Source: Asaia bogorensis
GTDB taxonomy: Bacteria > Pseudomonadota > Alphaproteobacteria > Acetobacterales > Acetobacteraceae
Direction of reading: 5' to 3'
DNA length: 45,300 nt
Assembly (NCBI GenBank): GCA_945888575.1
Contig: CAMDAM010000002.1
Span: 1-45,300 of the forward strand
The translations under genes and the position numbers were made by a program. How positions within the stretch are numbered: the stretch's first letter is position 1; each line of letters starts with the position of its first letter. Positions 1 through 45,300 of the stretch are shown in pieces. Below the pieces are notes generated by a model. The model had not been told where the DNA came from. It did no database searches and saw only the letters and a list, made by a program, of their open reading frames with translations.

Positions 1-8
1 ATCCGAGC

Positions 9-629
9 ATGTCCCCGGCACGAACCTTTCCAGCCGTCGCATTCGCCTGCCTGGCGCTTGCCACCGCCTCCCCCGCCCGCGCCGCCTTCATCGCAACCAT
101 CACGGAAGTCGGCGCAGACGTCGTCCTCTCCGGTTCCGGCACCATCAACCTCGCCGGCCTCTCCAAGGTCCTCGGCGGCCACTCCGTCCGCCCCGGCGCC
201 TTGGGCCCGAACGCCGGCATCCTGCTGATGGGCGCACCCGGGGCTGAGTCCATCGACGCCGCCTATACCGGCTTCACCGCCCCGGCCGCCTTCGGCACCA
301 CCAGCGGGCCCTTCTTTCCCACCAGCGGCAGCGGCACCAAGTTCGGCTTCGGGCCCGATTCGGGCCCGATCCGATTCGAACTGGATGAAGGCCTCAGCAA
401 CGTCCTGATCTCCAGCACCAGCACCTTTGCCGGCCAAACCCTGGACAGCCTCGGCCTCACCCTCGGCACCTATGTCTGGTCCTGGGGCGCCGGCCCCACC
501 GCCGACACGTTCACCCTCAACATCACCGATACCCCCCCCAGCTCCTCCACCCCGGAACCCGCCAGCCTCGCCCTCCTCGCTGCCGGCCTCGCCGGCCTCA
601 CCCTCCAGCGCCGCCGCAAACAGGCCTGA
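9..629 (+). CDS. PEP-CTERM sorting domain protein, exported
   Basis: This 206-residue protein has an N-terminal Sec signal peptide (hydrophobic run to about residue 25, ending SPARA-AF). Its C-terminus is a classic PEP-CTERM tail: PEP at residues 182-184, a hydrophobic span (LALLAAGLAGL) and a basic end (RRRKQA). In this family the tail is recognised by an exosortase, and the protein is delivered to the cell surface or exopolysaccharide matrix. The middle is Gly/Ser/Thr-rich with no catalytic motif I recognise. The ATG lies 8 bases from the window edge, so no ribosome binding site can be judged. No exosortase gene is in the window. The sorting signal is clear; the function of the body is unknown. 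Confidence 0.85.
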   Translation: MSPARTFPAVAFACLALATASPARAAFIATITEVGADVVLSGSGTINLAGLSKVLGGHSVRPGALGPNAGILLMGAPGAESIDAAYTGFTAPAAFGTTSGPFFPTSGSGTKFGFGPDSGPIRFELDEGLSNVLISSTSTFAGQTLDSLGLTLGTYVWSWGAGPTADTFTLNITDTPPSSSTPEPASLALLAAGLAGLTLQRRRKQA

Positions 630-645
630 GCCCCCCACCGGCCCT

Positions 646-663
646 CCCCCGCCAGCGCGGGGG
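646..663 (+). terminator. GC hairpin after the PEP-CTERM gene, weak terminator candidate
   Basis: CCCCCGC and GCGGGGG form a perfect 7-bp stem with a CAGC loop, 17 bases after the stop. No T-run follows; the next AT-rich stretch (AAAATATTTT) lies about 15 bases downstream. It may end transcription or may only be a stable 3' end. Confidence 0.35.
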
Positions 664-715
664 GGGCAGCCATCGAACAAAATATTTTCTAACTAACTCT
701 TGCGCCGGCCAACGA

Positions 716-740
716 CATGGGATAACTTCCCCATCCCATG
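716..740 (+). promoter_or_regulatory. Inverted repeat overlapping a start codon
   Basis: CATGGGAT (716-723) and ATCCCATG (733-740) are perfect 8-base arms around a 9-base spacer. The right arm contains the ATG of the next gene. It could be an operator or an RNA hairpin that occludes initiation. No clear Shine-Dalgarno sequence precedes this ATG, which fits an unusual initiation region. Confidence 0.35.
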
Positions 741-1364
741 TCACACCCCTCCGCACAGGCCCCGTACGATCTGCCGCCCCACCCCCTCCGCCAGCTCGCA
801 CTCGTACTGGGTCTCGCTTTCTGGTCCCTGCTCCAGGCCGCCGCCCGCCACGAACCCCGCCTCGCCCCCTACCTCCCCCTGGCCCTGCGCCGCCTCATGC
901 GCGCCCGCGCCCGCCTGCTCGCCATCCTCACCGCCCTGGCCGACGGCACCTGGCGCACCCCGCGCCACCGCACCCCCGCCCCCCGCCAGCGCCCCGCCAC
1001 CCCCACGCCCTATCTCCCCCGCCGCCACGGCTGGCTCGGCGCCGTCACCGATCACCACGTCCGCGGCCACGCCGCCCAACTCACCACCCTCCTCAACGAC
1101 CCCGCCACCACGCGCATCCTCGCCACAGCTCCCCCCTGCGCCCGCGCCGCCGCCATCCGCACCCTGCGCGGCCCCGCCCGCCTCCTCGCCCTCGATCTCC
1201 CCGATATCCTCCAACTCCCCGGCCCCCGGCGCCCGCCCCGCATCCGCAAGCCGCGCCCCAGGCCGGAACGCCCCCAAGGCGTCCTCCCCACCGACCGCCC
1301 CATCCCCCGCAACGTCCTCGCCTTCGCCCGCTACAACCGCCGAAGATTCGGCAAGGGCGCCTAG
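738..1364 (+). CDS. Basic Arg/Pro-rich hypothetical protein
   Basis: This 208-residue protein is of unrecognised family. It has one hydrophobic stretch near residues 18-36 (ALVLGLAFW), possibly a membrane anchor. A long Arg/Pro-rich body follows, with a basic tail (KPRPRPERP, NRRRFGKGA). The reading frame is open throughout with the strong third-position GC bias of its neighbours, which supports coding. The start is the first ATG after an in-frame stop at 723; its ribosome binding site is poor, and the ATG sits in an inverted repeat. It stands alone between the PEP-CTERM gene and the CoA-transferase gene. No function can be assigned. Confidence 0.6.
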   Translation: MSHPSAQAPYDLPPHPLRQLALVLGLAFWSLLQAAARHEPRLAPYLPLALRRLMRARARLLAILTALADGTWRTPRHRTPAPRQRPATPTPYLPRRHGWLGAVTDHHVRGHAAQLTTLLNDPATTRILATAPPCARAAAIRTLRGPARLLALDLPDILQLPGPRRPPRIRKPRPRPERPQGVLPTDRPIPRNVLAFARYNRRRFGKGA

Positions 1365-1468
1365 CCCCCCACCCACGCCCAATTCGTTCCGTCATCGGAA
1401 TTTTCTTCCCACCTTCCCTTTCCCCCCGCCCCTGCTACCGTTCCCCAAAGCAAAGGGGGAAACCAAGC

Positions 1469-2653
1469 ATGAGCACTACCCAGGGCCGCCCACTCCACGG
1501 GCTGCGCGTCATCGACATGGCCACCACCATCGCCGGCCCCTATTGCGCCCGCCTCCTCGCCGATGCCGGCGCCGACGTCATCAAGATCGAGGCCCCCGAA
1601 GGCGAGCTCACCCGCACCCGCCCCCCCATCCGCGAGGGCGCCAGCACCTCCTATGGCGGCCTCAACGCCGGCAAGCGCAGCCTCGTGCTCGATCTCAAGC
1701 AGGAAGCCGCCGTCAACGTGGTCCGCCGCCTCGCCGCCAGCGCCGATATCCTGGTGGAAAATTTCCGCCCGGGCGTCATGCAGCGCTTCGGCCTCAGTGC
1801 CCAAAGCCTGCTCGAAGCCAATCCCCGCCTGATCTACTGCGCCATCTCCGGCTTCGGCCAAACCGGCCCCTCCTCGGGCCTGGCCGCCTACGCCCCGGCC
1901 ATCCACGCCAGCTCCGGCTTCGATCTCGCCCACATGGCCTACCAGCCCGGCCGAACCATGCCGGATTTCTGCGGCATCTACATCGCGGATGTCCTCAGCG
2001 GCACCTACGCCTTCGGCGCCATCGCCACCGCCCTCCACCAGCGCAACGCCACCGGCAAAGGCCAGGTGGTCGACGTCTCGATGCTCGAAGCCATGCTCAA
2101 CCTCACCTTGGGCGAGGTCCAGGGCACCCAGTTCACCCTGCCCCCACCCCCGCCCCGCCACATGTTCGGACCCGTGGCCACGAAAGACGGCTACGTCCTC
2201 CCCGCCATCGCCAGCGAACGCACCTTCCAGAACACGGCAAAGGCCGCCAACCGGCTGGACTGGATCACCGACCCCCGCTTCGAAAAATACCCCGACCGCC
2301 GCAACAACTGGGCCGTCCTGATGGAAGAGATGGAAGCCTGGTCCCGCACCCTCCCCACCAAGGAGGTCGAGTCCGCCTTCATGCAGGCCGGCGTCCCCTG
2401 CTCCGCCTACCGCACCGTGGCCGAAGCCCTGGCCGATCCCCAGCTCGCCCACCGCCAGGCCCTCGCCGAAGTCCACGACAGCGCCGGCACCTTCAAGGTC
2501 ATGAACGCCCCCTTCCGCCTCTCCGGCGGACCCACCACCGTGCGGGATTTCGCCGCCTCCCTCGGCCAGCACACCCAGCAGATCCTCGCCGAAGCCGGAT
2601 ACTCCGCCGCGGAGATCGCCGCCCTCGCCGCCTCCGGCGCCATCAACAAGTAA
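1469..2653 (+). CDS. CaiB/BaiF family (class III) CoA-transferase
   Basis: This 394-residue cytoplasmic enzyme is full length for the family. It has the N-terminal signature GLRVIDMATTIAGPYCARLLA (residues 11-31), followed by ADAGADVIKIE and the NAGKRSLVLDLK segment. It also has ENFRPGVMQRFGL and YCAISGFGQTGP. Asp174 in the IADVLSG segment aligns by position with the catalytic aspartate of formyl-CoA transferase. Members move CoA between carboxylic acids through an aspartyl-CoA thioester intermediate. The substrate cannot be read from sequence. A strong AAGGGGGA ribosome binding site lies just upstream of the ATG. The gene sits directly before the peptide-type ABC operon, separated by 193 bases, and may or may not be functionally linked to it. 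Confidence 0.92.
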   Translation: MSTTQGRPLHGLRVIDMATTIAGPYCARLLADAGADVIKIEAPEGELTRTRPPIREGASTSYGGLNAGKRSLVLDLKQEAAVNVVRRLAASADILVENFRPGVMQRFGLSAQSLLEANPRLIYCAISGFGQTGPSSGLAAYAPAIHASSGFDLAHMAYQPGRTMPDFCGIYIADVLSGTYAFGAIATALHQRNATGKGQVVDVSMLEAMLNLTLGEVQGTQFTLPPPPPRHMFGPVATKDGYVLPAIASERTFQNTAKAANRLDWITDPRFEKYPDRRNNWAVLMEEMEAWSRTLPTKEVESAFMQAGVPCSAYRTVAEALADPQLAHRQALAEVHDSAGTFKVMNAPFRLSGGPTTVRDFAASLGQHTQQILAEAGYSAAEIAALAASGAINK

Positions 2654-2664
2654 CGTTCCGCTGT

Positions 2665-2678
2665 ACGAATTGCGTTGA
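2665..2678 (+). promoter_or_regulatory. 14-base motif shared with the LysR/DUF1127 intergenic region
   Basis: ACGAATTGCGTTGA occurs here, upstream of the ABC operon, and again exactly on the minus strand at 41100-41113 next to the LysR gene. The motif is AT-rich for this genome. It could be a shared regulator site or coincidence. Confidence 0.25.
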
Positions 2679-2693
2679 GTTTCCCCGAAGAAC

Positions 2694-2831
2694 TCTGCCA
2701 GATATGCGCTAGCTGCAAAGCTATGGCCGCGGCGTAAGCCCGGCCAAAGGCAGAACGACACCCCATCAGGGGTGCGAACGGGGGGATACGGGGCGCCGGA
2801 ACCATGCCGGACCGCCAACGCTCCTCCGTTG
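2694..2831 (+). promoter_or_regulatory. Structured 5' leader of the peptide-type ABC operon, candidate cis-regulatory RNA
   Basis: Pairing found by eye: TCTGCC (2694-2699) with GGCAGA (2749-2754) closes a junction. The junction holds hairpin TAGCT-GCAA-AGCTA (2710-2723, GNRA-type loop) and hairpin GGCCG/CGGCC (2725-2745). A separate hairpin CACCCC-ATCA-GGGGTG (2759-2774) follows. A CAACG/CGTTG hairpin (2816-2831) then presents CTCCTC in its loop, which can pair with the GGGAGGA ribosome binding site at 2838-2843. This is a three-way junction plus an anti-Shine-Dalgarno element. I do not recognise a known riboswitch class. The structure is inferred by hand, without a folding calculation. Confidence 0.35.
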
Positions 2832-2846
2832 TCCAAGGGAGGAAGC

Positions 2847-3785
2847 ATGGGCCGGCAAATCGTCCATCGACTCGTCATCTCGCTGCCGGCGCTGATCGGC
2901 GTCCTGTTCCTGTGCTTCGTGATGATGCAGGTGGCCCCAGCCGACCCCGCCCAGATCATCGCCGGCCCCGACGCCAAGCAGGAAACCATCGACGCAATCC
3001 GCCTGGAGCTCGGGCTGGACCGGCCGGTCATCGTCCAGTTCATCGAATACATCGGCCGCGTGATCCAGGGCGACCTCGGCCGCTCCATCATCTCCAACAA
3101 GGCCGTCAGCGAGGAGCTGGCCCAAACCATCGGGCCAACGCTGGAACTGATGATCGGCGGCCTCGCCATGGCGATCCCCCTCGGCATCATGCTCGGCACC
3201 TTCGCCGCGGTGAAGCGCGGCACGCTGATCGATCGCGCCATCATGGCGATCTCGGTCGCCGGCGTGTCGATGCCGATCTTCTTCATCGGCCTGTTGCTGA
3301 TCCAGTATGTCGGCTTCAAATGGGACCTGCTCCCGTTCACCGGCCGCAACGGCCCGTTCTGGGACGGTGGGCTGTCCAGCATGGTCCTGCCCTGCCTCAC
3401 GCTCGGCAGCGTACTCATCGGCCCGATCGCCCGCCTCACCCGCACCGCGGTGCTGGAGGTACTGGGCGCCGATTTCGTCCGCACCGCCCGCGCCAAGGGC
3501 CTGCGCGAACGCACGGTCATCATCGGCCACGCCCTGCGCAACGCGCTGATCCCCGTGGTCACGCTGATCGGCCTCCAGGCCGCCTACCTGCTGGGCGGCG
3601 CGGTGGTCACCGAAACGATGTTCAGCTGGCCTGGCGTCGGCAGGCTGGCCGTGGGCGCCATCATCTCCAGCGACTTCCCCACGGCCCAAGGCGCGATCAT
3701 GATCCTCGCGCTCGCCTTCCTGCTGATCAACCTGCTCGTGGACGTGTTCTACGTCTATCTCGACCCGAGGATGCAGCGCGGATGA
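2847..3785 (+). CDS. Peptide/nickel-type ABC transporter permease (DppB-like)
   Basis: This 312-residue inner-membrane protein has about six transmembrane segments. The first spans residues 9-29 and is followed by a periplasmic stretch with the family motif QGDLGRSI (74-81). The cytoplasmic coupling loop DFVRTARAKGLRE (209-221), with HALRNALIPVVT after it, contacts the ATPase in this family. FSWPGVGRL and YVYLDPRMQRG close the protein. The frame is open further upstream, but the ATG at 2847 is chosen because AAGGGAGGA sits just before it and the first membrane segment begins at once. It forms a heterodimeric channel with the next gene, whose ATG overlaps this stop (ATGA). The likely substrates are oligopeptides or related small solutes; specificity is unproven. 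Confidence 0.93.
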   Translation: MGRQIVHRLVISLPALIGVLFLCFVMMQVAPADPAQIIAGPDAKQETIDAIRLELGLDRPVIVQFIEYIGRVIQGDLGRSIISNKAVSEELAQTIGPTLELMIGGLAMAIPLGIMLGTFAAVKRGTLIDRAIMAISVAGVSMPIFFIGLLLIQYVGFKWDLLPFTGRNGPFWDGGLSSMVLPCLTLGSVLIGPIARLTRTAVLEVLGADFVRTARAKGLRERTVIIGHALRNALIPVVTLIGLQAAYLLGGAVVTETMFSWPGVGRLAVGAIISSDFPTAQGAIMILALAFLLINLLVDVFYVYLDPRMQRG

Positions 3786-4669
3786 GCACCACCATCAACG
3801 CGGCCCCGGCAGCACCGGCCGCCGCCTCATCCGAGATGTCCCGCCCCTCGGTCCTACACCGTATCATGCGGGACAGGGTGGCCGGCGCCGCCGCGACCAT
3901 CCTCACCGTCGTGGTCGTGGCAGCACTCTTCGCCGAATGGATCGCGCCCTACGACCCCTACGCCATCAACCTGCTGAACGTCATGGCCCCGCCCGGCGGC
4001 GACAACCTCCTGGGCACAGACAGCAACGGCCGCGACATCCTCAGCCGCCTGATCTACGGCACGCGCAACACCCTCATGCTCGGCCTGGTCGGCGTCATCT
4101 TCGGCGGCCTGCTCGGCGGCCTGCTCGGCATCCTGGCCGCGTTCTACAAGCGGCTGGATGGCTGGATCATGCGCCTGGTGGATATACTGCTCGCCTTCCC
4201 CGCCATCCTGATCGGCCTCGCCGTGGCTGCCATCGCCGGCGCCGGCATGACCGCGGTGCTGATCGCCCTCGTCGTCGCCACGATCCCAGACGTCGCCCGC
4301 GTCGCCCGCGGTGCCGCCATCGGCGTGATGGAGCAGGAATTCATGGAGGCCGGCCGCGCGCTCGGCGTGTCCGACTACACCCTGATCTGGCGCTACCTCA
4401 CGCTGAACTGCATCTCCACCATCTTCGTCTTCCTCACCCTGCGCTTCGGCCAGATCATCCTGATCGGCTCGGCCCTGTCCTTCCTCGGCATGGGCGCCCA
4501 GCCCCCCACCGCCGAGCTGGGCATGATGGCCGCCCAGGGCCGCGACTTCCTGTTCATGGCCCCGCACATCGCGACAGTGCCGAGCCTCGCCATCTTCGTG
4601 ATCGTGCTCTGCGCCAACCTCCTCGGCGACGCGATCCGCGACGTGCTCGACCCCCGCCTGCAGCAATAG
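3782..4669 (+). CDS. Peptide/nickel-type ABC transporter permease (DppC-like)
   Basis: This 295-residue partner permease starts inside the stop codon of the previous gene, indicating translational coupling. The family landmarks are present: the N-terminal cytoplasmic tail; a first membrane segment (about 36-52); WIAPYDPYAIN; LLGTDSNGRDILSRL (76-90); the coupling loop EFMEAGRALGVSDYTLIWR (186-204); ALSFLGMGAQPP; and the C-terminal end GDAIRDVLDPRLQQ. In the DppC/OppC family this subunit pairs with the DppB-type subunit and receives substrate from a periplasmic binding protein. The first of three binding-protein genes starts 23 bases downstream. Confidence 0.93.
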   Translation: MSTTINAAPAAPAAASSEMSRPSVLHRIMRDRVAGAAATILTVVVVAALFAEWIAPYDPYAINLLNVMAPPGGDNLLGTDSNGRDILSRLIYGTRNTLMLGLVGVIFGGLLGGLLGILAAFYKRLDGWIMRLVDILLAFPAILIGLAVAAIAGAGMTAVLIALVVATIPDVARVARGAAIGVMEQEFMEAGRALGVSDYTLIWRYLTLNCISTIFVFLTLRFGQIILIGSALSFLGMGAQPPTAELGMMAAQGRDFLFMAPHIATVPSLAIFVIVLCANLLGDAIRDVLDPRLQQ

Positions 4670-4692
4670 CCCCACCGACGGAGACGCCACCG

Positions 4693-6264
4693 ATGACGCC
4701 CCGCCGCCTCGCTGCCCTTTCCATTCTCGCAACGCTCCTCGCCACCCCGGCCGCGGCGCAGACGCTCACGATCATCCGCAACATCGATGCACCGAACTAC
4801 GACGGCGTGCGCACCACCGCCGGCGCCACTGGCGAGGTGCTGTTCAAGACCGGCGATACGCTGGTGGCGCTGGACTACGACCTCAAGACCATCCGCCCCT
4901 CGCTGGCAAACTCCTGGGAGGTGAGTGCGGACGGCACCACCTACACCTTCAAGCTGCGCGACGACGTCACCTTCTGCTCCGGCAAGAAATTCACCGCGGA
5001 CGACGTGGTCTATACCTTCGAGCGCGTGCTGAACAAGGAAACCCGCGCGCCCTTCATCTGGCGCATGGGCCCCGGCATCTCCGTCACCGCAAAGGACGCG
5101 ACGACGGTCGAATACAAGATGAGCAAGCCGTTCAGCGAGCTGCTGCTCAATCTTGCCAACTTCCACGCCACCATCGTCAGCAAGGACAGCGTGGAGGCGC
5201 TGGGCAAGGATTACGGCATCAAGGGCATGGACGGCACCGGCCCCTACTGCTTCCAATCCTGGGAACCGCGCAACCAAACCGTTGCCACGCGCCACGAGGC
5301 CTACAAGTGGGGCCCGCCGATCTACCAGAATCGCGGCCCCGCCAAGTTCCAGCGCGTGGTCTGGACGATCGTTCCGGAGGAAGGCGCGCGCCTGGCCACG
5401 ATGGCCTCCGGCCAGGGCGACCTCACCTACACCATGCCCGACCAGTACCTGCCGCAGCTCAGCCGCATGCCGAACATGGCCATCTACCGTCCGGAAGCGG
5501 ACCTGCAGCTGTTCTATCTCGGCTTCAAGACCACGCGGGAAAACATGGGCGACGTGCGCGTGCGCACCGCGCTGAACCTCGCGATCGACCGCAAGCAGAT
5601 CGTGGATTCCATCTACTTCGGCAACGGCATCCCGGCCGAGACCTACATCCATCCCAAGGCGCCGGACTACAACCCCGACACCTCGAAGCACCTGGGCCGC
5701 TACGATCCGGCCGAAGCCGCGCGCCTGTTGGATGAGGCCGGCTGGCGCATGGGCACCGACGGCTTCCGCTACAAGGACGGCAAGAAGCTCACGCTGCTGC
5801 TCTACGGTTTCGCCGGTGGCCGCTCGCCGAAGATCGCCGAGGCGACGCAAGGCTTCTGGCGCCGCATCGGTGTCGATCTCCAGCTGCAGATGTGGGACGG
5901 CACGATCGTCTTCTCCAAGCTGGCGACACAGGAATACGACCTCTGGTCGATCAGCTTCCCCTACTCCTCAGCCGGCGATGCGCTGCGGCTGTATTTCCAT
6001 TCCGCCAACATGCCCGCGCCCAACCGCATGAACTGGAAGGACGCGGCCACCGATGCGGCACTCGACCGCGGTGTGGCAGCACTCGATGACGCCACCCGCT
6101 TCAAGGCCTTCGCCGAGGTGCAGGACATCGTGCACAGGAACGCGCTCTGGGTGCCGCTGGTGCACCAGGGCCTGGCGCTGGTGGCCAACAAGCGCATCAA
6201 GAACGTGCGCGCCCACCACGTGTATGGCTCGCTGACCTACAAGGGCCTGGACTACGCGCCCTGA
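4693..6264 (+). CDS. ABC transporter substrate-binding protein, family 5 (first of three)
   Basis: This 523-residue periplasmic protein has a signal peptide ending TPAAAQ near residue 23. The family 5 (SBP_bac_5) landmarks are clear: [53 protein letters not shown], and RTALNLAIDRKQIVD. It binds the transported solute and hands it to the permease pair encoded just upstream. It is paralogous to the next two genes but clearly the most divergent: it has NIDAPNYDGVRTT where the others have DAPTFDAHRTT or [11 protein letters not shown], and a different middle section. The ligand is not readable; peptides, opines or glycosides are all possible in this family. Confidence 0.92.
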   Translation: MTPRRLAALSILATLLATPAAAQTLTIIRNIDAPNYDGVRTTAGATGEVLFKTGDTLVALDYDLKTIRPSLANSWEVSADGTTYTFKLRDDVTFCSGKKFTADDVVYTFERVLNKETRAPFIWRMGPGISVTAKDATTVEYKMSKPFSELLLNLANFHATIVSKDSVEALGKDYGIKGMDGTGPYCFQSWEPRNQTVATRHEAYKWGPPIYQNRGPAKFQRVVWTIVPEEGARLATMASGQGDLTYTMPDQYLPQLSRMPNMAIYRPEADLQLFYLGFKTTRENMGDVRVRTALNLAIDRKQIVDSIYFGNGIPAETYIHPKAPDYNPDTSKHLGRYDPAEAARLLDEAGWRMGTDGFRYKDGKKLTLLLYGFAGGRSPKIAEATQGFWRRIGVDLQLQMWDGTIVFSKLATQEYDLWSISFPYSSAGDALRLYFHSANMPAPNRMNWKDAATDAALDRGVAALDDATRFKAFAEVQDIVHRNALWVPLVHQGLALVANKRIKNVRAHHVYGSLTYKGLDYAP

Positions 6265-6313
6265 CCGGCGCCCATCGAACAAGCACAGAGGCAACGACCT
6301 CAGGGAGGCAAGG

Positions 6314-7888
6314 ATGACCAAGACAAAGGGAGCATTGGCCGGGCTGGCATTGGCCGCCGCGCTGGCTGCCGCGCCCGCCGCGGCACAGACGCTGAACGTG
6401 ATGCGCGCCGGCGACGCCCCCACCTTCGATGCCCACCGCACCACCTGGTCGCCCGCCGGCGACATCATCAACATGACGCAGGACACGCTGGTGGCGCTGG
6501 ACTGGGACGGCAAGACGCCGGTACCCTACCTCGCCAAGAGCTGGGAGATCAGCCCGGACGGCCGCACCTACACCTTCAAGCTGCGCGACGATGTCTCGTT
6601 CTGTTCGGGCAAGAAATTCACCGCAGAGGATGTCGTCTACACTATTACCCGCCTCAAGAACCCTGACACCAAGGGCCCCTTCGCCTGGCGCGCCGGTGAG
6701 GTGAAATCCGTCCGCGCCATCGACGCCCATACGGTGGCCTACGAGCTGAACGCCGCGTTTTCCGACCTGCTGCTGCAGCTCAGCATGTTCACCAACGTGA
6801 TGATGAACCGCGAGAACGTGGAAGCGCTGGGCAAGGATTACGGCGTGCGCGGCCTGGACGGGACCGGCCCCTGGTGCTTCACCAACTGGCAGCCGCGCAC
6901 CGAGATCAACCTGCGCCGGCACGATGCGTACAAGTGGGGCCCGGCGATGTTTAAGAATCCCGGCCCGGTGAAGTTCGAGCGGATGCAGATCAAGATCATC
7001 CCCGAGGAATCCAGCCGCGTGGCCGCCATGATGGCCGGGCGCTTCGACTTCACCGGCGGCTTCCCCTCCAGCTTCATCCCGCAGGCGCGCGCCAATCCCA
7101 ACCTGGTTGTGACGAAGGCGGAACCGAACTTCCAGCTGCTCTACTACGGCTTCAAGATCACCCGCCCGATGGTGGCCGATGCCCGCGTGCGTGAGGCGAT
7201 GAGCATCGCCATCAACCGGGCGGAAATCGCCAAGGGCACGCTGCTGGGCAATGCCGACCCGGCCTATTCCTTCATTGATCCCGCGGCGCTGGACTACAAC
7301 CCCAAAACCGCCGGGATCGTGAAGGAAGACCTGGAACGCGCCCGCCGCCTGCTGGACGAGGCCGGCTGGAAGCCGGGGGCCGACGGGATCCGCGAGAAGG
7401 ACGGCATGAAGCTGGCGCCGCGCGTCTATGTCAGCGCCAACACCAACTCCTCCAAGGTCGCGGAGGCGATCCAGGGCTACCTGCGCAAGATCGGCGTGGA
7501 CTGGCGCATCCAGGCCTGGGACGCCACCATCGCGCCGATCAAGATGGGCGAGCAGGATTACGAGATCTGGTCAGTGACGGTGCCCTACCTCACCGCCGGC
7601 GACCTGATGAGCCTGTATTTCGACAGCCGCAACATCCCCACGCCGAACCGCATGAACTGGAAGGACGAGCAGACCGACCGCTGGCTCGCCGCCGGCAAAG
7701 CGGCGCTGACGTCCGCGGATCGGTCCCTGAATTTCGGCCTGGTGCAGGAACGCGTGATGCAGGAGCACCTATGGATCCCGGTGCTGAACATCGACATGTA
7801 CATGATCACGCACAAGCGCCTGAAAGGCGCCAAGGCCCACACGCTCTACCAGAACGTGTTCTACAAGGGGCTGGACTTGAGCTTCTGA
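6314..7888 (+). CDS. ABC transporter substrate-binding protein, family 5 (second of three)
   Basis: This 524-residue periplasmic binding protein has a signal peptide MTKTKGALAGLALAAALAAA ending APAAAQ. A GGGAGG ribosome binding site is well placed before the ATG. It shares with the third copy long stretches absent from the first copy: [10 protein letters not shown], the block [22 protein letters not shown], and the downstream [16 protein letters not shown]. This shows a later duplication between copies two and three. The function is periplasmic capture for the same permease; a second or overlapping ligand range is inferred from the divergence. A composite palindromic element starts 12 bases after its stop, so it may mark a point of reduced transcription within the operon. 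Confidence 0.92.
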   Translation: MTKTKGALAGLALAAALAAAPAAAQTLNVMRAGDAPTFDAHRTTWSPAGDIINMTQDTLVALDWDGKTPVPYLAKSWEISPDGRTYTFKLRDDVSFCSGKKFTAEDVVYTITRLKNPDTKGPFAWRAGEVKSVRAIDAHTVAYELNAAFSDLLLQLSMFTNVMMNRENVEALGKDYGVRGLDGTGPWCFTNWQPRTEINLRRHDAYKWGPAMFKNPGPVKFERMQIKIIPEESSRVAAMMAGRFDFTGGFPSSFIPQARANPNLVVTKAEPNFQLLYYGFKITRPMVADARVREAMSIAINRAEIAKGTLLGNADPAYSFIDPAALDYNPKTAGIVKEDLERARRLLDEAGWKPGADGIREKDGMKLAPRVYVSANTNSSKVAEAIQGYLRKIGVDWRIQAWDATIAPIKMGEQDYEIWSVTVPYLTAGDLMSLYFDSRNIPTPNRMNWKDEQTDRWLAAGKAALTSADRSLNFGLVQERVMQEHLWIPVLNIDMYMITHKRLKGAKAHTLYQNVFYKGLDLSF

Positions 7889-7900
7889 TACAAACAAGAG

Positions 7901-8028
7901 CAAGGAAGAATGTTCTTTTTTGAAAAAAAGAACCAAAAAACTTTTATAAATTTGCACGGCGGCTGCACAGTCCAGCGCGTGCAAATTAACAAAAGGCTTT
8001 TTGCTTCTTTTTCTTCAGAAAAAAAAGA
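7901..8028 (-). repeat. Composite palindromic element, copy A (reverse orientation)
   Basis: This AT-rich block contains three nested or adjacent inverted repeats. The first is GTTCTTTTTT/AAAAAAGAAC (7912-7933, 2-base loop). The central stem is AATTTGCACG (7949-7958) with CGTGCAAATT (7978-7987). The last is CTTCTTTTTCT/AGAAAAAAAAG (8004-8027, one mismatch). Read on the minus strand it matches copies at 34448-34571 and 41435-41560 in both flanks, while the central stem differs. It fills the 172-base gap between binding-protein genes two and three. The T-runs on both sides of a stem would fit a two-way terminator or attenuator. Confidence 0.85.
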
Positions 8029-8060
8029 CTCTTCCTTCCCTATAGGGAGAAACCCATACG

Positions 8061-9638
8061 ATGCCTGAAGCCAAGCGCAGTCTCGCCGCCCTGTTCGCCG
8101 CCGGCCTGGCCCTGGCCGCACCCGCCGCGGAGGCGCAGACGCTGCGCATCATGCAGTATATCGACGCGCCGCATTTCGATCCCCAGCGCACCACCTGGGG
8201 CCCCGGCGGCAGCATCGGCAACATGACGCAATCCACGCTGTTGGCGATGGACTGGGACGGCAAGACCACCCACCCCTACCTCGCCAAATCCTGGGAGATC
8301 AGCCCGGACGGCAAGACCTACACCTTCAAGCTGCGCGACGACGTGACCTTCTGCTCCGGCAAGAAGTTCTCCGCCGACGACGTCGTCTACACCTTCGAGC
8401 GCCTGACCAGCCCGGAGACCAAGGGCCCCTTCGCCTGGCGCGCCGGCAAGATCAAGTCGTTGCGCGCGATCGATGCCCACACGGTTGCCTATGAGCTGCA
8501 TGAGCCGTTCTCCGACCTGCTGCTGCAACTGACGATGTTCACCAACAACATCATCAACAAGGATACGGTGGAGGCACTGGGCAAGGACTACGGCACCAAG
8601 GGCATCGACGGCACCGGCCCCTGGTGCCTGGTGTCGTGGCAGCCGCGCACCGAGACGGTGATGCGCCGCCACGATGCCTACAAGTGGGGCCCGGCGATGT
8701 TCAAGAACCCCGGCCCGGCAAAGTACGAGCGCCTGTCGATCCGCATCATGCCGGAGGATTCCGCGCGCGTGGCCGCCATGATGTCGGGTCAGTTCGACTT
8801 CACGGCGAGCTTCCCCGCGGCATTCATCCCTCAGGCCCGGGCCAACCCGAACCTGGTGGTCGAAAAGATCGACAGCAATTTTCAGCATCTCTACTACGGC
8901 TACAAGATCACCCGGCCGATGGTTTCCGATGCACGGGTGCGCGAGGCGATGAACATCGCCATCGACCGGGCGCAGATCGTGAAGGGCGTGCTGCTGGGCA
9001 ATGCCGACCCGGCCTTCACCTACATCGCGCCCAAGGCGCTGGACTATTCCGCCAAGACCGAAGGCATCATCCGCGAAGATTTGGAGCGGGCGAAGAAGCT
9101 GCTGGACGAGGCCGGCTGGGTGCCGGGCCCCGACGGCATCCGCGTGAAGGACGGGCTGCGGCTGGAGCCGAAGATCTATGTCACCGGCGGCGGCAATTCG
9201 GTGAAGGTGGGCGAGGCAATCCAAGGCTTCCTTCGCCGCATCGGCGTCGACTGGAAGCTCCAGGTGTGGGACAGCACCATCGCCCCGGTGAAGATGGCCG
9301 AGCAGGACTATGAGATCTGGTCGGTGACGGTGCCGTACCTGACCGCCGGGGACCTGATGTCGCTGTACTTCGATTCGAAGAACATCCCCACGCCGAACCG
9401 GATGAACTGGAAGGACGAGCAGACCGACAAGTGGCTTGCCGCCGGCAAGGCGGCGCTGAACCCGCAGGACAAGGCACTGGCCTATGGCATGGTGCAGGAG
9501 CGGGTGATGCGTGAGCACCTGTGGATGCCGGTGGCGAACGTCACGCTCTACACCGTGCACCACAAGCGGGTGAAGAACGCCCGCGGCCATCCGCAATACG
9601 CCATCGGCTTCTACAAGGGGCTGGATTTCACGCCATGA
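8061..9638 (+). CDS. ABC transporter substrate-binding protein, family 5 (third of three)
   Basis: This 525-residue periplasmic binding protein has a signal peptide ([19 protein letters not shown]) and an AGGGAGA ribosome binding site upstream. It is very close to the second copy through most of its length ([20 protein letters not shown] against [20 protein letters not shown]). Differences concentrate in short segments, as expected for paralogues diverging in ligand preference. Its stop overlaps the ATG of the first ATPase gene (ATGA), so this copy is translationally coupled to the ATPases. The palindromic element sits between it and copy two and could set different levels for the binding proteins. 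Confidence 0.92.
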
Positions 9639-10633
9639 CGAATGACGCCCTGCTGGAGGTGCGCAATTTGCGCACCCACTTCAACACCGATCGCGGCCTG
9701 TTCCGCGCGGTGGACGGCATCAGCTTCGATGTCGCCCGCGGCCGCACCGTGGGGCTGGTGGGCGAAAGCGGCTGCGGCAAGTCCGTCACCTCGCTGTCGA
9801 TCATGGGCCTGGTGCCCTCACCGCCCGGCGTGGTGAGTGCCGATGCGCTGCGCTTCGAGGGGCGGGACCTGCTGACGATGTCGGCGGAGGAACGGCGCAT
9901 CCTGCGCGGCGGCAAGATGTCGATGATCTTCCAGGAGCCGATGACCTCGCTGAACCCCGTCCGCACCATCGGCCACCAGATCATCGAGGCGGTGCGCGCC
10001 CACACCGATCTCTCGCAAGCCGCGGCACGGGACAGGGCGATCGAGGTGCTGGATCTCGTGCGCATCCCGTCGGCCAAAAGCCGGGTGGACGAATACCCGC
10101 ACCGGCTTTCCGGCGGCATGCGCCAGCGGGTGATGATCGCGATGGCGCTCGCCTGCGACCCCGCGCTGCTGATCGCGGACGAGCCCACCACGGCGCTGGA
10201 CGTGACGATCCAGGCGCAGATCCTCGATCTGCTCGGCGACCTCCAATCGCGGCTGGGCATGGCGATCCTGATCATCACCCACGACCTCGGCGTGATCGCG
10301 GAGATCGCGGACGAGGTGATCGTGATGTACGCCGGCAAGATCGTGGAAAGTGCACCGGTGAAGCAGCTGTTTGCCGATCCGCAGCACCCCTACACGATCG
10401 GCCTGCTCGGCAGCATCCCGCGCCTGGGCGAATACCGCGAGCGCCTGGCCACGATCGAGGGCACGGTGCCCAGCCCGGCGAACCAGCCGAAGGGCTGCCG
10501 CTTCTCGCCGCGCTGCCCGTTCTCCGATGCCCGCTGCCGCGACGAGCCGCCGCCGCTGCGCGCGCTGGAGGAGGGCCACGCGGTGGCGTGCTGGAAGGCC
10601 CCGGTGGAACACTTCGCGGAGGTGGCGGCATGA
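9635..10633 (+). CDS. Peptide-type ABC transporter ATP-binding protein (DppD-like)
   Basis: This 332-residue cytoplasmic ATPase has Walker A GESGCGKS (43-50), a Q-loop at [13 protein letters not shown] signature LSGGM (158-162), Walker B ALLIADEP (177-184) and switch histidine His216 in ITHDL. The C-terminal oligopeptide-type extension carries the cysteine-spaced segment [15 protein letters not shown], typical of DppD/OppD. It energises the transporter together with the next gene. The ATG at 9635 overlaps the previous stop and is preferred over upstream in-frame starts, which would run into the binding-protein gene and add a non-family extension. Confidence 0.94.
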
Positions 10634-11763
10634 ACATGCTCGCGCAGGCCAATACGGTGGGCATGTCGGTCGTCACGCCGGAACCGCCGGTGCTCCAGGT
10701 CGATCGGCTGGTGAAACACTTCCCGGTGCGCCGCGGCGTGGTGTTCTCCCGCGTGGTCGGCCAGGTGCGCGCGGTGGACGACGTGAGCTTCGAAGTCGCG
10801 CGCGGCGAGACCCTGGCCCTGGTGGGTGAGAGCGGCTGCGGCAAGTCCACCACCGGGCGGCTGATCCTGAAGCTGCTGGAACCCACCAGCGGCTCCGTGC
10901 GGTTCAAGGGGCAGGAGATCGCAGGGCTGGACAAGCAGGCGATGCGCCGCATGCGCCGCCATTTGCAGATCATCTTCCAGGACCCCTATGCCAGCCTCAA
11001 CCCGCGCATGACCGTGGGGCAGATGCTGGCCGAGCCGCTGATCCTGCACGGCCTGGCCGATGGCGAGGCGGCGATCGAGGCGCGGGTGCGCGAGCTGCTG
11101 CAGGTGGTGGGCCTGCTGCCGGAACACGCCCGGCGCTACCCGCACCAGTTCTCCGGCGGCCAGCGCCAGCGCCTGGGCATCGCCCGCGCCCTGGCCGTGA
11201 GCCCCGACCTGATCGTGTGCGACGAGCCAGTGAGCGCGCTGGACGTTTCGATCCAGGCGCAGGTGGTGAACCTGTTGCAGAATCTGCAGCGCCAGTTCGG
11301 CCTGTCCTACCTGTTCATCGCCCACGACCTGGCCGTGGTGAAGCACATCGCAGACCGGGTGGCGGTGATGTATCTCGGCAGCCTCGTGGAGATCGCGGAC
11401 AAGCGCACGCTGTTCGCCATGCCGCGCCACCCCTACACGCAGGCGCTGCTCTCGGCGATCCCGAAGCCCGATCCCACCATCGCGCGCGGCCGCATCCTGC
11501 TGCCCGGCGACGTGCCGAGCCCGCTGGCGCCCCCCACCGGCTGCCGCTTCCACACTCGTTGCCCGCACGCGCAGGCGCGCTGCAGCCAGGAGATCCCGGC
11601 CCTGCGCGAGGCCGGTGCCGGCCAGAAGGTCGCCTGCCATTTCTTCGAGCAGATCCCGGTGCCGCCCAACCTCACCGGCGAGGGCAGTGCCGCCACCGGC
11701 AAGTTCGCCGAGCGCCTGGCCCTGTTCGAGGCCGCCAAGCAGCGCAAGACGGAGGCCGCCTGA
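10630..11763 (+). CDS. Peptide-type ABC transporter ATP-binding protein (DppF-like)
   Basis: This 377-residue second ATPase of the transporter starts within the previous stop (ATGA). It has Walker A GESGCGKS (66-73), Q-loop [15 protein letters not shown], signature FSGGQ (174-178), Walker B DLIVCDEP (193-200) and His232 in AHDLAVV. The OppF/DppF C-terminal extension with [15 protein letters not shown] follows. It forms the heterodimeric nucleotide-binding pair with the upstream ATPase. A second ATG six bases downstream (10636) is an alternative start. This is the last gene of the operon; the next reading frame begins 96 bases away, behind its own promoter-like site. Confidence 0.94.
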
Positions 11764-11775
11764 CCCCGCGCGCGC

Positions 11776-11791
11776 TGGCATGCTTGTTGCG
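11776..11791 (+). promoter_or_regulatory. Sigma-54 type -24/-12 promoter candidate
   Basis: TGGCATGCTTGTTGCG closely fits the sigma-54 consensus TGGCAC-N5-TTGC. GG at 11777-11778 and GC at 11789-11790 are separated by exactly 10 bases. Transcription would start near 11801, about 60 bases before the GTG of the ATP-grasp gene. This would tie the operon to nitrogen or another enhancer-driven control. No activator binding site was identified. Confidence 0.55.
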
Positions 11792-11859
11792 AGCCCCCTA
11801 CCCGTTAAGATGCAGGCAACGCGGCGACGGGGTGTTCACGGGCATGGGGCGGCGGCGAG

Positions 11860-13308
11860 GTGCTTAAGACGCAGGCATACAACACGGGCAACGACACCGT
11901 TTGCTTCGACGAGATGCTGCGCGCGGATTTCTCGGCGCGGGAGTGCTACCGCACCCTGTTCGAGTGGCTGCAGCGGCAATCCCCCTCCGGCATCCGTGCC
12001 AAGCAGGCGGAGGCGGATGCGATCTTCCGCCGCCTGGGCATCACCTTTGCCGTCTATGGCGCCGCGGAGGCCAATGAACGGCTGATTCCGTTCGACCTCA
12101 TTCCGCGCGTGATCTCGGCGGCGGAATGGCGCTTCCTGGAGCGGGGGATCGAGCAGCGGGTGCGGGCGCTCAACGCCTTCCTGCACGACATCTACCACCG
12201 GCAGGAAATCGTGCGGGCGGGGCGCATCCCGTCGGAGCTGGTGAACGGCAATGCCGCCTTCCTGCCGCAGATGATGGGGTTCGACCCGCCACGCGGCGTC
12301 TATTCGCACATCATCGGCACCGACATCGTGCGCACCGAGGAAGACGGGTTCTTCGTGCTGGAGGACAATCTGCGCACTCCCTCGGGCGTCTCGTACATGC
12401 TCGAGAACCGCGAGACGATGATGCACCTGTTCCCGGAGCTGTTCGCGGCGCACCGCGTGGCGCCGGTGGAACGCTATCCGGAACTGCTGCGCCAAACCCT
12501 GCAAAGCGTGGCCCCCTCCGGCTGCGACGGGGAGCCGGCGGTGGCCGTGCTCACCCCCGGCATCTACAACTCCGCCTATTTCGAGCACGCCTTCCTGGCC
12601 GACCAGATGGGCGTAGAGCTGGTGCAGGGCAGCGACCTGGTGGTGGAGGATGGCGCGCTGTGGATGCGCACCATCCGCGGCCGCGCGCGGGTGGATGTGC
12701 TGTATCGCCGTATCGACGACGCCTTCATCGACCCGCTGAACTTCCGCCCGGATTCGATGCTGGGCGTGCCCGGGCTGTTCGACCTCTACCGCGCCGGGCG
12801 CGTCACGCTGGTGAACGCGCCGGGCACGGGCATCGCCGACGACAAGGCGGTCTATGCCTACGTGCCTGATATCGTGGAGTTCTACACCGGCGAGAAGCCG
12901 ATCCTGAAGAACGTGCAGACCTTCCGCTGCTCCATCGCCGAGGAACGCGGCCATGTGCTGGAGCACCTGGAGGAGCTGGTGGTGAAAGAGGTGCACGGCT
13001 CCGGCGGCTACGGCATGCTGATCGGCCCGCGCTCCACGCGCCAGCAGCGGGCGGATTTTGCCGAGCGCATTCGCGCCAACCCCGGCAACTACATCGCCCA
13101 GCCCACGCTGGCCCTTTCCACCTGCCCGGCCTTCGCCGGCAGCGGCATCGGCCCGCGCCATGTGGACCTGCGCCCCTTCGTACTGGTGGGGGACCGGGTG
13201 CGCGTGGTGCCTGGCGGCCTCACCCGCGTCGCGCTGAAGAAGGGCTCGCTCGTGGTCAACTCCAGCCAGGGGGGCGGCACCAAGGATACCTGGGTGCTGG
13301 AGGATTAG
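11860..13308 (+). CDS. Circularly permuted ATP-grasp family protein (DUF404/DUF407 type)
   Basis: This 482-residue protein has the family hallmarks NAFLHDIYHRQEIVRAGRIP, the acidic EDNLRTPSGVSYMLENR and the glycine-rich KEVHGSGGYGMLIGPRS (ATP-binding loop). The C-terminal SSQGGGTKDTWVL end is also typical. Permuted ATP-grasp proteins are predicted amide-bond-forming ligases. This lineage regularly travels with alpha-E and transglutaminase-like proteins and has been proposed to build or modify a peptide. The true substrate is not established. Translation starts at GTG 11860. Only two bases separate its stop from the alpha-E gene, and a sigma-54 type site lies upstream. Confidence 0.9.
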   Translation: MLKTQAYNTGNDTVCFDEMLRADFSARECYRTLFEWLQRQSPSGIRAKQAEADAIFRRLGITFAVYGAAEANERLIPFDLIPRVISAAEWRFLERGIEQRVRALNAFLHDIYHRQEIVRAGRIPSELVNGNAAFLPQMMGFDPPRGVYSHIIGTDIVRTEEDGFFVLEDNLRTPSGVSYMLENRETMMHLFPELFAAHRVAPVERYPELLRQTLQSVAPSGCDGEPAVAVLTPGIYNSAYFEHAFLADQMGVELVQGSDLVVEDGALWMRTIRGRARVDVLYRRIDDAFIDPLNFRPDSMLGVPGLFDLYRAGRVTLVNAPGTGIADDKAVYAYVPDIVEFYTGEKPILKNVQTFRCSIAEERGHVLEHLEELVVKEVHGSGGYGMLIGPRSTRQQRADFAERIRANPGNYIAQPTLALSTCPAFAGSGIGPRHVDLRPFVLVGDRVRVVPGGLTRVALKKGSLVVNSSQGGGTKDTWVLED

Positions 13309-13310
13309 CC

Positions 13311-14255
13311 GTGCTGGGTCGTACCGCCTCAAGCCTGTTCTGGATGGCGCGCTACATGGAGCGCGCGGAGAACCTGGCCCGCCTCGCCCAGGTCGGCCAT
13401 CGCGTGTCGATCATGCCGGATGGCATGGGCGGCTACCGGGAGGATTGGAAGGCCACCCTGGCCAGCGCCGGCTGCCTGCCGGCGTTCGAGGCGCGCGGCA
13501 CCAAGCTTGCCGCCGGCGCCGCGCAAACCTTCCTGCTGTTCGACCGCGAGCATGCCAGCTCCATCCGCACCTGCCTGGAAGCCGCGCGCAACAACGGCCG
13601 CGCCGTGCGCACGGCGCTCACGCGGGAGATGTGGGAGGCGCTGAACTCCACCTGGATCGAATTCGCCGCCATCAACCCGGCGGAGGTGGATCCCGGCCGC
13701 ATGGTGGAGCTGCTTGATTGGGTGCGCCAGCGCAGCGCCCAGTTCCGCGGCGCCATGCTGGGCAGCCTGCTGCGCGATGCAGGCTTCCATTTCTGCCAGC
13801 TCGGCACCTTCATCGAGCGGGCGGACAACACCGCGCGCATCCTGGATGTGAAGTACAACGTGCTGCTGCCGGTGAACGAGGCGCTGGGCGGCGAGCGCAA
13901 CCAGCACCAGTGGGACACGATCCTGCGCTCCGTCTCCGCCGTGGGCGCCTATCGCTACTTCTACCGCGACCGGTTGCGGCCGCGGCAGGTGGCGGAATTC
14001 CTGATGCTGCGGCCGGAGATGCCGCGCAGCCTGCGCTTCTGCTGCGACTTCATCGCGCCCTCGCTGGGCTCGCTGGCGGAGATGACCGGCGGCGGAGCCG
14101 ATAGCCTGGCGCTGGGCGCAGCGCTGGCGGCCGAGCTGCGCGGCACCGACCTCGATGGCATCCTGCGCCGTGGGCTGCGCGAGTTCCTGCAGGATTTCCT
14201 CGGCCGCAACGCCGCGATCTCCGGCGCCATCGCCACCGACTATCATTTCGATTGA
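13311..14255 (+). CDS. Alpha-E domain protein (DUF403)
   Basis: This 314-residue all-helical protein has the characteristic opening MLGRTASSLFWMARYMERAE and repeated helical segments, for example WDTILRSVSAVGAYRYFYRD and QLGTFIERADNTARILDVKYN. The alpha-E family has no known catalytic activity and is almost always encoded between a permuted ATP-grasp gene and a transglutaminase-like gene, exactly as here. It starts at GTG two bases after the ATP-grasp stop, and the transglutaminase gene begins 7 bases after its own stop, so the three are probably one transcript. A role as partner or scaffold of the ATP-grasp enzyme is inference. Confidence 0.9.
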   Translation: MLGRTASSLFWMARYMERAENLARLAQVGHRVSIMPDGMGGYREDWKATLASAGCLPAFEARGTKLAAGAAQTFLLFDREHASSIRTCLEAARNNGRAVRTALTREMWEALNSTWIEFAAINPAEVDPGRMVELLDWVRQRSAQFRGAMLGSLLRDAGFHFCQLGTFIERADNTARILDVKYNVLLPVNEALGGERNQHQWDTILRSVSAVGAYRYFYRDRLRPRQVAEFLMLRPEMPRSLRFCCDFIAPSLGSLAEMTGGGADSLALGAALAAELRGTDLDGILRRGLREFLQDFLGRNAAISGAIATDYHFD

Positions 14256-14262
14256 GCGGGCC

Positions 14263-15078
14263 ATGCGCATCGCCGTCTCCCACACCACCAGCTACCACAG
14301 CGACACGCCCGCCCGCGCGGTGCAGGCGCTGCGCCTGGTGCCGCAGAGCCTGCGCTCGCAGAAGGTGCTTTCCTGGCAGGTTCGGGTGGAAGGTGCGGAG
14401 GCGGGGCTGCGCTATATCGATGCCTTCGGCAACCAGGTGGAGCTGATGGCCTCGCACGGGCCCGTCACCAGCGTGGTGATCACCGCCGAAGGGGTGGTGG
14501 AAACCGAAGACACCGCCGGCGTGGTGGGCTTCCCCGCCGAGGCCGTGGTGCCGGCCGTGTGCCTGCGCAGCACCGCGCTGACCGCGGCCGATGATGCGAT
14601 CCGCGCCTTCGCCGCCACCTGCCAGCGGGAGACGCCGCTGGCCACGCTGCATGCGGTGCTGGATGGGCTGCACGCGGCAGTGGCGTATGAAACCGGCACC
14701 ACCGGCAGCTTCACCACCGCCGCCGCGGCCTTCGCGGCCAAGCGCGGCGTGTGCCAGGACCACGCGCATATCTTCATCGCCGCCGCCCGCTTCCTGGGCC
14801 TGCCGGCGCGCTACGTCACCGGCTACCTGCTCACCGAGGAAGCCGATGCCGTGGCCCACCATGCCTGGGCCGAGGCGATGACGCCGGATCTCGGCTGGGT
14901 GGGCTTCGATGCCGCCAACGGCCAATGCCCGACGGACCGCTACGTGCGGCTGGCCGCGGGGCTGGATGCGGCGGAAGCCGCCCCCGTGCGCGGCGTGCGG
15001 CTGGGCGCGGGCAGCGAGACGCTGCAGGTGAACGTGGGCGTGCAGGCCAGCCAATCGCAATCGCAATCCCAGGGCTGA
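14263..15078 (+). CDS. Transglutaminase-like cysteine peptidase family protein
   Basis: This 271-residue protein has the N-terminal beta-rich bacterial transglutaminase domain (HTTSYHSDTPARAVQALRLVPQS), then a papain-like core. The triad is visible: Cys164 in RGVCQDHAHIF, His200 in AHHAWAE and Asp216 in WVGFDAANG. Such proteins hydrolyse or transfer at amide bonds. In this operon the enzyme could cut or crosslink the product of the ATP-grasp ligase. The ATG at 14263 is chosen because the domain begins at once there; the longer in-frame opening overlaps the alpha-E gene. The C-terminus ends in a low-complexity QSQSQSQSQ run. No proteasome-like (Anbu) gene, often part of such clusters, is adjacent. 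Confidence 0.92.
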   Translation: MRIAVSHTTSYHSDTPARAVQALRLVPQSLRSQKVLSWQVRVEGAEAGLRYIDAFGNQVELMASHGPVTSVVITAEGVVETEDTAGVVGFPAEAVVPAVCLRSTALTAADDAIRAFAATCQRETPLATLHAVLDGLHAAVAYETGTTGSFTTAAAAFAAKRGVCQDHAHIFIAAARFLGLPARYVTGYLLTEEADAVAHHAWAEAMTPDLGWVGFDAANGQCPTDRYVRLAAGLDAAEAAPVRGVRLGAGSETLQVNVGVQASQSQSQSQG

Positions 15079-15168
15079 TCCTTCCGGCGGATGACGGGCG
15101 CTTTGCGCCGTGGCAGAAACGGCTCGCATCCGGAATCGACCGGTGCCGTGATCCCGAAGGAATGCCGC

Positions 15169-15528
15169 GTGCGCCTCGCCACTCTCTTTGCCGCCCTGAT
15201 GCTCGCGCTGGCGGCCACCGCCCCGGCCCTCGCCGAAACCCTCACCATGCGCGTGCAGTCCAAGCACCCGAACGTGGTGGATGTGGAGTTCTACTCCCGC
15301 ACCCGCAACCTGGTGTGGCCTGGGAACAAGCAGGTCTATTCGATCAAGGACGATGATCGCCATTCGTACAAGCTGAGCTGCCAGCCCGGCGAGACGATCT
15401 GCTACGGCGCCTGGGTGCGCGGCAACCAGACGGTGTTCTGGGGCGCCGGCCCCAACGGCAAGAAGGCCTGCCGCAACTGCTGCTACACCTGCGATGGTGG
15501 CGTGGCGGACGTGACGCTCAATCGCTGA
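15169..15528 (+). CDS. Small cysteine-rich exported protein
   Basis: This 119-residue protein has a Sec signal peptide (MRLATLFAALMLALAATAPALAE) and a mature domain of about 96 residues. The mature domain carries six cysteines: SC, ETIC, then the cluster KKACRNCCYTC near the C-terminus. Aromatic and charged segments (VEFYSRTRNLVWPGNKQVY) suggest a compact disulfide-stabilised or metal-binding fold in the periplasm. The GTG at 15169 is preferred over an upstream ATG at 15091. It has an AAGGAA ribosome binding site at 15157-15162, and the signal peptide begins exactly there. It follows the transglutaminase gene by 90 bases, so it could belong to that operon. Family and function are unknown to me. 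Confidence 0.75.
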   Translation: MRLATLFAALMLALAATAPALAETLTMRVQSKHPNVVDVEFYSRTRNLVWPGNKQVYSIKDDDRHSYKLSCQPGETICYGAWVRGNQTVFWGAGPNGKKACRNCCYTCDGGVADVTLNR

Positions 15529-15532
15529 GCGA

Positions 15533-16786
15533 TCACGCGCCCTTCGTCTTCTCCGGCGGGAAGCGGCGCAGAATCACCAGCATCAGGATCATCGAGGGCA
15601 CGGCGGAGAACATCGCCACGGTGTAGTGCATCGTCCAGCCCAGCCCCTGCGCCATGAAGCCGGAGAGCCCGCCCAGCGTGTGGGAGGCGAGGGCGGCGAC
15701 GGAGGACAGCAGCGCATACTGCGTGGCGGTGAAGCGCAGCGAGCACAGATGCGACAGGTAGGCGATGAACGCCGCCATCGCCATCGCCTGCACGAAGGCC
15801 TCCGCCGCCACCGTGCCGTACAGCAACTGCGTGTTCCCCGGGTTCAGCGTGAGGATCACGTACATCGACATGAACGCCATCTGGGTGAAGCCGGTGGCGA
15901 TCAGCGCCCGGCCCATGCCCAGCCAGGCCACCAGCGTGCCACCGGCGGCGTAGCCCAGCAGCGTGCAGGTGAGCGAGATCGGCCCCACCGCCAGCGCCAC
16001 CGTGGCGCGGTCGAAGCCCAGCGAGCGATACAGCGGCGCCAGCATTTTCCCGGCCAGCACCTCGTCCAGGTAGAACAGCGCGACATAGGACAGGATCAGC
16101 CAGGCGCCCGGCCGCGCCAGGAAATCGCGCAGCGGGTCGGTGATGGCCGCGGCCACGCGCGCGCCAAGCCCGGGCGGCGGCGGCGGCACCTCCGGCTGCG
16201 GCGGCTCGCTGGCCAGCAGCGTCACGCAAACGGCCAGCACGAACAGCCCGGCCACGCACAGCAGCGCCCCCTGCCAGCCCAGCCACCCCACGCTGGCGAT
16301 CACGCCGGCGCCGGAGGTGAGCATCGCCCCGCGATAGCCCAGCACATAGGCGCCCAGCGCCGGCCCCTGGCTGTCCGGCGGGAAGGTCTCGATCCGCCAG
16401 GCATCGATGGCGATGTCCTGGCTGGCCGACAGGAACGCCACAAAGGCCGCGATCAGGAAGGTGGGCAGCGGGTGGGCATGCGGGTTGGAGAGCGCCATGG
16501 CGGCGATGGCCAGCGCCAGCAGCGGCTGGATCGCCACCAGCCACCCCCGCCGCCGCCCCAGAAACGCGAACGGTGCCCGCTGGTCCAGCAACGGCGACCA
16601 CAGGAATTTCAGCGTATAGGCCAGCCCGATATTGGCGGTGAGCCCGATCGCCGCCAGCGAGATGCCACCCTCGGCCAGCCACTGCGTCAGCGTGAAGCCG
16701 GAGAGCGGCAGCGGCAGCCCGGCGAAGTAGCCGAACGCCGCCATGGTGAACAGCCGGCGGTCCTGGAGGAAGGGCGGGAGCTTCAT
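15533..16786 (-). CDS. AmpG-like MFS permease
   Basis: This 417-residue multi-spanning inner-membrane transporter has about twelve hydrophobic segments. The AmpG-type motif SASQDIAIDAWRIETFP is present, along with FGYFAGLPLPLSGFTLTQWLAE near the start and WSPLLDQ after the second helix. AmpG proteins import anhydro-muropeptides for cell-wall recycling. Here the family fits, but the exact substrate is inferred. A Pro-rich cytoplasmic loop (EVPPPPPGL) separates the two halves. It is convergent with the cysteine-rich protein gene (4 bases apart) and divergent from another MFS gene; the 77-base gap between the two MFS genes must hold both promoters. Confidence 0.85.
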   Translation of the reverse strand: MKLPPFLQDRRLFTMAAFGYFAGLPLPLSGFTLTQWLAEGGISLAAIGLTANIGLAYTLKFLWSPLLDQRAPFAFLGRRRGWLVAIQPLLALAIAAMALSNPHAHPLPTFLIAAFVAFLSASQDIAIDAWRIETFPPDSQGPALGAYVLGYRGAMLTSGAGVIASVGWLGWQGALLCVAGLFVLAVCVTLLASEPPQPEVPPPPPGLGARVAAAITDPLRDFLARPGAWLILSYVALFYLDEVLAGKMLAPLYRSLGFDRATVALAVGPISLTCTLLGYAAGGTLVAWLGMGRALIATGFTQMAFMSMYVILTLNPGNTQLLYGTVAAEAFVQAMAMAAFIAYLSHLCSLRFTATQYALLSSVAALASHTLGGLSGFMAQGLGWTMHYTVAMFSAVPSMILMLVILRRFPPEKTKGA

Positions 16787-16863
16787 GCCGGCATCCTGCC
16801 CTTGCGTGCCGCGTCGCCGCCAGCGGGATTGACCGCACCCCGCCCAGCCACGACCCTGCGGCG

Positions 16864-18087
16864 ATGATGGTCGGCGAGGAATGGTGGCGGCCCTTGCCGC
16901 CGGGGCTGCCGCTTGATGTCGTGCGGCTGCTGGCCGCCCGTGCCCTGCGTGCCTTCGTGGATGGCATGATGGCGGTGCTGCTGCCGCTGCACCTGCACGC
17001 GCAGGGCTTCACCCCGCTGGCCATCGGCGCGCTGCTGACCACCACGCTGGTCGGTTCCGCCCTGGCCACGCTGGCCGTCGGCTGGCTCTCCCATCGCCTC
17101 GCCCGCCGCGCCTGGCTTGCCCTGGGCTGCGCGGTGATGGCGGCCACCGGGCTGGGTTTCGCCGCCACGCAGGACTACGCGCTGCTGCTGGCGGTGGCCT
17201 TCCTCGGCACGCTGAATCCCTCCAGCGGTGATGTGTCGATGTTCCTACCGCTGGAGCACACGGCGCTGGCGCAAGTAGCCCCGGCCCAGCGGCGCACCGC
17301 GGTGTTCGCGCGCTACAGCCTGGTGGGCACGCTGTCCGGCGCCTTCGGCACGCTGGCGGCACCCTGGCCGCTGGCGTGGCTGGGCGAGGGCGGGGCCATG
17401 CGCTGGGTGTTCCTGTTCTACGCGCTCTGCGCGCTGGGCGCCTGGGGGCTGTACCGCGGCCTTTCACCGGCCATCGAAACACCCATCGCCGAAGGCCCAC
17501 GCGCCGGCCTCGGCCCGTCGCGCCGCATCGTGTATGGCCTCTCGGCCCTGTTCGCGCTGGACAGCCTGGGCAGCGGCTTCTTCGTGCAGTCGCTGCTCGC
17601 ACTTTGGCTGTTCGACACGTTCGATCTCTCGGTGGCCACCACCGCGGCGATCCTGTTCTGGTCCGGCCTATGTTCGGCGCTCTCCTACCTCGCCGCCGTG
17701 CCGCTGGCCGCGCGCATCGGGCTGGTGAACACCATGGTCTTCACCCATCTACCGGCCAGCCTGATGGTGATGGCGCTGCCCTTCGCGCCGAACCTGGAAG
17801 TGGCCGTCGTGCTGCTGCTGGCCCGTGCCGCGCTGTCCAACATGGATGTGCCCACCCGCAATTCCTACGTGATGGCGGTGGTGACGCCCGCCGAACGCCC
17901 TGCGGCGGCCAGCATGACGGCGACGGCGAAAAGCATGGCCACCGCGGCCGGCCCGCTTCTGGCCGGCTGGCTGATGACCGCGTCGGCCTTCGCCTGGCCG
18001 CTGCTGATCGGCGGCGCGATGAAGGCGGCCTACGACCTGCTGCTGCTGTGGCGCTTCCAGCGGGTGAAGCCGCCGGAGGAGCGGTAG
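16864..18087 (+). CDS. MFS transporter of unknown substrate
   Basis: This 407-residue transporter has about twelve membrane segments. The MFS loop between helices 2 and 3 (GWLSHRLARRAWLALG) is present. ALSNMDVPTRNSYVMAVVTPAERPAAAS in the second half resembles drug-efflux-type or uncharacterised MFS proteins. The N-terminal cytoplasmic part is short. A second ATG at 16867 is an alternative start. It is transcribed divergently from the AmpG-like gene and convergently with the next hypothetical, with only 4 bases between the stops. No substrate can be proposed from sequence. Confidence 0.85.
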   Translation: MMVGEEWWRPLPPGLPLDVVRLLAARALRAFVDGMMAVLLPLHLHAQGFTPLAIGALLTTTLVGSALATLAVGWLSHRLARRAWLALGCAVMAATGLGFAATQDYALLLAVAFLGTLNPSSGDVSMFLPLEHTALAQVAPAQRRTAVFARYSLVGTLSGAFGTLAAPWPLAWLGEGGAMRWVFLFYALCALGAWGLYRGLSPAIETPIAEGPRAGLGPSRRIVYGLSALFALDSLGSGFFVQSLLALWLFDTFDLSVATTAAILFWSGLCSALSYLAAVPLAARIGLVNTMVFTHLPASLMVMALPFAPNLEVAVVLLLARAALSNMDVPTRNSYVMAVVTPAERPAAASMTATAKSMATAAGPLLAGWLMTASAFAWPLLIGGAMKAAYDLLLLWRFQRVKPPEER

Positions 18088-18091
18088 CGCC

Positions 18092-18724
18092 TCAGTTCGG
18101 CTTCTCCTGCGGCGGGCCGATCTCCACCTTCAGCATCAGGTCCGGGGAGCGCTTGCGGGTATAGACATTGCCGGTGCCCAGCGTCTTGCCGTCATCGGCC
18201 ACGTCCAGACGGCGCAGCGTGGTCGCCGGTGCCAGGGCGAAGCGCAGCGTCTGTGCGATCGGCGCCTCCGCCTCGCCGCGCAGGAACACCGGGCCGCGCC
18301 GCCCCTTGTCGAACTCCACCACCGCGCCGATCTCCACCGCGCGCGCCTGCACCGACACATACGCGCCGCGGCCGACGAACTGGATATCGGCCATAAATGG
18401 CACCATCTTGTCGCCCACCGTCAGCGCCATGGCCCGCTGGCAGCCGGTCTCCGGGCATTCGATGGCATTCGGCTCGCCCAGCGCCTGGCCCGTCGCCGAA
18501 ACCTGCGTCACCGTCACCCGCCGCAGGCGAGAGGCCTGTTGCAGCGCGCGTGGCGACAGCAGAGGAATTGCCCCGAGCTGGGATTGCAGCGACATCGGCG
18601 CCGTCTGGTTCAACGGGCCGGCCGGCATGGAGGGTGCCTGCGCCGGGAGCGGCGGCGGCGATTGCGCGGCCGCGCCACCCGCACCAGCGAGCAGGAATGC
18701 CATGGTGACGAAACGACGGATCAT
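18092..18724 (-). CDS. Exported hypothetical protein
   Basis: This 210-residue protein has a signal peptide (MIRRFVTMAFLLAGAGGAAAQ) and a Pro-rich linker (SPPPLPAQAPSMPAGP). A roughly 150-residue folded domain follows with two cysteines close together (IECPETGC), probably a disulfide in the periplasm. The ATG at 18724 is chosen because the signal peptide starts there, although the frame stays open to 18766. I do not recognise the family. It lies downstream of glnD on the same strand with about 70 bases between, so it could be read through from glnD. Confidence 0.7.
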   Translation of the reverse strand: MIRRFVTMAFLLAGAGGAAAQSPPPLPAQAPSMPAGPLNQTAPMSLQSQLGAIPLLSPRALQQASRLRRVTVTQVSATGQALGEPNAIECPETGCQRAMALTVGDKMVPFMADIQFVGRGAYVSVQARAVEIGAVVEFDKGRRGPVFLRGEAEAPIAQTLRFALAPATTLRRLDVADDGKTLGTGNVYTRKRSPDLMLKVEIGPPQEKPN

Positions 18725-18793
18725 GAAGGCAGGATACCACGCCTGCGCCCCCGCGTGCCAATGCACTGGCGCGTGATCAGCCCGCCAGGGTGA

Positions 18794-21622
18794 TCAGCCG
18801 GCAGCCGCGCGCCTGCGGCGCCGCTCCGGCCGCACCGGGGCCGGCGGGGCGGCAGGCGCCTCGTCCGGGCTGGCCAACGCGGCCAGGATCGCCTCGCGCA
18901 GCTGCCCCAGCCGCCGCTCGTTCTCCACCTTCAGCCCGAACACGTCCTTCACATAGAACACGTCCACCGCCCGCTGGCCGTAGGTGCTGACATGGGCGGA
19001 GGCGATCTGCAGCCCCTGCTCGCTGATCGCCGAGGTGACATCGTGCAGCAGGCCGGAGCGGTCGCGCCCATTCACCTCCACCACCGTGTGCGTGTTGGAA
19101 GCATGGTTGTCGATCACCACGCGCGGCGGCACGTGGATCGCGCGCAGCCGCTGGCCCAGCACGGTCTTGTTGGTCTTGCGGATCTCGGCCGCCAGCTTCA
19201 ACCGGCCAGACAGCGCCTGCTCGATCAGCACAGATAGCCGGGCGAGGCGATGCGGCGCATCGAACACGCCGCCGGCGGCGTCCTGGATCCAGAACGTATC
19301 CAGCGCCATGCCGTTGGTCAGCGTATGGATGCGCGCATCCACGATGGAGGCGCCGGCCACCGCCAGCGCACCGGCGATGCGGCTGAACAGCCCGGCATGG
19401 TCGGCGGCATAGACGGTCACTTCCGTCACGGCGCGGGCCGGCAGCGGCTGCGTTTCCACCGTCAGCGGGGCCTGGCGCGCCTCCGCCTCGCGGATCATCC
19501 GGGCGTGGCGGGCATGGGTCTCGGGGTCGAAGCTCAGCCAGTAACCGGCATAGCCAAGCCCGTGGAAGGTCTCCACCTCCGAAGCCGGCCAGTCGCCCAG
19601 CAGCAGCCCCGCCGCCTGCTTGGCGCGCTGCACCCGCACGTCGCGCTCCGCCGTGGCCAGCCCGCCGGCCAGCACCTCGGCCACGCGGGCATAGAGCTCG
19701 CGCAGCAGCGTGGCCTTCCAGCCGTTCCACACCTTGGGCGACACCGCCCGCATATCCGCCACCGTCAGCACCAGCAGCAGCCGGAGCCGCTCCGGCGACT
19801 GGATGGTCTCGGCGAGATCCAGGATGGTCTTGGGGTCGTCGATGTCGCGCTTGAACGCCGTCTGGCTCAGCAGCAGGTGATGCAGCACCAGCCAGGAGAC
19901 CATCTCGGTCTCCTCGGCCGACAGACCCAGCGCCGGGCCCACCTGCAGCGCCACGTCCGCGCCCAGCTCCGAATGGTCGCCGCCGCGGCCCTTGGCGATG
20001 TCGTGCACCAGCATCGCCACGTACAGCGCCCGGCGGGATTGCATGTGGTCCACCAGCCCGGAGGCCACCGGCGCGATCTGCGCCAATTCGCCGCGCTCCA
20101 GCGTGTTCAGGATCCGCACCGCCTCGATCGTGTGCTCGTCCACCGTGAACACGTGGTAGGTGTCGAACTGCATCTGGCCGACGATCCGCGCCCAGTCCGG
20201 CAGCAGCCGGCCAAGAACCCCGGTCTCGTTCATGATCGAAAGCCAGGCCGCCCCGTCGGCGCGGTTGTGCTCGGCATCGCGCCCACACAGCAGGTCCAGG
20301 AAGATCGCCGCCGCCTCCTTGTTGTCGCGCAGCCCCTGCACCCGCCGCTCGTTGCGGATCAGCTGGCGCACCGTGAGCGGATGCAGCGTCAGGTGCCGGT
20401 CGCGCGCCACCTGCAGGCAGCGCAGCATCTGGATCGGCTCCTTGTCGAACTCGCGCCCCGCAGCCGGCAGCAGCTTGCCATCGGCCAGCACGAAGCCCTG
20501 GCCCTGCAGCTTGGCATCCGCCTCCCGCGCCGCCGCCGGCGGGCCGAGGGCGGCACGCACCAGGGCGGGCTCCAGCACCCGGGTCAGCCGCGTCACCTCG
20601 CGGGCGGTGAGGAAGAAGTGGCGCATGAAGCGCTCCACCCCATCCTGCCGGCCGTGGCGGGTGTAGCCCATACGCGCGCCGATTACCGGCTGCAGGTCGA
20701 AGGTCAGGCGATCCTCGGCGCGGCCGGCCACATAGTGCAGATGGAAGCGCAGCGTCCACAGGAAGTCCCAGCTGCGCCGCATGTGGCGGTGCTCGTCGGC
20801 GGTCATGATCACGCTACCGGGCGTGGCCGCCTTGTCCACCAGCCGCTCGAAGGTGGCATCGGGGAAGATGTAGCGGTTGATCCAGTACAGCGTCTGCAGA
20901 TCGCGCAGCCCGCCGCGGCCTTCCTTCACGTTCGGTTCCACCACGAAGGGCGTGTCGCCGTAGCGCCGGTGGCGCGTGTCGCGCTCGGCCTGCTTGGCGG
21001 CGATGAATTTCGCCACCCCGGCCTCCACGCAGGCGGATCGGAACGCGCCCTGGAACTCCGCGAACACTGCAGCGTCGCCGGCGATGTGGCGCGCATCCAG
21101 CAGGGAGGTCCGTACCGTGATGTCGCCCTTGGCCTCGCGCAGGCAATCGGCGATCGAGCGCGTGGCATGCCCCACCTTCAGCCCGAGGTCCCACAGCGCA
21201 TAGAGCATGAACTCCACCGCCGCCTGCGCCTCGCGGGAGGCATCGCCCGGGGTGAGGAACAGCAAGTCGATATCGCTGAACGGCGCCAGCACCCCGCGCC
21301 CGTAGCCACCGGTGGCCGACAGGCTCAGCCGGCCGATCTGGTCGCCCTTGCCGCCCTGCGCGGCCACGGCCAGCGCGTGCTCGTGCAGCGCCAGCACCAG
21401 CGTGTCGGTCAGCCGGCAGAGTGCGCCCGCCGCCTCCAGCCCCTGGATGCGCGCTTCCTCGAAGCTCTCGCGCACCATGCCCTGGATTCGCGCCAGATGC
21501 CGGCGCAACACCGCCAGCGCCGCATCCCGTTCCAACGGCAGCCCGTCCGGCCCGCGCAGGGACTGGCGAAGCTGGGTGAGCGCGCTGTCGGCCAGCGCTG
21601 GCAACGTGACGGGGTCTAGCAT
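18794..21622 (-). CDS. glnD: [Protein-PII] uridylyltransferase / uridylyl-removing enzyme
   Basis: This 942-residue bifunctional nitrogen sensor has an N-terminal nucleotidyltransferase domain with GGYGRGVLAPFSDIDLLF (paired aspartates near residue 120). The GlnD-specific middle contains EPNVKEGRGGLRDLQ. The HD domain reads VHDIAKGRGGDH (about 540-551). Two C-terminal ACT domains are recognisable (VTVYAADHAGLFSRIAGAL, and VNGRDRSGLLHDVTSAISEQ further on). It uridylylates PII proteins when glutamine is low and removes UMP when glutamine is high. The length matches the family. ATG 21622 is preferred over the TTG immediately before it. A basic RPERRRRRAAAG tail ends the protein. A 33-base inverted repeat lies about 117 bases upstream. 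Confidence 0.97.
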   Translation of the reverse strand: MLDPVTLPALADSALTQLRQSLRGPDGLPLERDAALAVLRRHLARIQGMVRESFEEARIQGLEAAGALCRLTDTLVLALHEHALAVAAQGGKGDQIGRLSLSATGGYGRGVLAPFSDIDLLFLTPGDASREAQAAVEFMLYALWDLGLKVGHATRSIADCLREAKGDITVRTSLLDARHIAGDAAVFAEFQGAFRSACVEAGVAKFIAAKQAERDTRHRRYGDTPFVVEPNVKEGRGGLRDLQTLYWINRYIFPDATFERLVDKAATPGSVIMTADEHRHMRRSWDFLWTLRFHLHYVAGRAEDRLTFDLQPVIGARMGYTRHGRQDGVERFMRHFFLTAREVTRLTRVLEPALVRAALGPPAAAREADAKLQGQGFVLADGKLLPAAGREFDKEPIQMLRCLQVARDRHLTLHPLTVRQLIRNERRVQGLRDNKEAAAIFLDLLCGRDAEHNRADGAAWLSIMNETGVLGRLLPDWARIVGQMQFDTYHVFTVDEHTIEAVRILNTLERGELAQIAPVASGLVDHMQSRRALYVAMLVHDIAKGRGGDHSELGADVALQVGPALGLSAEETEMVSWLVLHHLLLSQTAFKRDIDDPKTILDLAETIQSPERLRLLLVLTVADMRAVSPKVWNGWKATLLRELYARVAEVLAGGLATAERDVRVQRAKQAAGLLLGDWPASEVETFHGLGYAGYWLSFDPETHARHARMIREAEARQAPLTVETQPLPARAVTEVTVYAADHAGLFSRIAGALAVAGASIVDARIHTLTNGMALDTFWIQDAAGGVFDAPHRLARLSVLIEQALSGRLKLAAEIRKTNKTVLGQRLRAIHVPPRVVIDNHASNTHTVVEVNGRDRSGLLHDVTSAISEQGLQIASAHVSTYGQRAVDVFYVKDVFGLKVENERRLGQLREAILAALASPDEAPAAPPAPVRPERRRRRAAAG

Positions 21623-22106
21623 CAAGAGACGATGTTAGCCCCCCGGGGCGCGAGCGCAACAGGCGCATCGCACGGAAGGCAGGCCTTTATCGCCACCGGG
21701 ACTCGGTCCAGGCCGCGCCATCGGCACTGTCGCCGCGAAATTCCGGCCATCTTGATGAATGGCTAGGAATTCCGCCGAAGCCAGCCCACCGCCCCGCCGG
21801 CGCGCCCGCCACAGCGCCGCAGCACAGGCTGGCGCACCGCCACCGCACCGTGCGGCATCAATAAATCAGTGACCTATCCGTGGGAGTTCGCGTGCCCAGG
21901 GAAGCCGTGCACATCAGCAGCCTTGGCCCTGCCGCAGCCCATGCCCGGCACGCGCAACACGCTGCCCAGGCACTGTGCGGGCACTCCTCCGGCCCTGCGT
22001 TAACGCGCTGTTCAGCCGCCCACGGCTAAACAATCCGCAACGTGCCGGACAGCGCCGGCGCAGCCCCCAGGCGGGCGTCCCTGTCGTGCAGAACGAGGCC
22101 AGGAGC
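21623..22106. other. 484-base divergent intergenic region
   Basis: This is the longest gene-free stretch. It separates glnD (minus) from the 22151 gene (plus) and must contain both promoters. I see one strong inverted repeat (21739-21771) and an AT-rich patch near 21860-21875 (ATCAATAAATCAGT). A 49-codon GTG-started open frame (about 21880-22029) is too weak to call. No tRNA or known RNA motif was recognised. Confidence 0.5.
21739..21771. promoter_or_regulatory. 33-base interrupted inverted repeat upstream of glnD
   Basis: AATTCC-g-GCCAT, an 8-base spacer, then ATGGC-ta-GGAATT gives eleven paired positions in two blocks. It lies between glnD and the divergent membrane-protein gene. It could be an operator for either direction or a hairpin in the glnD leader. 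Confidence 0.4.
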
Positions 22107-22151
22107 ATGATGCCACGTCCAGACCGTTCTCCCACACCGACGCCACGCTGA
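22107..22151 (+). CDS. Possible 14-residue leader peptide coupled to the next gene
   Basis: An AGGAG ribosome binding site at 22101-22105 precedes ATG ATG at 22107/22110. The frame reads MMPRPDRSPTPTPR and stops at TGA 22149-22151, sharing its last base with the ATG of the following gene (TGATG). The larger gene lacks its own ribosome binding site, so initiation by coupling from this short frame is plausible. The peptide is rich in Pro and Arg, which can slow ribosomes. It is too short to prove by sequence alone. Confidence 0.35.
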   Translation: MMPRPDRSPTPTPR

Positions 22152-23140
22152 TGTCCGGGCAGCATTTCCTCGCCTCCGATCGCGCGGCGCAGGGCCTGCC
22201 GCAAGCTGGCCATGGCCGGCACGGGATACTGGCGAACGGCCTGCGCGCCGCCGCCGCCCTGCCCGGCCGGCTTGGCACGGGAACGCCGCGGGGCCTCATG
22301 TTCCTCGCCGTGGGCGCCGTTGCCGCCATCGTGGCGCTGATGTACGCCAGCAACCGGCCCGCCCAGCCACCGCGGATCATCCAGCAGGTTGCCGCGCCGG
22401 CCCCGTTGCCCGCGCTTGCTGCGGCCGACCCCGCATCCACCGCGCAGATCGCCGTGCTGGAGCGCCGCATCCAGGCGCTTGAAGCTGCCCTCGCCGAGCG
22501 CGGCACCCTCGCCGCCCAGGCCAGCGCCCGCGCCGAAGACGCCGCGCGCACCGCCCGCATCGCCTCCGATTCCGCCACCCAGGCCGCCTCCCAGGCCACC
22601 GCCGCCCTGGCCCAGGCCCGCCCGCAGGATCGGCTGGTGCCGGCGCTGCTGAACCTGCAGATGGTCGCCGCCACCGCGCGCCCCTGGCACCGCGAGCTGC
22701 GCGCCCTGCTCGATCTCGACGCCGGCGGAGCCCTCCCGGCCCCGGTGGTGGAGGTGCTGACCAGCCACTCCCTGCGCGGCGTGCCCACCGAAGGCGAGCT
22801 GCACGACCGCTTCGTGGCGCTGACCCCGGCCATCGCCTGGCGCATGCCGGCCGAACACGGCGTGCTGGACCGCGCGCAGCTGAACATGCGCTCCGCCCTG
22901 TCCGGCATCGGCCTGGTCGCGCCACCTCCGCCCGGGGAGGCAGATGCCGCCACCGCCAGCATCGCCGAGCGCCTGCGCCGCGGCGACCTCGCCGGCGCCG
23001 TGGCCGACGCCGCCGCGTTGGACAAGCGCGCCGAACCCCTGCTGGTTGGCTGGACGGCCCAGGCCCGTGCCCGCCTCGCCGTCGAGCAGGCCCTGCGGGA
23101 AACCATCCTCACCCTGCTGGCCCGACCCGCGCCGCAATAG
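22151..23140 (+). CDS. Single-pass membrane coiled-coil protein, mitofilin-like C-terminus
   Basis: This 329-residue protein has a cytoplasmic head of about 47 residues and one membrane segment (48-66, LMFLAVGAVAAIVALMYAS). A Pro/Ala linker and a predicted coiled coil (96-157, with ALERR/ALEAALAERG-type heptads) follow. The C-terminal helical domain has GDLAGAVADAAALDKRAEPLLVGWTAQARARLAVEQAL. That arrangement and ending resemble bacterial mitofilin/Mic60-like proteins, which shape membranes, but the match is by pattern only. It begins a five-gene co-directional run, may be translationally coupled to the tiny frame before it, and probably extends into the periplasm. Confidence 0.7.
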   Translation: MSGQHFLASDRAAQGLPQAGHGRHGILANGLRAAAALPGRLGTGTPRGLMFLAVGAVAAIVALMYASNRPAQPPRIIQQVAAPAPLPALAAADPASTAQIAVLERRIQALEAALAERGTLAAQASARAEDAARTARIASDSATQAASQATAALAQARPQDRLVPALLNLQMVAATARPWHRELRALLDLDAGGALPAPVVEVLTSHSLRGVPTEGELHDRFVALTPAIAWRMPAEHGVLDRAQLNMRSALSGIGLVAPPPPGEADAATASIAERLRRGDLAGAVADAAALDKRAEPLLVGWTAQARARLAVEQALRETILTLLARPAPQ

Positions 23141-23242
23141 CCGCCCCGTTCCACTGCCTTCCGGCGGCACTGCCGCCTGCCACCCCACCCCTTCCGCATG
23201 CCGCCCTTCCCGCCCCGTGCGGGCGAACGCCGGAGCTGTCCC

Positions 23243-24319
23243 TTGACCCGAACCACCGTGAAATCCCTGTTCCTGGGCCTGTTGGCCATGGCCGCCACCG
23301 CGGCGCAGCCGGCGCACGCGGAAGGTGTGCTGACACTGCGTGACCGCCTCATCTTTGCCAGCTCCAACACCGCCGGGCGCGTGTCTGACCTTCTGGCGGC
23401 CAGCTTCTCCGAGCGCTGGGGCAGCGAGATGCGGCCAGAGGTGCGCCAGGTCGGCTCCAACCAGGCGCTGGCGCTGTTCTGCGGCGGCGTCGGGCCGGAA
23501 ACGCCGGACGTGGCCATCGCCACAAGGCGCATGCCCTCCGGCATCCGGCAATCCTGCCGCATGAACGGCGTGCGCGACGTGGTGGAGATCAAGCTCGGCT
23601 TCGGCGCCGTGGTGCTCGTCGCCCGGCGCGGCGACCCGATGCCCCAGCTCTCCGCCCGCAACCTGCAGGAAGCGCTGGCCGCCGAGCGCCCCACCAGCGA
23701 CGGCATCTTCGCCCCCAACACCTATGCCAACTGGTCGCAGATCGCCCGCGGCCTGCCGCCCTCGCCGATCCGCGTGCTGGTGCCGCGCGGTGATTCCGGC
23801 ACACGCCAGCAGTTCGAGGATCTGGTGCTGGAATCCGGCTGCCGCGACATCAAGGAAATGCGGCTGCTGTTCGATGCCGGGTTCCGCCGCAACAAGTGCA
23901 TCACCCTGCGCACCGATGGCCGCGTGGTGGAAGTGCCGGAAGACCAGACCGTCGCCACGCTGATGTCCAGCCCCCCCGGCACACTCGCCGTCGTCACCTT
24001 CGACGAGGCGATGCGCAGCGGCGGCAACCTGATCGCCTTGCCGCTGGATGGCGTGCTGCCCACCATCGCGAGCATCGCGTCGATGGATTACGACCCCACC
24101 CGCGTCGTCTACCTCTACGCCAAGCGCCAGCATGCCCGGAACAAGCAGGGCGTGGGCGTGGTGCACGGCATCGCCGAGCTGCTGACCGAGGCCTCCAGCG
24201 AAAGCGCCACCGGCCCGGCCGGCTTCCTCGCCCGCGCCGGCCTGGTCTCCTTGCCGCCCGCCGAGCGGGTCACGCAGCGCTCCATCGCCGAGCGCATGTC
24301 GACCATGTCGCTGAACTGA
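23243..24319 (+). CDS. Exported phosphate-binding-like (PBP-like) protein
   Basis: This protein of about 358 residues has a signal peptide (VKSLFLGLLAMAATAAQPAHAE). A periplasmic-binding-protein fold of the PstS/PBP-like type is suggested by ASSNTAGRVSDLLAASFSERW, the glycine-rich SNQALALFCGG, VPRGDSGTRQQFEDLVL and PGTLAVVTFDEAM. Such domains bind oxyanions or other small ligands. No transporter subunits of the phosphate type are nearby, so a sensing or scaffolding role is equally possible. TTG 23243 is chosen because GGAG lies 7 bases before it; GTG 23258 or ATG 23198 are alternatives. Four mature cysteines are present, unusual for PstS. Confidence 0.7.
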   Translation: MTRTTVKSLFLGLLAMAATAAQPAHAEGVLTLRDRLIFASSNTAGRVSDLLAASFSERWGSEMRPEVRQVGSNQALALFCGGVGPETPDVAIATRRMPSGIRQSCRMNGVRDVVEIKLGFGAVVLVARRGDPMPQLSARNLQEALAAERPTSDGIFAPNTYANWSQIARGLPPSPIRVLVPRGDSGTRQQFEDLVLESGCRDIKEMRLLFDAGFRRNKCITLRTDGRVVEVPEDQTVATLMSSPPGTLAVVTFDEAMRSGGNLIALPLDGVLPTIASIASMDYDPTRVVYLYAKRQHARNKQGVGVVHGIAELLTEASSESATGPAGFLARAGLVSLPPAERVTQRSIAERMSTMSLN

Positions 24320-24345
24320 CGCACCGCGCCCGAAGGATGCCCGCC

Positions 24346-25065
24346 ATGATCACCACGATGCTGCGTCGCCTTGCGCTGGCCGCGCCCGTTCTGCTCGCGA
24401 CCGCCCCCGCCTGGGCGCAACCCGCCGCCCAACCCCGCCCCTCCGTCAGCCTGCCCCTGCAGGACCTGCCGGATGCCGACAGCTTCACGGAGCGCGCCGA
24501 GCGGATGTGGGACAGCGTGGTGGGCCTGTTCCGCTTCCGCGACACCGCCAGCTACTACATGCACCGCAACAGCACGCTGGACCGCGGCCACGCCAAGGCG
24601 CGCGACGACCTCACCGCGATGATGGATGTCGCCGGCTACAAGCTGAAGGAAATCGAAAGCACGGTCTCCCTGCTGCCCTCGCTGCAGATGACCTTCGGCC
24701 AGGCCCGCGAGCTGACCGATTCCGACCGCGAATACGTGGAGCGGTTCCTGGATCGCCACGCCCTGCGCAACCCCGGCCCGCTCGCCGCCCTGCAGCGCAT
24801 GATCGTGCGCTCGGTGCTGGAGGCCTCCGACCTCAACGGCCTCGCCGTGGAAAAGGTCGAGATCGACATGTTCCCGCTGCCCAAGGTGAAGGTGGTGGTC
24901 GCCCCGTCCGATGCGCCGCTGGGCCTGGATGCCGCGCGCATCATGCGCTCCATCGAAACGCTCAACCGCCGCCTGCAGCAGATGTCCAACCGCTCCAGCG
25001 GCTTCGAGGTGCCGGAAGTCGTTCCCGGCCCCGGCCTGCGCGCCACCTCCCACCCCTCGCTCTAG
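24346..25065 (+). CDS. Exported helical hypothetical protein
   Basis: This 239-residue protein has a signal peptide (MITTMLRRLALAAPVLLATA ending PAWAQ). The mature part is largely helical and charged (DLPDADSFTERAERMWDSV, DLTAMMDVAGYKLKEIES, LDAARIMRSIETLNRRLQQM). A short beta segment (KVEIDMFPLPKVKVVVAPS) also occurs. I do not recognise a family. The ATG at 24346 is preferred over 24337 because the AAGG ribosome binding site would touch the earlier ATG. It lies 26 bases after the PBP-like gene and 50 before the next, consistent with one operon of envelope proteins. Confidence 0.65.
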   Translation: MITTMLRRLALAAPVLLATAPAWAQPAAQPRPSVSLPLQDLPDADSFTERAERMWDSVVGLFRFRDTASYYMHRNSTLDRGHAKARDDLTAMMDVAGYKLKEIESTVSLLPSLQMTFGQARELTDSDREYVERFLDRHALRNPGPLAALQRMIVRSVLEASDLNGLAVEKVEIDMFPLPKVKVVVAPSDAPLGLDAARIMRSIETLNRRLQQMSNRSSGFEVPEVVPGPGLRATSHPSL

Positions 25066-25115
25066 CGCGCGCCGGCTACCGCCTATGCCCACTCCCCGAA
25101 AACCGTGGATCCGCC

Positions 25116-25550
25116 ATGCCCATGAATGAGAACGACACCCGCCTTCGCTTCGGCGAGCTGGTGCGCCTGCACACCAACGGCCGCCGCTTTCTCGATCGGG
25201 ACACCGAGCGCAAGCTGATGGAGGAAGGCCTCACCCGCTACAATCTCAGCTTCGACGAGGCGCGCGGCGTGGTGCGCGCCGCCGTGGCCGATACCGACGT
25301 GGCGCTGGAGCACGACCTGGCCGGCACCTCCACGGAGCTGCTGCGCACGCTGGCCGATCGCCGCGGCCAGGTGGGGCGCGACGATTTCGAGAAGGCCGCG
25401 GCGTTCTACCGCGCCCGCGCCGGCAAGCGCATCACCATCGCCGAGGCGCGCCAGCGCATGAAGGCGCTGATGGAGGAATCCGACCTGCAGCCCGCCCGCG
25501 CCGGCCGGCTGATCCGCACGCGCCGCTGGTACCGCCAGATCGAGGCCTGA
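25116..25550 (+). CDS. 144-residue protein made of the domain found at the C-terminus of the carbonic-anhydrase-like protein
   Basis: This soluble protein has no signal peptide or membrane segment. By hand alignment residues 31-141 match residues 216-326 of the protein at 28489-29517 with about two single-residue gaps. Shared landmarks are EEG(L/I)TRY near residue 37, then LRT.AD..G...G..D, AA..YR, AL.EE..L.P, and R.RW(Y/F)R at the end. The domain is helical and begins with a short N-terminal arm here (MPMNENDTRLRFGEL). I cannot name the family. Its presence both alone and fused within 3 kb suggests the two proteins form one machinery, perhaps via the same binding partner. Confidence 0.65.
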   Translation: MPMNENDTRLRFGELVRLHTNGRRFLDRDTERKLMEEGLTRYNLSFDEARGVVRAAVADTDVALEHDLAGTSTELLRTLADRRGQVGRDDFEKAAAFYRARAGKRITIAEARQRMKALMEESDLQPARAGRLIRTRRWYRQIEA

Positions 25551-25593
25551 CGGTGCAAGCCCCCAGCCGCCCGCGCAGCCGGAGCCCGCGCTG

Positions 25594-26394
25594 ATGGACT
25601 CGCTGCTGGTGCAAAGCATCGCCTCCCTGCCCACGGCGCTCGCGGCCCTGGTCGCCGTGGGCCTGCCGATGCTGCTCGCAATGGGCGTGGGCCTGGTGAT
25701 CCTGTCGGTGTTCACGCCACAGGAACTGGCGCTGAACGCCGATGTCGGCCGCGCCAAGTTCTCCTTCATCGTGGAGATCTACGCGGTGGTCGCCGCACTC
25801 GCCCTGGTCGGCGCCTGGGACATCTACCAAACCACGCGCGACACGCTGCAGAAGGAAACCAGCGCGCTCTACATGCTGGCCCACGCCACCGACAGCTACG
25901 CCCTGCCGCATCAGGGCGCGGCACGCGAAGAGATGCGTGGCGCGCTGCGCGGCTACGGCGCCGCAGTGGTGGAGCAGGATTGGCCCAAGATGCAGGCCGG
26001 CGTCCCCGGCGGCGCCTCCGATGCCACCTTCACCCGCCTGTCGCGCGCCTTCATGCTGCCGGAGCCGGAAACGCAGGCACAGCAGGCGATCTCGCAGAAC
26101 ACCGCCCAATGGCTGCTGCAGGTCGCCGAGGCCCGCACCGCGCGGCTCTCCGTCGGCACGCGCACCCTTACGATGCTGGTATGGTTCCTGGTGCTCACCG
26201 CCTCGGTGTCGGTGCTGCTGTTCCAGTGGTTCATCGGCAGCGCGCACCTGGCGCTACACTACACCATGGGCGCCGTGATCGCGCTGATCGTGGGCGTGGT
26301 GCTGCTGGTGGCGCTCAAGCTCGCCTTCCCTGTCGTGGGAGAATCCGCGCTGCTCTCGCCGCGGCCTTTCCTCGAACTGATGAGGCTGCCGTGA
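25594..26394 (+). CDS. DUF4239 (bestrophin-like) membrane protein
   Basis: This 266-residue protein has paired membrane helices at the N-terminus (about 15-40 and 55-75) and at the C-terminus (about 195-215 and 225-245). An intervening helical cytoplasmic or periplasmic region contains YQTTRDTLQKETSALYMLAH. The ending FPVVGESALLSPRPFLELM is typical of DUF4239. The family is annotated as bestrophin-like; bestrophins are anion and bicarbonate channels, but DUF4239 activity is not established. A GGAG ribosome binding site lies 9 bases before the ATG. It ends the plus-strand run and converges on the next minus-strand membrane gene, 8 bases away. Confidence 0.75.
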   Translation: MDSLLVQSIASLPTALAALVAVGLPMLLAMGVGLVILSVFTPQELALNADVGRAKFSFIVEIYAVVAALALVGAWDIYQTTRDTLQKETSALYMLAHATDSYALPHQGAAREEMRGALRGYGAAVVEQDWPKMQAGVPGGASDATFTRLSRAFMLPEPETQAQQAISQNTAQWLLQVAEARTARLSVGTRTLTMLVWFLVLTASVSVLLFQWFIGSAHLALHYTMGAVIALIVGVVLLVALKLAFPVVGESALLSPRPFLELMRLP

Positions 26395-26402
26395 GCCCCC
26401 GC

Positions 26403-26981
26403 TCAGTGCGCCGCTGCGCGGCGACGCCGCCAAATCTGCAGCCCCAGCAGCGCGAACAGCAGCAGCCAGAAGCCGAGCTGCGCCATGCCCCAGGCCAGCA
26501 GCCGTGTCGCAACATGCGTGGCCAGCGCGGTGAGCACGGCCATGGCGACGAAGGCGGCCAGCCCCTGCCACAGCGCACGCCCGGCACAACGGCGCCAGAG
26601 CGCGCCGATACCCACCAGCACCGCACCCACCGCCAGCCAGCCCGTGGCCATCTGCGCCAGGGTTCCACCGGACAGCGCCACCAGCGCATCGCGCAGCGCC
26701 GCGCGTTCAGGCAGGGCCAGGCGCAAGGCATCCACAGGCCCGGCCCCCTGCCAGGGCCCGCCGGAGGCGAACAGGCGCACGGGCTCGAAGCTCGCGCGGT
26801 CCGGCGCGGCCAGCAGCAACGCGGCGGCCCCAGCCAGCCCGGCAAGCAGTGCTGCCACGCACAGCATGGCGGCGGGCGCACCCAGCTTCTCGGCGACACG
26901 CTGGAACAGCGCGGTCGCACCCACCAGCGCGCCCCCCACCAGCACGATCGCCACGAGCATGGCCGCCACGCCCAAGATCAC
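26403..26981 (-). CDS. Hypothetical four-helix membrane protein
   Basis: This 192-residue protein is very hydrophobic, with about four membrane segments (ILGVAAMLVAIVLVGGALVG at the start; AAMLCVAALLAGLAGAAALLL; WLAVGAVLVGIGALW; LGFWLLLFALLGLQIW near the end). A loop of about 50 residues (APDRASFEPVRLFASGGPWQ onward) lies between helices two and three. GTG 26981 is chosen because GGGGAG sits 6 bases upstream; a TTG at 26999 is the alternative. It is the only minus-strand gene in this cluster and is divergent from the exported-protein gene that follows. Family unknown. Confidence 0.6.
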   Translation of the reverse strand: MILGVAAMLVAIVLVGGALVGATALFQRVAEKLGAPAAMLCVAALLAGLAGAAALLLAAPDRASFEPVRLFASGGPWQGAGPVDALRLALPERAALRDALVALSGGTLAQMATGWLAVGAVLVGIGALWRRCAGRALWQGLAAFVAMAVLTALATHVATRLLAWGMAQLGFWLLLFALLGLQIWRRRRAAAH

Positions 26982-27065
26982 ATCACGCTCCCCTGCCAAA
27001 CCGGCGCCGCCGTTCTAGCGCCGCGCCCCCGGGCTGGCGACAGGCTGTGTGCCCTGCTGGCGATT

Positions 27066-28091
27066 TTGCTCGCCGCCCTCGCTCTCCTGACCGCCCCGGC
27101 CCGCGCCGCGGATCCCGTGGTGGCGCTGATGCTGCCCGGCGGCATCTGCGAACTGCGCCAGGTGCCGGTCCAGGCGCTCGCCGACCTCAACCTCCAGCTG
27201 GAGCAGGCCCGCCAGGATGCCGCCGGCCTCGCCCAGCGCCTGGCGGTGGATGCCGCCTCCGCGCGCTATGCCGGGGCACGGGAAGCGGTGCCGGGCTTCG
27301 GCGCCTGGGCGTATGACTGGGTGCAATCCTACGTCACCGCCTACCGCATCGCCGGGCGCATGGTCACCAGCGCCGCCGCCGCCCTGCGCGGCGACCAGAC
27401 GTCGATGGCCGATGGCGTGGTGGAACAGATGGCCGAGCCAATGCGCCGCGCCTTCGTGGAGCGCGTGCTGGCCCGCGCCGCCCCGCCCGAAACCATGCGC
27501 CGGGACCTGGAGATGGCCGCCGCCCTGGTGGAGGGCAACTGGAACCGCGCCCTCACCGGCGCCCTCGCCCCGCTGCGCGCCTTCCCGGAGGCACCTTCCG
27601 CCAGCACCGCCACGCTGCGCCTGGATCCCGAAACCGCCGGCCGCGCCGCCGCGGTCACGCTGCACGCGGTGGGCGACGGCAGCACGGCGAACGCCTCCCC
27701 CGGCAGCGACCCCGCCTCGCTGTTCTTCCACTCCCTGCGCCCGCTCGCCGCCCGCGTCAGTGCCCTGATGCTGCGCGCCACGGAAGCCGGCTCCATCGTG
27801 GCCACCGTCGGCGCCGTCGGCTACCGTTTCGGCGGCGTTCCGGGCCTCGCCGCCGGCACGCTCGGCGGCGTAGGCGCCTACTGGGGCATCGACTTTGCCT
27901 TCAACCGCGCCGATGCCGCGCTCAACCGCGAGGATTTCGAGGCACAGTCGCTCGGCGTCATCGCCCGCGCCGAATTCGCGGTGGCCGAGGAAGCCCGCCG
28001 CGAGGTGCTCGCCGCCCTCGATGCCCGCGTCGCCCGCCTCGCCGTGCGTGGCGGATGCCCCGTCAGCACCACCGCGGGGGCCACGCCATGA
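27066..28091 (+). CDS. Exported or membrane-associated hypothetical protein with a glycine-rich segment
   Basis: This protein of about 341 residues has a hydrophobic signal-like N-terminus (AALALLTAPARAAD), a mostly helical middle and a C-terminal glycine-rich hydrophobic stretch (VGAVGYRFGGVPGLAAGTLG) that could enter a membrane. Two cysteines are present (GGICEL, GGCPVS). No ATG or GTG fits the signal region. TTG 27066 is the first conventional start; CTG 27045 would give a fuller signal peptide (LCALLAILLAALALLTAPARAA). The start is therefore uncertain. Its stop overlaps the ATG of the next gene, the first of three 4-base overlaps in a row. Family unknown. Confidence 0.6.
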   Translation: MLAALALLTAPARAADPVVALMLPGGICELRQVPVQALADLNLQLEQARQDAAGLAQRLAVDAASARYAGAREAVPGFGAWAYDWVQSYVTAYRIAGRMVTSAAAALRGDQTSMADGVVEQMAEPMRRAFVERVLARAAPPETMRRDLEMAAALVEGNWNRALTGALAPLRAFPEAPSASTATLRLDPETAGRAAAVTLHAVGDGSTANASPGSDPASLFFHSLRPLAARVSALMLRATEAGSIVATVGAVGYRFGGVPGLAAGTLGGVGAYWGIDFAFNRADAALNREDFEAQSLGVIARAEFAVAEEARREVLAALDARVARLAVRGGCPVSTTAGATP

Positions 28092-28492
28092 ACCACATCA
28101 GCTGGGACGGCATCGCGGCACGGCTGCTGTTCTGCCTGTTCATCGTCTTCGCCACCTACAACCCCTCGGGCCGCTCGTACTGGCACTGGGCCTGGGAAGG
28201 GGAGGCGGGGTTCTGGACCCGGCTGGCCGTCGGCCTCGTGCTGCTGCTCACCCATCTCGCCCTGTTCTTCACCCTGCGCGGCCTGCTCGGCTGGAAGGGG
28301 ATGCTGCTCGTCGGCGCCACCTTCGCCGTGCTGATGCTCGCCGCCGCGGAGCTGGGCCTGGCCCAGCTTTCCGGCTCCTGGTCCGGCACCTCCCCGCTGG
28401 TGCTGGTCAGCCTTCTCTACACCTTCGGTCTCAGCTGGTCCCTGGTGCACCACCGCACCGCCGGCATCACCCATGTGGAGCCTCTAAAATGA
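28088..28492 (+). CDS. Small membrane protein, DUF6524-like
   Basis: This 134-residue protein has about four membrane segments and an opening NHISWDGIAARLLFCLFIVF followed by ATYNPSGRSYWHWAW. The ATYNPSG(x)SYxHW motif resembles proteins annotated DUF6524; I rely on memory for that link. Start and stop both overlap their neighbours by 4 bases (ATGA), so it is translationally coupled between the exported protein and the carbonic-anhydrase-like protein. The function is unknown. The tight coupling suggests a membrane subunit of whatever the operon builds. Confidence 0.65.
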   Translation: MNHISWDGIAARLLFCLFIVFATYNPSGRSYWHWAWEGEAGFWTRLAVGLVLLLTHLALFFTLRGLLGWKGMLLVGATFAVLMLAAAELGLAQLSGSWSGTSPLVLVSLLYTFGLSWSLVHHRTAGITHVEPLK

Positions 28493-29517
28493 GCGCCACC
28501 CTCGCCCCACCACCTGCCCCACCGCAGGAAGCACCCACCAAGGCCGATGCCTTCGTCGTCTCCTGCATCGATCCACGCACCTCCGGCGGCGTTGCCGACC
28601 TGCTCGCCGCCCTGGGCCGGGAGGATCGCTACAGCGAGTTGCGCATCGCCGGCGCCGCCCTGGCCGCGTACGACCCAGCCTCCCCCGCCGCCACCGTGCT
28701 GTGGGAGAACCTGGCCGCCTCGCGCAAGCTGCACGGCATCCGCAAGGTGACCTTCCTCAACCACCGCGACTGCGGCGCCATGCACCTCTGGGCCGGCCGT
28801 CGCCTGGCCGACGATCCCATGGAGGAGCAGCGCCGCCACACGGAGGTGCTGACCCGCGCCGCCGAGGAGGTCCGCCGCCGCCACCCGGACCTGCTGGTGG
28901 AACTGAAGCTGATGGACCTGGACGGCACCACGCGGGTGATCCCCTGTGCCGCCTGCATCCCGGCCGGCTTCCACCCCAGCACCGTCGGCCCCGCCGCCCA
29001 GCTGCTGGCCGATGTGCCGCCGGAAGGCATGGTGCTCACCCCATCGCGAATGCACGGCACCCAGCCGGACCCGCAGGGCTTCGCCGCCCTGGTGCGCGTG
29101 CGCACCGAAGGCCCGCCGCTCTCAGCCCAGGCCGAGCTTTCCCTGCTCTCCGAAGGCATCACCCGCTACGGCCTCACTGCCCGCGCGGCGCAGGAGGTCA
29201 GCGGCAGCGTGCTCGCCACGCTGCGCCCTGCTGGCGCCGGCGCCACGCGCGACGTGCGCGAAGTGTTGCGCACCCGGGCCGATTCCGCCGGCCGCATCGG
29301 CCAGAAGGATGTGCGCGCCGCCGCCCGGCTCTATCGCCGCCTCTCCGGCCCCGGCACCAGCCATCTGGAATCCGAGCGCCGCGCCGCCGCCCTGGCGGAG
29401 GAGGAAGGGCTGATGCCGCGCCCCAAGGGCCCCTGGCCGTTCCGCTCCACGCGCTGGTTCCGCACGCTGGTGCAGCCCACCCCCGCCAGCCCCGCACGCC
29501 GCCAGGCCAGCGCATGA
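28489..29517 (+). CDS. Beta-carbonic-anhydrase-like protein with a C-terminal helical domain
   Basis: This 342-residue cytoplasmic protein has an N-terminal domain (about 18-205) carrying beta-carbonic anhydrase landmarks. CIDPR (Cys26, Asp28, Arg30) stands where the family has CxDxR. RIAGA stands near the RNAGN position, and NHRDCGAM supplies His92 and Cys95 where the family has HxxC. Zinc ligands and the Asp-Arg pair are thus present, so activity is possible, although spacing and surroundings differ from housekeeping enzymes. Residues 216-329 are the same domain as the stand-alone protein at 25116-25550. It is coupled by ATGA overlaps to the membrane gene before and the MlaA-like gene after. 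Hydration of CO2 is inferred, not shown. Confidence 0.75.
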   Translation: MSATLAPPPAPPQEAPTKADAFVVSCIDPRTSGGVADLLAALGREDRYSELRIAGAALAAYDPASPAATVLWENLAASRKLHGIRKVTFLNHRDCGAMHLWAGRRLADDPMEEQRRHTEVLTRAAEEVRRRHPDLLVELKLMDLDGTTRVIPCAACIPAGFHPSTVGPAAQLLADVPPEGMVLTPSRMHGTQPDPQGFAALVRVRTEGPPLSAQAELSLLSEGITRYGLTARAAQEVSGSVLATLRPAGAGATRDVREVLRTRADSAGRIGQKDVRAAARLYRRLSGPGTSHLESERRAAALAEEEGLMPRPKGPWPFRSTRWFRTLVQPTPASPARRQASA

Positions 29518-30203
29518 CACGGCGCACCGCCGCCCTCGCCCTGGCCGCCATGCTTGCCGCCACTCCCGCAGCGGCACAGCAACCGGACGGCTGGCTGGAC
29601 CGCTTCAACCGCCAGATATTCGACCTGAACGAGCACCTCTCCAACGGCGTCGACGCCCTGCGCCAATCCCTGCCGGATGGCTTCGCGGTGCCCGATTGGC
29701 TCTCCACCGGCGCCGGCAACATGCTCTCCAACACGGTCAATGAACCGATCACCGCGCTCAGCCACGCCCTGTCCGGCGATTTCGGGCTGGCCGGCAGCTC
29801 CCTGCGCCGCTTCGGCACCAACTTCACCCTCGGCATCCTCGGCACGCGCGACGTGGCCACCGAGATGGGCATGGAGGTGCCGCGCAACGATATCGGCCTC
29901 GCCCTGTGCCGCCACGGCGTGCCGGAGGGGCCCTACGTGGTGCTGCCCATCGTCGGCCCGCGCACGATGCGCGACGCCATCGCCGACCTCGTCGTCACCA
30001 ACGCCATCATCTACGTGGCACTCATCCCGGTCTTCGGGCCGGTACCTGGGCTCATGACCATCCTGGTCATCGAGGCGCTGGACGAAGCCGCCGCCCTGGC
30101 CATCGCCCGCCAGATCGATTCCGCGCACGAGCGCGGCGGCACCTACGACGAAGTGCGCGAACGCTACGTGGCCGGGCGCGCCCTGCGCTGCGGCGGCGCC
30201 TAG
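29514..30203 (+). CDS. MlaA/VacJ family protein without a lipobox
   Basis: This 229-residue protein has family landmarks WLDRFNRQIFDLNEHL, NFTLGILGTRDVATEMG and GPYVVLPIVGPRTMRDAI. MlaA normally sits in the outer membrane as a lipoprotein and removes phospholipid from the outer leaflet. Here the signal peptide (MTRRTAALALAAMLAATPAAAQ) ends in an ordinary AAAQ cleavage site with no Cys, so the product should be soluble periplasmic or held by its own helices. No mlaBCDEF genes are near. It is the last gene of the coupled set and starts within the preceding stop. It may have been recruited to a different envelope role. Confidence 0.82.
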   Translation: MTRRTAALALAAMLAATPAAAQQPDGWLDRFNRQIFDLNEHLSNGVDALRQSLPDGFAVPDWLSTGAGNMLSNTVNEPITALSHALSGDFGLAGSSLRRFGTNFTLGILGTRDVATEMGMEVPRNDIGLALCRHGVPEGPYVVLPIVGPRTMRDAIADLVVTNAIIYVALIPVFGPVPGLMTILVIEALDEAAALAIARQIDSAHERGGTYDEVRERYVAGRALRCGGA

Positions 30204-30274
30204 TGGCGCGCGGGAATGCCCATGCGGGCCGGAGTTCCGGCACCCCGCACCGATCAGCAGAAGGACCGAGGTCT

Positions 30275-31378
30275 ATGAAGACAGCTCATTTCCTGGCCGC
30301 GGCCGTGGCGCTCGCAGCCTGCGCCGGCGCACTGCCCGCCCTGGCCCAGGGTGCGTCCAAGCAGGCCACCCAGGCGGCCGCCGCCCAGGTTGCCGCCCCC
30401 GCCCCGGCCGCACCCGGCGCGCTGGAGGCAATCCGCGCCCGCGGCCACCTGCTCTGCGGCGTCTCGCCCGCCACCCCAGGCTTTGCGCTGCAGGACGGCC
30501 GCGGCGAATGGCGCGGTCTCGATGTGGATTACTGCCGCGGCATCGCCTCCGCCGTGCTGGGCGATGCGGCCAAGGCCCGCTTCGTGCCGGTCCCGGCCGC
30601 CGACCGCTTCGACATGCTGCGCCGTGGCGCCATCGACATCCTGGCCCGCGCCACCACCTGGACGCTGGAGCGCGACGTGGGCGAGGGCGCCAGCTTCGCC
30701 GCCGTCACCTATTTCGACGGTCAGGGCTTCCTGGTCCGCCGCGCCACCGGCGTCAGCCGCGTGCAGCAGCTGGATGGCGCCAAGGTCTGTGTGGAGGCCG
30801 GCACCACCTCCGAACAGAACCTCGCCGAATACGCCCGCACCATGCGCGTGCGCATCACCCCGGTGGCCGCCCGCGGCGCCGATGCCACCCGTGCGGCCTT
30901 CATGGCCCAGTACTGCGATGCGCTCACCAGCGACACCGCGGCCCTGGCCGGCTTCATGGCGCAGCAAGGCAACAACGCCGCCAACTTCGCCATCCTCTAC
31001 GAAGTGATCTCCAAGGAGCCGCTCGGCCCCGTGGTGCGCGACGGCGACCGCAAGCTGTTCAGCATCGCCCGCTGGGTCCACTTCGCCATGCTCTCCGCGG
31101 AGGAGCTGGGGCTGGACAGCAAGACAGTGGCCGAGATGAAGGCCGCCCCCGCCAGCGCCCTCGCCGAAGCCGGCCAGGAAGTGCAGCGCCTGTTCGGCGT
31201 CACCGGCCACTCCGGCGAGCTGCTGGGCCTGGATGCCGACTGGGGCTCGCGCGTCATCCGCCAGGTGGGCAACTACCGTGAGGTGTGGGAGCGCAACATC
31301 CAGCCGCTGGGCCTGCAGCGCGGCCTGAACCTGCTGTGGAACCAGGGCGGCCTGCAATACGCCCCGCCGATCCGCTGA
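30275..31378 (+). CDS. AapJ-like polar amino acid binding protein
   Basis: This 367-residue periplasmic protein has a signal peptide (MKTAHFLAAAVALAACAGALP, ending ALAQ), then an Ala/Pro linker (about 26-48). A family 3 binding domain follows with GHLLCGVSPATPGFALQD, WRGLDVDYCRGIASAVLGD, ARATTWTLERDVGEGASF, YFDGQGFLVRR and VCVEAGTTSEQNLAEYAR. These match the AapJ lineage, which binds general L-amino acids. The cysteine pair typical of AapJ is kept. No aapQMP genes follow directly; the nearest permeases are at 32188-34439. A GC hairpin follows the stop. Confidence 0.87.
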   Translation: MKTAHFLAAAVALAACAGALPALAQGASKQATQAAAAQVAAPAPAAPGALEAIRARGHLLCGVSPATPGFALQDGRGEWRGLDVDYCRGIASAVLGDAAKARFVPVPAADRFDMLRRGAIDILARATTWTLERDVGEGASFAAVTYFDGQGFLVRRATGVSRVQQLDGAKVCVEAGTTSEQNLAEYARTMRVRITPVAARGADATRAAFMAQYCDALTSDTAALAGFMAQQGNNAANFAILYEVISKEPLGPVVRDGDRKLFSIARWVHFAMLSAEELGLDSKTVAEMKAAPASALAEAGQEVQRLFGVTGHSGELLGLDADWGSRVIRQVGNYREVWERNIQPLGLQRGLNLLWNQGGLQYAPPIR

Positions 31379-31390
31379 ACCCCGTCCCCT

Positions 31391-31416
31391 CCCGCCCGGC
31401 ATCCGTGCCGGGCGGG
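31391..31416 (+). terminator. Strong GC hairpin after the AapJ-like gene
   Basis: CCCGCCCGGCA and TGCCGGGCGGG form a perfect 11-bp stem with a TCCG loop, 12 bases after the stop. Only TCCTGCCT follows rather than a clean T-run. It may act as a terminator or as a 3'-stabilising hairpin. Confidence 0.6.
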
Positions 31417-31463
31417 TCCTGCCTCCATCACCGGCCGGGCACCCAGCCCGCGGAAGGTCCGCG

Positions 31464-32183
31464 ATGACCGACATCCTCGAACACGTGCAGACCCGGCCCC
31501 ATGAAGCCGGCGCAGATGCCGCCTTCCGCCCCAGCGAATACACCGGCTTCCTGATCCACGCCGTGCAGGCCGCCACCGCCGGCCGCCCGCTGGGCCGGGT
31601 GGTAGAAATCGGCGTCGGCTCCGGCGCCGTGCTCGCCAGCCTGGCCAATCGCGGCGCCACCAGCCTCACCGGCACCGATGTCGATCCCGGCGCGATCCTT
31701 GCCACCCAGCGCCTGATGGACAGCCTGGGCCAGCCCGTCGAGCTGGCCTGCGGCGACCTCTGGGCCCCGCTCGCCGGCCGCCGCTTCGATCTCGTGCTGG
31801 CCAACCCGCCGCACTTCCCCATGCTCACCCCGGGCTATGCCGGCCGCCCGCCGCAATGGAGCTTCGGCGGGCCGGATGGGCGCCTGGTGATGGACCAGCT
31901 GCTGCGCGGCCTGCCGAAGCATCTCGCCAAGGATGGCCGCGCCTATGTGGTGCACAGCGCCTTCCTCGGCCTGGCCGCCACCCACCGCCTGCTGGCCGAG
32001 CGCGGCCTCGCCGCCCGCATCGTCGCCTCCAGCCTCATGCCGCTCGCACCCGAAAAGCTGCCGGTGATGGCCCCCGCCGTGCTGCACGGCGCCGGGCCAG
32101 AGGCGATCCAGCGCATCGGCCCGCACACCTTCCTGCGCACCGACGTGCTGGAAATCGCCGCCGCCACTCCCGGAGGCGCCTAG
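31464..32183 (+). CDS. Class I SAM-dependent methyltransferase (MTS-type)
   Basis: This 239-residue cytoplasmic protein has motif I VVEIGVGSGAVLASL (46-60), an acidic strand GTDVDPGAI and the substrate-side motif NPPHFP (114-119). NPPx motifs of this kind occur in methyltransferases that modify amide or exocyclic amine nitrogens (PrmC- or RsmC-like). The target is not readable. The GGAAGG ribosome binding site is well placed. Its stop is 4 bases before the next gene, so it is probably co-transcribed with the amino-acid transporter fusion. A functional link to uptake is not obvious. Confidence 0.83.
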   Translation: MTDILEHVQTRPHEAGADAAFRPSEYTGFLIHAVQAATAGRPLGRVVEIGVGSGAVLASLANRGATSLTGTDVDPGAILATQRLMDSLGQPVELACGDLWAPLAGRRFDLVLANPPHFPMLTPGYAGRPPQWSFGGPDGRLVMDQLLRGLPKHLAKDGRAYVVHSAFLGLAATHRLLAERGLAARIVASSLMPLAPEKLPVMAPAVLHGAGPEAIQRIGPHTFLRTDVLEIAAATPGGA

Positions 32184-32187
32184 CCCC

Positions 32188-33825
32188 ATGCGCCACCTCC
32201 TCGCCCTCCTCCTCCTCCTCGCCGGCCTCACATCCCCCGCCCGCGCCGACAGCACCGCGGCGCTCCAGGCCGTGCTGGACCAGGCCCGCGCCCGCGCCAC
32301 CGCCGAAGGCTGCCAAGCCCTCCCGCGCGAAAGCCTCGCCGCCATCCTCTGCAACGGCCACATCCGCATCGGCGTGCGCGGCAACTACCCCAATTTCGGC
32401 ATCGCCGACGGCCTGGGCGCAGATACGCGCCGTTCCGGGTTCGAGATCGAGGTGGCCCACGCCATCGCCGCACACCTCGGCGTGGAAGCGCGCCTCGTCA
32501 CCGTCACGCCCGCCAACCGCATCGCCAACCTGGTCGAACGCCGGGTCGATCTCGTCATCGCCACCATGGGCCACACCCTGCAGCGCGACGAGCAGGTGCG
32601 CTTCATCCGCCCGCACTACTACCAGTCCACCACCGTCGTGGTCGGAGACCGCCGCATCCCCGCCCGCAACTGGGAGCAGATGGCCGGCCGCACCGTCTGC
32701 GTGCCGCTCGGCAATGCCGACACGCTGCACCTGGTGCAGCACGGCGTGCGCCTGCTGATCTTCGACAGCCCGCAACAGCTGGTCGATGCGCTGAAGCGCG
32801 AGATCTGCTCGCTGGCGATGCACGACGACAGCTTCTTCAGCGACAGCTTCGCCGACCCCGCCTTCGCCGCCAGGTTCGAACAGAAGCTTGCCGTCTCCGC
32901 CCTGCCCTGGGGCATGGCCACGCCGCCCGGCAGCGACCTCGCCGCCTTCCTCGATGGGCTCAGCGCCCAGTGGCACGCCGAAGGCCGCTTCCTCCAGGCC
33001 GCAACCGGCTTCCCGATCGCGCGCGGCTTCCTGGAGGAGCAGCGAACCCTGTGGTCCAGCCCGGCCTGCACCGCCACCGGCGCCACCCCCGCCCCCGGCT
33101 GCCTCGGCAAGCCGTCAGACACCACCCTGCCCCCCACCAGCTTCGCCCCGGATGTGGACCGGTTCGAATCCTGGCTGCGCGATACGCTCGGCATTGCCAT
33201 CACCCTGCCCATGCTGAAAACCGAAGTGGCGTTCGAGGCCTTCGTGCGCGGCATCGTCTTCTCGCTGGTGCTGGTGGTCGGCTCCATCTTCTCCACCCTG
33301 GGGCTGGCCATGCTCTTCGCCAGCGCGCTCTGCGCCCGCCCCGCCGCCGCCCGCATCGCCGCCCGCATGGCCACCGGCGTGCTGCAATGCTCGCCGCTCG
33401 TGCTGCTGCTGTTCTTCGGCTACATGGTCGCCAGCACCCTGGTGCCCTATTCCGCCCCCGTGGCGCTCGTGATCGCCGTGGTGATGATCGGCCTCTACAA
33501 CGGCAGCTCCGCCGCCCAGGCGATCGGCGAATTCCACGCCACCCAGCGCCGCACCTCCAGCACCTGGCCGCCCCTGCGCGGCGCCATCCAGGGGGCCGCG
33601 GTGCAGATCATGTCCTTCCTGGTCAACGCCACGAAATCCAGCGCGGTCGCCAGCATGGTCGGCGTGCCGGAGCTGCTGAACGAACTCACCGACATCACCT
33701 CCTTCACCAGCGAGCGGATCATGACCTACTCGTTCCTGCTCGTCTTCTACACGCTGCTGGTCAGCCTCGTGGTCTCACTGATGCGCTCGCTCCAGGGCGT
33801 CTTCGAACGGAGGGCCGTGGCATGA
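32188..33825 (+). CDS. Polar amino acid ABC protein: binding domain fused to permease
   Basis: This 545-residue protein has a signal peptide (1-20, ending SPARA) and a family 3 binding domain (about 58-290, with HIRIGVRGNYPNFGIAD, GFEIEVAHAIAAHLGVE, RRVDLVIATMGHTLQRDEQV). A linker follows, then a His/Glu-type permease domain (about 345-540) with several membrane helices and SFLVNATKSSAVASMVGVPEL, which resembles the coupling region. Fusions of binding protein to permease are known in glutamine/glutamate-type transporters. The partner permease begins within its stop codon. No ATPase is encoded nearby, so one must be supplied from elsewhere or the system is incomplete. Confidence 0.87.
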   Translation: MRHLLALLLLLAGLTSPARADSTAALQAVLDQARARATAEGCQALPRESLAAILCNGHIRIGVRGNYPNFGIADGLGADTRRSGFEIEVAHAIAAHLGVEARLVTVTPANRIANLVERRVDLVIATMGHTLQRDEQVRFIRPHYYQSTTVVVGDRRIPARNWEQMAGRTVCVPLGNADTLHLVQHGVRLLIFDSPQQLVDALKREICSLAMHDDSFFSDSFADPAFAARFEQKLAVSALPWGMATPPGSDLAAFLDGLSAQWHAEGRFLQAATGFPIARGFLEEQRTLWSSPACTATGATPAPGCLGKPSDTTLPPTSFAPDVDRFESWLRDTLGIAITLPMLKTEVAFEAFVRGIVFSLVLVVGSIFSTLGLAMLFASALCARPAAARIAARMATGVLQCSPLVLLLFFGYMVASTLVPYSAPVALVIAVVMIGLYNGSSAAQAIGEFHATQRRTSSTWPPLRGAIQGAAVQIMSFLVNATKSSAVASMVGVPELLNELTDITSFTSERIMTYSFLLVFYTLLVSLVVSLMRSLQGVFERRAVA

Positions 33826-34439
33826 TCGAAATCCTGCCCGGCTTCCTGCCGGTCTTCCTCGCCGGCCTCGTGGTCAACCTCGAAATCGCCGCCGCCTCGC
33901 TGGTCCTCGGCCTCGCCCTCGGCCTGCCGCTGGCGGCCTCACTCGGCGCCGGCCGGGCGCTTTCCGCCCCCGCCGGCAGCCTCGTCGGCCTGCTGCGCGC
34001 CGCCCCCAGCTTCGTGGTGATGTTCTTCCTGCTCAACATCCTGCCGCGCGAAATACAGATCGCCGGCCATGACATCCAAACCGGCCTGCTCGCCGTCATC
34101 CTGGCCAATGCCGCCTACGCCGTGGCCTACATCGCCGACAATGGCCTGGTGGCGCTGCGGGCGATGCGCGCCGGCAACATGGCCGCCGCCGTGCTGTTCC
34201 TGCCCAACGTCACCCGCGCCTTCTTCGTGCTCACCCTGGCCTCGTCCATGGCCGCCGCAGTCGGCACGCCAGAAGCGATCTTCGTCACCCTGCGCCAGGC
34301 CGAACGCCTCCCGGCCCTGTCGGACCAGATCCTGCTGTTCGCCTTCGTCATGCTGTTCTTCGGCGCCGTCCTGCAAACGGTCTTCGCCGTCATCAACGCG
34401 GTGCGCGCCGCGATCCTGCATCGGCTGGCGCCTGCCTAA
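33822..34439 (+). CDS. Polar amino acid ABC transporter permease
   Basis: This 205-residue inner-membrane permease of the His/Glu/Gln/Arg family starts within the stop of the binding-permease fusion. LPVFLAGLVVNLEIAAASLVLGLALG opens the protein; residues LLRAAPSFVVMFFLLNILP and AYIADNGLVALRAMRAGNMAAAVLFLPN follow. The family coupling motif is weak. It should pair with the permease half of the preceding fusion. A composite palindromic element starts 8 bases after its stop and separates it from the convergent ndk gene. Confidence 0.85.
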   Translation: MIEILPGFLPVFLAGLVVNLEIAAASLVLGLALGLPLAASLGAGRALSAPAGSLVGLLRAAPSFVVMFFLLNILPREIQIAGHDIQTGLLAVILANAAYAVAYIADNGLVALRAMRAGNMAAAVLFLPNVTRAFFVLTLASSMAAAVGTPEAIFVTLRQAERLPALSDQILLFAFVMLFFGAVLQTVFAVINAVRAAILHRLAPA

Positions 34440-34447
34440 GCAAGCGC

Positions 34448-34571
34448 CTTCTTTTTCTGAAGAAAAAGAAGCAAAAAGACTTTTATGAATTGATGCGGAG
34501 AGGCCGGGCCTCTCCGCATCAAACGAACGAAAGTTTTTTGGTTCTTTTTTTCAAAAAAGAACCGCTTCCTT
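34448..34571 (+). repeat. Composite palindromic element, copy B
   Basis: Left hairpin CTTCTTTTTCT/AGAAAAAGAAG (34448-34471, 2-base loop) is perfect over 11 bp. The central stem TTGATGCGGAGAGGC/GCCTCTCCGCATCAA (34490-34504 with 34508-34522, CGG loop) is perfect over 15 bp. Right hairpin GGTTCTTTTTT/AAAAAAGAACC (34540-34563) is perfect over 11 bp. The A-tract before and T-tract after the central stem also pair. It exactly fills the gap between two convergent genes, fitting a two-way terminator. Both flanks match copies A and C; the central stem sequence does not. Confidence 0.9.
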
Positions 34572-34573
34572 CC

Positions 34574-34996
34574 TCAGCCGACGATCTCGCAGCCCGAGAA
34601 GAAATAAGCGATCTCAATCGCCGCATTCTCCGTGCTGTCCGACCCATGCGCCGAGTTCGCCTCGATGCTCTCGGCGAATTCCTTGCGGATCGTCCCGGGC
34701 GCCGCGTTGGCCGGGTTCGTCGCACCCATCACTTCGCGGTACTTCGCCACGGCGTTGTCGCCTTCCAGCACCTGCACCACCACGGGGCCGGAGGTCATGA
34801 ACGTCACCAGCTCGCGGAAGAAGCCGCGCTCGCTGTGCACGCCGTAGAACGTCTCGGCCTGCGCGGTGGTCATGTGGATGCGCTTCTGCGCCACGATGCG
34901 CAGGCCCGAAGCCTCGATCTTGGCGTTGATCGCGCCGGTCAGGTTGCGCCGCGTCGCGTCGGGCTTGAGGATGGAAAAAGTGCGTTCAGTGGCCAT
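34574..34996 (-). CDS. ndk: Nucleoside diphosphate kinase
   Basis: This 140-residue enzyme transfers the gamma phosphate between NTPs and NDPs through a phosphohistidine. [15 protein letters not shown] (4-18), [27 protein letters not shown] and ANSAHGSDS with catalytic His117 are all present. The length is standard for bacterial Ndk. ATG 34996 is preferred over the longer open frame because the conserved [13 protein letters not shown] start is exact. It converges with the amino acid permease gene across palindromic element B and is divergent from the ABC-F gene. Confidence 0.97.
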
Positions 34997-35105
34997 GGAA
35001 CTGGACCCTTCATGAGGACTCGTGATCGGGCGGGGCTTTAGAGCAGCCACCGCACAGCGGCAACCCCTTCCCCCTGCGCAGCCGGGCGGCTACATCCCCC
35101 ACATC

Positions 35106-36971
35106 ATGAGCCTCCTGATCGCACGCGGCGTCGTCATCCGGCTCGGGGGTCGCACCCTGCTGGACAATGCCGACCTCACCATCGACCCCGGCCGCCATGT
35201 CGGCCTGGTCGGGCGCAACGGCGCCGGCAAGTCCACCCTGCTGCGCGCCATCTCCGGCGAGCTGGCCATCGACGACGGCGACATCCGCCTCGCCCAGCGC
35301 GCCAAGCTCGGCCAGGTCAAGCAGGAAACCCCTGAGGGCCCGAAATCCCTCGTCGACATCGTGCTGGAAGGCGACCCCGAACGCCTCTCCCTGCTGGCGG
35401 AGGCCGAAACCGCGCCGCCGGAGCGCCTGGCCGAAATCCACGACCGCCTGCAGGCGATCGACGCCGACAGCGCCCCCGCCCGCGCCGCCACCATCCTCGC
35501 TGGCCTCGGCTTCGACATGGCGGCACAGGCCCGCCCGGTCAGCAGCTTCTCCGGCGGCTGGCGCATGCGCGTCTCGCTCGCCACGGCCCTGTTCAGCGCG
35601 CCCGACCTGCTGCTGCTCGATGAGCCCACCAACCACCTGGATCTCGAAGCCACCCTCTGGCTCGAAACCTGGCTGCAGAAATTCCCCGGTGCCGCCATCG
35701 TCGTCAGCCACGACCGCGGCCTGCTGGATCGCTGCGTGGACAGCATCGCGCACCTGGACCGCGGCAAGATCAACGTCACCCCCGGCGGCTACGACGAGTT
35801 CGTGCGCATCCGCACCGAGCGCGCGGCCCAACAGGCCGCCGCCGCCGCCAAGATCGCCACGCAGAAGGCCCACATGCAGGCCTATGTCGATCGCTTCCGC
35901 TACAAGGCCAGCAAGGCCCGCCAGGCGCAAAGCCGCCTCAAGGCCATCGCCCGCCTGCCGGTGATCGACAGCGTGCTGGAAGACCACGTCACCCGCTTCA
36001 ACTTCCCGGAGCCGGCAGCCCTCGCCCCCCCCATCCTCACCATGGACCGCGTCTCCGTCGGCTATGGCGGCGCGCCCATCCTGCGCGGCCTCAGCCTGCG
36101 CGTGGACCAGGAAGACCGCATCGCGCTGCTCGGCGCCAACGGCAACGGCAAGTCCACCCTGGCCAAGCTGATCGCCGGCAAGCTGGAGCCCGATAGCGGC
36201 ACCATGCACCGCTCCGGCAAGCTGCGCGTCGGCTACTTCGCCCAGCACCAATCGGATGAGCTGATCCCCAACGAAACCCCGATCGACCACATGCAGCGCG
36301 CCCTGCCCCGCGCCCTGCCCGCCCAGGTCCGCAGCCAGCTCGCCCGCTTCGGCCTGGATGCCGACCGCGCCACCACCCCGGTGAAGAACTGCTCCGGCGG
36401 CGAAAAGGCCCGCCTGCTCCTGGCCCTCGCCACCCGCGACGCCCCGCAGCTCCTGCTGCTCGATGAGCCCACCAACCACCTCGACATCGACGCCCGCGAG
36501 GCCCTGGTGCGCGCGCTCGCCGATTTCGAGGGCGCCGTGATGCTCATCACCCACGACCCCCACCTGGTGGACCTGGTGGCAGACACGCTCTGGCTCGTCG
36601 CCGACGGCACGGTAAAACCCTTCGACGGCGACCTGGACGACTATCGCGCTTTGCTCACCGAACGCGCCCGCCCCGCGCCGCGCGCCGATGCCGGCAACCA
36701 GCGCGACGAACGCCGCGCCCGAGCCGATGCCCGCGCCGCCACCGCTCCCCTGCGCAAGGCCGCGAAAGACGCCGAAGCCCGCACCGCCCGCCTCACCACC
36801 GAGATCAGGAAGATCGAAGCCAAGCTCGCCAGCCCCGATCTCTACACCCCCGCCCGCAAGGGCGAGGTCGCTGCCGCCCAATCCACCCTGGCCGCCCTCA
36901 AACGCCAGCTCCAGGCCGCCGAAGCAGAATGGCTCGCCGCCGAGGAAGCCCTGGAAGCGGCCAGCGCGTGA
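35106..36971 (+). CDS. ABC-F family ATPase
   Basis: This 621-residue cytoplasmic protein has two ABC modules and no membrane domain. Module one has Walker A GRNGAGKST (36-44), SFSGGWRMRVSLATAL, LLLDEPTNHLD and SHDRGLLD. An arginine/lysine-rich linker with KASKARQAQSRLKAI follows. Module two has GANGNGKST (near 343), CSGGEKARL and LLLDEPTNHLDID. The C-terminal region is a charged coiled coil (RKAAKDAEARTARLTTEIRK). ABC-F proteins act on ribosomes, as translation factors or antibiotic protection, and this one looks like the Uup/YheS-type housekeeping lineage. The start follows ndk's divergent promoter region by about 109 bases. Confidence 0.94.
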   Translation: MSLLIARGVVIRLGGRTLLDNADLTIDPGRHVGLVGRNGAGKSTLLRAISGELAIDDGDIRLAQRAKLGQVKQETPEGPKSLVDIVLEGDPERLSLLAEAETAPPERLAEIHDRLQAIDADSAPARAATILAGLGFDMAAQARPVSSFSGGWRMRVSLATALFSAPDLLLLDEPTNHLDLEATLWLETWLQKFPGAAIVVSHDRGLLDRCVDSIAHLDRGKINVTPGGYDEFVRIRTERAAQQAAAAAKIATQKAHMQAYVDRFRYKASKARQAQSRLKAIARLPVIDSVLEDHVTRFNFPEPAALAPPILTMDRVSVGYGGAPILRGLSLRVDQEDRIALLGANGNGKSTLAKLIAGKLEPDSGTMHRSGKLRVGYFAQHQSDELIPNETPIDHMQRALPRALPAQVRSQLARFGLDADRATTPVKNCSGGEKARLLLALATRDAPQLLLLDEPTNHLDIDAREALVRALADFEGAVMLITHDPHLVDLVADTLWLVADGTVKPFDGDLDDYRALLTERARPAPRADAGNQRDERRARADARAATAPLRKAAKDAEARTARLTTEIRKIEAKLASPDLYTPARKGEVAAAQSTLAALKRQLQAAEAEWLAAEEALEAASA

Positions 36972-37093
36972 ACACCGTAACGCCCGGCACCTTCCTGCGC
37001 GGCCGTTAACCGCACCTTCACCTCCCTCGAGCAGGCTTGCGGCGACGGCGCCGGCAATCGGCGATTCTTCGAACCAGAGGAAAGCCCAAGACG

Positions 37094-38527
37094 ATGGCAG
37101 TCAGCGTCACGTACAGCGGGAGCACCATCGCCGAGTCCAACGGCACCCAGGCCGCCTACCAGGACAGCATCAATTCCAGCAGCCGGTTCGTCATCACCTT
37201 CTCCGACGGAACCCAGATCGCCATCTCGAACTACGACGACCAGGATTCAACCAGGGATATGGTGATCGGTGTCCCCACGCCCTCGGCGGGGAACGACAGG
37301 GTCAATCTCGATCTCTACTATATCGGCAACAACGCCACCTTCACGATCTTCGACTACAACTTTGGCAACCTCGGCGCGTCGCTCTACACCTTCAATGGCG
37401 GCAACAACTCCGAAGCCCTGATCCAGATCACCTACAACAACTTCACCCGGCAGCTGCAGGTCGATACCAGCTTCACCGGCTCCACAAGCGGCGACTACAG
37501 TGGAGGCGGCAGCGCCATCAACAGCGACGGCACCTTCGCCAGCTTCTCCGGCAGCACCGCACTCTCCACCACCATCTGCTACCTCGCCGGCACCCGTATC
37601 CTCACCGATCGCGGCCTCGTCGCGGTCGAATCCCTCCACCCCGGAGACCGCGTCGCCACCCGCTTCGGCGGCCTGCGCCCGGTGCGCTGGATCGGCACCC
37701 AAACCCTGCTCGCCCTCGGCGCCCGCGGCATGCTCGCCCCCGTCTGCATCCGCCCCGGCGCCCTGGGCGAGAACCAGCCGGCCCAAGACCTCTGGGTCAG
37801 CCCCGGCCACGCCGTCCTGCTCGGCGAGCACCTCGTCTGCGCCTACCTCCTGGTCAACGGCACCACCATCGTCCAGCCCGCCCATAGCGGGGAGATCCGC
37901 TACTTCCACCTCGACCTCGGCGACCACGATTGCGTCCTCGCCGAAGGCGCCTGGGCCGAAAGCTACTACGAGCACCTCAACCGGGAAGCGTTCGACAACG
38001 CCGCCGAGTACCAGGCCCAGTTCCCCGCAGCCGCCCCGCACATCCAGCCCACCTGCCTGCCCTACGTGAACCAGCCCGGCCACCCCGCCCTGCCCGCCCT
38101 GCGCGCCCTCATCGCCGCCCGCGCCCCGCAGCCCGCCATCCCCCATCTCCTCGCCGATGGCGCCGTCATCCTCCCCGATCCCGCCAGCCCAGCCGGCACC
38201 TGGCGCTTCACCCTGCCCGAAGCCGCCACCACCCTGCGCCTGCGCTCCTCCGCCGCCACCCCAGCGGAAGCCTTCGCCCGCGCCGATACCCGCCGCCTCG
38301 GCCTGCGCCTTCGCGCCGTCACGCTCGAACATGCCGGCACCACCACGGCACTGGACCTCGCCGCCCCCAGCCTGTGCGAAGGCTGGCACCAGCCGGAAGA
38401 CACCAACGGCACGCTGTGGCGCTGGACCAACGGCGACGCCGCCCTGCCCCTGTCCGGCCCCGGCACCCTCACCATCCACGGCTACGCCCTGCTCGAAGCC
38501 CCCCAGCCCGCCCGCGCCGCCGCCTGA
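37094..38527 (+). CDS. Hint (Hedgehog/intein) domain protein
   Basis: This 477-residue protein is tripartite. Residues 1-160 are rich in Ser, Thr, Asn and Gly with repeated beta-type segments (FVITFSDGTQIAI, ATFTIFDYNFGNLGASLYTF), have lower GC than the neighbouring genes and look like a secreted or surface module without a Sec signal. A Hint domain begins at Cys162 (CYLAGTRILTDRGLVAVESL) with PGDRVATR and SPGHAVLL (His239) and ends near DHDCVLAEG. A C-terminal 170-residue region follows. Hint domains self-cleave at their N-terminal Cys, so the first part may be released or esterified. Secretion, perhaps type I, is inferred. Confidence 0.87.
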   Translation: MAVSVTYSGSTIAESNGTQAAYQDSINSSSRFVITFSDGTQIAISNYDDQDSTRDMVIGVPTPSAGNDRVNLDLYYIGNNATFTIFDYNFGNLGASLYTFNGGNNSEALIQITYNNFTRQLQVDTSFTGSTSGDYSGGGSAINSDGTFASFSGSTALSTTICYLAGTRILTDRGLVAVESLHPGDRVATRFGGLRPVRWIGTQTLLALGARGMLAPVCIRPGALGENQPAQDLWVSPGHAVLLGEHLVCAYLLVNGTTIVQPAHSGEIRYFHLDLGDHDCVLAEGAWAESYYEHLNREAFDNAAEYQAQFPAAAPHIQPTCLPYVNQPGHPALPALRALIAARAPQPAIPHLLADGAVILPDPASPAGTWRFTLPEAATTLRLRSSAATPAEAFARADTRRLGLRLRAVTLEHAGTTTALDLAAPSLCEGWHQPEDTNGTLWRWTNGDAALPLSGPGTLTIHGYALLEAPQPARAAA

Positions 38528-38598
38528 CCCGCCCGGCGGTTGCACCACCGCCGGCACCCCGCTACAGCCCTGCGGCCCCCAAACAGCCGCAGCCCCTC

Positions 38599-39102
38599 AT
38601 GCCCATCCCCGCCGCCCTCGCCGAAGCCCTCGCCGCCCTCGGCCTCGCCCCCACCTGCCATGAGCACCCCCCGCTCGCCACGGTGGAGGATGCCCACGCC
38701 ATCTGGGACAAACTCCCCGGCGCCCAGGTGAAGAACCTCTTCATCAAGGATGCAGGCAAGCAGCACTGGCTCGTCGTCGTCCCCGGCGATCCGCGCATGG
38801 ACACCAAGGCGATGGTCCCGCTGATCGGCAGCAAGCGCATCTCCTTCGCCTCGGCGGATGACCTGCGCAGCATCCTCGGCGTCGAACCCGGCTCCGTCAC
38901 CCCGCTCGCCATGATGAACGACCGCAACCACCAGGTCCGACTCGTCATCCACGCCAAGCTGATGCAGGCGGAAACCCTGCTCGTCCACCCGCTGGTCAAC
39001 ACCGCCACGCTGGCAATGCCGCCGGCCGACCTGCTCCGCTTCCTCGCCCACCACGGCGTCACCCCCGCCCTGGTGGACCTGGAGCCCGCCTTCCTGGCCT
39101 AA
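38599..39102 (+). CDS. YbaK/ProX-type aminoacyl-tRNA deacylase (PrdX-like)
   Basis: This 167-residue protein has CHEHPPLATVEDA near the start, then GAQVKNLFIKD with the family Lys45, KRISFASADDLRSILGVEPG, SVTPLAMMND and HPLVNTATLAM. It hydrolyses mischarged tRNA, classically Ala-tRNAPro, in trans to prolyl-tRNA synthetase. The length is typical of stand-alone PrdX. Its stop TAA shares one base with the ATG of the deacetylase gene (TAATG), so the two are coupled. Confidence 0.92.
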   Translation: MPIPAALAEALAALGLAPTCHEHPPLATVEDAHAIWDKLPGAQVKNLFIKDAGKQHWLVVVPGDPRMDTKAMVPLIGSKRISFASADDLRSILGVEPGSVTPLAMMNDRNHQVRLVIHAKLMQAETLLVHPLVNTATLAMPPADLLRFLAHHGVTPALVDLEPAFLA

Positions 39103-40145
39103 TGCCGGCCATGCAGGTCCTCCACTCCCCCCTCCAGCGCCGCCACCACGTCCGCAACTTCATGCGCCACGGCCGCTTCGTCGAAGGCCGCGACACCCCG
39201 CGCCGCGCCGACAACGTCCTGGCCGCCCTGCTGGCGGACGGCCACGTGGCCAGCGAAGCCCCCTGGCACGGCATGGCCCCCATCGCCGCCATCCACACTC
39301 CGGAATACCTCCGCTTTCTCGAAACCGCCTGGGCCGAGTGGCGCAAGATCCCCACCGCCGGCGAGGAAGTGTACCCCTACGTCTTCCCCGTCCGCGGCAT
39401 GCAGCACGGCTACCCGAAATCCGTCATCGGCCAGGCCGGCTACCACATGCACGACCTCTGGGTGCCACTCGGCGAACACAGCTTCCAGGTCGCCGTCGCC
39501 TCCGCCAACCTCGCCGTCGAAGCCGCCGAGCGCGTCCTGGCCGGCGCCCCGATGGCCTACGCGCTCTGCCGCCCCTCCGGCCACCACGCCTACACCGACA
39601 TGGGCGGCGGCCAGTGCTTCCTCAACAACGCCGCCATCGCCGCCCAGCATTTGCGCCGCGCGCTCGGCCGCATCGCGGTTGTGGATTTCGATGTCCACCA
39701 CGGCAACGGCACCCAGGGCATCTTCTACGCCCGCAACGACGTCCTCTTCGTCTCGATCCACCGCGACCCCACGGACTACCACCCCTTCTTCACCGGCTAC
39801 GCCAACGAACGCGGCGAGGGCGCCGGCCTCGGCTACAACCTCAACCTCCCGCTCGCCGCCCATTCAGGCGATCCCGTGGTGCTCGATGCGCTAGAGGAAG
39901 CCTGCACCCGCATCGCCGCCTACAGCCCAGACGCCCTCGTGGTCTCCCTCGGCGTCGACGGCCACGAAGACGACCCGACAGACGGCCTGAAGATCACCCA
40001 CGAAGGCTTCCGCCGCATCGGCGCCCGCCTGCGCGCCCTCGGCCTGCCCACCGTCCTGGTCCAGGAAGGCGGCTACAACGTGGAAACGATCGGCACCTGC
40101 GTCGCCAGCGCCGTGGCGGGCTTCGACGGGCGGGAGAGCCTCTAG
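39102..40145 (+). CDS. Histone deacetylase / acetylpolyamine amidohydrolase family
   Basis: This 347-residue zinc hydrolase has the catalytic histidine pair in RPSGHHAY (161-162). Zinc ligands Asp197 and His199 lie in DFDVHHGNG, with Asp286 in LGVDGHEDDP and Tyr325 in GGYN. SIHRDPTDYHPFFTGYANERG and the N-terminal HSPLQRRHHVRNF segment resemble acetylpolyamine amidohydrolases more than class I or II deacetylases. It likely removes acetyl groups from polyamines or other small amines. It is coupled to the tRNA deacylase gene and converges on LysR, one base apart. The ATG at 39111 is an alternative start. Confidence 0.9.
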   Translation: MPAMQVLHSPLQRRHHVRNFMRHGRFVEGRDTPRRADNVLAALLADGHVASEAPWHGMAPIAAIHTPEYLRFLETAWAEWRKIPTAGEEVYPYVFPVRGMQHGYPKSVIGQAGYHMHDLWVPLGEHSFQVAVASANLAVEAAERVLAGAPMAYALCRPSGHHAYTDMGGGQCFLNNAAIAAQHLRRALGRIAVVDFDVHHGNGTQGIFYARNDVLFVSIHRDPTDYHPFFTGYANERGEGAGLGYNLNLPLAAHSGDPVVLDALEEACTRIAAYSPDALVVSLGVDGHEDDPTDGLKITHEGFRRIGARLRALGLPTVLVQEGGYNVETIGTCVASAVAGFDGRESL

Positions 40146-40146
40146 C

Positions 40147-41073
40147 CTACGCCACCCGATCCATCCGCCGCATCTCGCCGCGGAACGTATCCGTGATGTG
40201 CCGCGCCAGCACATCCGTCACCGGCTGCTGCGCATCCCGCCCGCGCGCCATCCGGATGCCAAAATCCGGCAGATCCGGCAGCCCTTCCTCCCGCCGCACC
40301 ACCCGCAGCCCCTCCGGCACCCAGGAGATGGTGGAAACCGTCACCGCCAGCCCCGCCATCACCGGCGCATGCGTCCCCATCTGCGAAGCCGAGGTATAGG
40401 CCACCCGATACCGCCGCCCCGCCGCCTCCAGCGCCTCCACCGCCGCCTTCCCCCACGAACAACTCGTCCGCGCCAACGCCAGCGGCAGCGGATCCAGCCG
40501 ATGCGGCGAATACCGCTCCGAGGTGATCCAGCGCAGCTTCCCCCGCCACAGCTCGATGGAAGGCCAGGCCCCGATCTCCTCGCCCTCCGACAGCAGCGAA
40601 AGATCCAGCTCCCCCGCCCGCAGCTTCGGCAGCAACTCCACCGACGGCAGGCACTCCACCGCCACCTCAATCCCCGGATGCGTGTCCGCGAAGCTCTTCA
40701 GCACCGGCGGCAGATACCGCAGCGCATAATCATCCGGCGACCCCAGCCGCACCCGCCCCTGCACCACCGGCGTGCGGAAACTCGCCCAGATCTGGTCGTT
40801 CAGCGCCAGCAGCTCGCGCGCCCGCTCCAGCAGCATCGCCCCGTGCTGCGTCAGCCCAACCTGGCCCCCCCGCCCGCGATCCAGCAACCGACGCCCCAGC
40901 ATCGCCTCCAGCCGCTGCATCTGCATGGAAACCGCCGACTGCGTCCGCCCCACCCGCTCCCCGGCGCGCGAGAAACTCCCCTCCTCCGCGATCAGCACAA
41001 AGCTGCGCAGCAAATCGGGGTCCAACCCCTGCGGCAGGGGGCCATTCGTCAGCGTGGGGGAGGGCATGCTCAT
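40147..41073 (-). CDS. LysR-family transcriptional regulator
   Basis: This regulator of about 308 residues has the N-terminal winged helix LDPDLLRSFVLIAEEGSFSRA followed by QSAVSMQMQRLEAMLGRRLLDR, then a co-inducer domain (GRVRLGSPDDYALRYLPPVLKSF onward). The order and the LGSPDDYA motif recall LrhA-type members. ATG 41073 is chosen because the helix starts soon after; ATG 41100 or TTG 41103 would add ten or eleven residues. It is transcribed divergently from the DUF1127 gene, a usual arrangement for a LysR target. The target and inducer are unknown. Confidence 0.9.
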   Translation of the reverse strand: MSMPSPTLTNGPLPQGLDPDLLRSFVLIAEEGSFSRAGERVGRTQSAVSMQMQRLEAMLGRRLLDRGRGGQVGLTQHGAMLLERARELLALNDQIWASFRTPVVQGRVRLGSPDDYALRYLPPVLKSFADTHPGIEVAVECLPSVELLPKLRAGELDLSLLSEGEEIGAWPSIELWRGKLRWITSERYSPHRLDPLPLALARTSCSWGKAAVEALEAAGRRYRVAYTSASQMGTHAPVMAGLAVTVSTISWVPEGLRVVRREEGLPDLPDFGIRMARGRDAQQPVTDVLARHITDTFRGEMRRMDRVA

Positions 41074-41099
41074 GGCATCATAATTCCTGATACTATCCA

Positions 41100-41113
41100 T
41101 CAACGCAATTCGT
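41100..41113 (-). promoter_or_regulatory. Second copy of the 14-base motif
   Basis: On the minus strand this reads ACGAATTGCGTTGA, identical to 2665-2678 in front of the peptide ABC operon. It lies in the region between the LysR and DUF1127 genes. If LysR binds it, autoregulation and control of the ABC operon would be linked; this is speculation. Confidence 0.25.
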
Positions 41114-41178
41114 TTCCTTCATGCCGCAGGTGCGAAGATACTCCGGCCGTCGACACCACCCATGGAAGGACCCCTGCC

Positions 41179-41418
41179 ATGTCGGCCCATCTCTCCCCCG
41201 CCCCGATCGCCCGCGGCCTCGTCCTCTCCGGCCCGCACTTCGTCCTGGTCGCCCGCCTCGCCTGGCGCCGCTTCCGCCGCGCCTACGCCCTGGCCCTGCG
41301 CGACGAAGTCTCTCGCCGCAACCTGCGCCGGATGGACGACCACATGCTCAGCGACATCGGCGTCAGCCGCGCCCAGGCCCAGTTCGAGGCCAATCGCAAG
41401 CCGTGGCATTACATCTAG
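41179..41418 (+). CDS. DUF1127 family small protein
   Basis: This 79-residue protein has a mid hydrophobic part (GPHFVLVARLAWRRFRRAYALALRD) and the DUF1127 C-terminal motif NLRRMDDHMLSDIGVSRAQ. DUF1127 proteins are small, arginine-rich and often stress- or nutrient-induced in alphaproteobacteria; some bind RNA. A GGAAGGA ribosome binding site lies just upstream. The gene is divergent from LysR. Palindromic element C starts 16 bases after the stop. Confidence 0.85.
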   Translation: MSAHLSPAPIARGLVLSGPHFVLVARLAWRRFRRAYALALRDEVSRRNLRRMDDHMLSDIGVSRAQAQFEANRKPWHYI

Positions 41419-41434
41419 GACATAAGAAAGCGTT

Positions 41435-41560
41435 CTTCTTTTTCTGAAGAAAAAGAAGGAAAAAGACTTTTCTGACTTGCACGCGTGCCAGGACACCCGG
41501 CACGCGTGCAAGCGGATAAAAGTTTTTGGTTCTTTTTTTCAAAAAAGAACCCCTTCCTTC
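41435..41560 (+). repeat. Composite palindromic element, copy C
   Basis: Left hairpin CTTCTTTTTCT/AGAAAAAGAAG (41435-41458) and right hairpin GGTTCTTTTTT/AAAAAAGAACC (41528-41551) are identical to those in copy B. The central stem CTTGCACGCGTGCC/GGCACGCGTGCAAG (41476-41489 with 41499-41512, 9-base loop) is perfect over 14 bp but differs in sequence from copy B. A CTTCCTTCC box ends the element, as in copy B. It lies between the DUF1127 gene and the dioxygenase gene, which are co-directional. Confidence 0.9.
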
Positions 41561-41614
41561 CCTCCCCCGCGCCCCCCCGCTACACTCCCCCACAACAAGC
41601 GGGAGTGAACCGAG

Positions 41615-42502
41615 ATGCCCGAGATCCTCACCCAGGCGCAGATCGACGAATACAACGAAGTCGGCGCCATCGTCGTCCACAACGTCCTCTCGCCGCAGGA
41701 AGTCCAGCGCCTGCGCCGCGTCACGGATGAGATGGTGGAAAAATCCCGCCCCATCACCACCCACACCGATATCTACGACCTCGAAGACACCCACTCCCAA
41801 GCCCAGCCCCGCGTGCGCCGCATCAAGCAGCCGCACATCGTCGACCCGGCCTATGGCGACCTCGTCCGCCACCCCCGCATCCTCGCCGCCCTGCGCGACC
41901 TCTGGGGCCCCGACATCCGCTTCGACACCGCCAAGCTGAACCTGAAATCCGCAGGCTACGGCGCGGCCGTCGAATGGCACCAGGACTGGGCCTTCTACCC
42001 CCACACCAACGACGACCTCGCCGCCGTCGGCATCATGATGGACGACATGGAGCTGGCCAACGGCCCCCTCATGATCATCCCCGGCAGCCACAAGGGCCCG
42101 GTCCACGACCACCACTTCGAAGGCAAGTTCTGCGGCGCCATGGACCCCACCAAGGGCGGCGTGGACTACACCAAGGCCCTGCCCCTCACCGGCCCCGCCG
42201 GCAGCATCACCATCCACCACGTCCGCGCCATCCACGGCAGCGCCGTCAACACGTCGAACAAGGACCGCCGCCTGCTGCTGTTCCAATTCCGCGCGGCAGA
42301 CGCCTGGCCCATCGTCAACCCGGTAAAAGACCTCGCCGAGTTCGACAGCCTGATGTGCTGCGGCACCCCCGGCATCACCCCGCGCCTCACCCCCGTCCCC
42401 GTCCGCATGCCCCTGCCGGGTGCAGATAAGCAAGGCAGCATCTACGAAAACCAGAAGGGCCTGAAAAACCGCTTTTTCGACGTGGTGAAGGCCGCGGAGT
42501 AG
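41615..42502 (+). CDS. Phytanoyl-CoA dioxygenase family protein
   Basis: This 295-residue Fe(II)/2-oxoglutarate-dependent oxygenase has metal ligands in the HxD motif of EWHQDWAFY (His122, Asp124) and in IHGSAVN (His207). The 2-oxoglutarate-binding arginine is probably Arg218 or Arg219. IIPGSHKGP supplies the typical loop. Members hydroxylate varied substrates, from fatty acyl-CoA to osmolytes and secondary metabolites; the substrate is not predictable. GGGAG lies 9 bases before the ATG. It follows palindromic element C, so it probably has its own promoter. Confidence 0.9.
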   Translation: MPEILTQAQIDEYNEVGAIVVHNVLSPQEVQRLRRVTDEMVEKSRPITTHTDIYDLEDTHSQAQPRVRRIKQPHIVDPAYGDLVRHPRILAALRDLWGPDIRFDTAKLNLKSAGYGAAVEWHQDWAFYPHTNDDLAAVGIMMDDMELANGPLMIIPGSHKGPVHDHHFEGKFCGAMDPTKGGVDYTKALPLTGPAGSITIHHVRAIHGSAVNTSNKDRRLLLFQFRAADAWPIVNPVKDLAEFDSLMCCGTPGITPRLTPVPVRMPLPGADKQGSIYENQKGLKNRFFDVVKAAE

Positions 42503-42523
42503 CCCGCCGCCGTCACATTCTCG

Positions 42524-42556
42524 CAAGCAGGGCCAGGCAACAGCCTGCCTTGCTTG
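42524..42556 (+). terminator. Imperfect hairpin after the dioxygenase gene
   Basis: CAAGCAGGGCCAGGC can pair with GCCTGCCTTGCTTG across an AACA loop with one bulge and one mismatch. It lies 21 bases after the stop and lacks a strong T-run (TCGCCGG follows). A terminator is likely but unproven. Confidence 0.45.
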
Positions 42557-42583
42557 TCGCCGGATCAGTTGCTCTTCTAAAAT
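42554..42583 (+). promoter_or_regulatory. Sigma-70 type promoter candidate
   Basis: TTGTCG (42554-42559), an 18-base spacer and TAAAAT (42578-42583) give a reasonable -35/-10 pair. Transcription would start near 42590. It precedes the four-helix membrane protein gene. Confidence 0.4.
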
Positions 42584-42586
42584 AAC

Positions 42587-42609
42587 CGCTCCTCGCAACA
42601 GCAGGAGCG
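42587..42609 (+). promoter_or_regulatory. Hairpin that hides the ribosome binding site
   Basis: CGCTCCT (42587-42593) is complementary to AGGAGCG (42603-42609), with a 9-base loop. The right arm contains AGGAG, the ribosome binding site of the GTG at 42615. If the RNA starts before 42587 the site would be masked. The predicted start near 42590 would clip the left arm, so start-site choice might set translation. Confidence 0.4.
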
Positions 42610-42614
42610 CTCCG

Positions 42615-43961
42615 GTGAACCAGCCCGATATCGGCAAAAACGGTCCCGGCGCCCCCGCCGGCCATCTCCAGCCAGACATCAGCTACCTGCTATCCCTCAA
42701 GGCGGAGGTGCGCCTCCTCATCCGCACCGTCGCCGGCGATCCCGACAAATCGCTCTCCAAGATCGCAGTGGACTGGACAGACGCCGGCCAGTCCGTGCGC
42801 CTGGATTATGCCGCCATCGTCCAGGCCATCTCCCAGCCCGCACCGCCGGTCGAGATCGACCTGCTGACCCTCATCGGCAAGCTGCAGGTCATCCGCGACG
42901 AGCTGACCAACGCCGTCAAGCCCGCCACCGGCCTCAGCATCGCCTATACCGCCCTCGTCGCCGGCAACCAGCGCGGCACCGGCGCGCAATCCGCCTACGG
43001 CCTCGCCCAGGATGCCTTCGCCGGGCTCGCCGGGCCCGCCCGGCAGCACCGCGTGTCCATCATGCTGCTCAGCGTCCTGGCGATCATGCTCGCCTTCTTC
43101 GCCTCGTGGGAGGCCACGAAGGCCTCGCTCGGCAAAAGCCTCCTGCTCACGCTGGAACCGCTGCGCACCCAGCAGGCCGTCATCACCGCCGAGAAACTGA
43201 AACTCGAAATGCGGATCGATGCCGCGGCCGCCCTCGCCGCCGCCACCCCCACTGCCCCCCCCTCTGGCACCCCCTCTGGCACCCCCACTACCACGCCCAC
43301 CGCCACGCCCCACTCCGACCTGCACCTGCCGCTCTGCGAGCGCGACCGCCTGCTGGCTCTCAACTTCAAGCTCGCGCAAGACGAGCTGCGCCGCTTCAAC
43401 GAATCCTGGCCCGATGTCGTCGGCGGCCTGTTCAAGCCCGTGGCACGCTGGGCCGGCCATACGATGGCCTTCGCGGACTGGGCCATCACCCGGGTGCTTC
43501 CCATCCCCCCGTCCGAGTCCGCCGCCACCACCTGCACCGGCTGCGCCGAAGCGGCCCGGTCCGACGATATCGAATTCCGCATCGCGCCGATCATCCAGGT
43601 GATCGTCAGCTACATCCTGCCGTTCACGCTCGGGATCGTCGGCTCCCTGCTGTTCGTCCTGCTCGATCACTACACGCGCATGCGCGCCAACCTGCTGGTG
43701 CCGCGCGATCTCGCCCTGTCGCATCTGCGCGTCATCCTGGGCATCGTCGTGGCCGTCTGCATCAGCCTGCTCATCACCGGCTCCGTCGGCCCCGCCGCCC
43801 CCATCCAGCCATTGCCGACCGGCTCCGCCGCCCCCAGCACCCTGGTCGGCACCCTCACCCTCTCGGCAAGCCTGATCGCGTTCCTGGCCGGCTTCGGCGC
43901 CGAAGCCGTGTTCTCCCTGCTGCAAACACTGGTGCAACGGGTGTTCGCGCCGCCAAAGTGA
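42615..43961 (+). CDS. Hypothetical membrane protein with four membrane segments
   Basis: This 448-residue protein starts at GTG with AGGAG 7 bases upstream. Residues 1-145 are soluble and mainly helical. Membrane segments are near 146-165, 324-350, 371-390 and 408-430. Between the first two lies a coiled-coil-like part (EKLKLEMRIDAAAALAAA) and a Thr/Pro tandem repeat (GTPSGTPTTTPTATP, about 219-232). A CTGC cysteine pair lies at 307-310. No family is recognised. It converges on the GNAT genes, 7 bases apart. Confidence 0.7.
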   Translation: MNQPDIGKNGPGAPAGHLQPDISYLLSLKAEVRLLIRTVAGDPDKSLSKIAVDWTDAGQSVRLDYAAIVQAISQPAPPVEIDLLTLIGKLQVIRDELTNAVKPATGLSIAYTALVAGNQRGTGAQSAYGLAQDAFAGLAGPARQHRVSIMLLSVLAIMLAFFASWEATKASLGKSLLLTLEPLRTQQAVITAEKLKLEMRIDAAAALAAATPTAPPSGTPSGTPTTTPTATPHSDLHLPLCERDRLLALNFKLAQDELRRFNESWPDVVGGLFKPVARWAGHTMAFADWAITRVLPIPPSESAATTCTGCAEAARSDDIEFRIAPIIQVIVSYILPFTLGIVGSLLFVLLDHYTRMRANLLVPRDLALSHLRVILGIVVAVCISLLITGSVGPAAPIQPLPTGSAAPSTLVGTLTLSASLIAFLAGFGAEAVFSLLQTLVQRVFAPPK

Positions 43962-43968
43962 CCCTGGG

Positions 43969-44529
43969 CTATTCGCCCTTCCCCCACTCCCGCTCCAGCA
44001 GCCCATACACGCAGTCATCCCGCCACGCCCCACCCAGGAACAGCGTCTCCCGCAGCACCCCCTCCAGCCGGAACCCGAACCGCTCCACCATCCGGCGGGA
44101 GGCTACGTTCTCCGGGTCGATCACCGCCTGCACCCGGTGCAGCCGCGCCTCCCCGAAGCAATACCCCAGCAGCGCCCCCACCGCCTCGGTGGCCACGCCG
44201 CGCCCCCACCAGGCGGGCGCGATCATGTAGCCGATCTCCGCGCGGCGCTCGCCCATCTCGGCATTGTGGTAGTTCACCATGCCGATGCACCGGTCGCTCC
44301 CGGCCTCGGCCACCGCCCACACCAGCCGGCGCTTCGGCGTGAACGCCATGCACCGCCGCACCACCCGCTCCGTCTCGCTCCGCCGCCGATGCGCCGGCCG
44401 GTTCCAGAACCGCATGGCCTCGGCATCGCCGTAGCATTCATGCATGGCGTCCACGTCCTCCAGCCGAAACGGCCGCAGGCGCAACCGCGGCGTGGCAAGA
44501 GTCGGATGGGGCGCGGAAGCCTGGGACAT
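43969..44529 (-). CDS. GNAT family N-acetyltransferase
   Basis: This 186-residue protein of the RimJ/RimL-like type has LATPRLRLRPFRLEDVDAMHECY near the start. MVNYHNAEMGERRAEIGYMI is followed by the acetyl-CoA loop WWGRGVATEAVGALLGYCF and NVASRRMVERFGFRLEGVLRE. It likely acetylates an amino group on a protein N-terminus or a small molecule. ATG 44529 is chosen since the domain begins there. It is a tandem paralogue of the next gene and lies 17 bases after it in the transcript direction. Confidence 0.88.
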   Translation of the reverse strand: MSQASAPHPTLATPRLRLRPFRLEDVDAMHECYGDAEAMRFWNRPAHRRRSETERVVRRCMAFTPKRRLVWAVAEAGSDRCIGMVNYHNAEMGERRAEIGYMIAPAWWGRGVATEAVGALLGYCFGEARLHRVQAVIDPENVASRRMVERFGFRLEGVLRETLFLGGAWRDDCVYGLLEREWGKGE

Positions 44530-44546
44530 GGTGCTGGCAGTTCCTT

Positions 44547-45113
44547 CTACGCCTTGTCCAACCCAGCACCCCACTCCGGTGCCAACAGCCCATACAGCAC
44601 CGCATCCCGCCACGTTCCGCTCACCAGCTGGGCGTCCCGCAGCACCCCTTCGGCCCGGAACCCCAACCGCTCCACCAGCCTGCGGGAGGCGGCATTCTCC
44701 GGGTGGATCAGCGCCTGCAGCCGGTGCAGCCCCATCGTCCCGATGCAATGCCCGATCAGCGCCGAAACCGCCTCGCGCCCCACGCCCTGGCCCTGCCTGT
44801 CGCGCCGGATGATGTAGCCGATCTCAGCACTCCGGTGCCGCGCGCTGGCATTGTGGTAGTTCACCATCCCCACGCAGCCATCCGTCGCGCCGTCCGCCAC
44901 CGCCCACACCCGCCACCCAGCGGGCGCGGGGTCCATCGCCCAGCGCACCGCCCGCTCCGTCTCGTCCCGCGTGGCATTCGCCGGCCGGTCCCAGAACCGC
45001 ATCGCCTCCACGTCGCCGTAGCAGCCGTGGATCGCGTCCACGTCGTCGATCCGGAACGGCCGCAGAACCAGCCGTGCCGTCGCCAGAACCGGATGCGTCG
45101 CTGCGTCCTGCAC
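44547..45113 (-). CDS. GNAT family N-acetyltransferase, tandem paralogue
   Basis: This 188-residue protein starts at GTG 45113. The same domain order as its neighbour is clear: LATARLVLRPFRIDDVDAIHGCY, MVNYHNASARHRSAEIGYII, RQGQGVGREAVSALIGHCIG and NAASRRLVERLGFRAEGVLRD. The acetyl-CoA loop Q/RxxGxG/A is intact. Similarity along the whole length shows a local duplication; differences in the middle suggest separate substrates. It follows the cupin gene by 10 bases. Confidence 0.88.
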   Translation of the reverse strand: MQDAATHPVLATARLVLRPFRIDDVDAIHGCYGDVEAMRFWDRPANATRDETERAVRWAMDPAPAGWRVWAVADGATDGCVGMVNYHNASARHRSAEIGYIIRRDRQGQGVGREAVSALIGHCIGTMGLHRLQALIHPENAASRRLVERLGFRAEGVLRDAQLVSGTWRDAVLYGLLAPEWGAGLDKA

Positions 45114-45123
45114 CTCGGTGCGC

Positions 45124-45300
45124 CTAGCCGCGCCGATACTGGTCGTCGTCCACCTTCTCCATCCAGTCCACGCTCTTGCCGTCCAGCTTCTCCTGGATGG
45201 CGATATGGCTCATCCCCGTCGTCGCGGTCGCGCCATGCCAGTGCTTCTCTCCGGGCGGAAACCACACCACGTCGCCAGGCCGGATCTCCTCCACGGCGCC
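45124..45300 (-). CDS. Cupin domain protein, C-terminal part only
   Basis: The frame continues beyond the window edge; 58 residues are visible. [22 protein letters not shown] carries the cupin metal-binding histidines. The ending [19 protein letters not shown] then DDDQYRRG matches a group often annotated as (R)-mandelonitrile lyase-type or plain cupin proteins. Enzyme activity cannot be judged from this fragment. It is likely co-transcribed with the two GNAT genes. Confidence 0.85.

Follow-up and report, generated by a model that had tools for sequence, protein, structure and literature searches.

Dispersed extragenic palindromes with two unlike hairpin arms at gene 3' ends in the Acetobacteraceae: a putative two-way transcription terminator

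MITEs are non-coding elements that carry inverted terminal arms and are present at a site in some genomes and absent from it in others. Ordinary transcription terminators, in turn, are not copies of one another. Multiple kinds of repeated palindromes at gene ends have been described in bacteria. GTAG/CGTC-tagged REPs and BIMEs are short, high-copy extragenic palindromes that are found mostly between convergent and co-directed genes, near the coding ends (PMC3733652 and PMC2817692, in the parts available), and they have a Y1 transposase (RAYT) as their partner (PMC2817692). In the available text of PMC3733652, the ends of GTAG REPs often supply the TAG stop codon, and CGTC repeats are stated to be missing from the Acetobacteraceae. 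In addition, the accessible part of PMC1852404 describes bidirectional Rho-independent terminators, in which a hairpin has an A-run on one side and a T-run on the other, and uptake repeats of Neisseria and the Pasteurellaceae, which lie in inverted pairs at gene ends and form the terminator hairpin itself. The names Gluconobacter, Acetobacter and Rhodospirillum do not occur in the available portion of PMC2267715, and a full-text search with four arm sequences together with topic searches, among open-licence papers and at the level of titles and abstract openings, found no earlier description of the element reported here.

The window, a stretch of 45,300 nucleotides of Asaia bogorensis DNA, contains three copies of a composite palindrome, which direct sequence reading places where the initial annotation had put them, copy 1 being on the minus strand. 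In these copies, two arms that are AT-rich flank a variable core that is GC-rich (by eye). Copy 1 consists of arm A, with its hairpin and A/T run, at 7912-7943 (an exact match to the A-arm consensus), a core at 7944-7992 and arm B at 7993-8027 (two differences from the B-arm consensus). It lies between two plus-strand SBP_bac_5 genes, both recognized by domain match and gene call, at 6314-7888, whose stop faces the copy at 23 nt, and downstream at 8061-9638. Copy 2, on the plus strand, has arm B at 34448-34482 (exact), its core at 34483-34530 and arm A at 34531-34562 (exact). The stop of the upstream gene (33822-34439, plus strand, our own gene call, no identity assigned) is 8 nt away, and on the other side arm A is 11 nt from the stop of the convergent ndk gene for nucleoside diphosphate kinase (34574-35050, minus strand, PF00334; start at 34996 in our own gene call). 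Copy 3, also on the plus strand, has arm B at 41435-41469 (one difference), a core at 41470-41519 and arm A at 41520-41550 (one difference). It is preceded by a plus-strand DUF1127 gene (41179-41418 by our own gene call, with the domain found in the longer frame 40198-41418), whose stop is 16 nt from arm B, and followed by a PhyH-family gene (41615-42502, plus strand, PF05721).

The other properties ascribed to the three copies were largely borne out. The flanking hairpins are shared, with 0-2 differences from each arm consensus, and sequence reading gives perfect central stems of 10 (AATTTGCACG/CGTGCAAATT), 15 and 14 bp in copies 1, 2 and 3, with which the predicted folds agree. The copies are AT-rich islands, with GC contents of 0.34, 0.39 and 0.43 against 0.694 for the window. 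All six strand folds (three copies, two strands) have a folding energy 5.6 to 8.9 standard deviations under that of dinucleotide shuffles. RNA folding predicts three hairpins for copies 2 and 3 on their plus strands, and one long rod for copy 1 on either strand and for copy 2 on its minus strand. An Rfam search of the window at gathering scores gave no match.

The element is ordered as arm B, variable core and arm A. Read by eye from the outside in, most copies show AAGN repeats as a purine-rich end, then arm B (CTTCTTTTTCTGAAGAAAAAGAAG plus CAAAAAGACTT) and the core, and on the far side arm A in inverted order (AAAGTTTTTTGG plus TTCTTTTTTTCAAAAAAGAAC) and then CTTN repeats. The core measures 48-50 nt in the window copies and the whole element roughly 115-130 bp. 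Each arm is a small hairpin adjoining an A- or T-run, the T-run being TTTTTT in arm A and TCTTTTT in arm B. A GTAG/CGTC foot was not found by eye in the arm consensuses or in the element ends AAGNAAG and CTTNCTT, and there is no GTAG inside copy 2 (L004 1498-1612).

The two arms are terminal inverted repeats that agree at 31 of 36 aligned positions, and they are consistently unlike. With exact patterns, the nine congeneric genomes contain 663 B..A pairs and no B..B or A..A pair. Identical arms were found in none of 243 elements, in which the median arm identity is 0.86 (own, GTDB and viral loci, duplicates included); two B..B and two C..C elements were typed among 138 GTDB elements, yet the arms of these are not identical. 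Since own loci were collected in contig order from the first exact matches to an arm, and exact arm patterns likewise selected the loci from GTDB and from viral contigs, the absolute constancy of arms in these sets is biased upward, while the comparison of rates between orthologs is less affected. Elements from other genera of this family have their arm differences at other positions, and these leave each arm's own hairpin intact (seven elements recognized in 20 fetched loci), as in genome G026, where GCTTC..GAAG stands against GGTCC..GGAC. Minimal elements of this genome have two unlike arms around a core of only 9-10 nt (L312 1022-1097, L313 963-1039 and L314 959-1035). Two variants were also observed by eye: single B arms in L008, L027, L065, L067 and L074, followed by another repeat resembling CTTGCTTCTCCGTGCCTCTGTGTCTCTGTGG, and a family with a longer core of about 130 nt and GGATTTTTAGGAATACTCCCTCTCCATCC or close variants beside arm B (L279, L284, L295, L307 and L156 3747-3944).

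The three palindromes are members of a family of some hundreds of short gene-end elements. The genome-wide search for further copies that the initial annotation had proposed yields, at up to three mismatches in the 4.95-Mb genome, 213 forward and 214 reverse matches for the left hairpin and 230 and 224 for the right hairpin. The counts on the two strands are similar because the hairpins are near-palindromic and each copy matches on either strand; control patterns read backwards had no match in the genome. The right hairpin is present in 16 of 60 sampled genomes, the source genome included, and all 16 belong to one family: nine of nine congeneric genomes (167-341 forward matches each) and 7 of 27 others of the family, against none of 24 sampled from other families of the class. 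In a named scan, the matches listed (80 of at least 110 stretches) are from Gluconacetobacter, Nguyenibacter, Acidomonas, Roseomonas and Pseudoroseomonas, as well as from MAGs labelled Asaia and Rhodovastum and MAGs named to higher ranks. The genera named here belong to the Acetobacteraceae. With copy 2 as the query, 2 of 72,556 plasmid records and 1 of 50,697 phage records matched at the sensitivity used. Exact patterns find arm A in 29 stretches and arm B in 15 stretches of viral contigs, and 32 distinct full elements are present in such contigs. One Microviridae record with arm A is of a small ssDNA phage from cattle blood, which suggests a phage of a carrier bacterium.

Position relative to stop codons, another point raised for checking, proved informative: the elements sit at gene 3' ends. 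Genes were called with a codon model (long ORFs in viral contigs) instead of being taken from annotation, and gene context was absent for 4 of the 67 own elements and for 19 of the 138 from GTDB. By these calls, 88 intergenic gaps with an arm comprise 47 tandem, 40 convergent and one divergent gap, versus 41 tandem, 3 convergent and 18 divergent among 62 gaps of at least 40 bp without an arm (Fisher p 3e-7 for the divergent deficit and 1e-8 for the convergent excess in arm-holding gaps). The median distance from arm to gene 3' end is 8 nt (5-95% range 3-19; 94 ends of own elements). Among the GTDB loci, the 119 of 138 elements that could be placed are 39 convergent, 74 tandem and 6 divergent, and in an annotated plasmid an element lies between two convergent coding sequences, 4 and 8 nt from their ends. 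With arms counted when they lie between 12 nt inside the stop and 40 nt beyond it, TAA is the stop codon of 68 of 115 genes with an arm close behind, compared with 9 of 120 genes without (p 3e-18), which indicates that the element end often supplies the stop codon. The elements have no consistent orientation: in tandem gaps, the A end is beside the upstream gene in 17 of 27 cases here, 2 of 7 in congeners and 28 of 64 elsewhere.

Comparison of congeners shows that the elements come and go. Copy 1 is found in the source genome and G008 and is missing from seven other congeners. Copy 2 is found in G000, G001, G005 and G007 and not in G002, G003, G004 and G008 (G006 has no ndk match), and copy 3 in G000, G005, G007 and G008, while it is half-deleted in G001 and missing from G002, G003, G004 and G006. 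Congeners without an element have short junctions at the corresponding place. By eye, an element in G008 parts two genes that lie 2-7 nt apart in eight other genomes. Another in G002 parts genes that, in the three congeners compared, overlap; the upstream gene in G002 now stops at a TAA inside the element end (by eye). These sites, empty in relatives, point to insertion of the element. Clean target duplications were not seen by eye at the best empty sites, where the flanks are too diverged and at most short imperfect repeats occur. Several gene-end slots that lack the element in relatives are occupied by other palindromes (by eye). Behind ndk, G002 and G008 have a different palindromic repeat (CCAGGGGC...GCCCCTGG) replacing copy 2 (L095 1-172 and L096 1917-2307; by eye), and at a site where G008 has the element, the source genome, G001, G005 and G007 have a palindromic repeat of the CCAAGGCGCCAAGG type with AAGGAAACC-like ends (L267 4158-4276 and the matching stretches; by eye).

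At close orthologous sites (28 close pairs of 34), identity is 0.978 in arms, 0.932 in flanks and 0.803 in cores, so the mostly coding flanks differ more than the arms do and less than the cores. Of the contrast first drawn between fixed flanks and a changing centre, the near-constancy of the flanking hairpins stands, and it is this constancy of the arms, not the centre, that is striking. Core identity between G008 and G000, G005 or G007 is 0.50-0.56. At the copy 1 site, G008 has an unrelated core (0.50); the copy 2 core is 0.86-0.96 identical in G001, G005 and G007, and for the copy 3 core identity is 0.81 in G005, 0.85 in G007 and 0.56 in G008. An independent insertion is not needed to explain a different core, as shared sites have differing cores and like arms.

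The initial annotation had described a perfectly paired centre in all three copies and had taken the paired changes to imply selection on structure; this interpretation holds in part. Pairing is above chance: matched core halves fold at -22.1 kcal/mol on average versus -13.0 when crossed between copies, and they beat at least 90% of 30 crossed partners in 61% of elements and fewer than half in 10% (70 of 74 distinct elements entered this test, 20 of the 74 being probably reversed). A core hairpin under -8 kcal/mol is predicted on 92% of strands, with a median of -22 (67 own elements). Perfect stems are not general, as the longest has a median of 7 bp and three cores of G026 measure 9-10 nt, but stems of at least 8 bp occur in 43% of the 70 cores against 0.8% of shuffled cores. 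Substitutions between orthologs broke 80 pairs versus 124.6 (sd 6.4) under random placement. The stem covariation that was to be counted came out as follows: two-sided core changes number 22 against 13.4 expected (sd 3.2; reached in 3 of 500 replicates), whereas one-sided changes that keep the pair number 22 against 36.9, fewer than expected (30 usable of 34 ortholog pairs, which share sites and are not independent). Sense-strand polarity, a possible proof of RNA function, is negative: the 111 tandem-context elements have 52 G.U pairs versus 57.5 A.C mismatches, no excess, in a comparison by our own criterion and with no positive control. Convergent elements (n = 100) have 74 and 55, respectively (p 0.11). 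Selection on the central stem is therefore supported in part, and the paired changes do not imply it.

The core pairing is real, and it may perhaps be maintained at the DNA level. That G.U is not commoner than A.C is as expected in that case, for example with quasipalindrome template switching. It comes close to an even chance that the paired changes are produced by such switching at replication, in which one half of the core is copied from the other, rather than by selection on the fold, an explanation that covers the core only and is compatible with the other readings. Both the missing strand polarity among core mismatches and the excess of two-sided over one-sided pair-keeping changes fit it. 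Template switching should also equalize the outer arms, yet exact homotypic arm pairs number 0 against 663, and so something opposes it at least there.

For the element as a whole, we tentatively favour, at somewhat under an even chance, a dispersed, insertion-derived, REP-like family of extragenic palindromes at gene 3' ends that acts as a putative two-way transcription terminator. RNA polymerase arriving from either side would read through the near arm and then the core hairpin before stopping in the T-run of the far arm; the U-run made there could cap the 3' end by pairing with the near arm's A-run. The core would need pairing and no set sequence, and could thus drift, helped by template switching, while T-runs and arm hairpins would stay. 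A long perfect palindrome is unstable DNA. Identical arms would give one, with a single long rod in place of the small hairpins, and the arms would therefore be kept unlike.

Two-way termination is favoured by the placement, the two T-runs, the absence of a consistent orientation and one phage case; the core hairpins predicted on most strands, the plasmid element between convergent coding sequences and the other palindromes in element-free gene-end slots of relatives count on the same side. In this phage case, the Microviridae record MG945182.1 (marked unverified; L274 1140-1236), arm A alone immediately follows a strong GC-rich hairpin, on the same strand as the three annotated features around it. 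Among 22 distinct single viral arms with an upstream ORF, 16 are read into the T-run and 6 are not (p 0.05), or 13 versus 5 (p 0.10) without the arms of long-core pairs, a weak lean in the same direction that is not significant. Several results count against the terminator reading. One is that G.U does not outnumber A.C on the sense strand, and another is a consensus terminator scan of 30001-45300, which did not call copies 2 and 3 and called 4 sites elsewhere versus 7.2 expected from shuffles; core hairpin and T-run are both present in the element, with an AT-rich lower stem between them. Also, the 9-10-nt cores of three G026 elements are too short for a GC-rich hairpin, and half-elements keep the stop-side arm more often than the far arm (12 versus 4 of 24 here, 9 versus 2 of 19 elsewhere). 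In tandem gaps, where only the far T-run would be needed, a test for decay of the other arm gave no consistent difference: arm errors are 0.09 beside the stop versus 0.31 far from it here, and 0.42 versus 0.13 elsewhere.

Another explanation, which we consider possible but rather unlikely, is a selfish MITE- or REP-like element with no function for the cell. The unlike arms would then be left and right ends for a trans-acting transposition protein, and gene ends would be low-harm or targeted sites. Several observations are consistent with this: the element is present or absent at sites whose flanks are recognized on either side; it lies between genes that almost touch, or overlap, in the relatives examined; its arms are unlike throughout, as expected of a left and a right end; and the direction of transcription leaves no sign of a weaker constraint on one of the arms. 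It would predict that idle copies decay in their arms, yet the arms differ less than the mostly coding flanks, and a clean target duplication was not seen. A recent burst of copies is not supported either, as the 62 own cores compared (of more than 200 copies) are at most 0.86 alike. A mobilizing gene was not found in a search that used PF01797 (Y1 transposase) alone: there are no matches in G000, G002, G003, G004, G006 and G008 and one each in G001, G005 and G007, with no arm in those three loci. A Y1/RAYT mover is thus rejected for the source genome, which has no PF01797 match.

Unpaired arms also bracket longer stretches, of 0.45-0.77 kb in L006, L016, L187/L155 and L216 and of 130 bp in L156; among fetched loci, pairs up to 3 kb apart are facing in six cases and back-to-back in one. 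The stretch in L016 holds a DUF4345 gene, and that of 603 bp in L187 2948-3618 and L155 744-1414 a gene that looks GNAT-like by eye; two convergent genes enclose this stretch, and their stops lie a few nt from the adjoining arms. Between the arms of L006 687-1524 and L216 3309-4130 are related orphan proteins of 121 and 142 aa (40% over 80 aa) with no Pfam or NCBIfam match. The idea that these genes are cargo was dropped, as, given a decayed arm inside L006 and the likeness of L006 and L216 behind the orphan gene (both by eye), the arms may be chance half-elements.

It is improbable that the arms are sites for DNA-binding or nucleoid proteins through which the element insulates neighbouring genes at the DNA level: arms that are 98% alike where flanks are 93%, with no side preference, would suit such sites, but the arm changes in other genera keep hairpin pairing (seven elements), which points to structure as much as sequence. 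Very improbable indeed are DNA-uptake or other genome tags settled in terminators, as in Neisseria and the Pasteurellaceae; hundreds of similar gene-end copies have this precedent in PMC1852404, but the uptake signals in the available part of that source are about 9-11 nt long and generally number at least 1,000 copies, whereas here a long composite unit has roughly 170-340 arm matches per congeneric genome.

The two-way terminator reading can be carried further, to a non-RAYT class of mobile gene-end element in the Acetobacteraceae and their phages: a portable two-way terminator with its own stop codons, obligatorily unlike hairpin ends and a hypermutable core. In this full form we regard the proposal as doubtful. 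If the two-way terminator reading is true, a GC-rich bacterial family would end many transcription units in both directions with one dispersed element, which would be a test bed for the RAYT-free spread of repetitive extragenic palindromes and for the reason why the two arms of a near-palindrome stay different. The arms also offer themselves as simple candidates for compact terminators that work both ways.

Among the described systems, REPs and BIMEs are similar in having many copies between convergent and co-directed genes and a stop codon supplied by the element end; the present elements differ in their three-part build, with two unlike AT-rich hairpin arms. With bidirectional Rho-independent terminators they share a hairpin with an A-run and a T-run, which suits convergent genes, but unlike ordinary terminators, their T-run arms recur in hundreds and a second hairpin lies outside the T-run. 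As in uptake-sequence terminators, a repeated sequence occurs in inverted pairs at gene ends, although here a variable stem lies between the repeated arms, which in no case were found as an exact inverted pair. As in MITEs, the elements are non-coding, have inverted terminal arms and show presence and absence; in contrast to MITEs, no partner transposon or clear target duplication was found for them, and their interior is not common to the copies.
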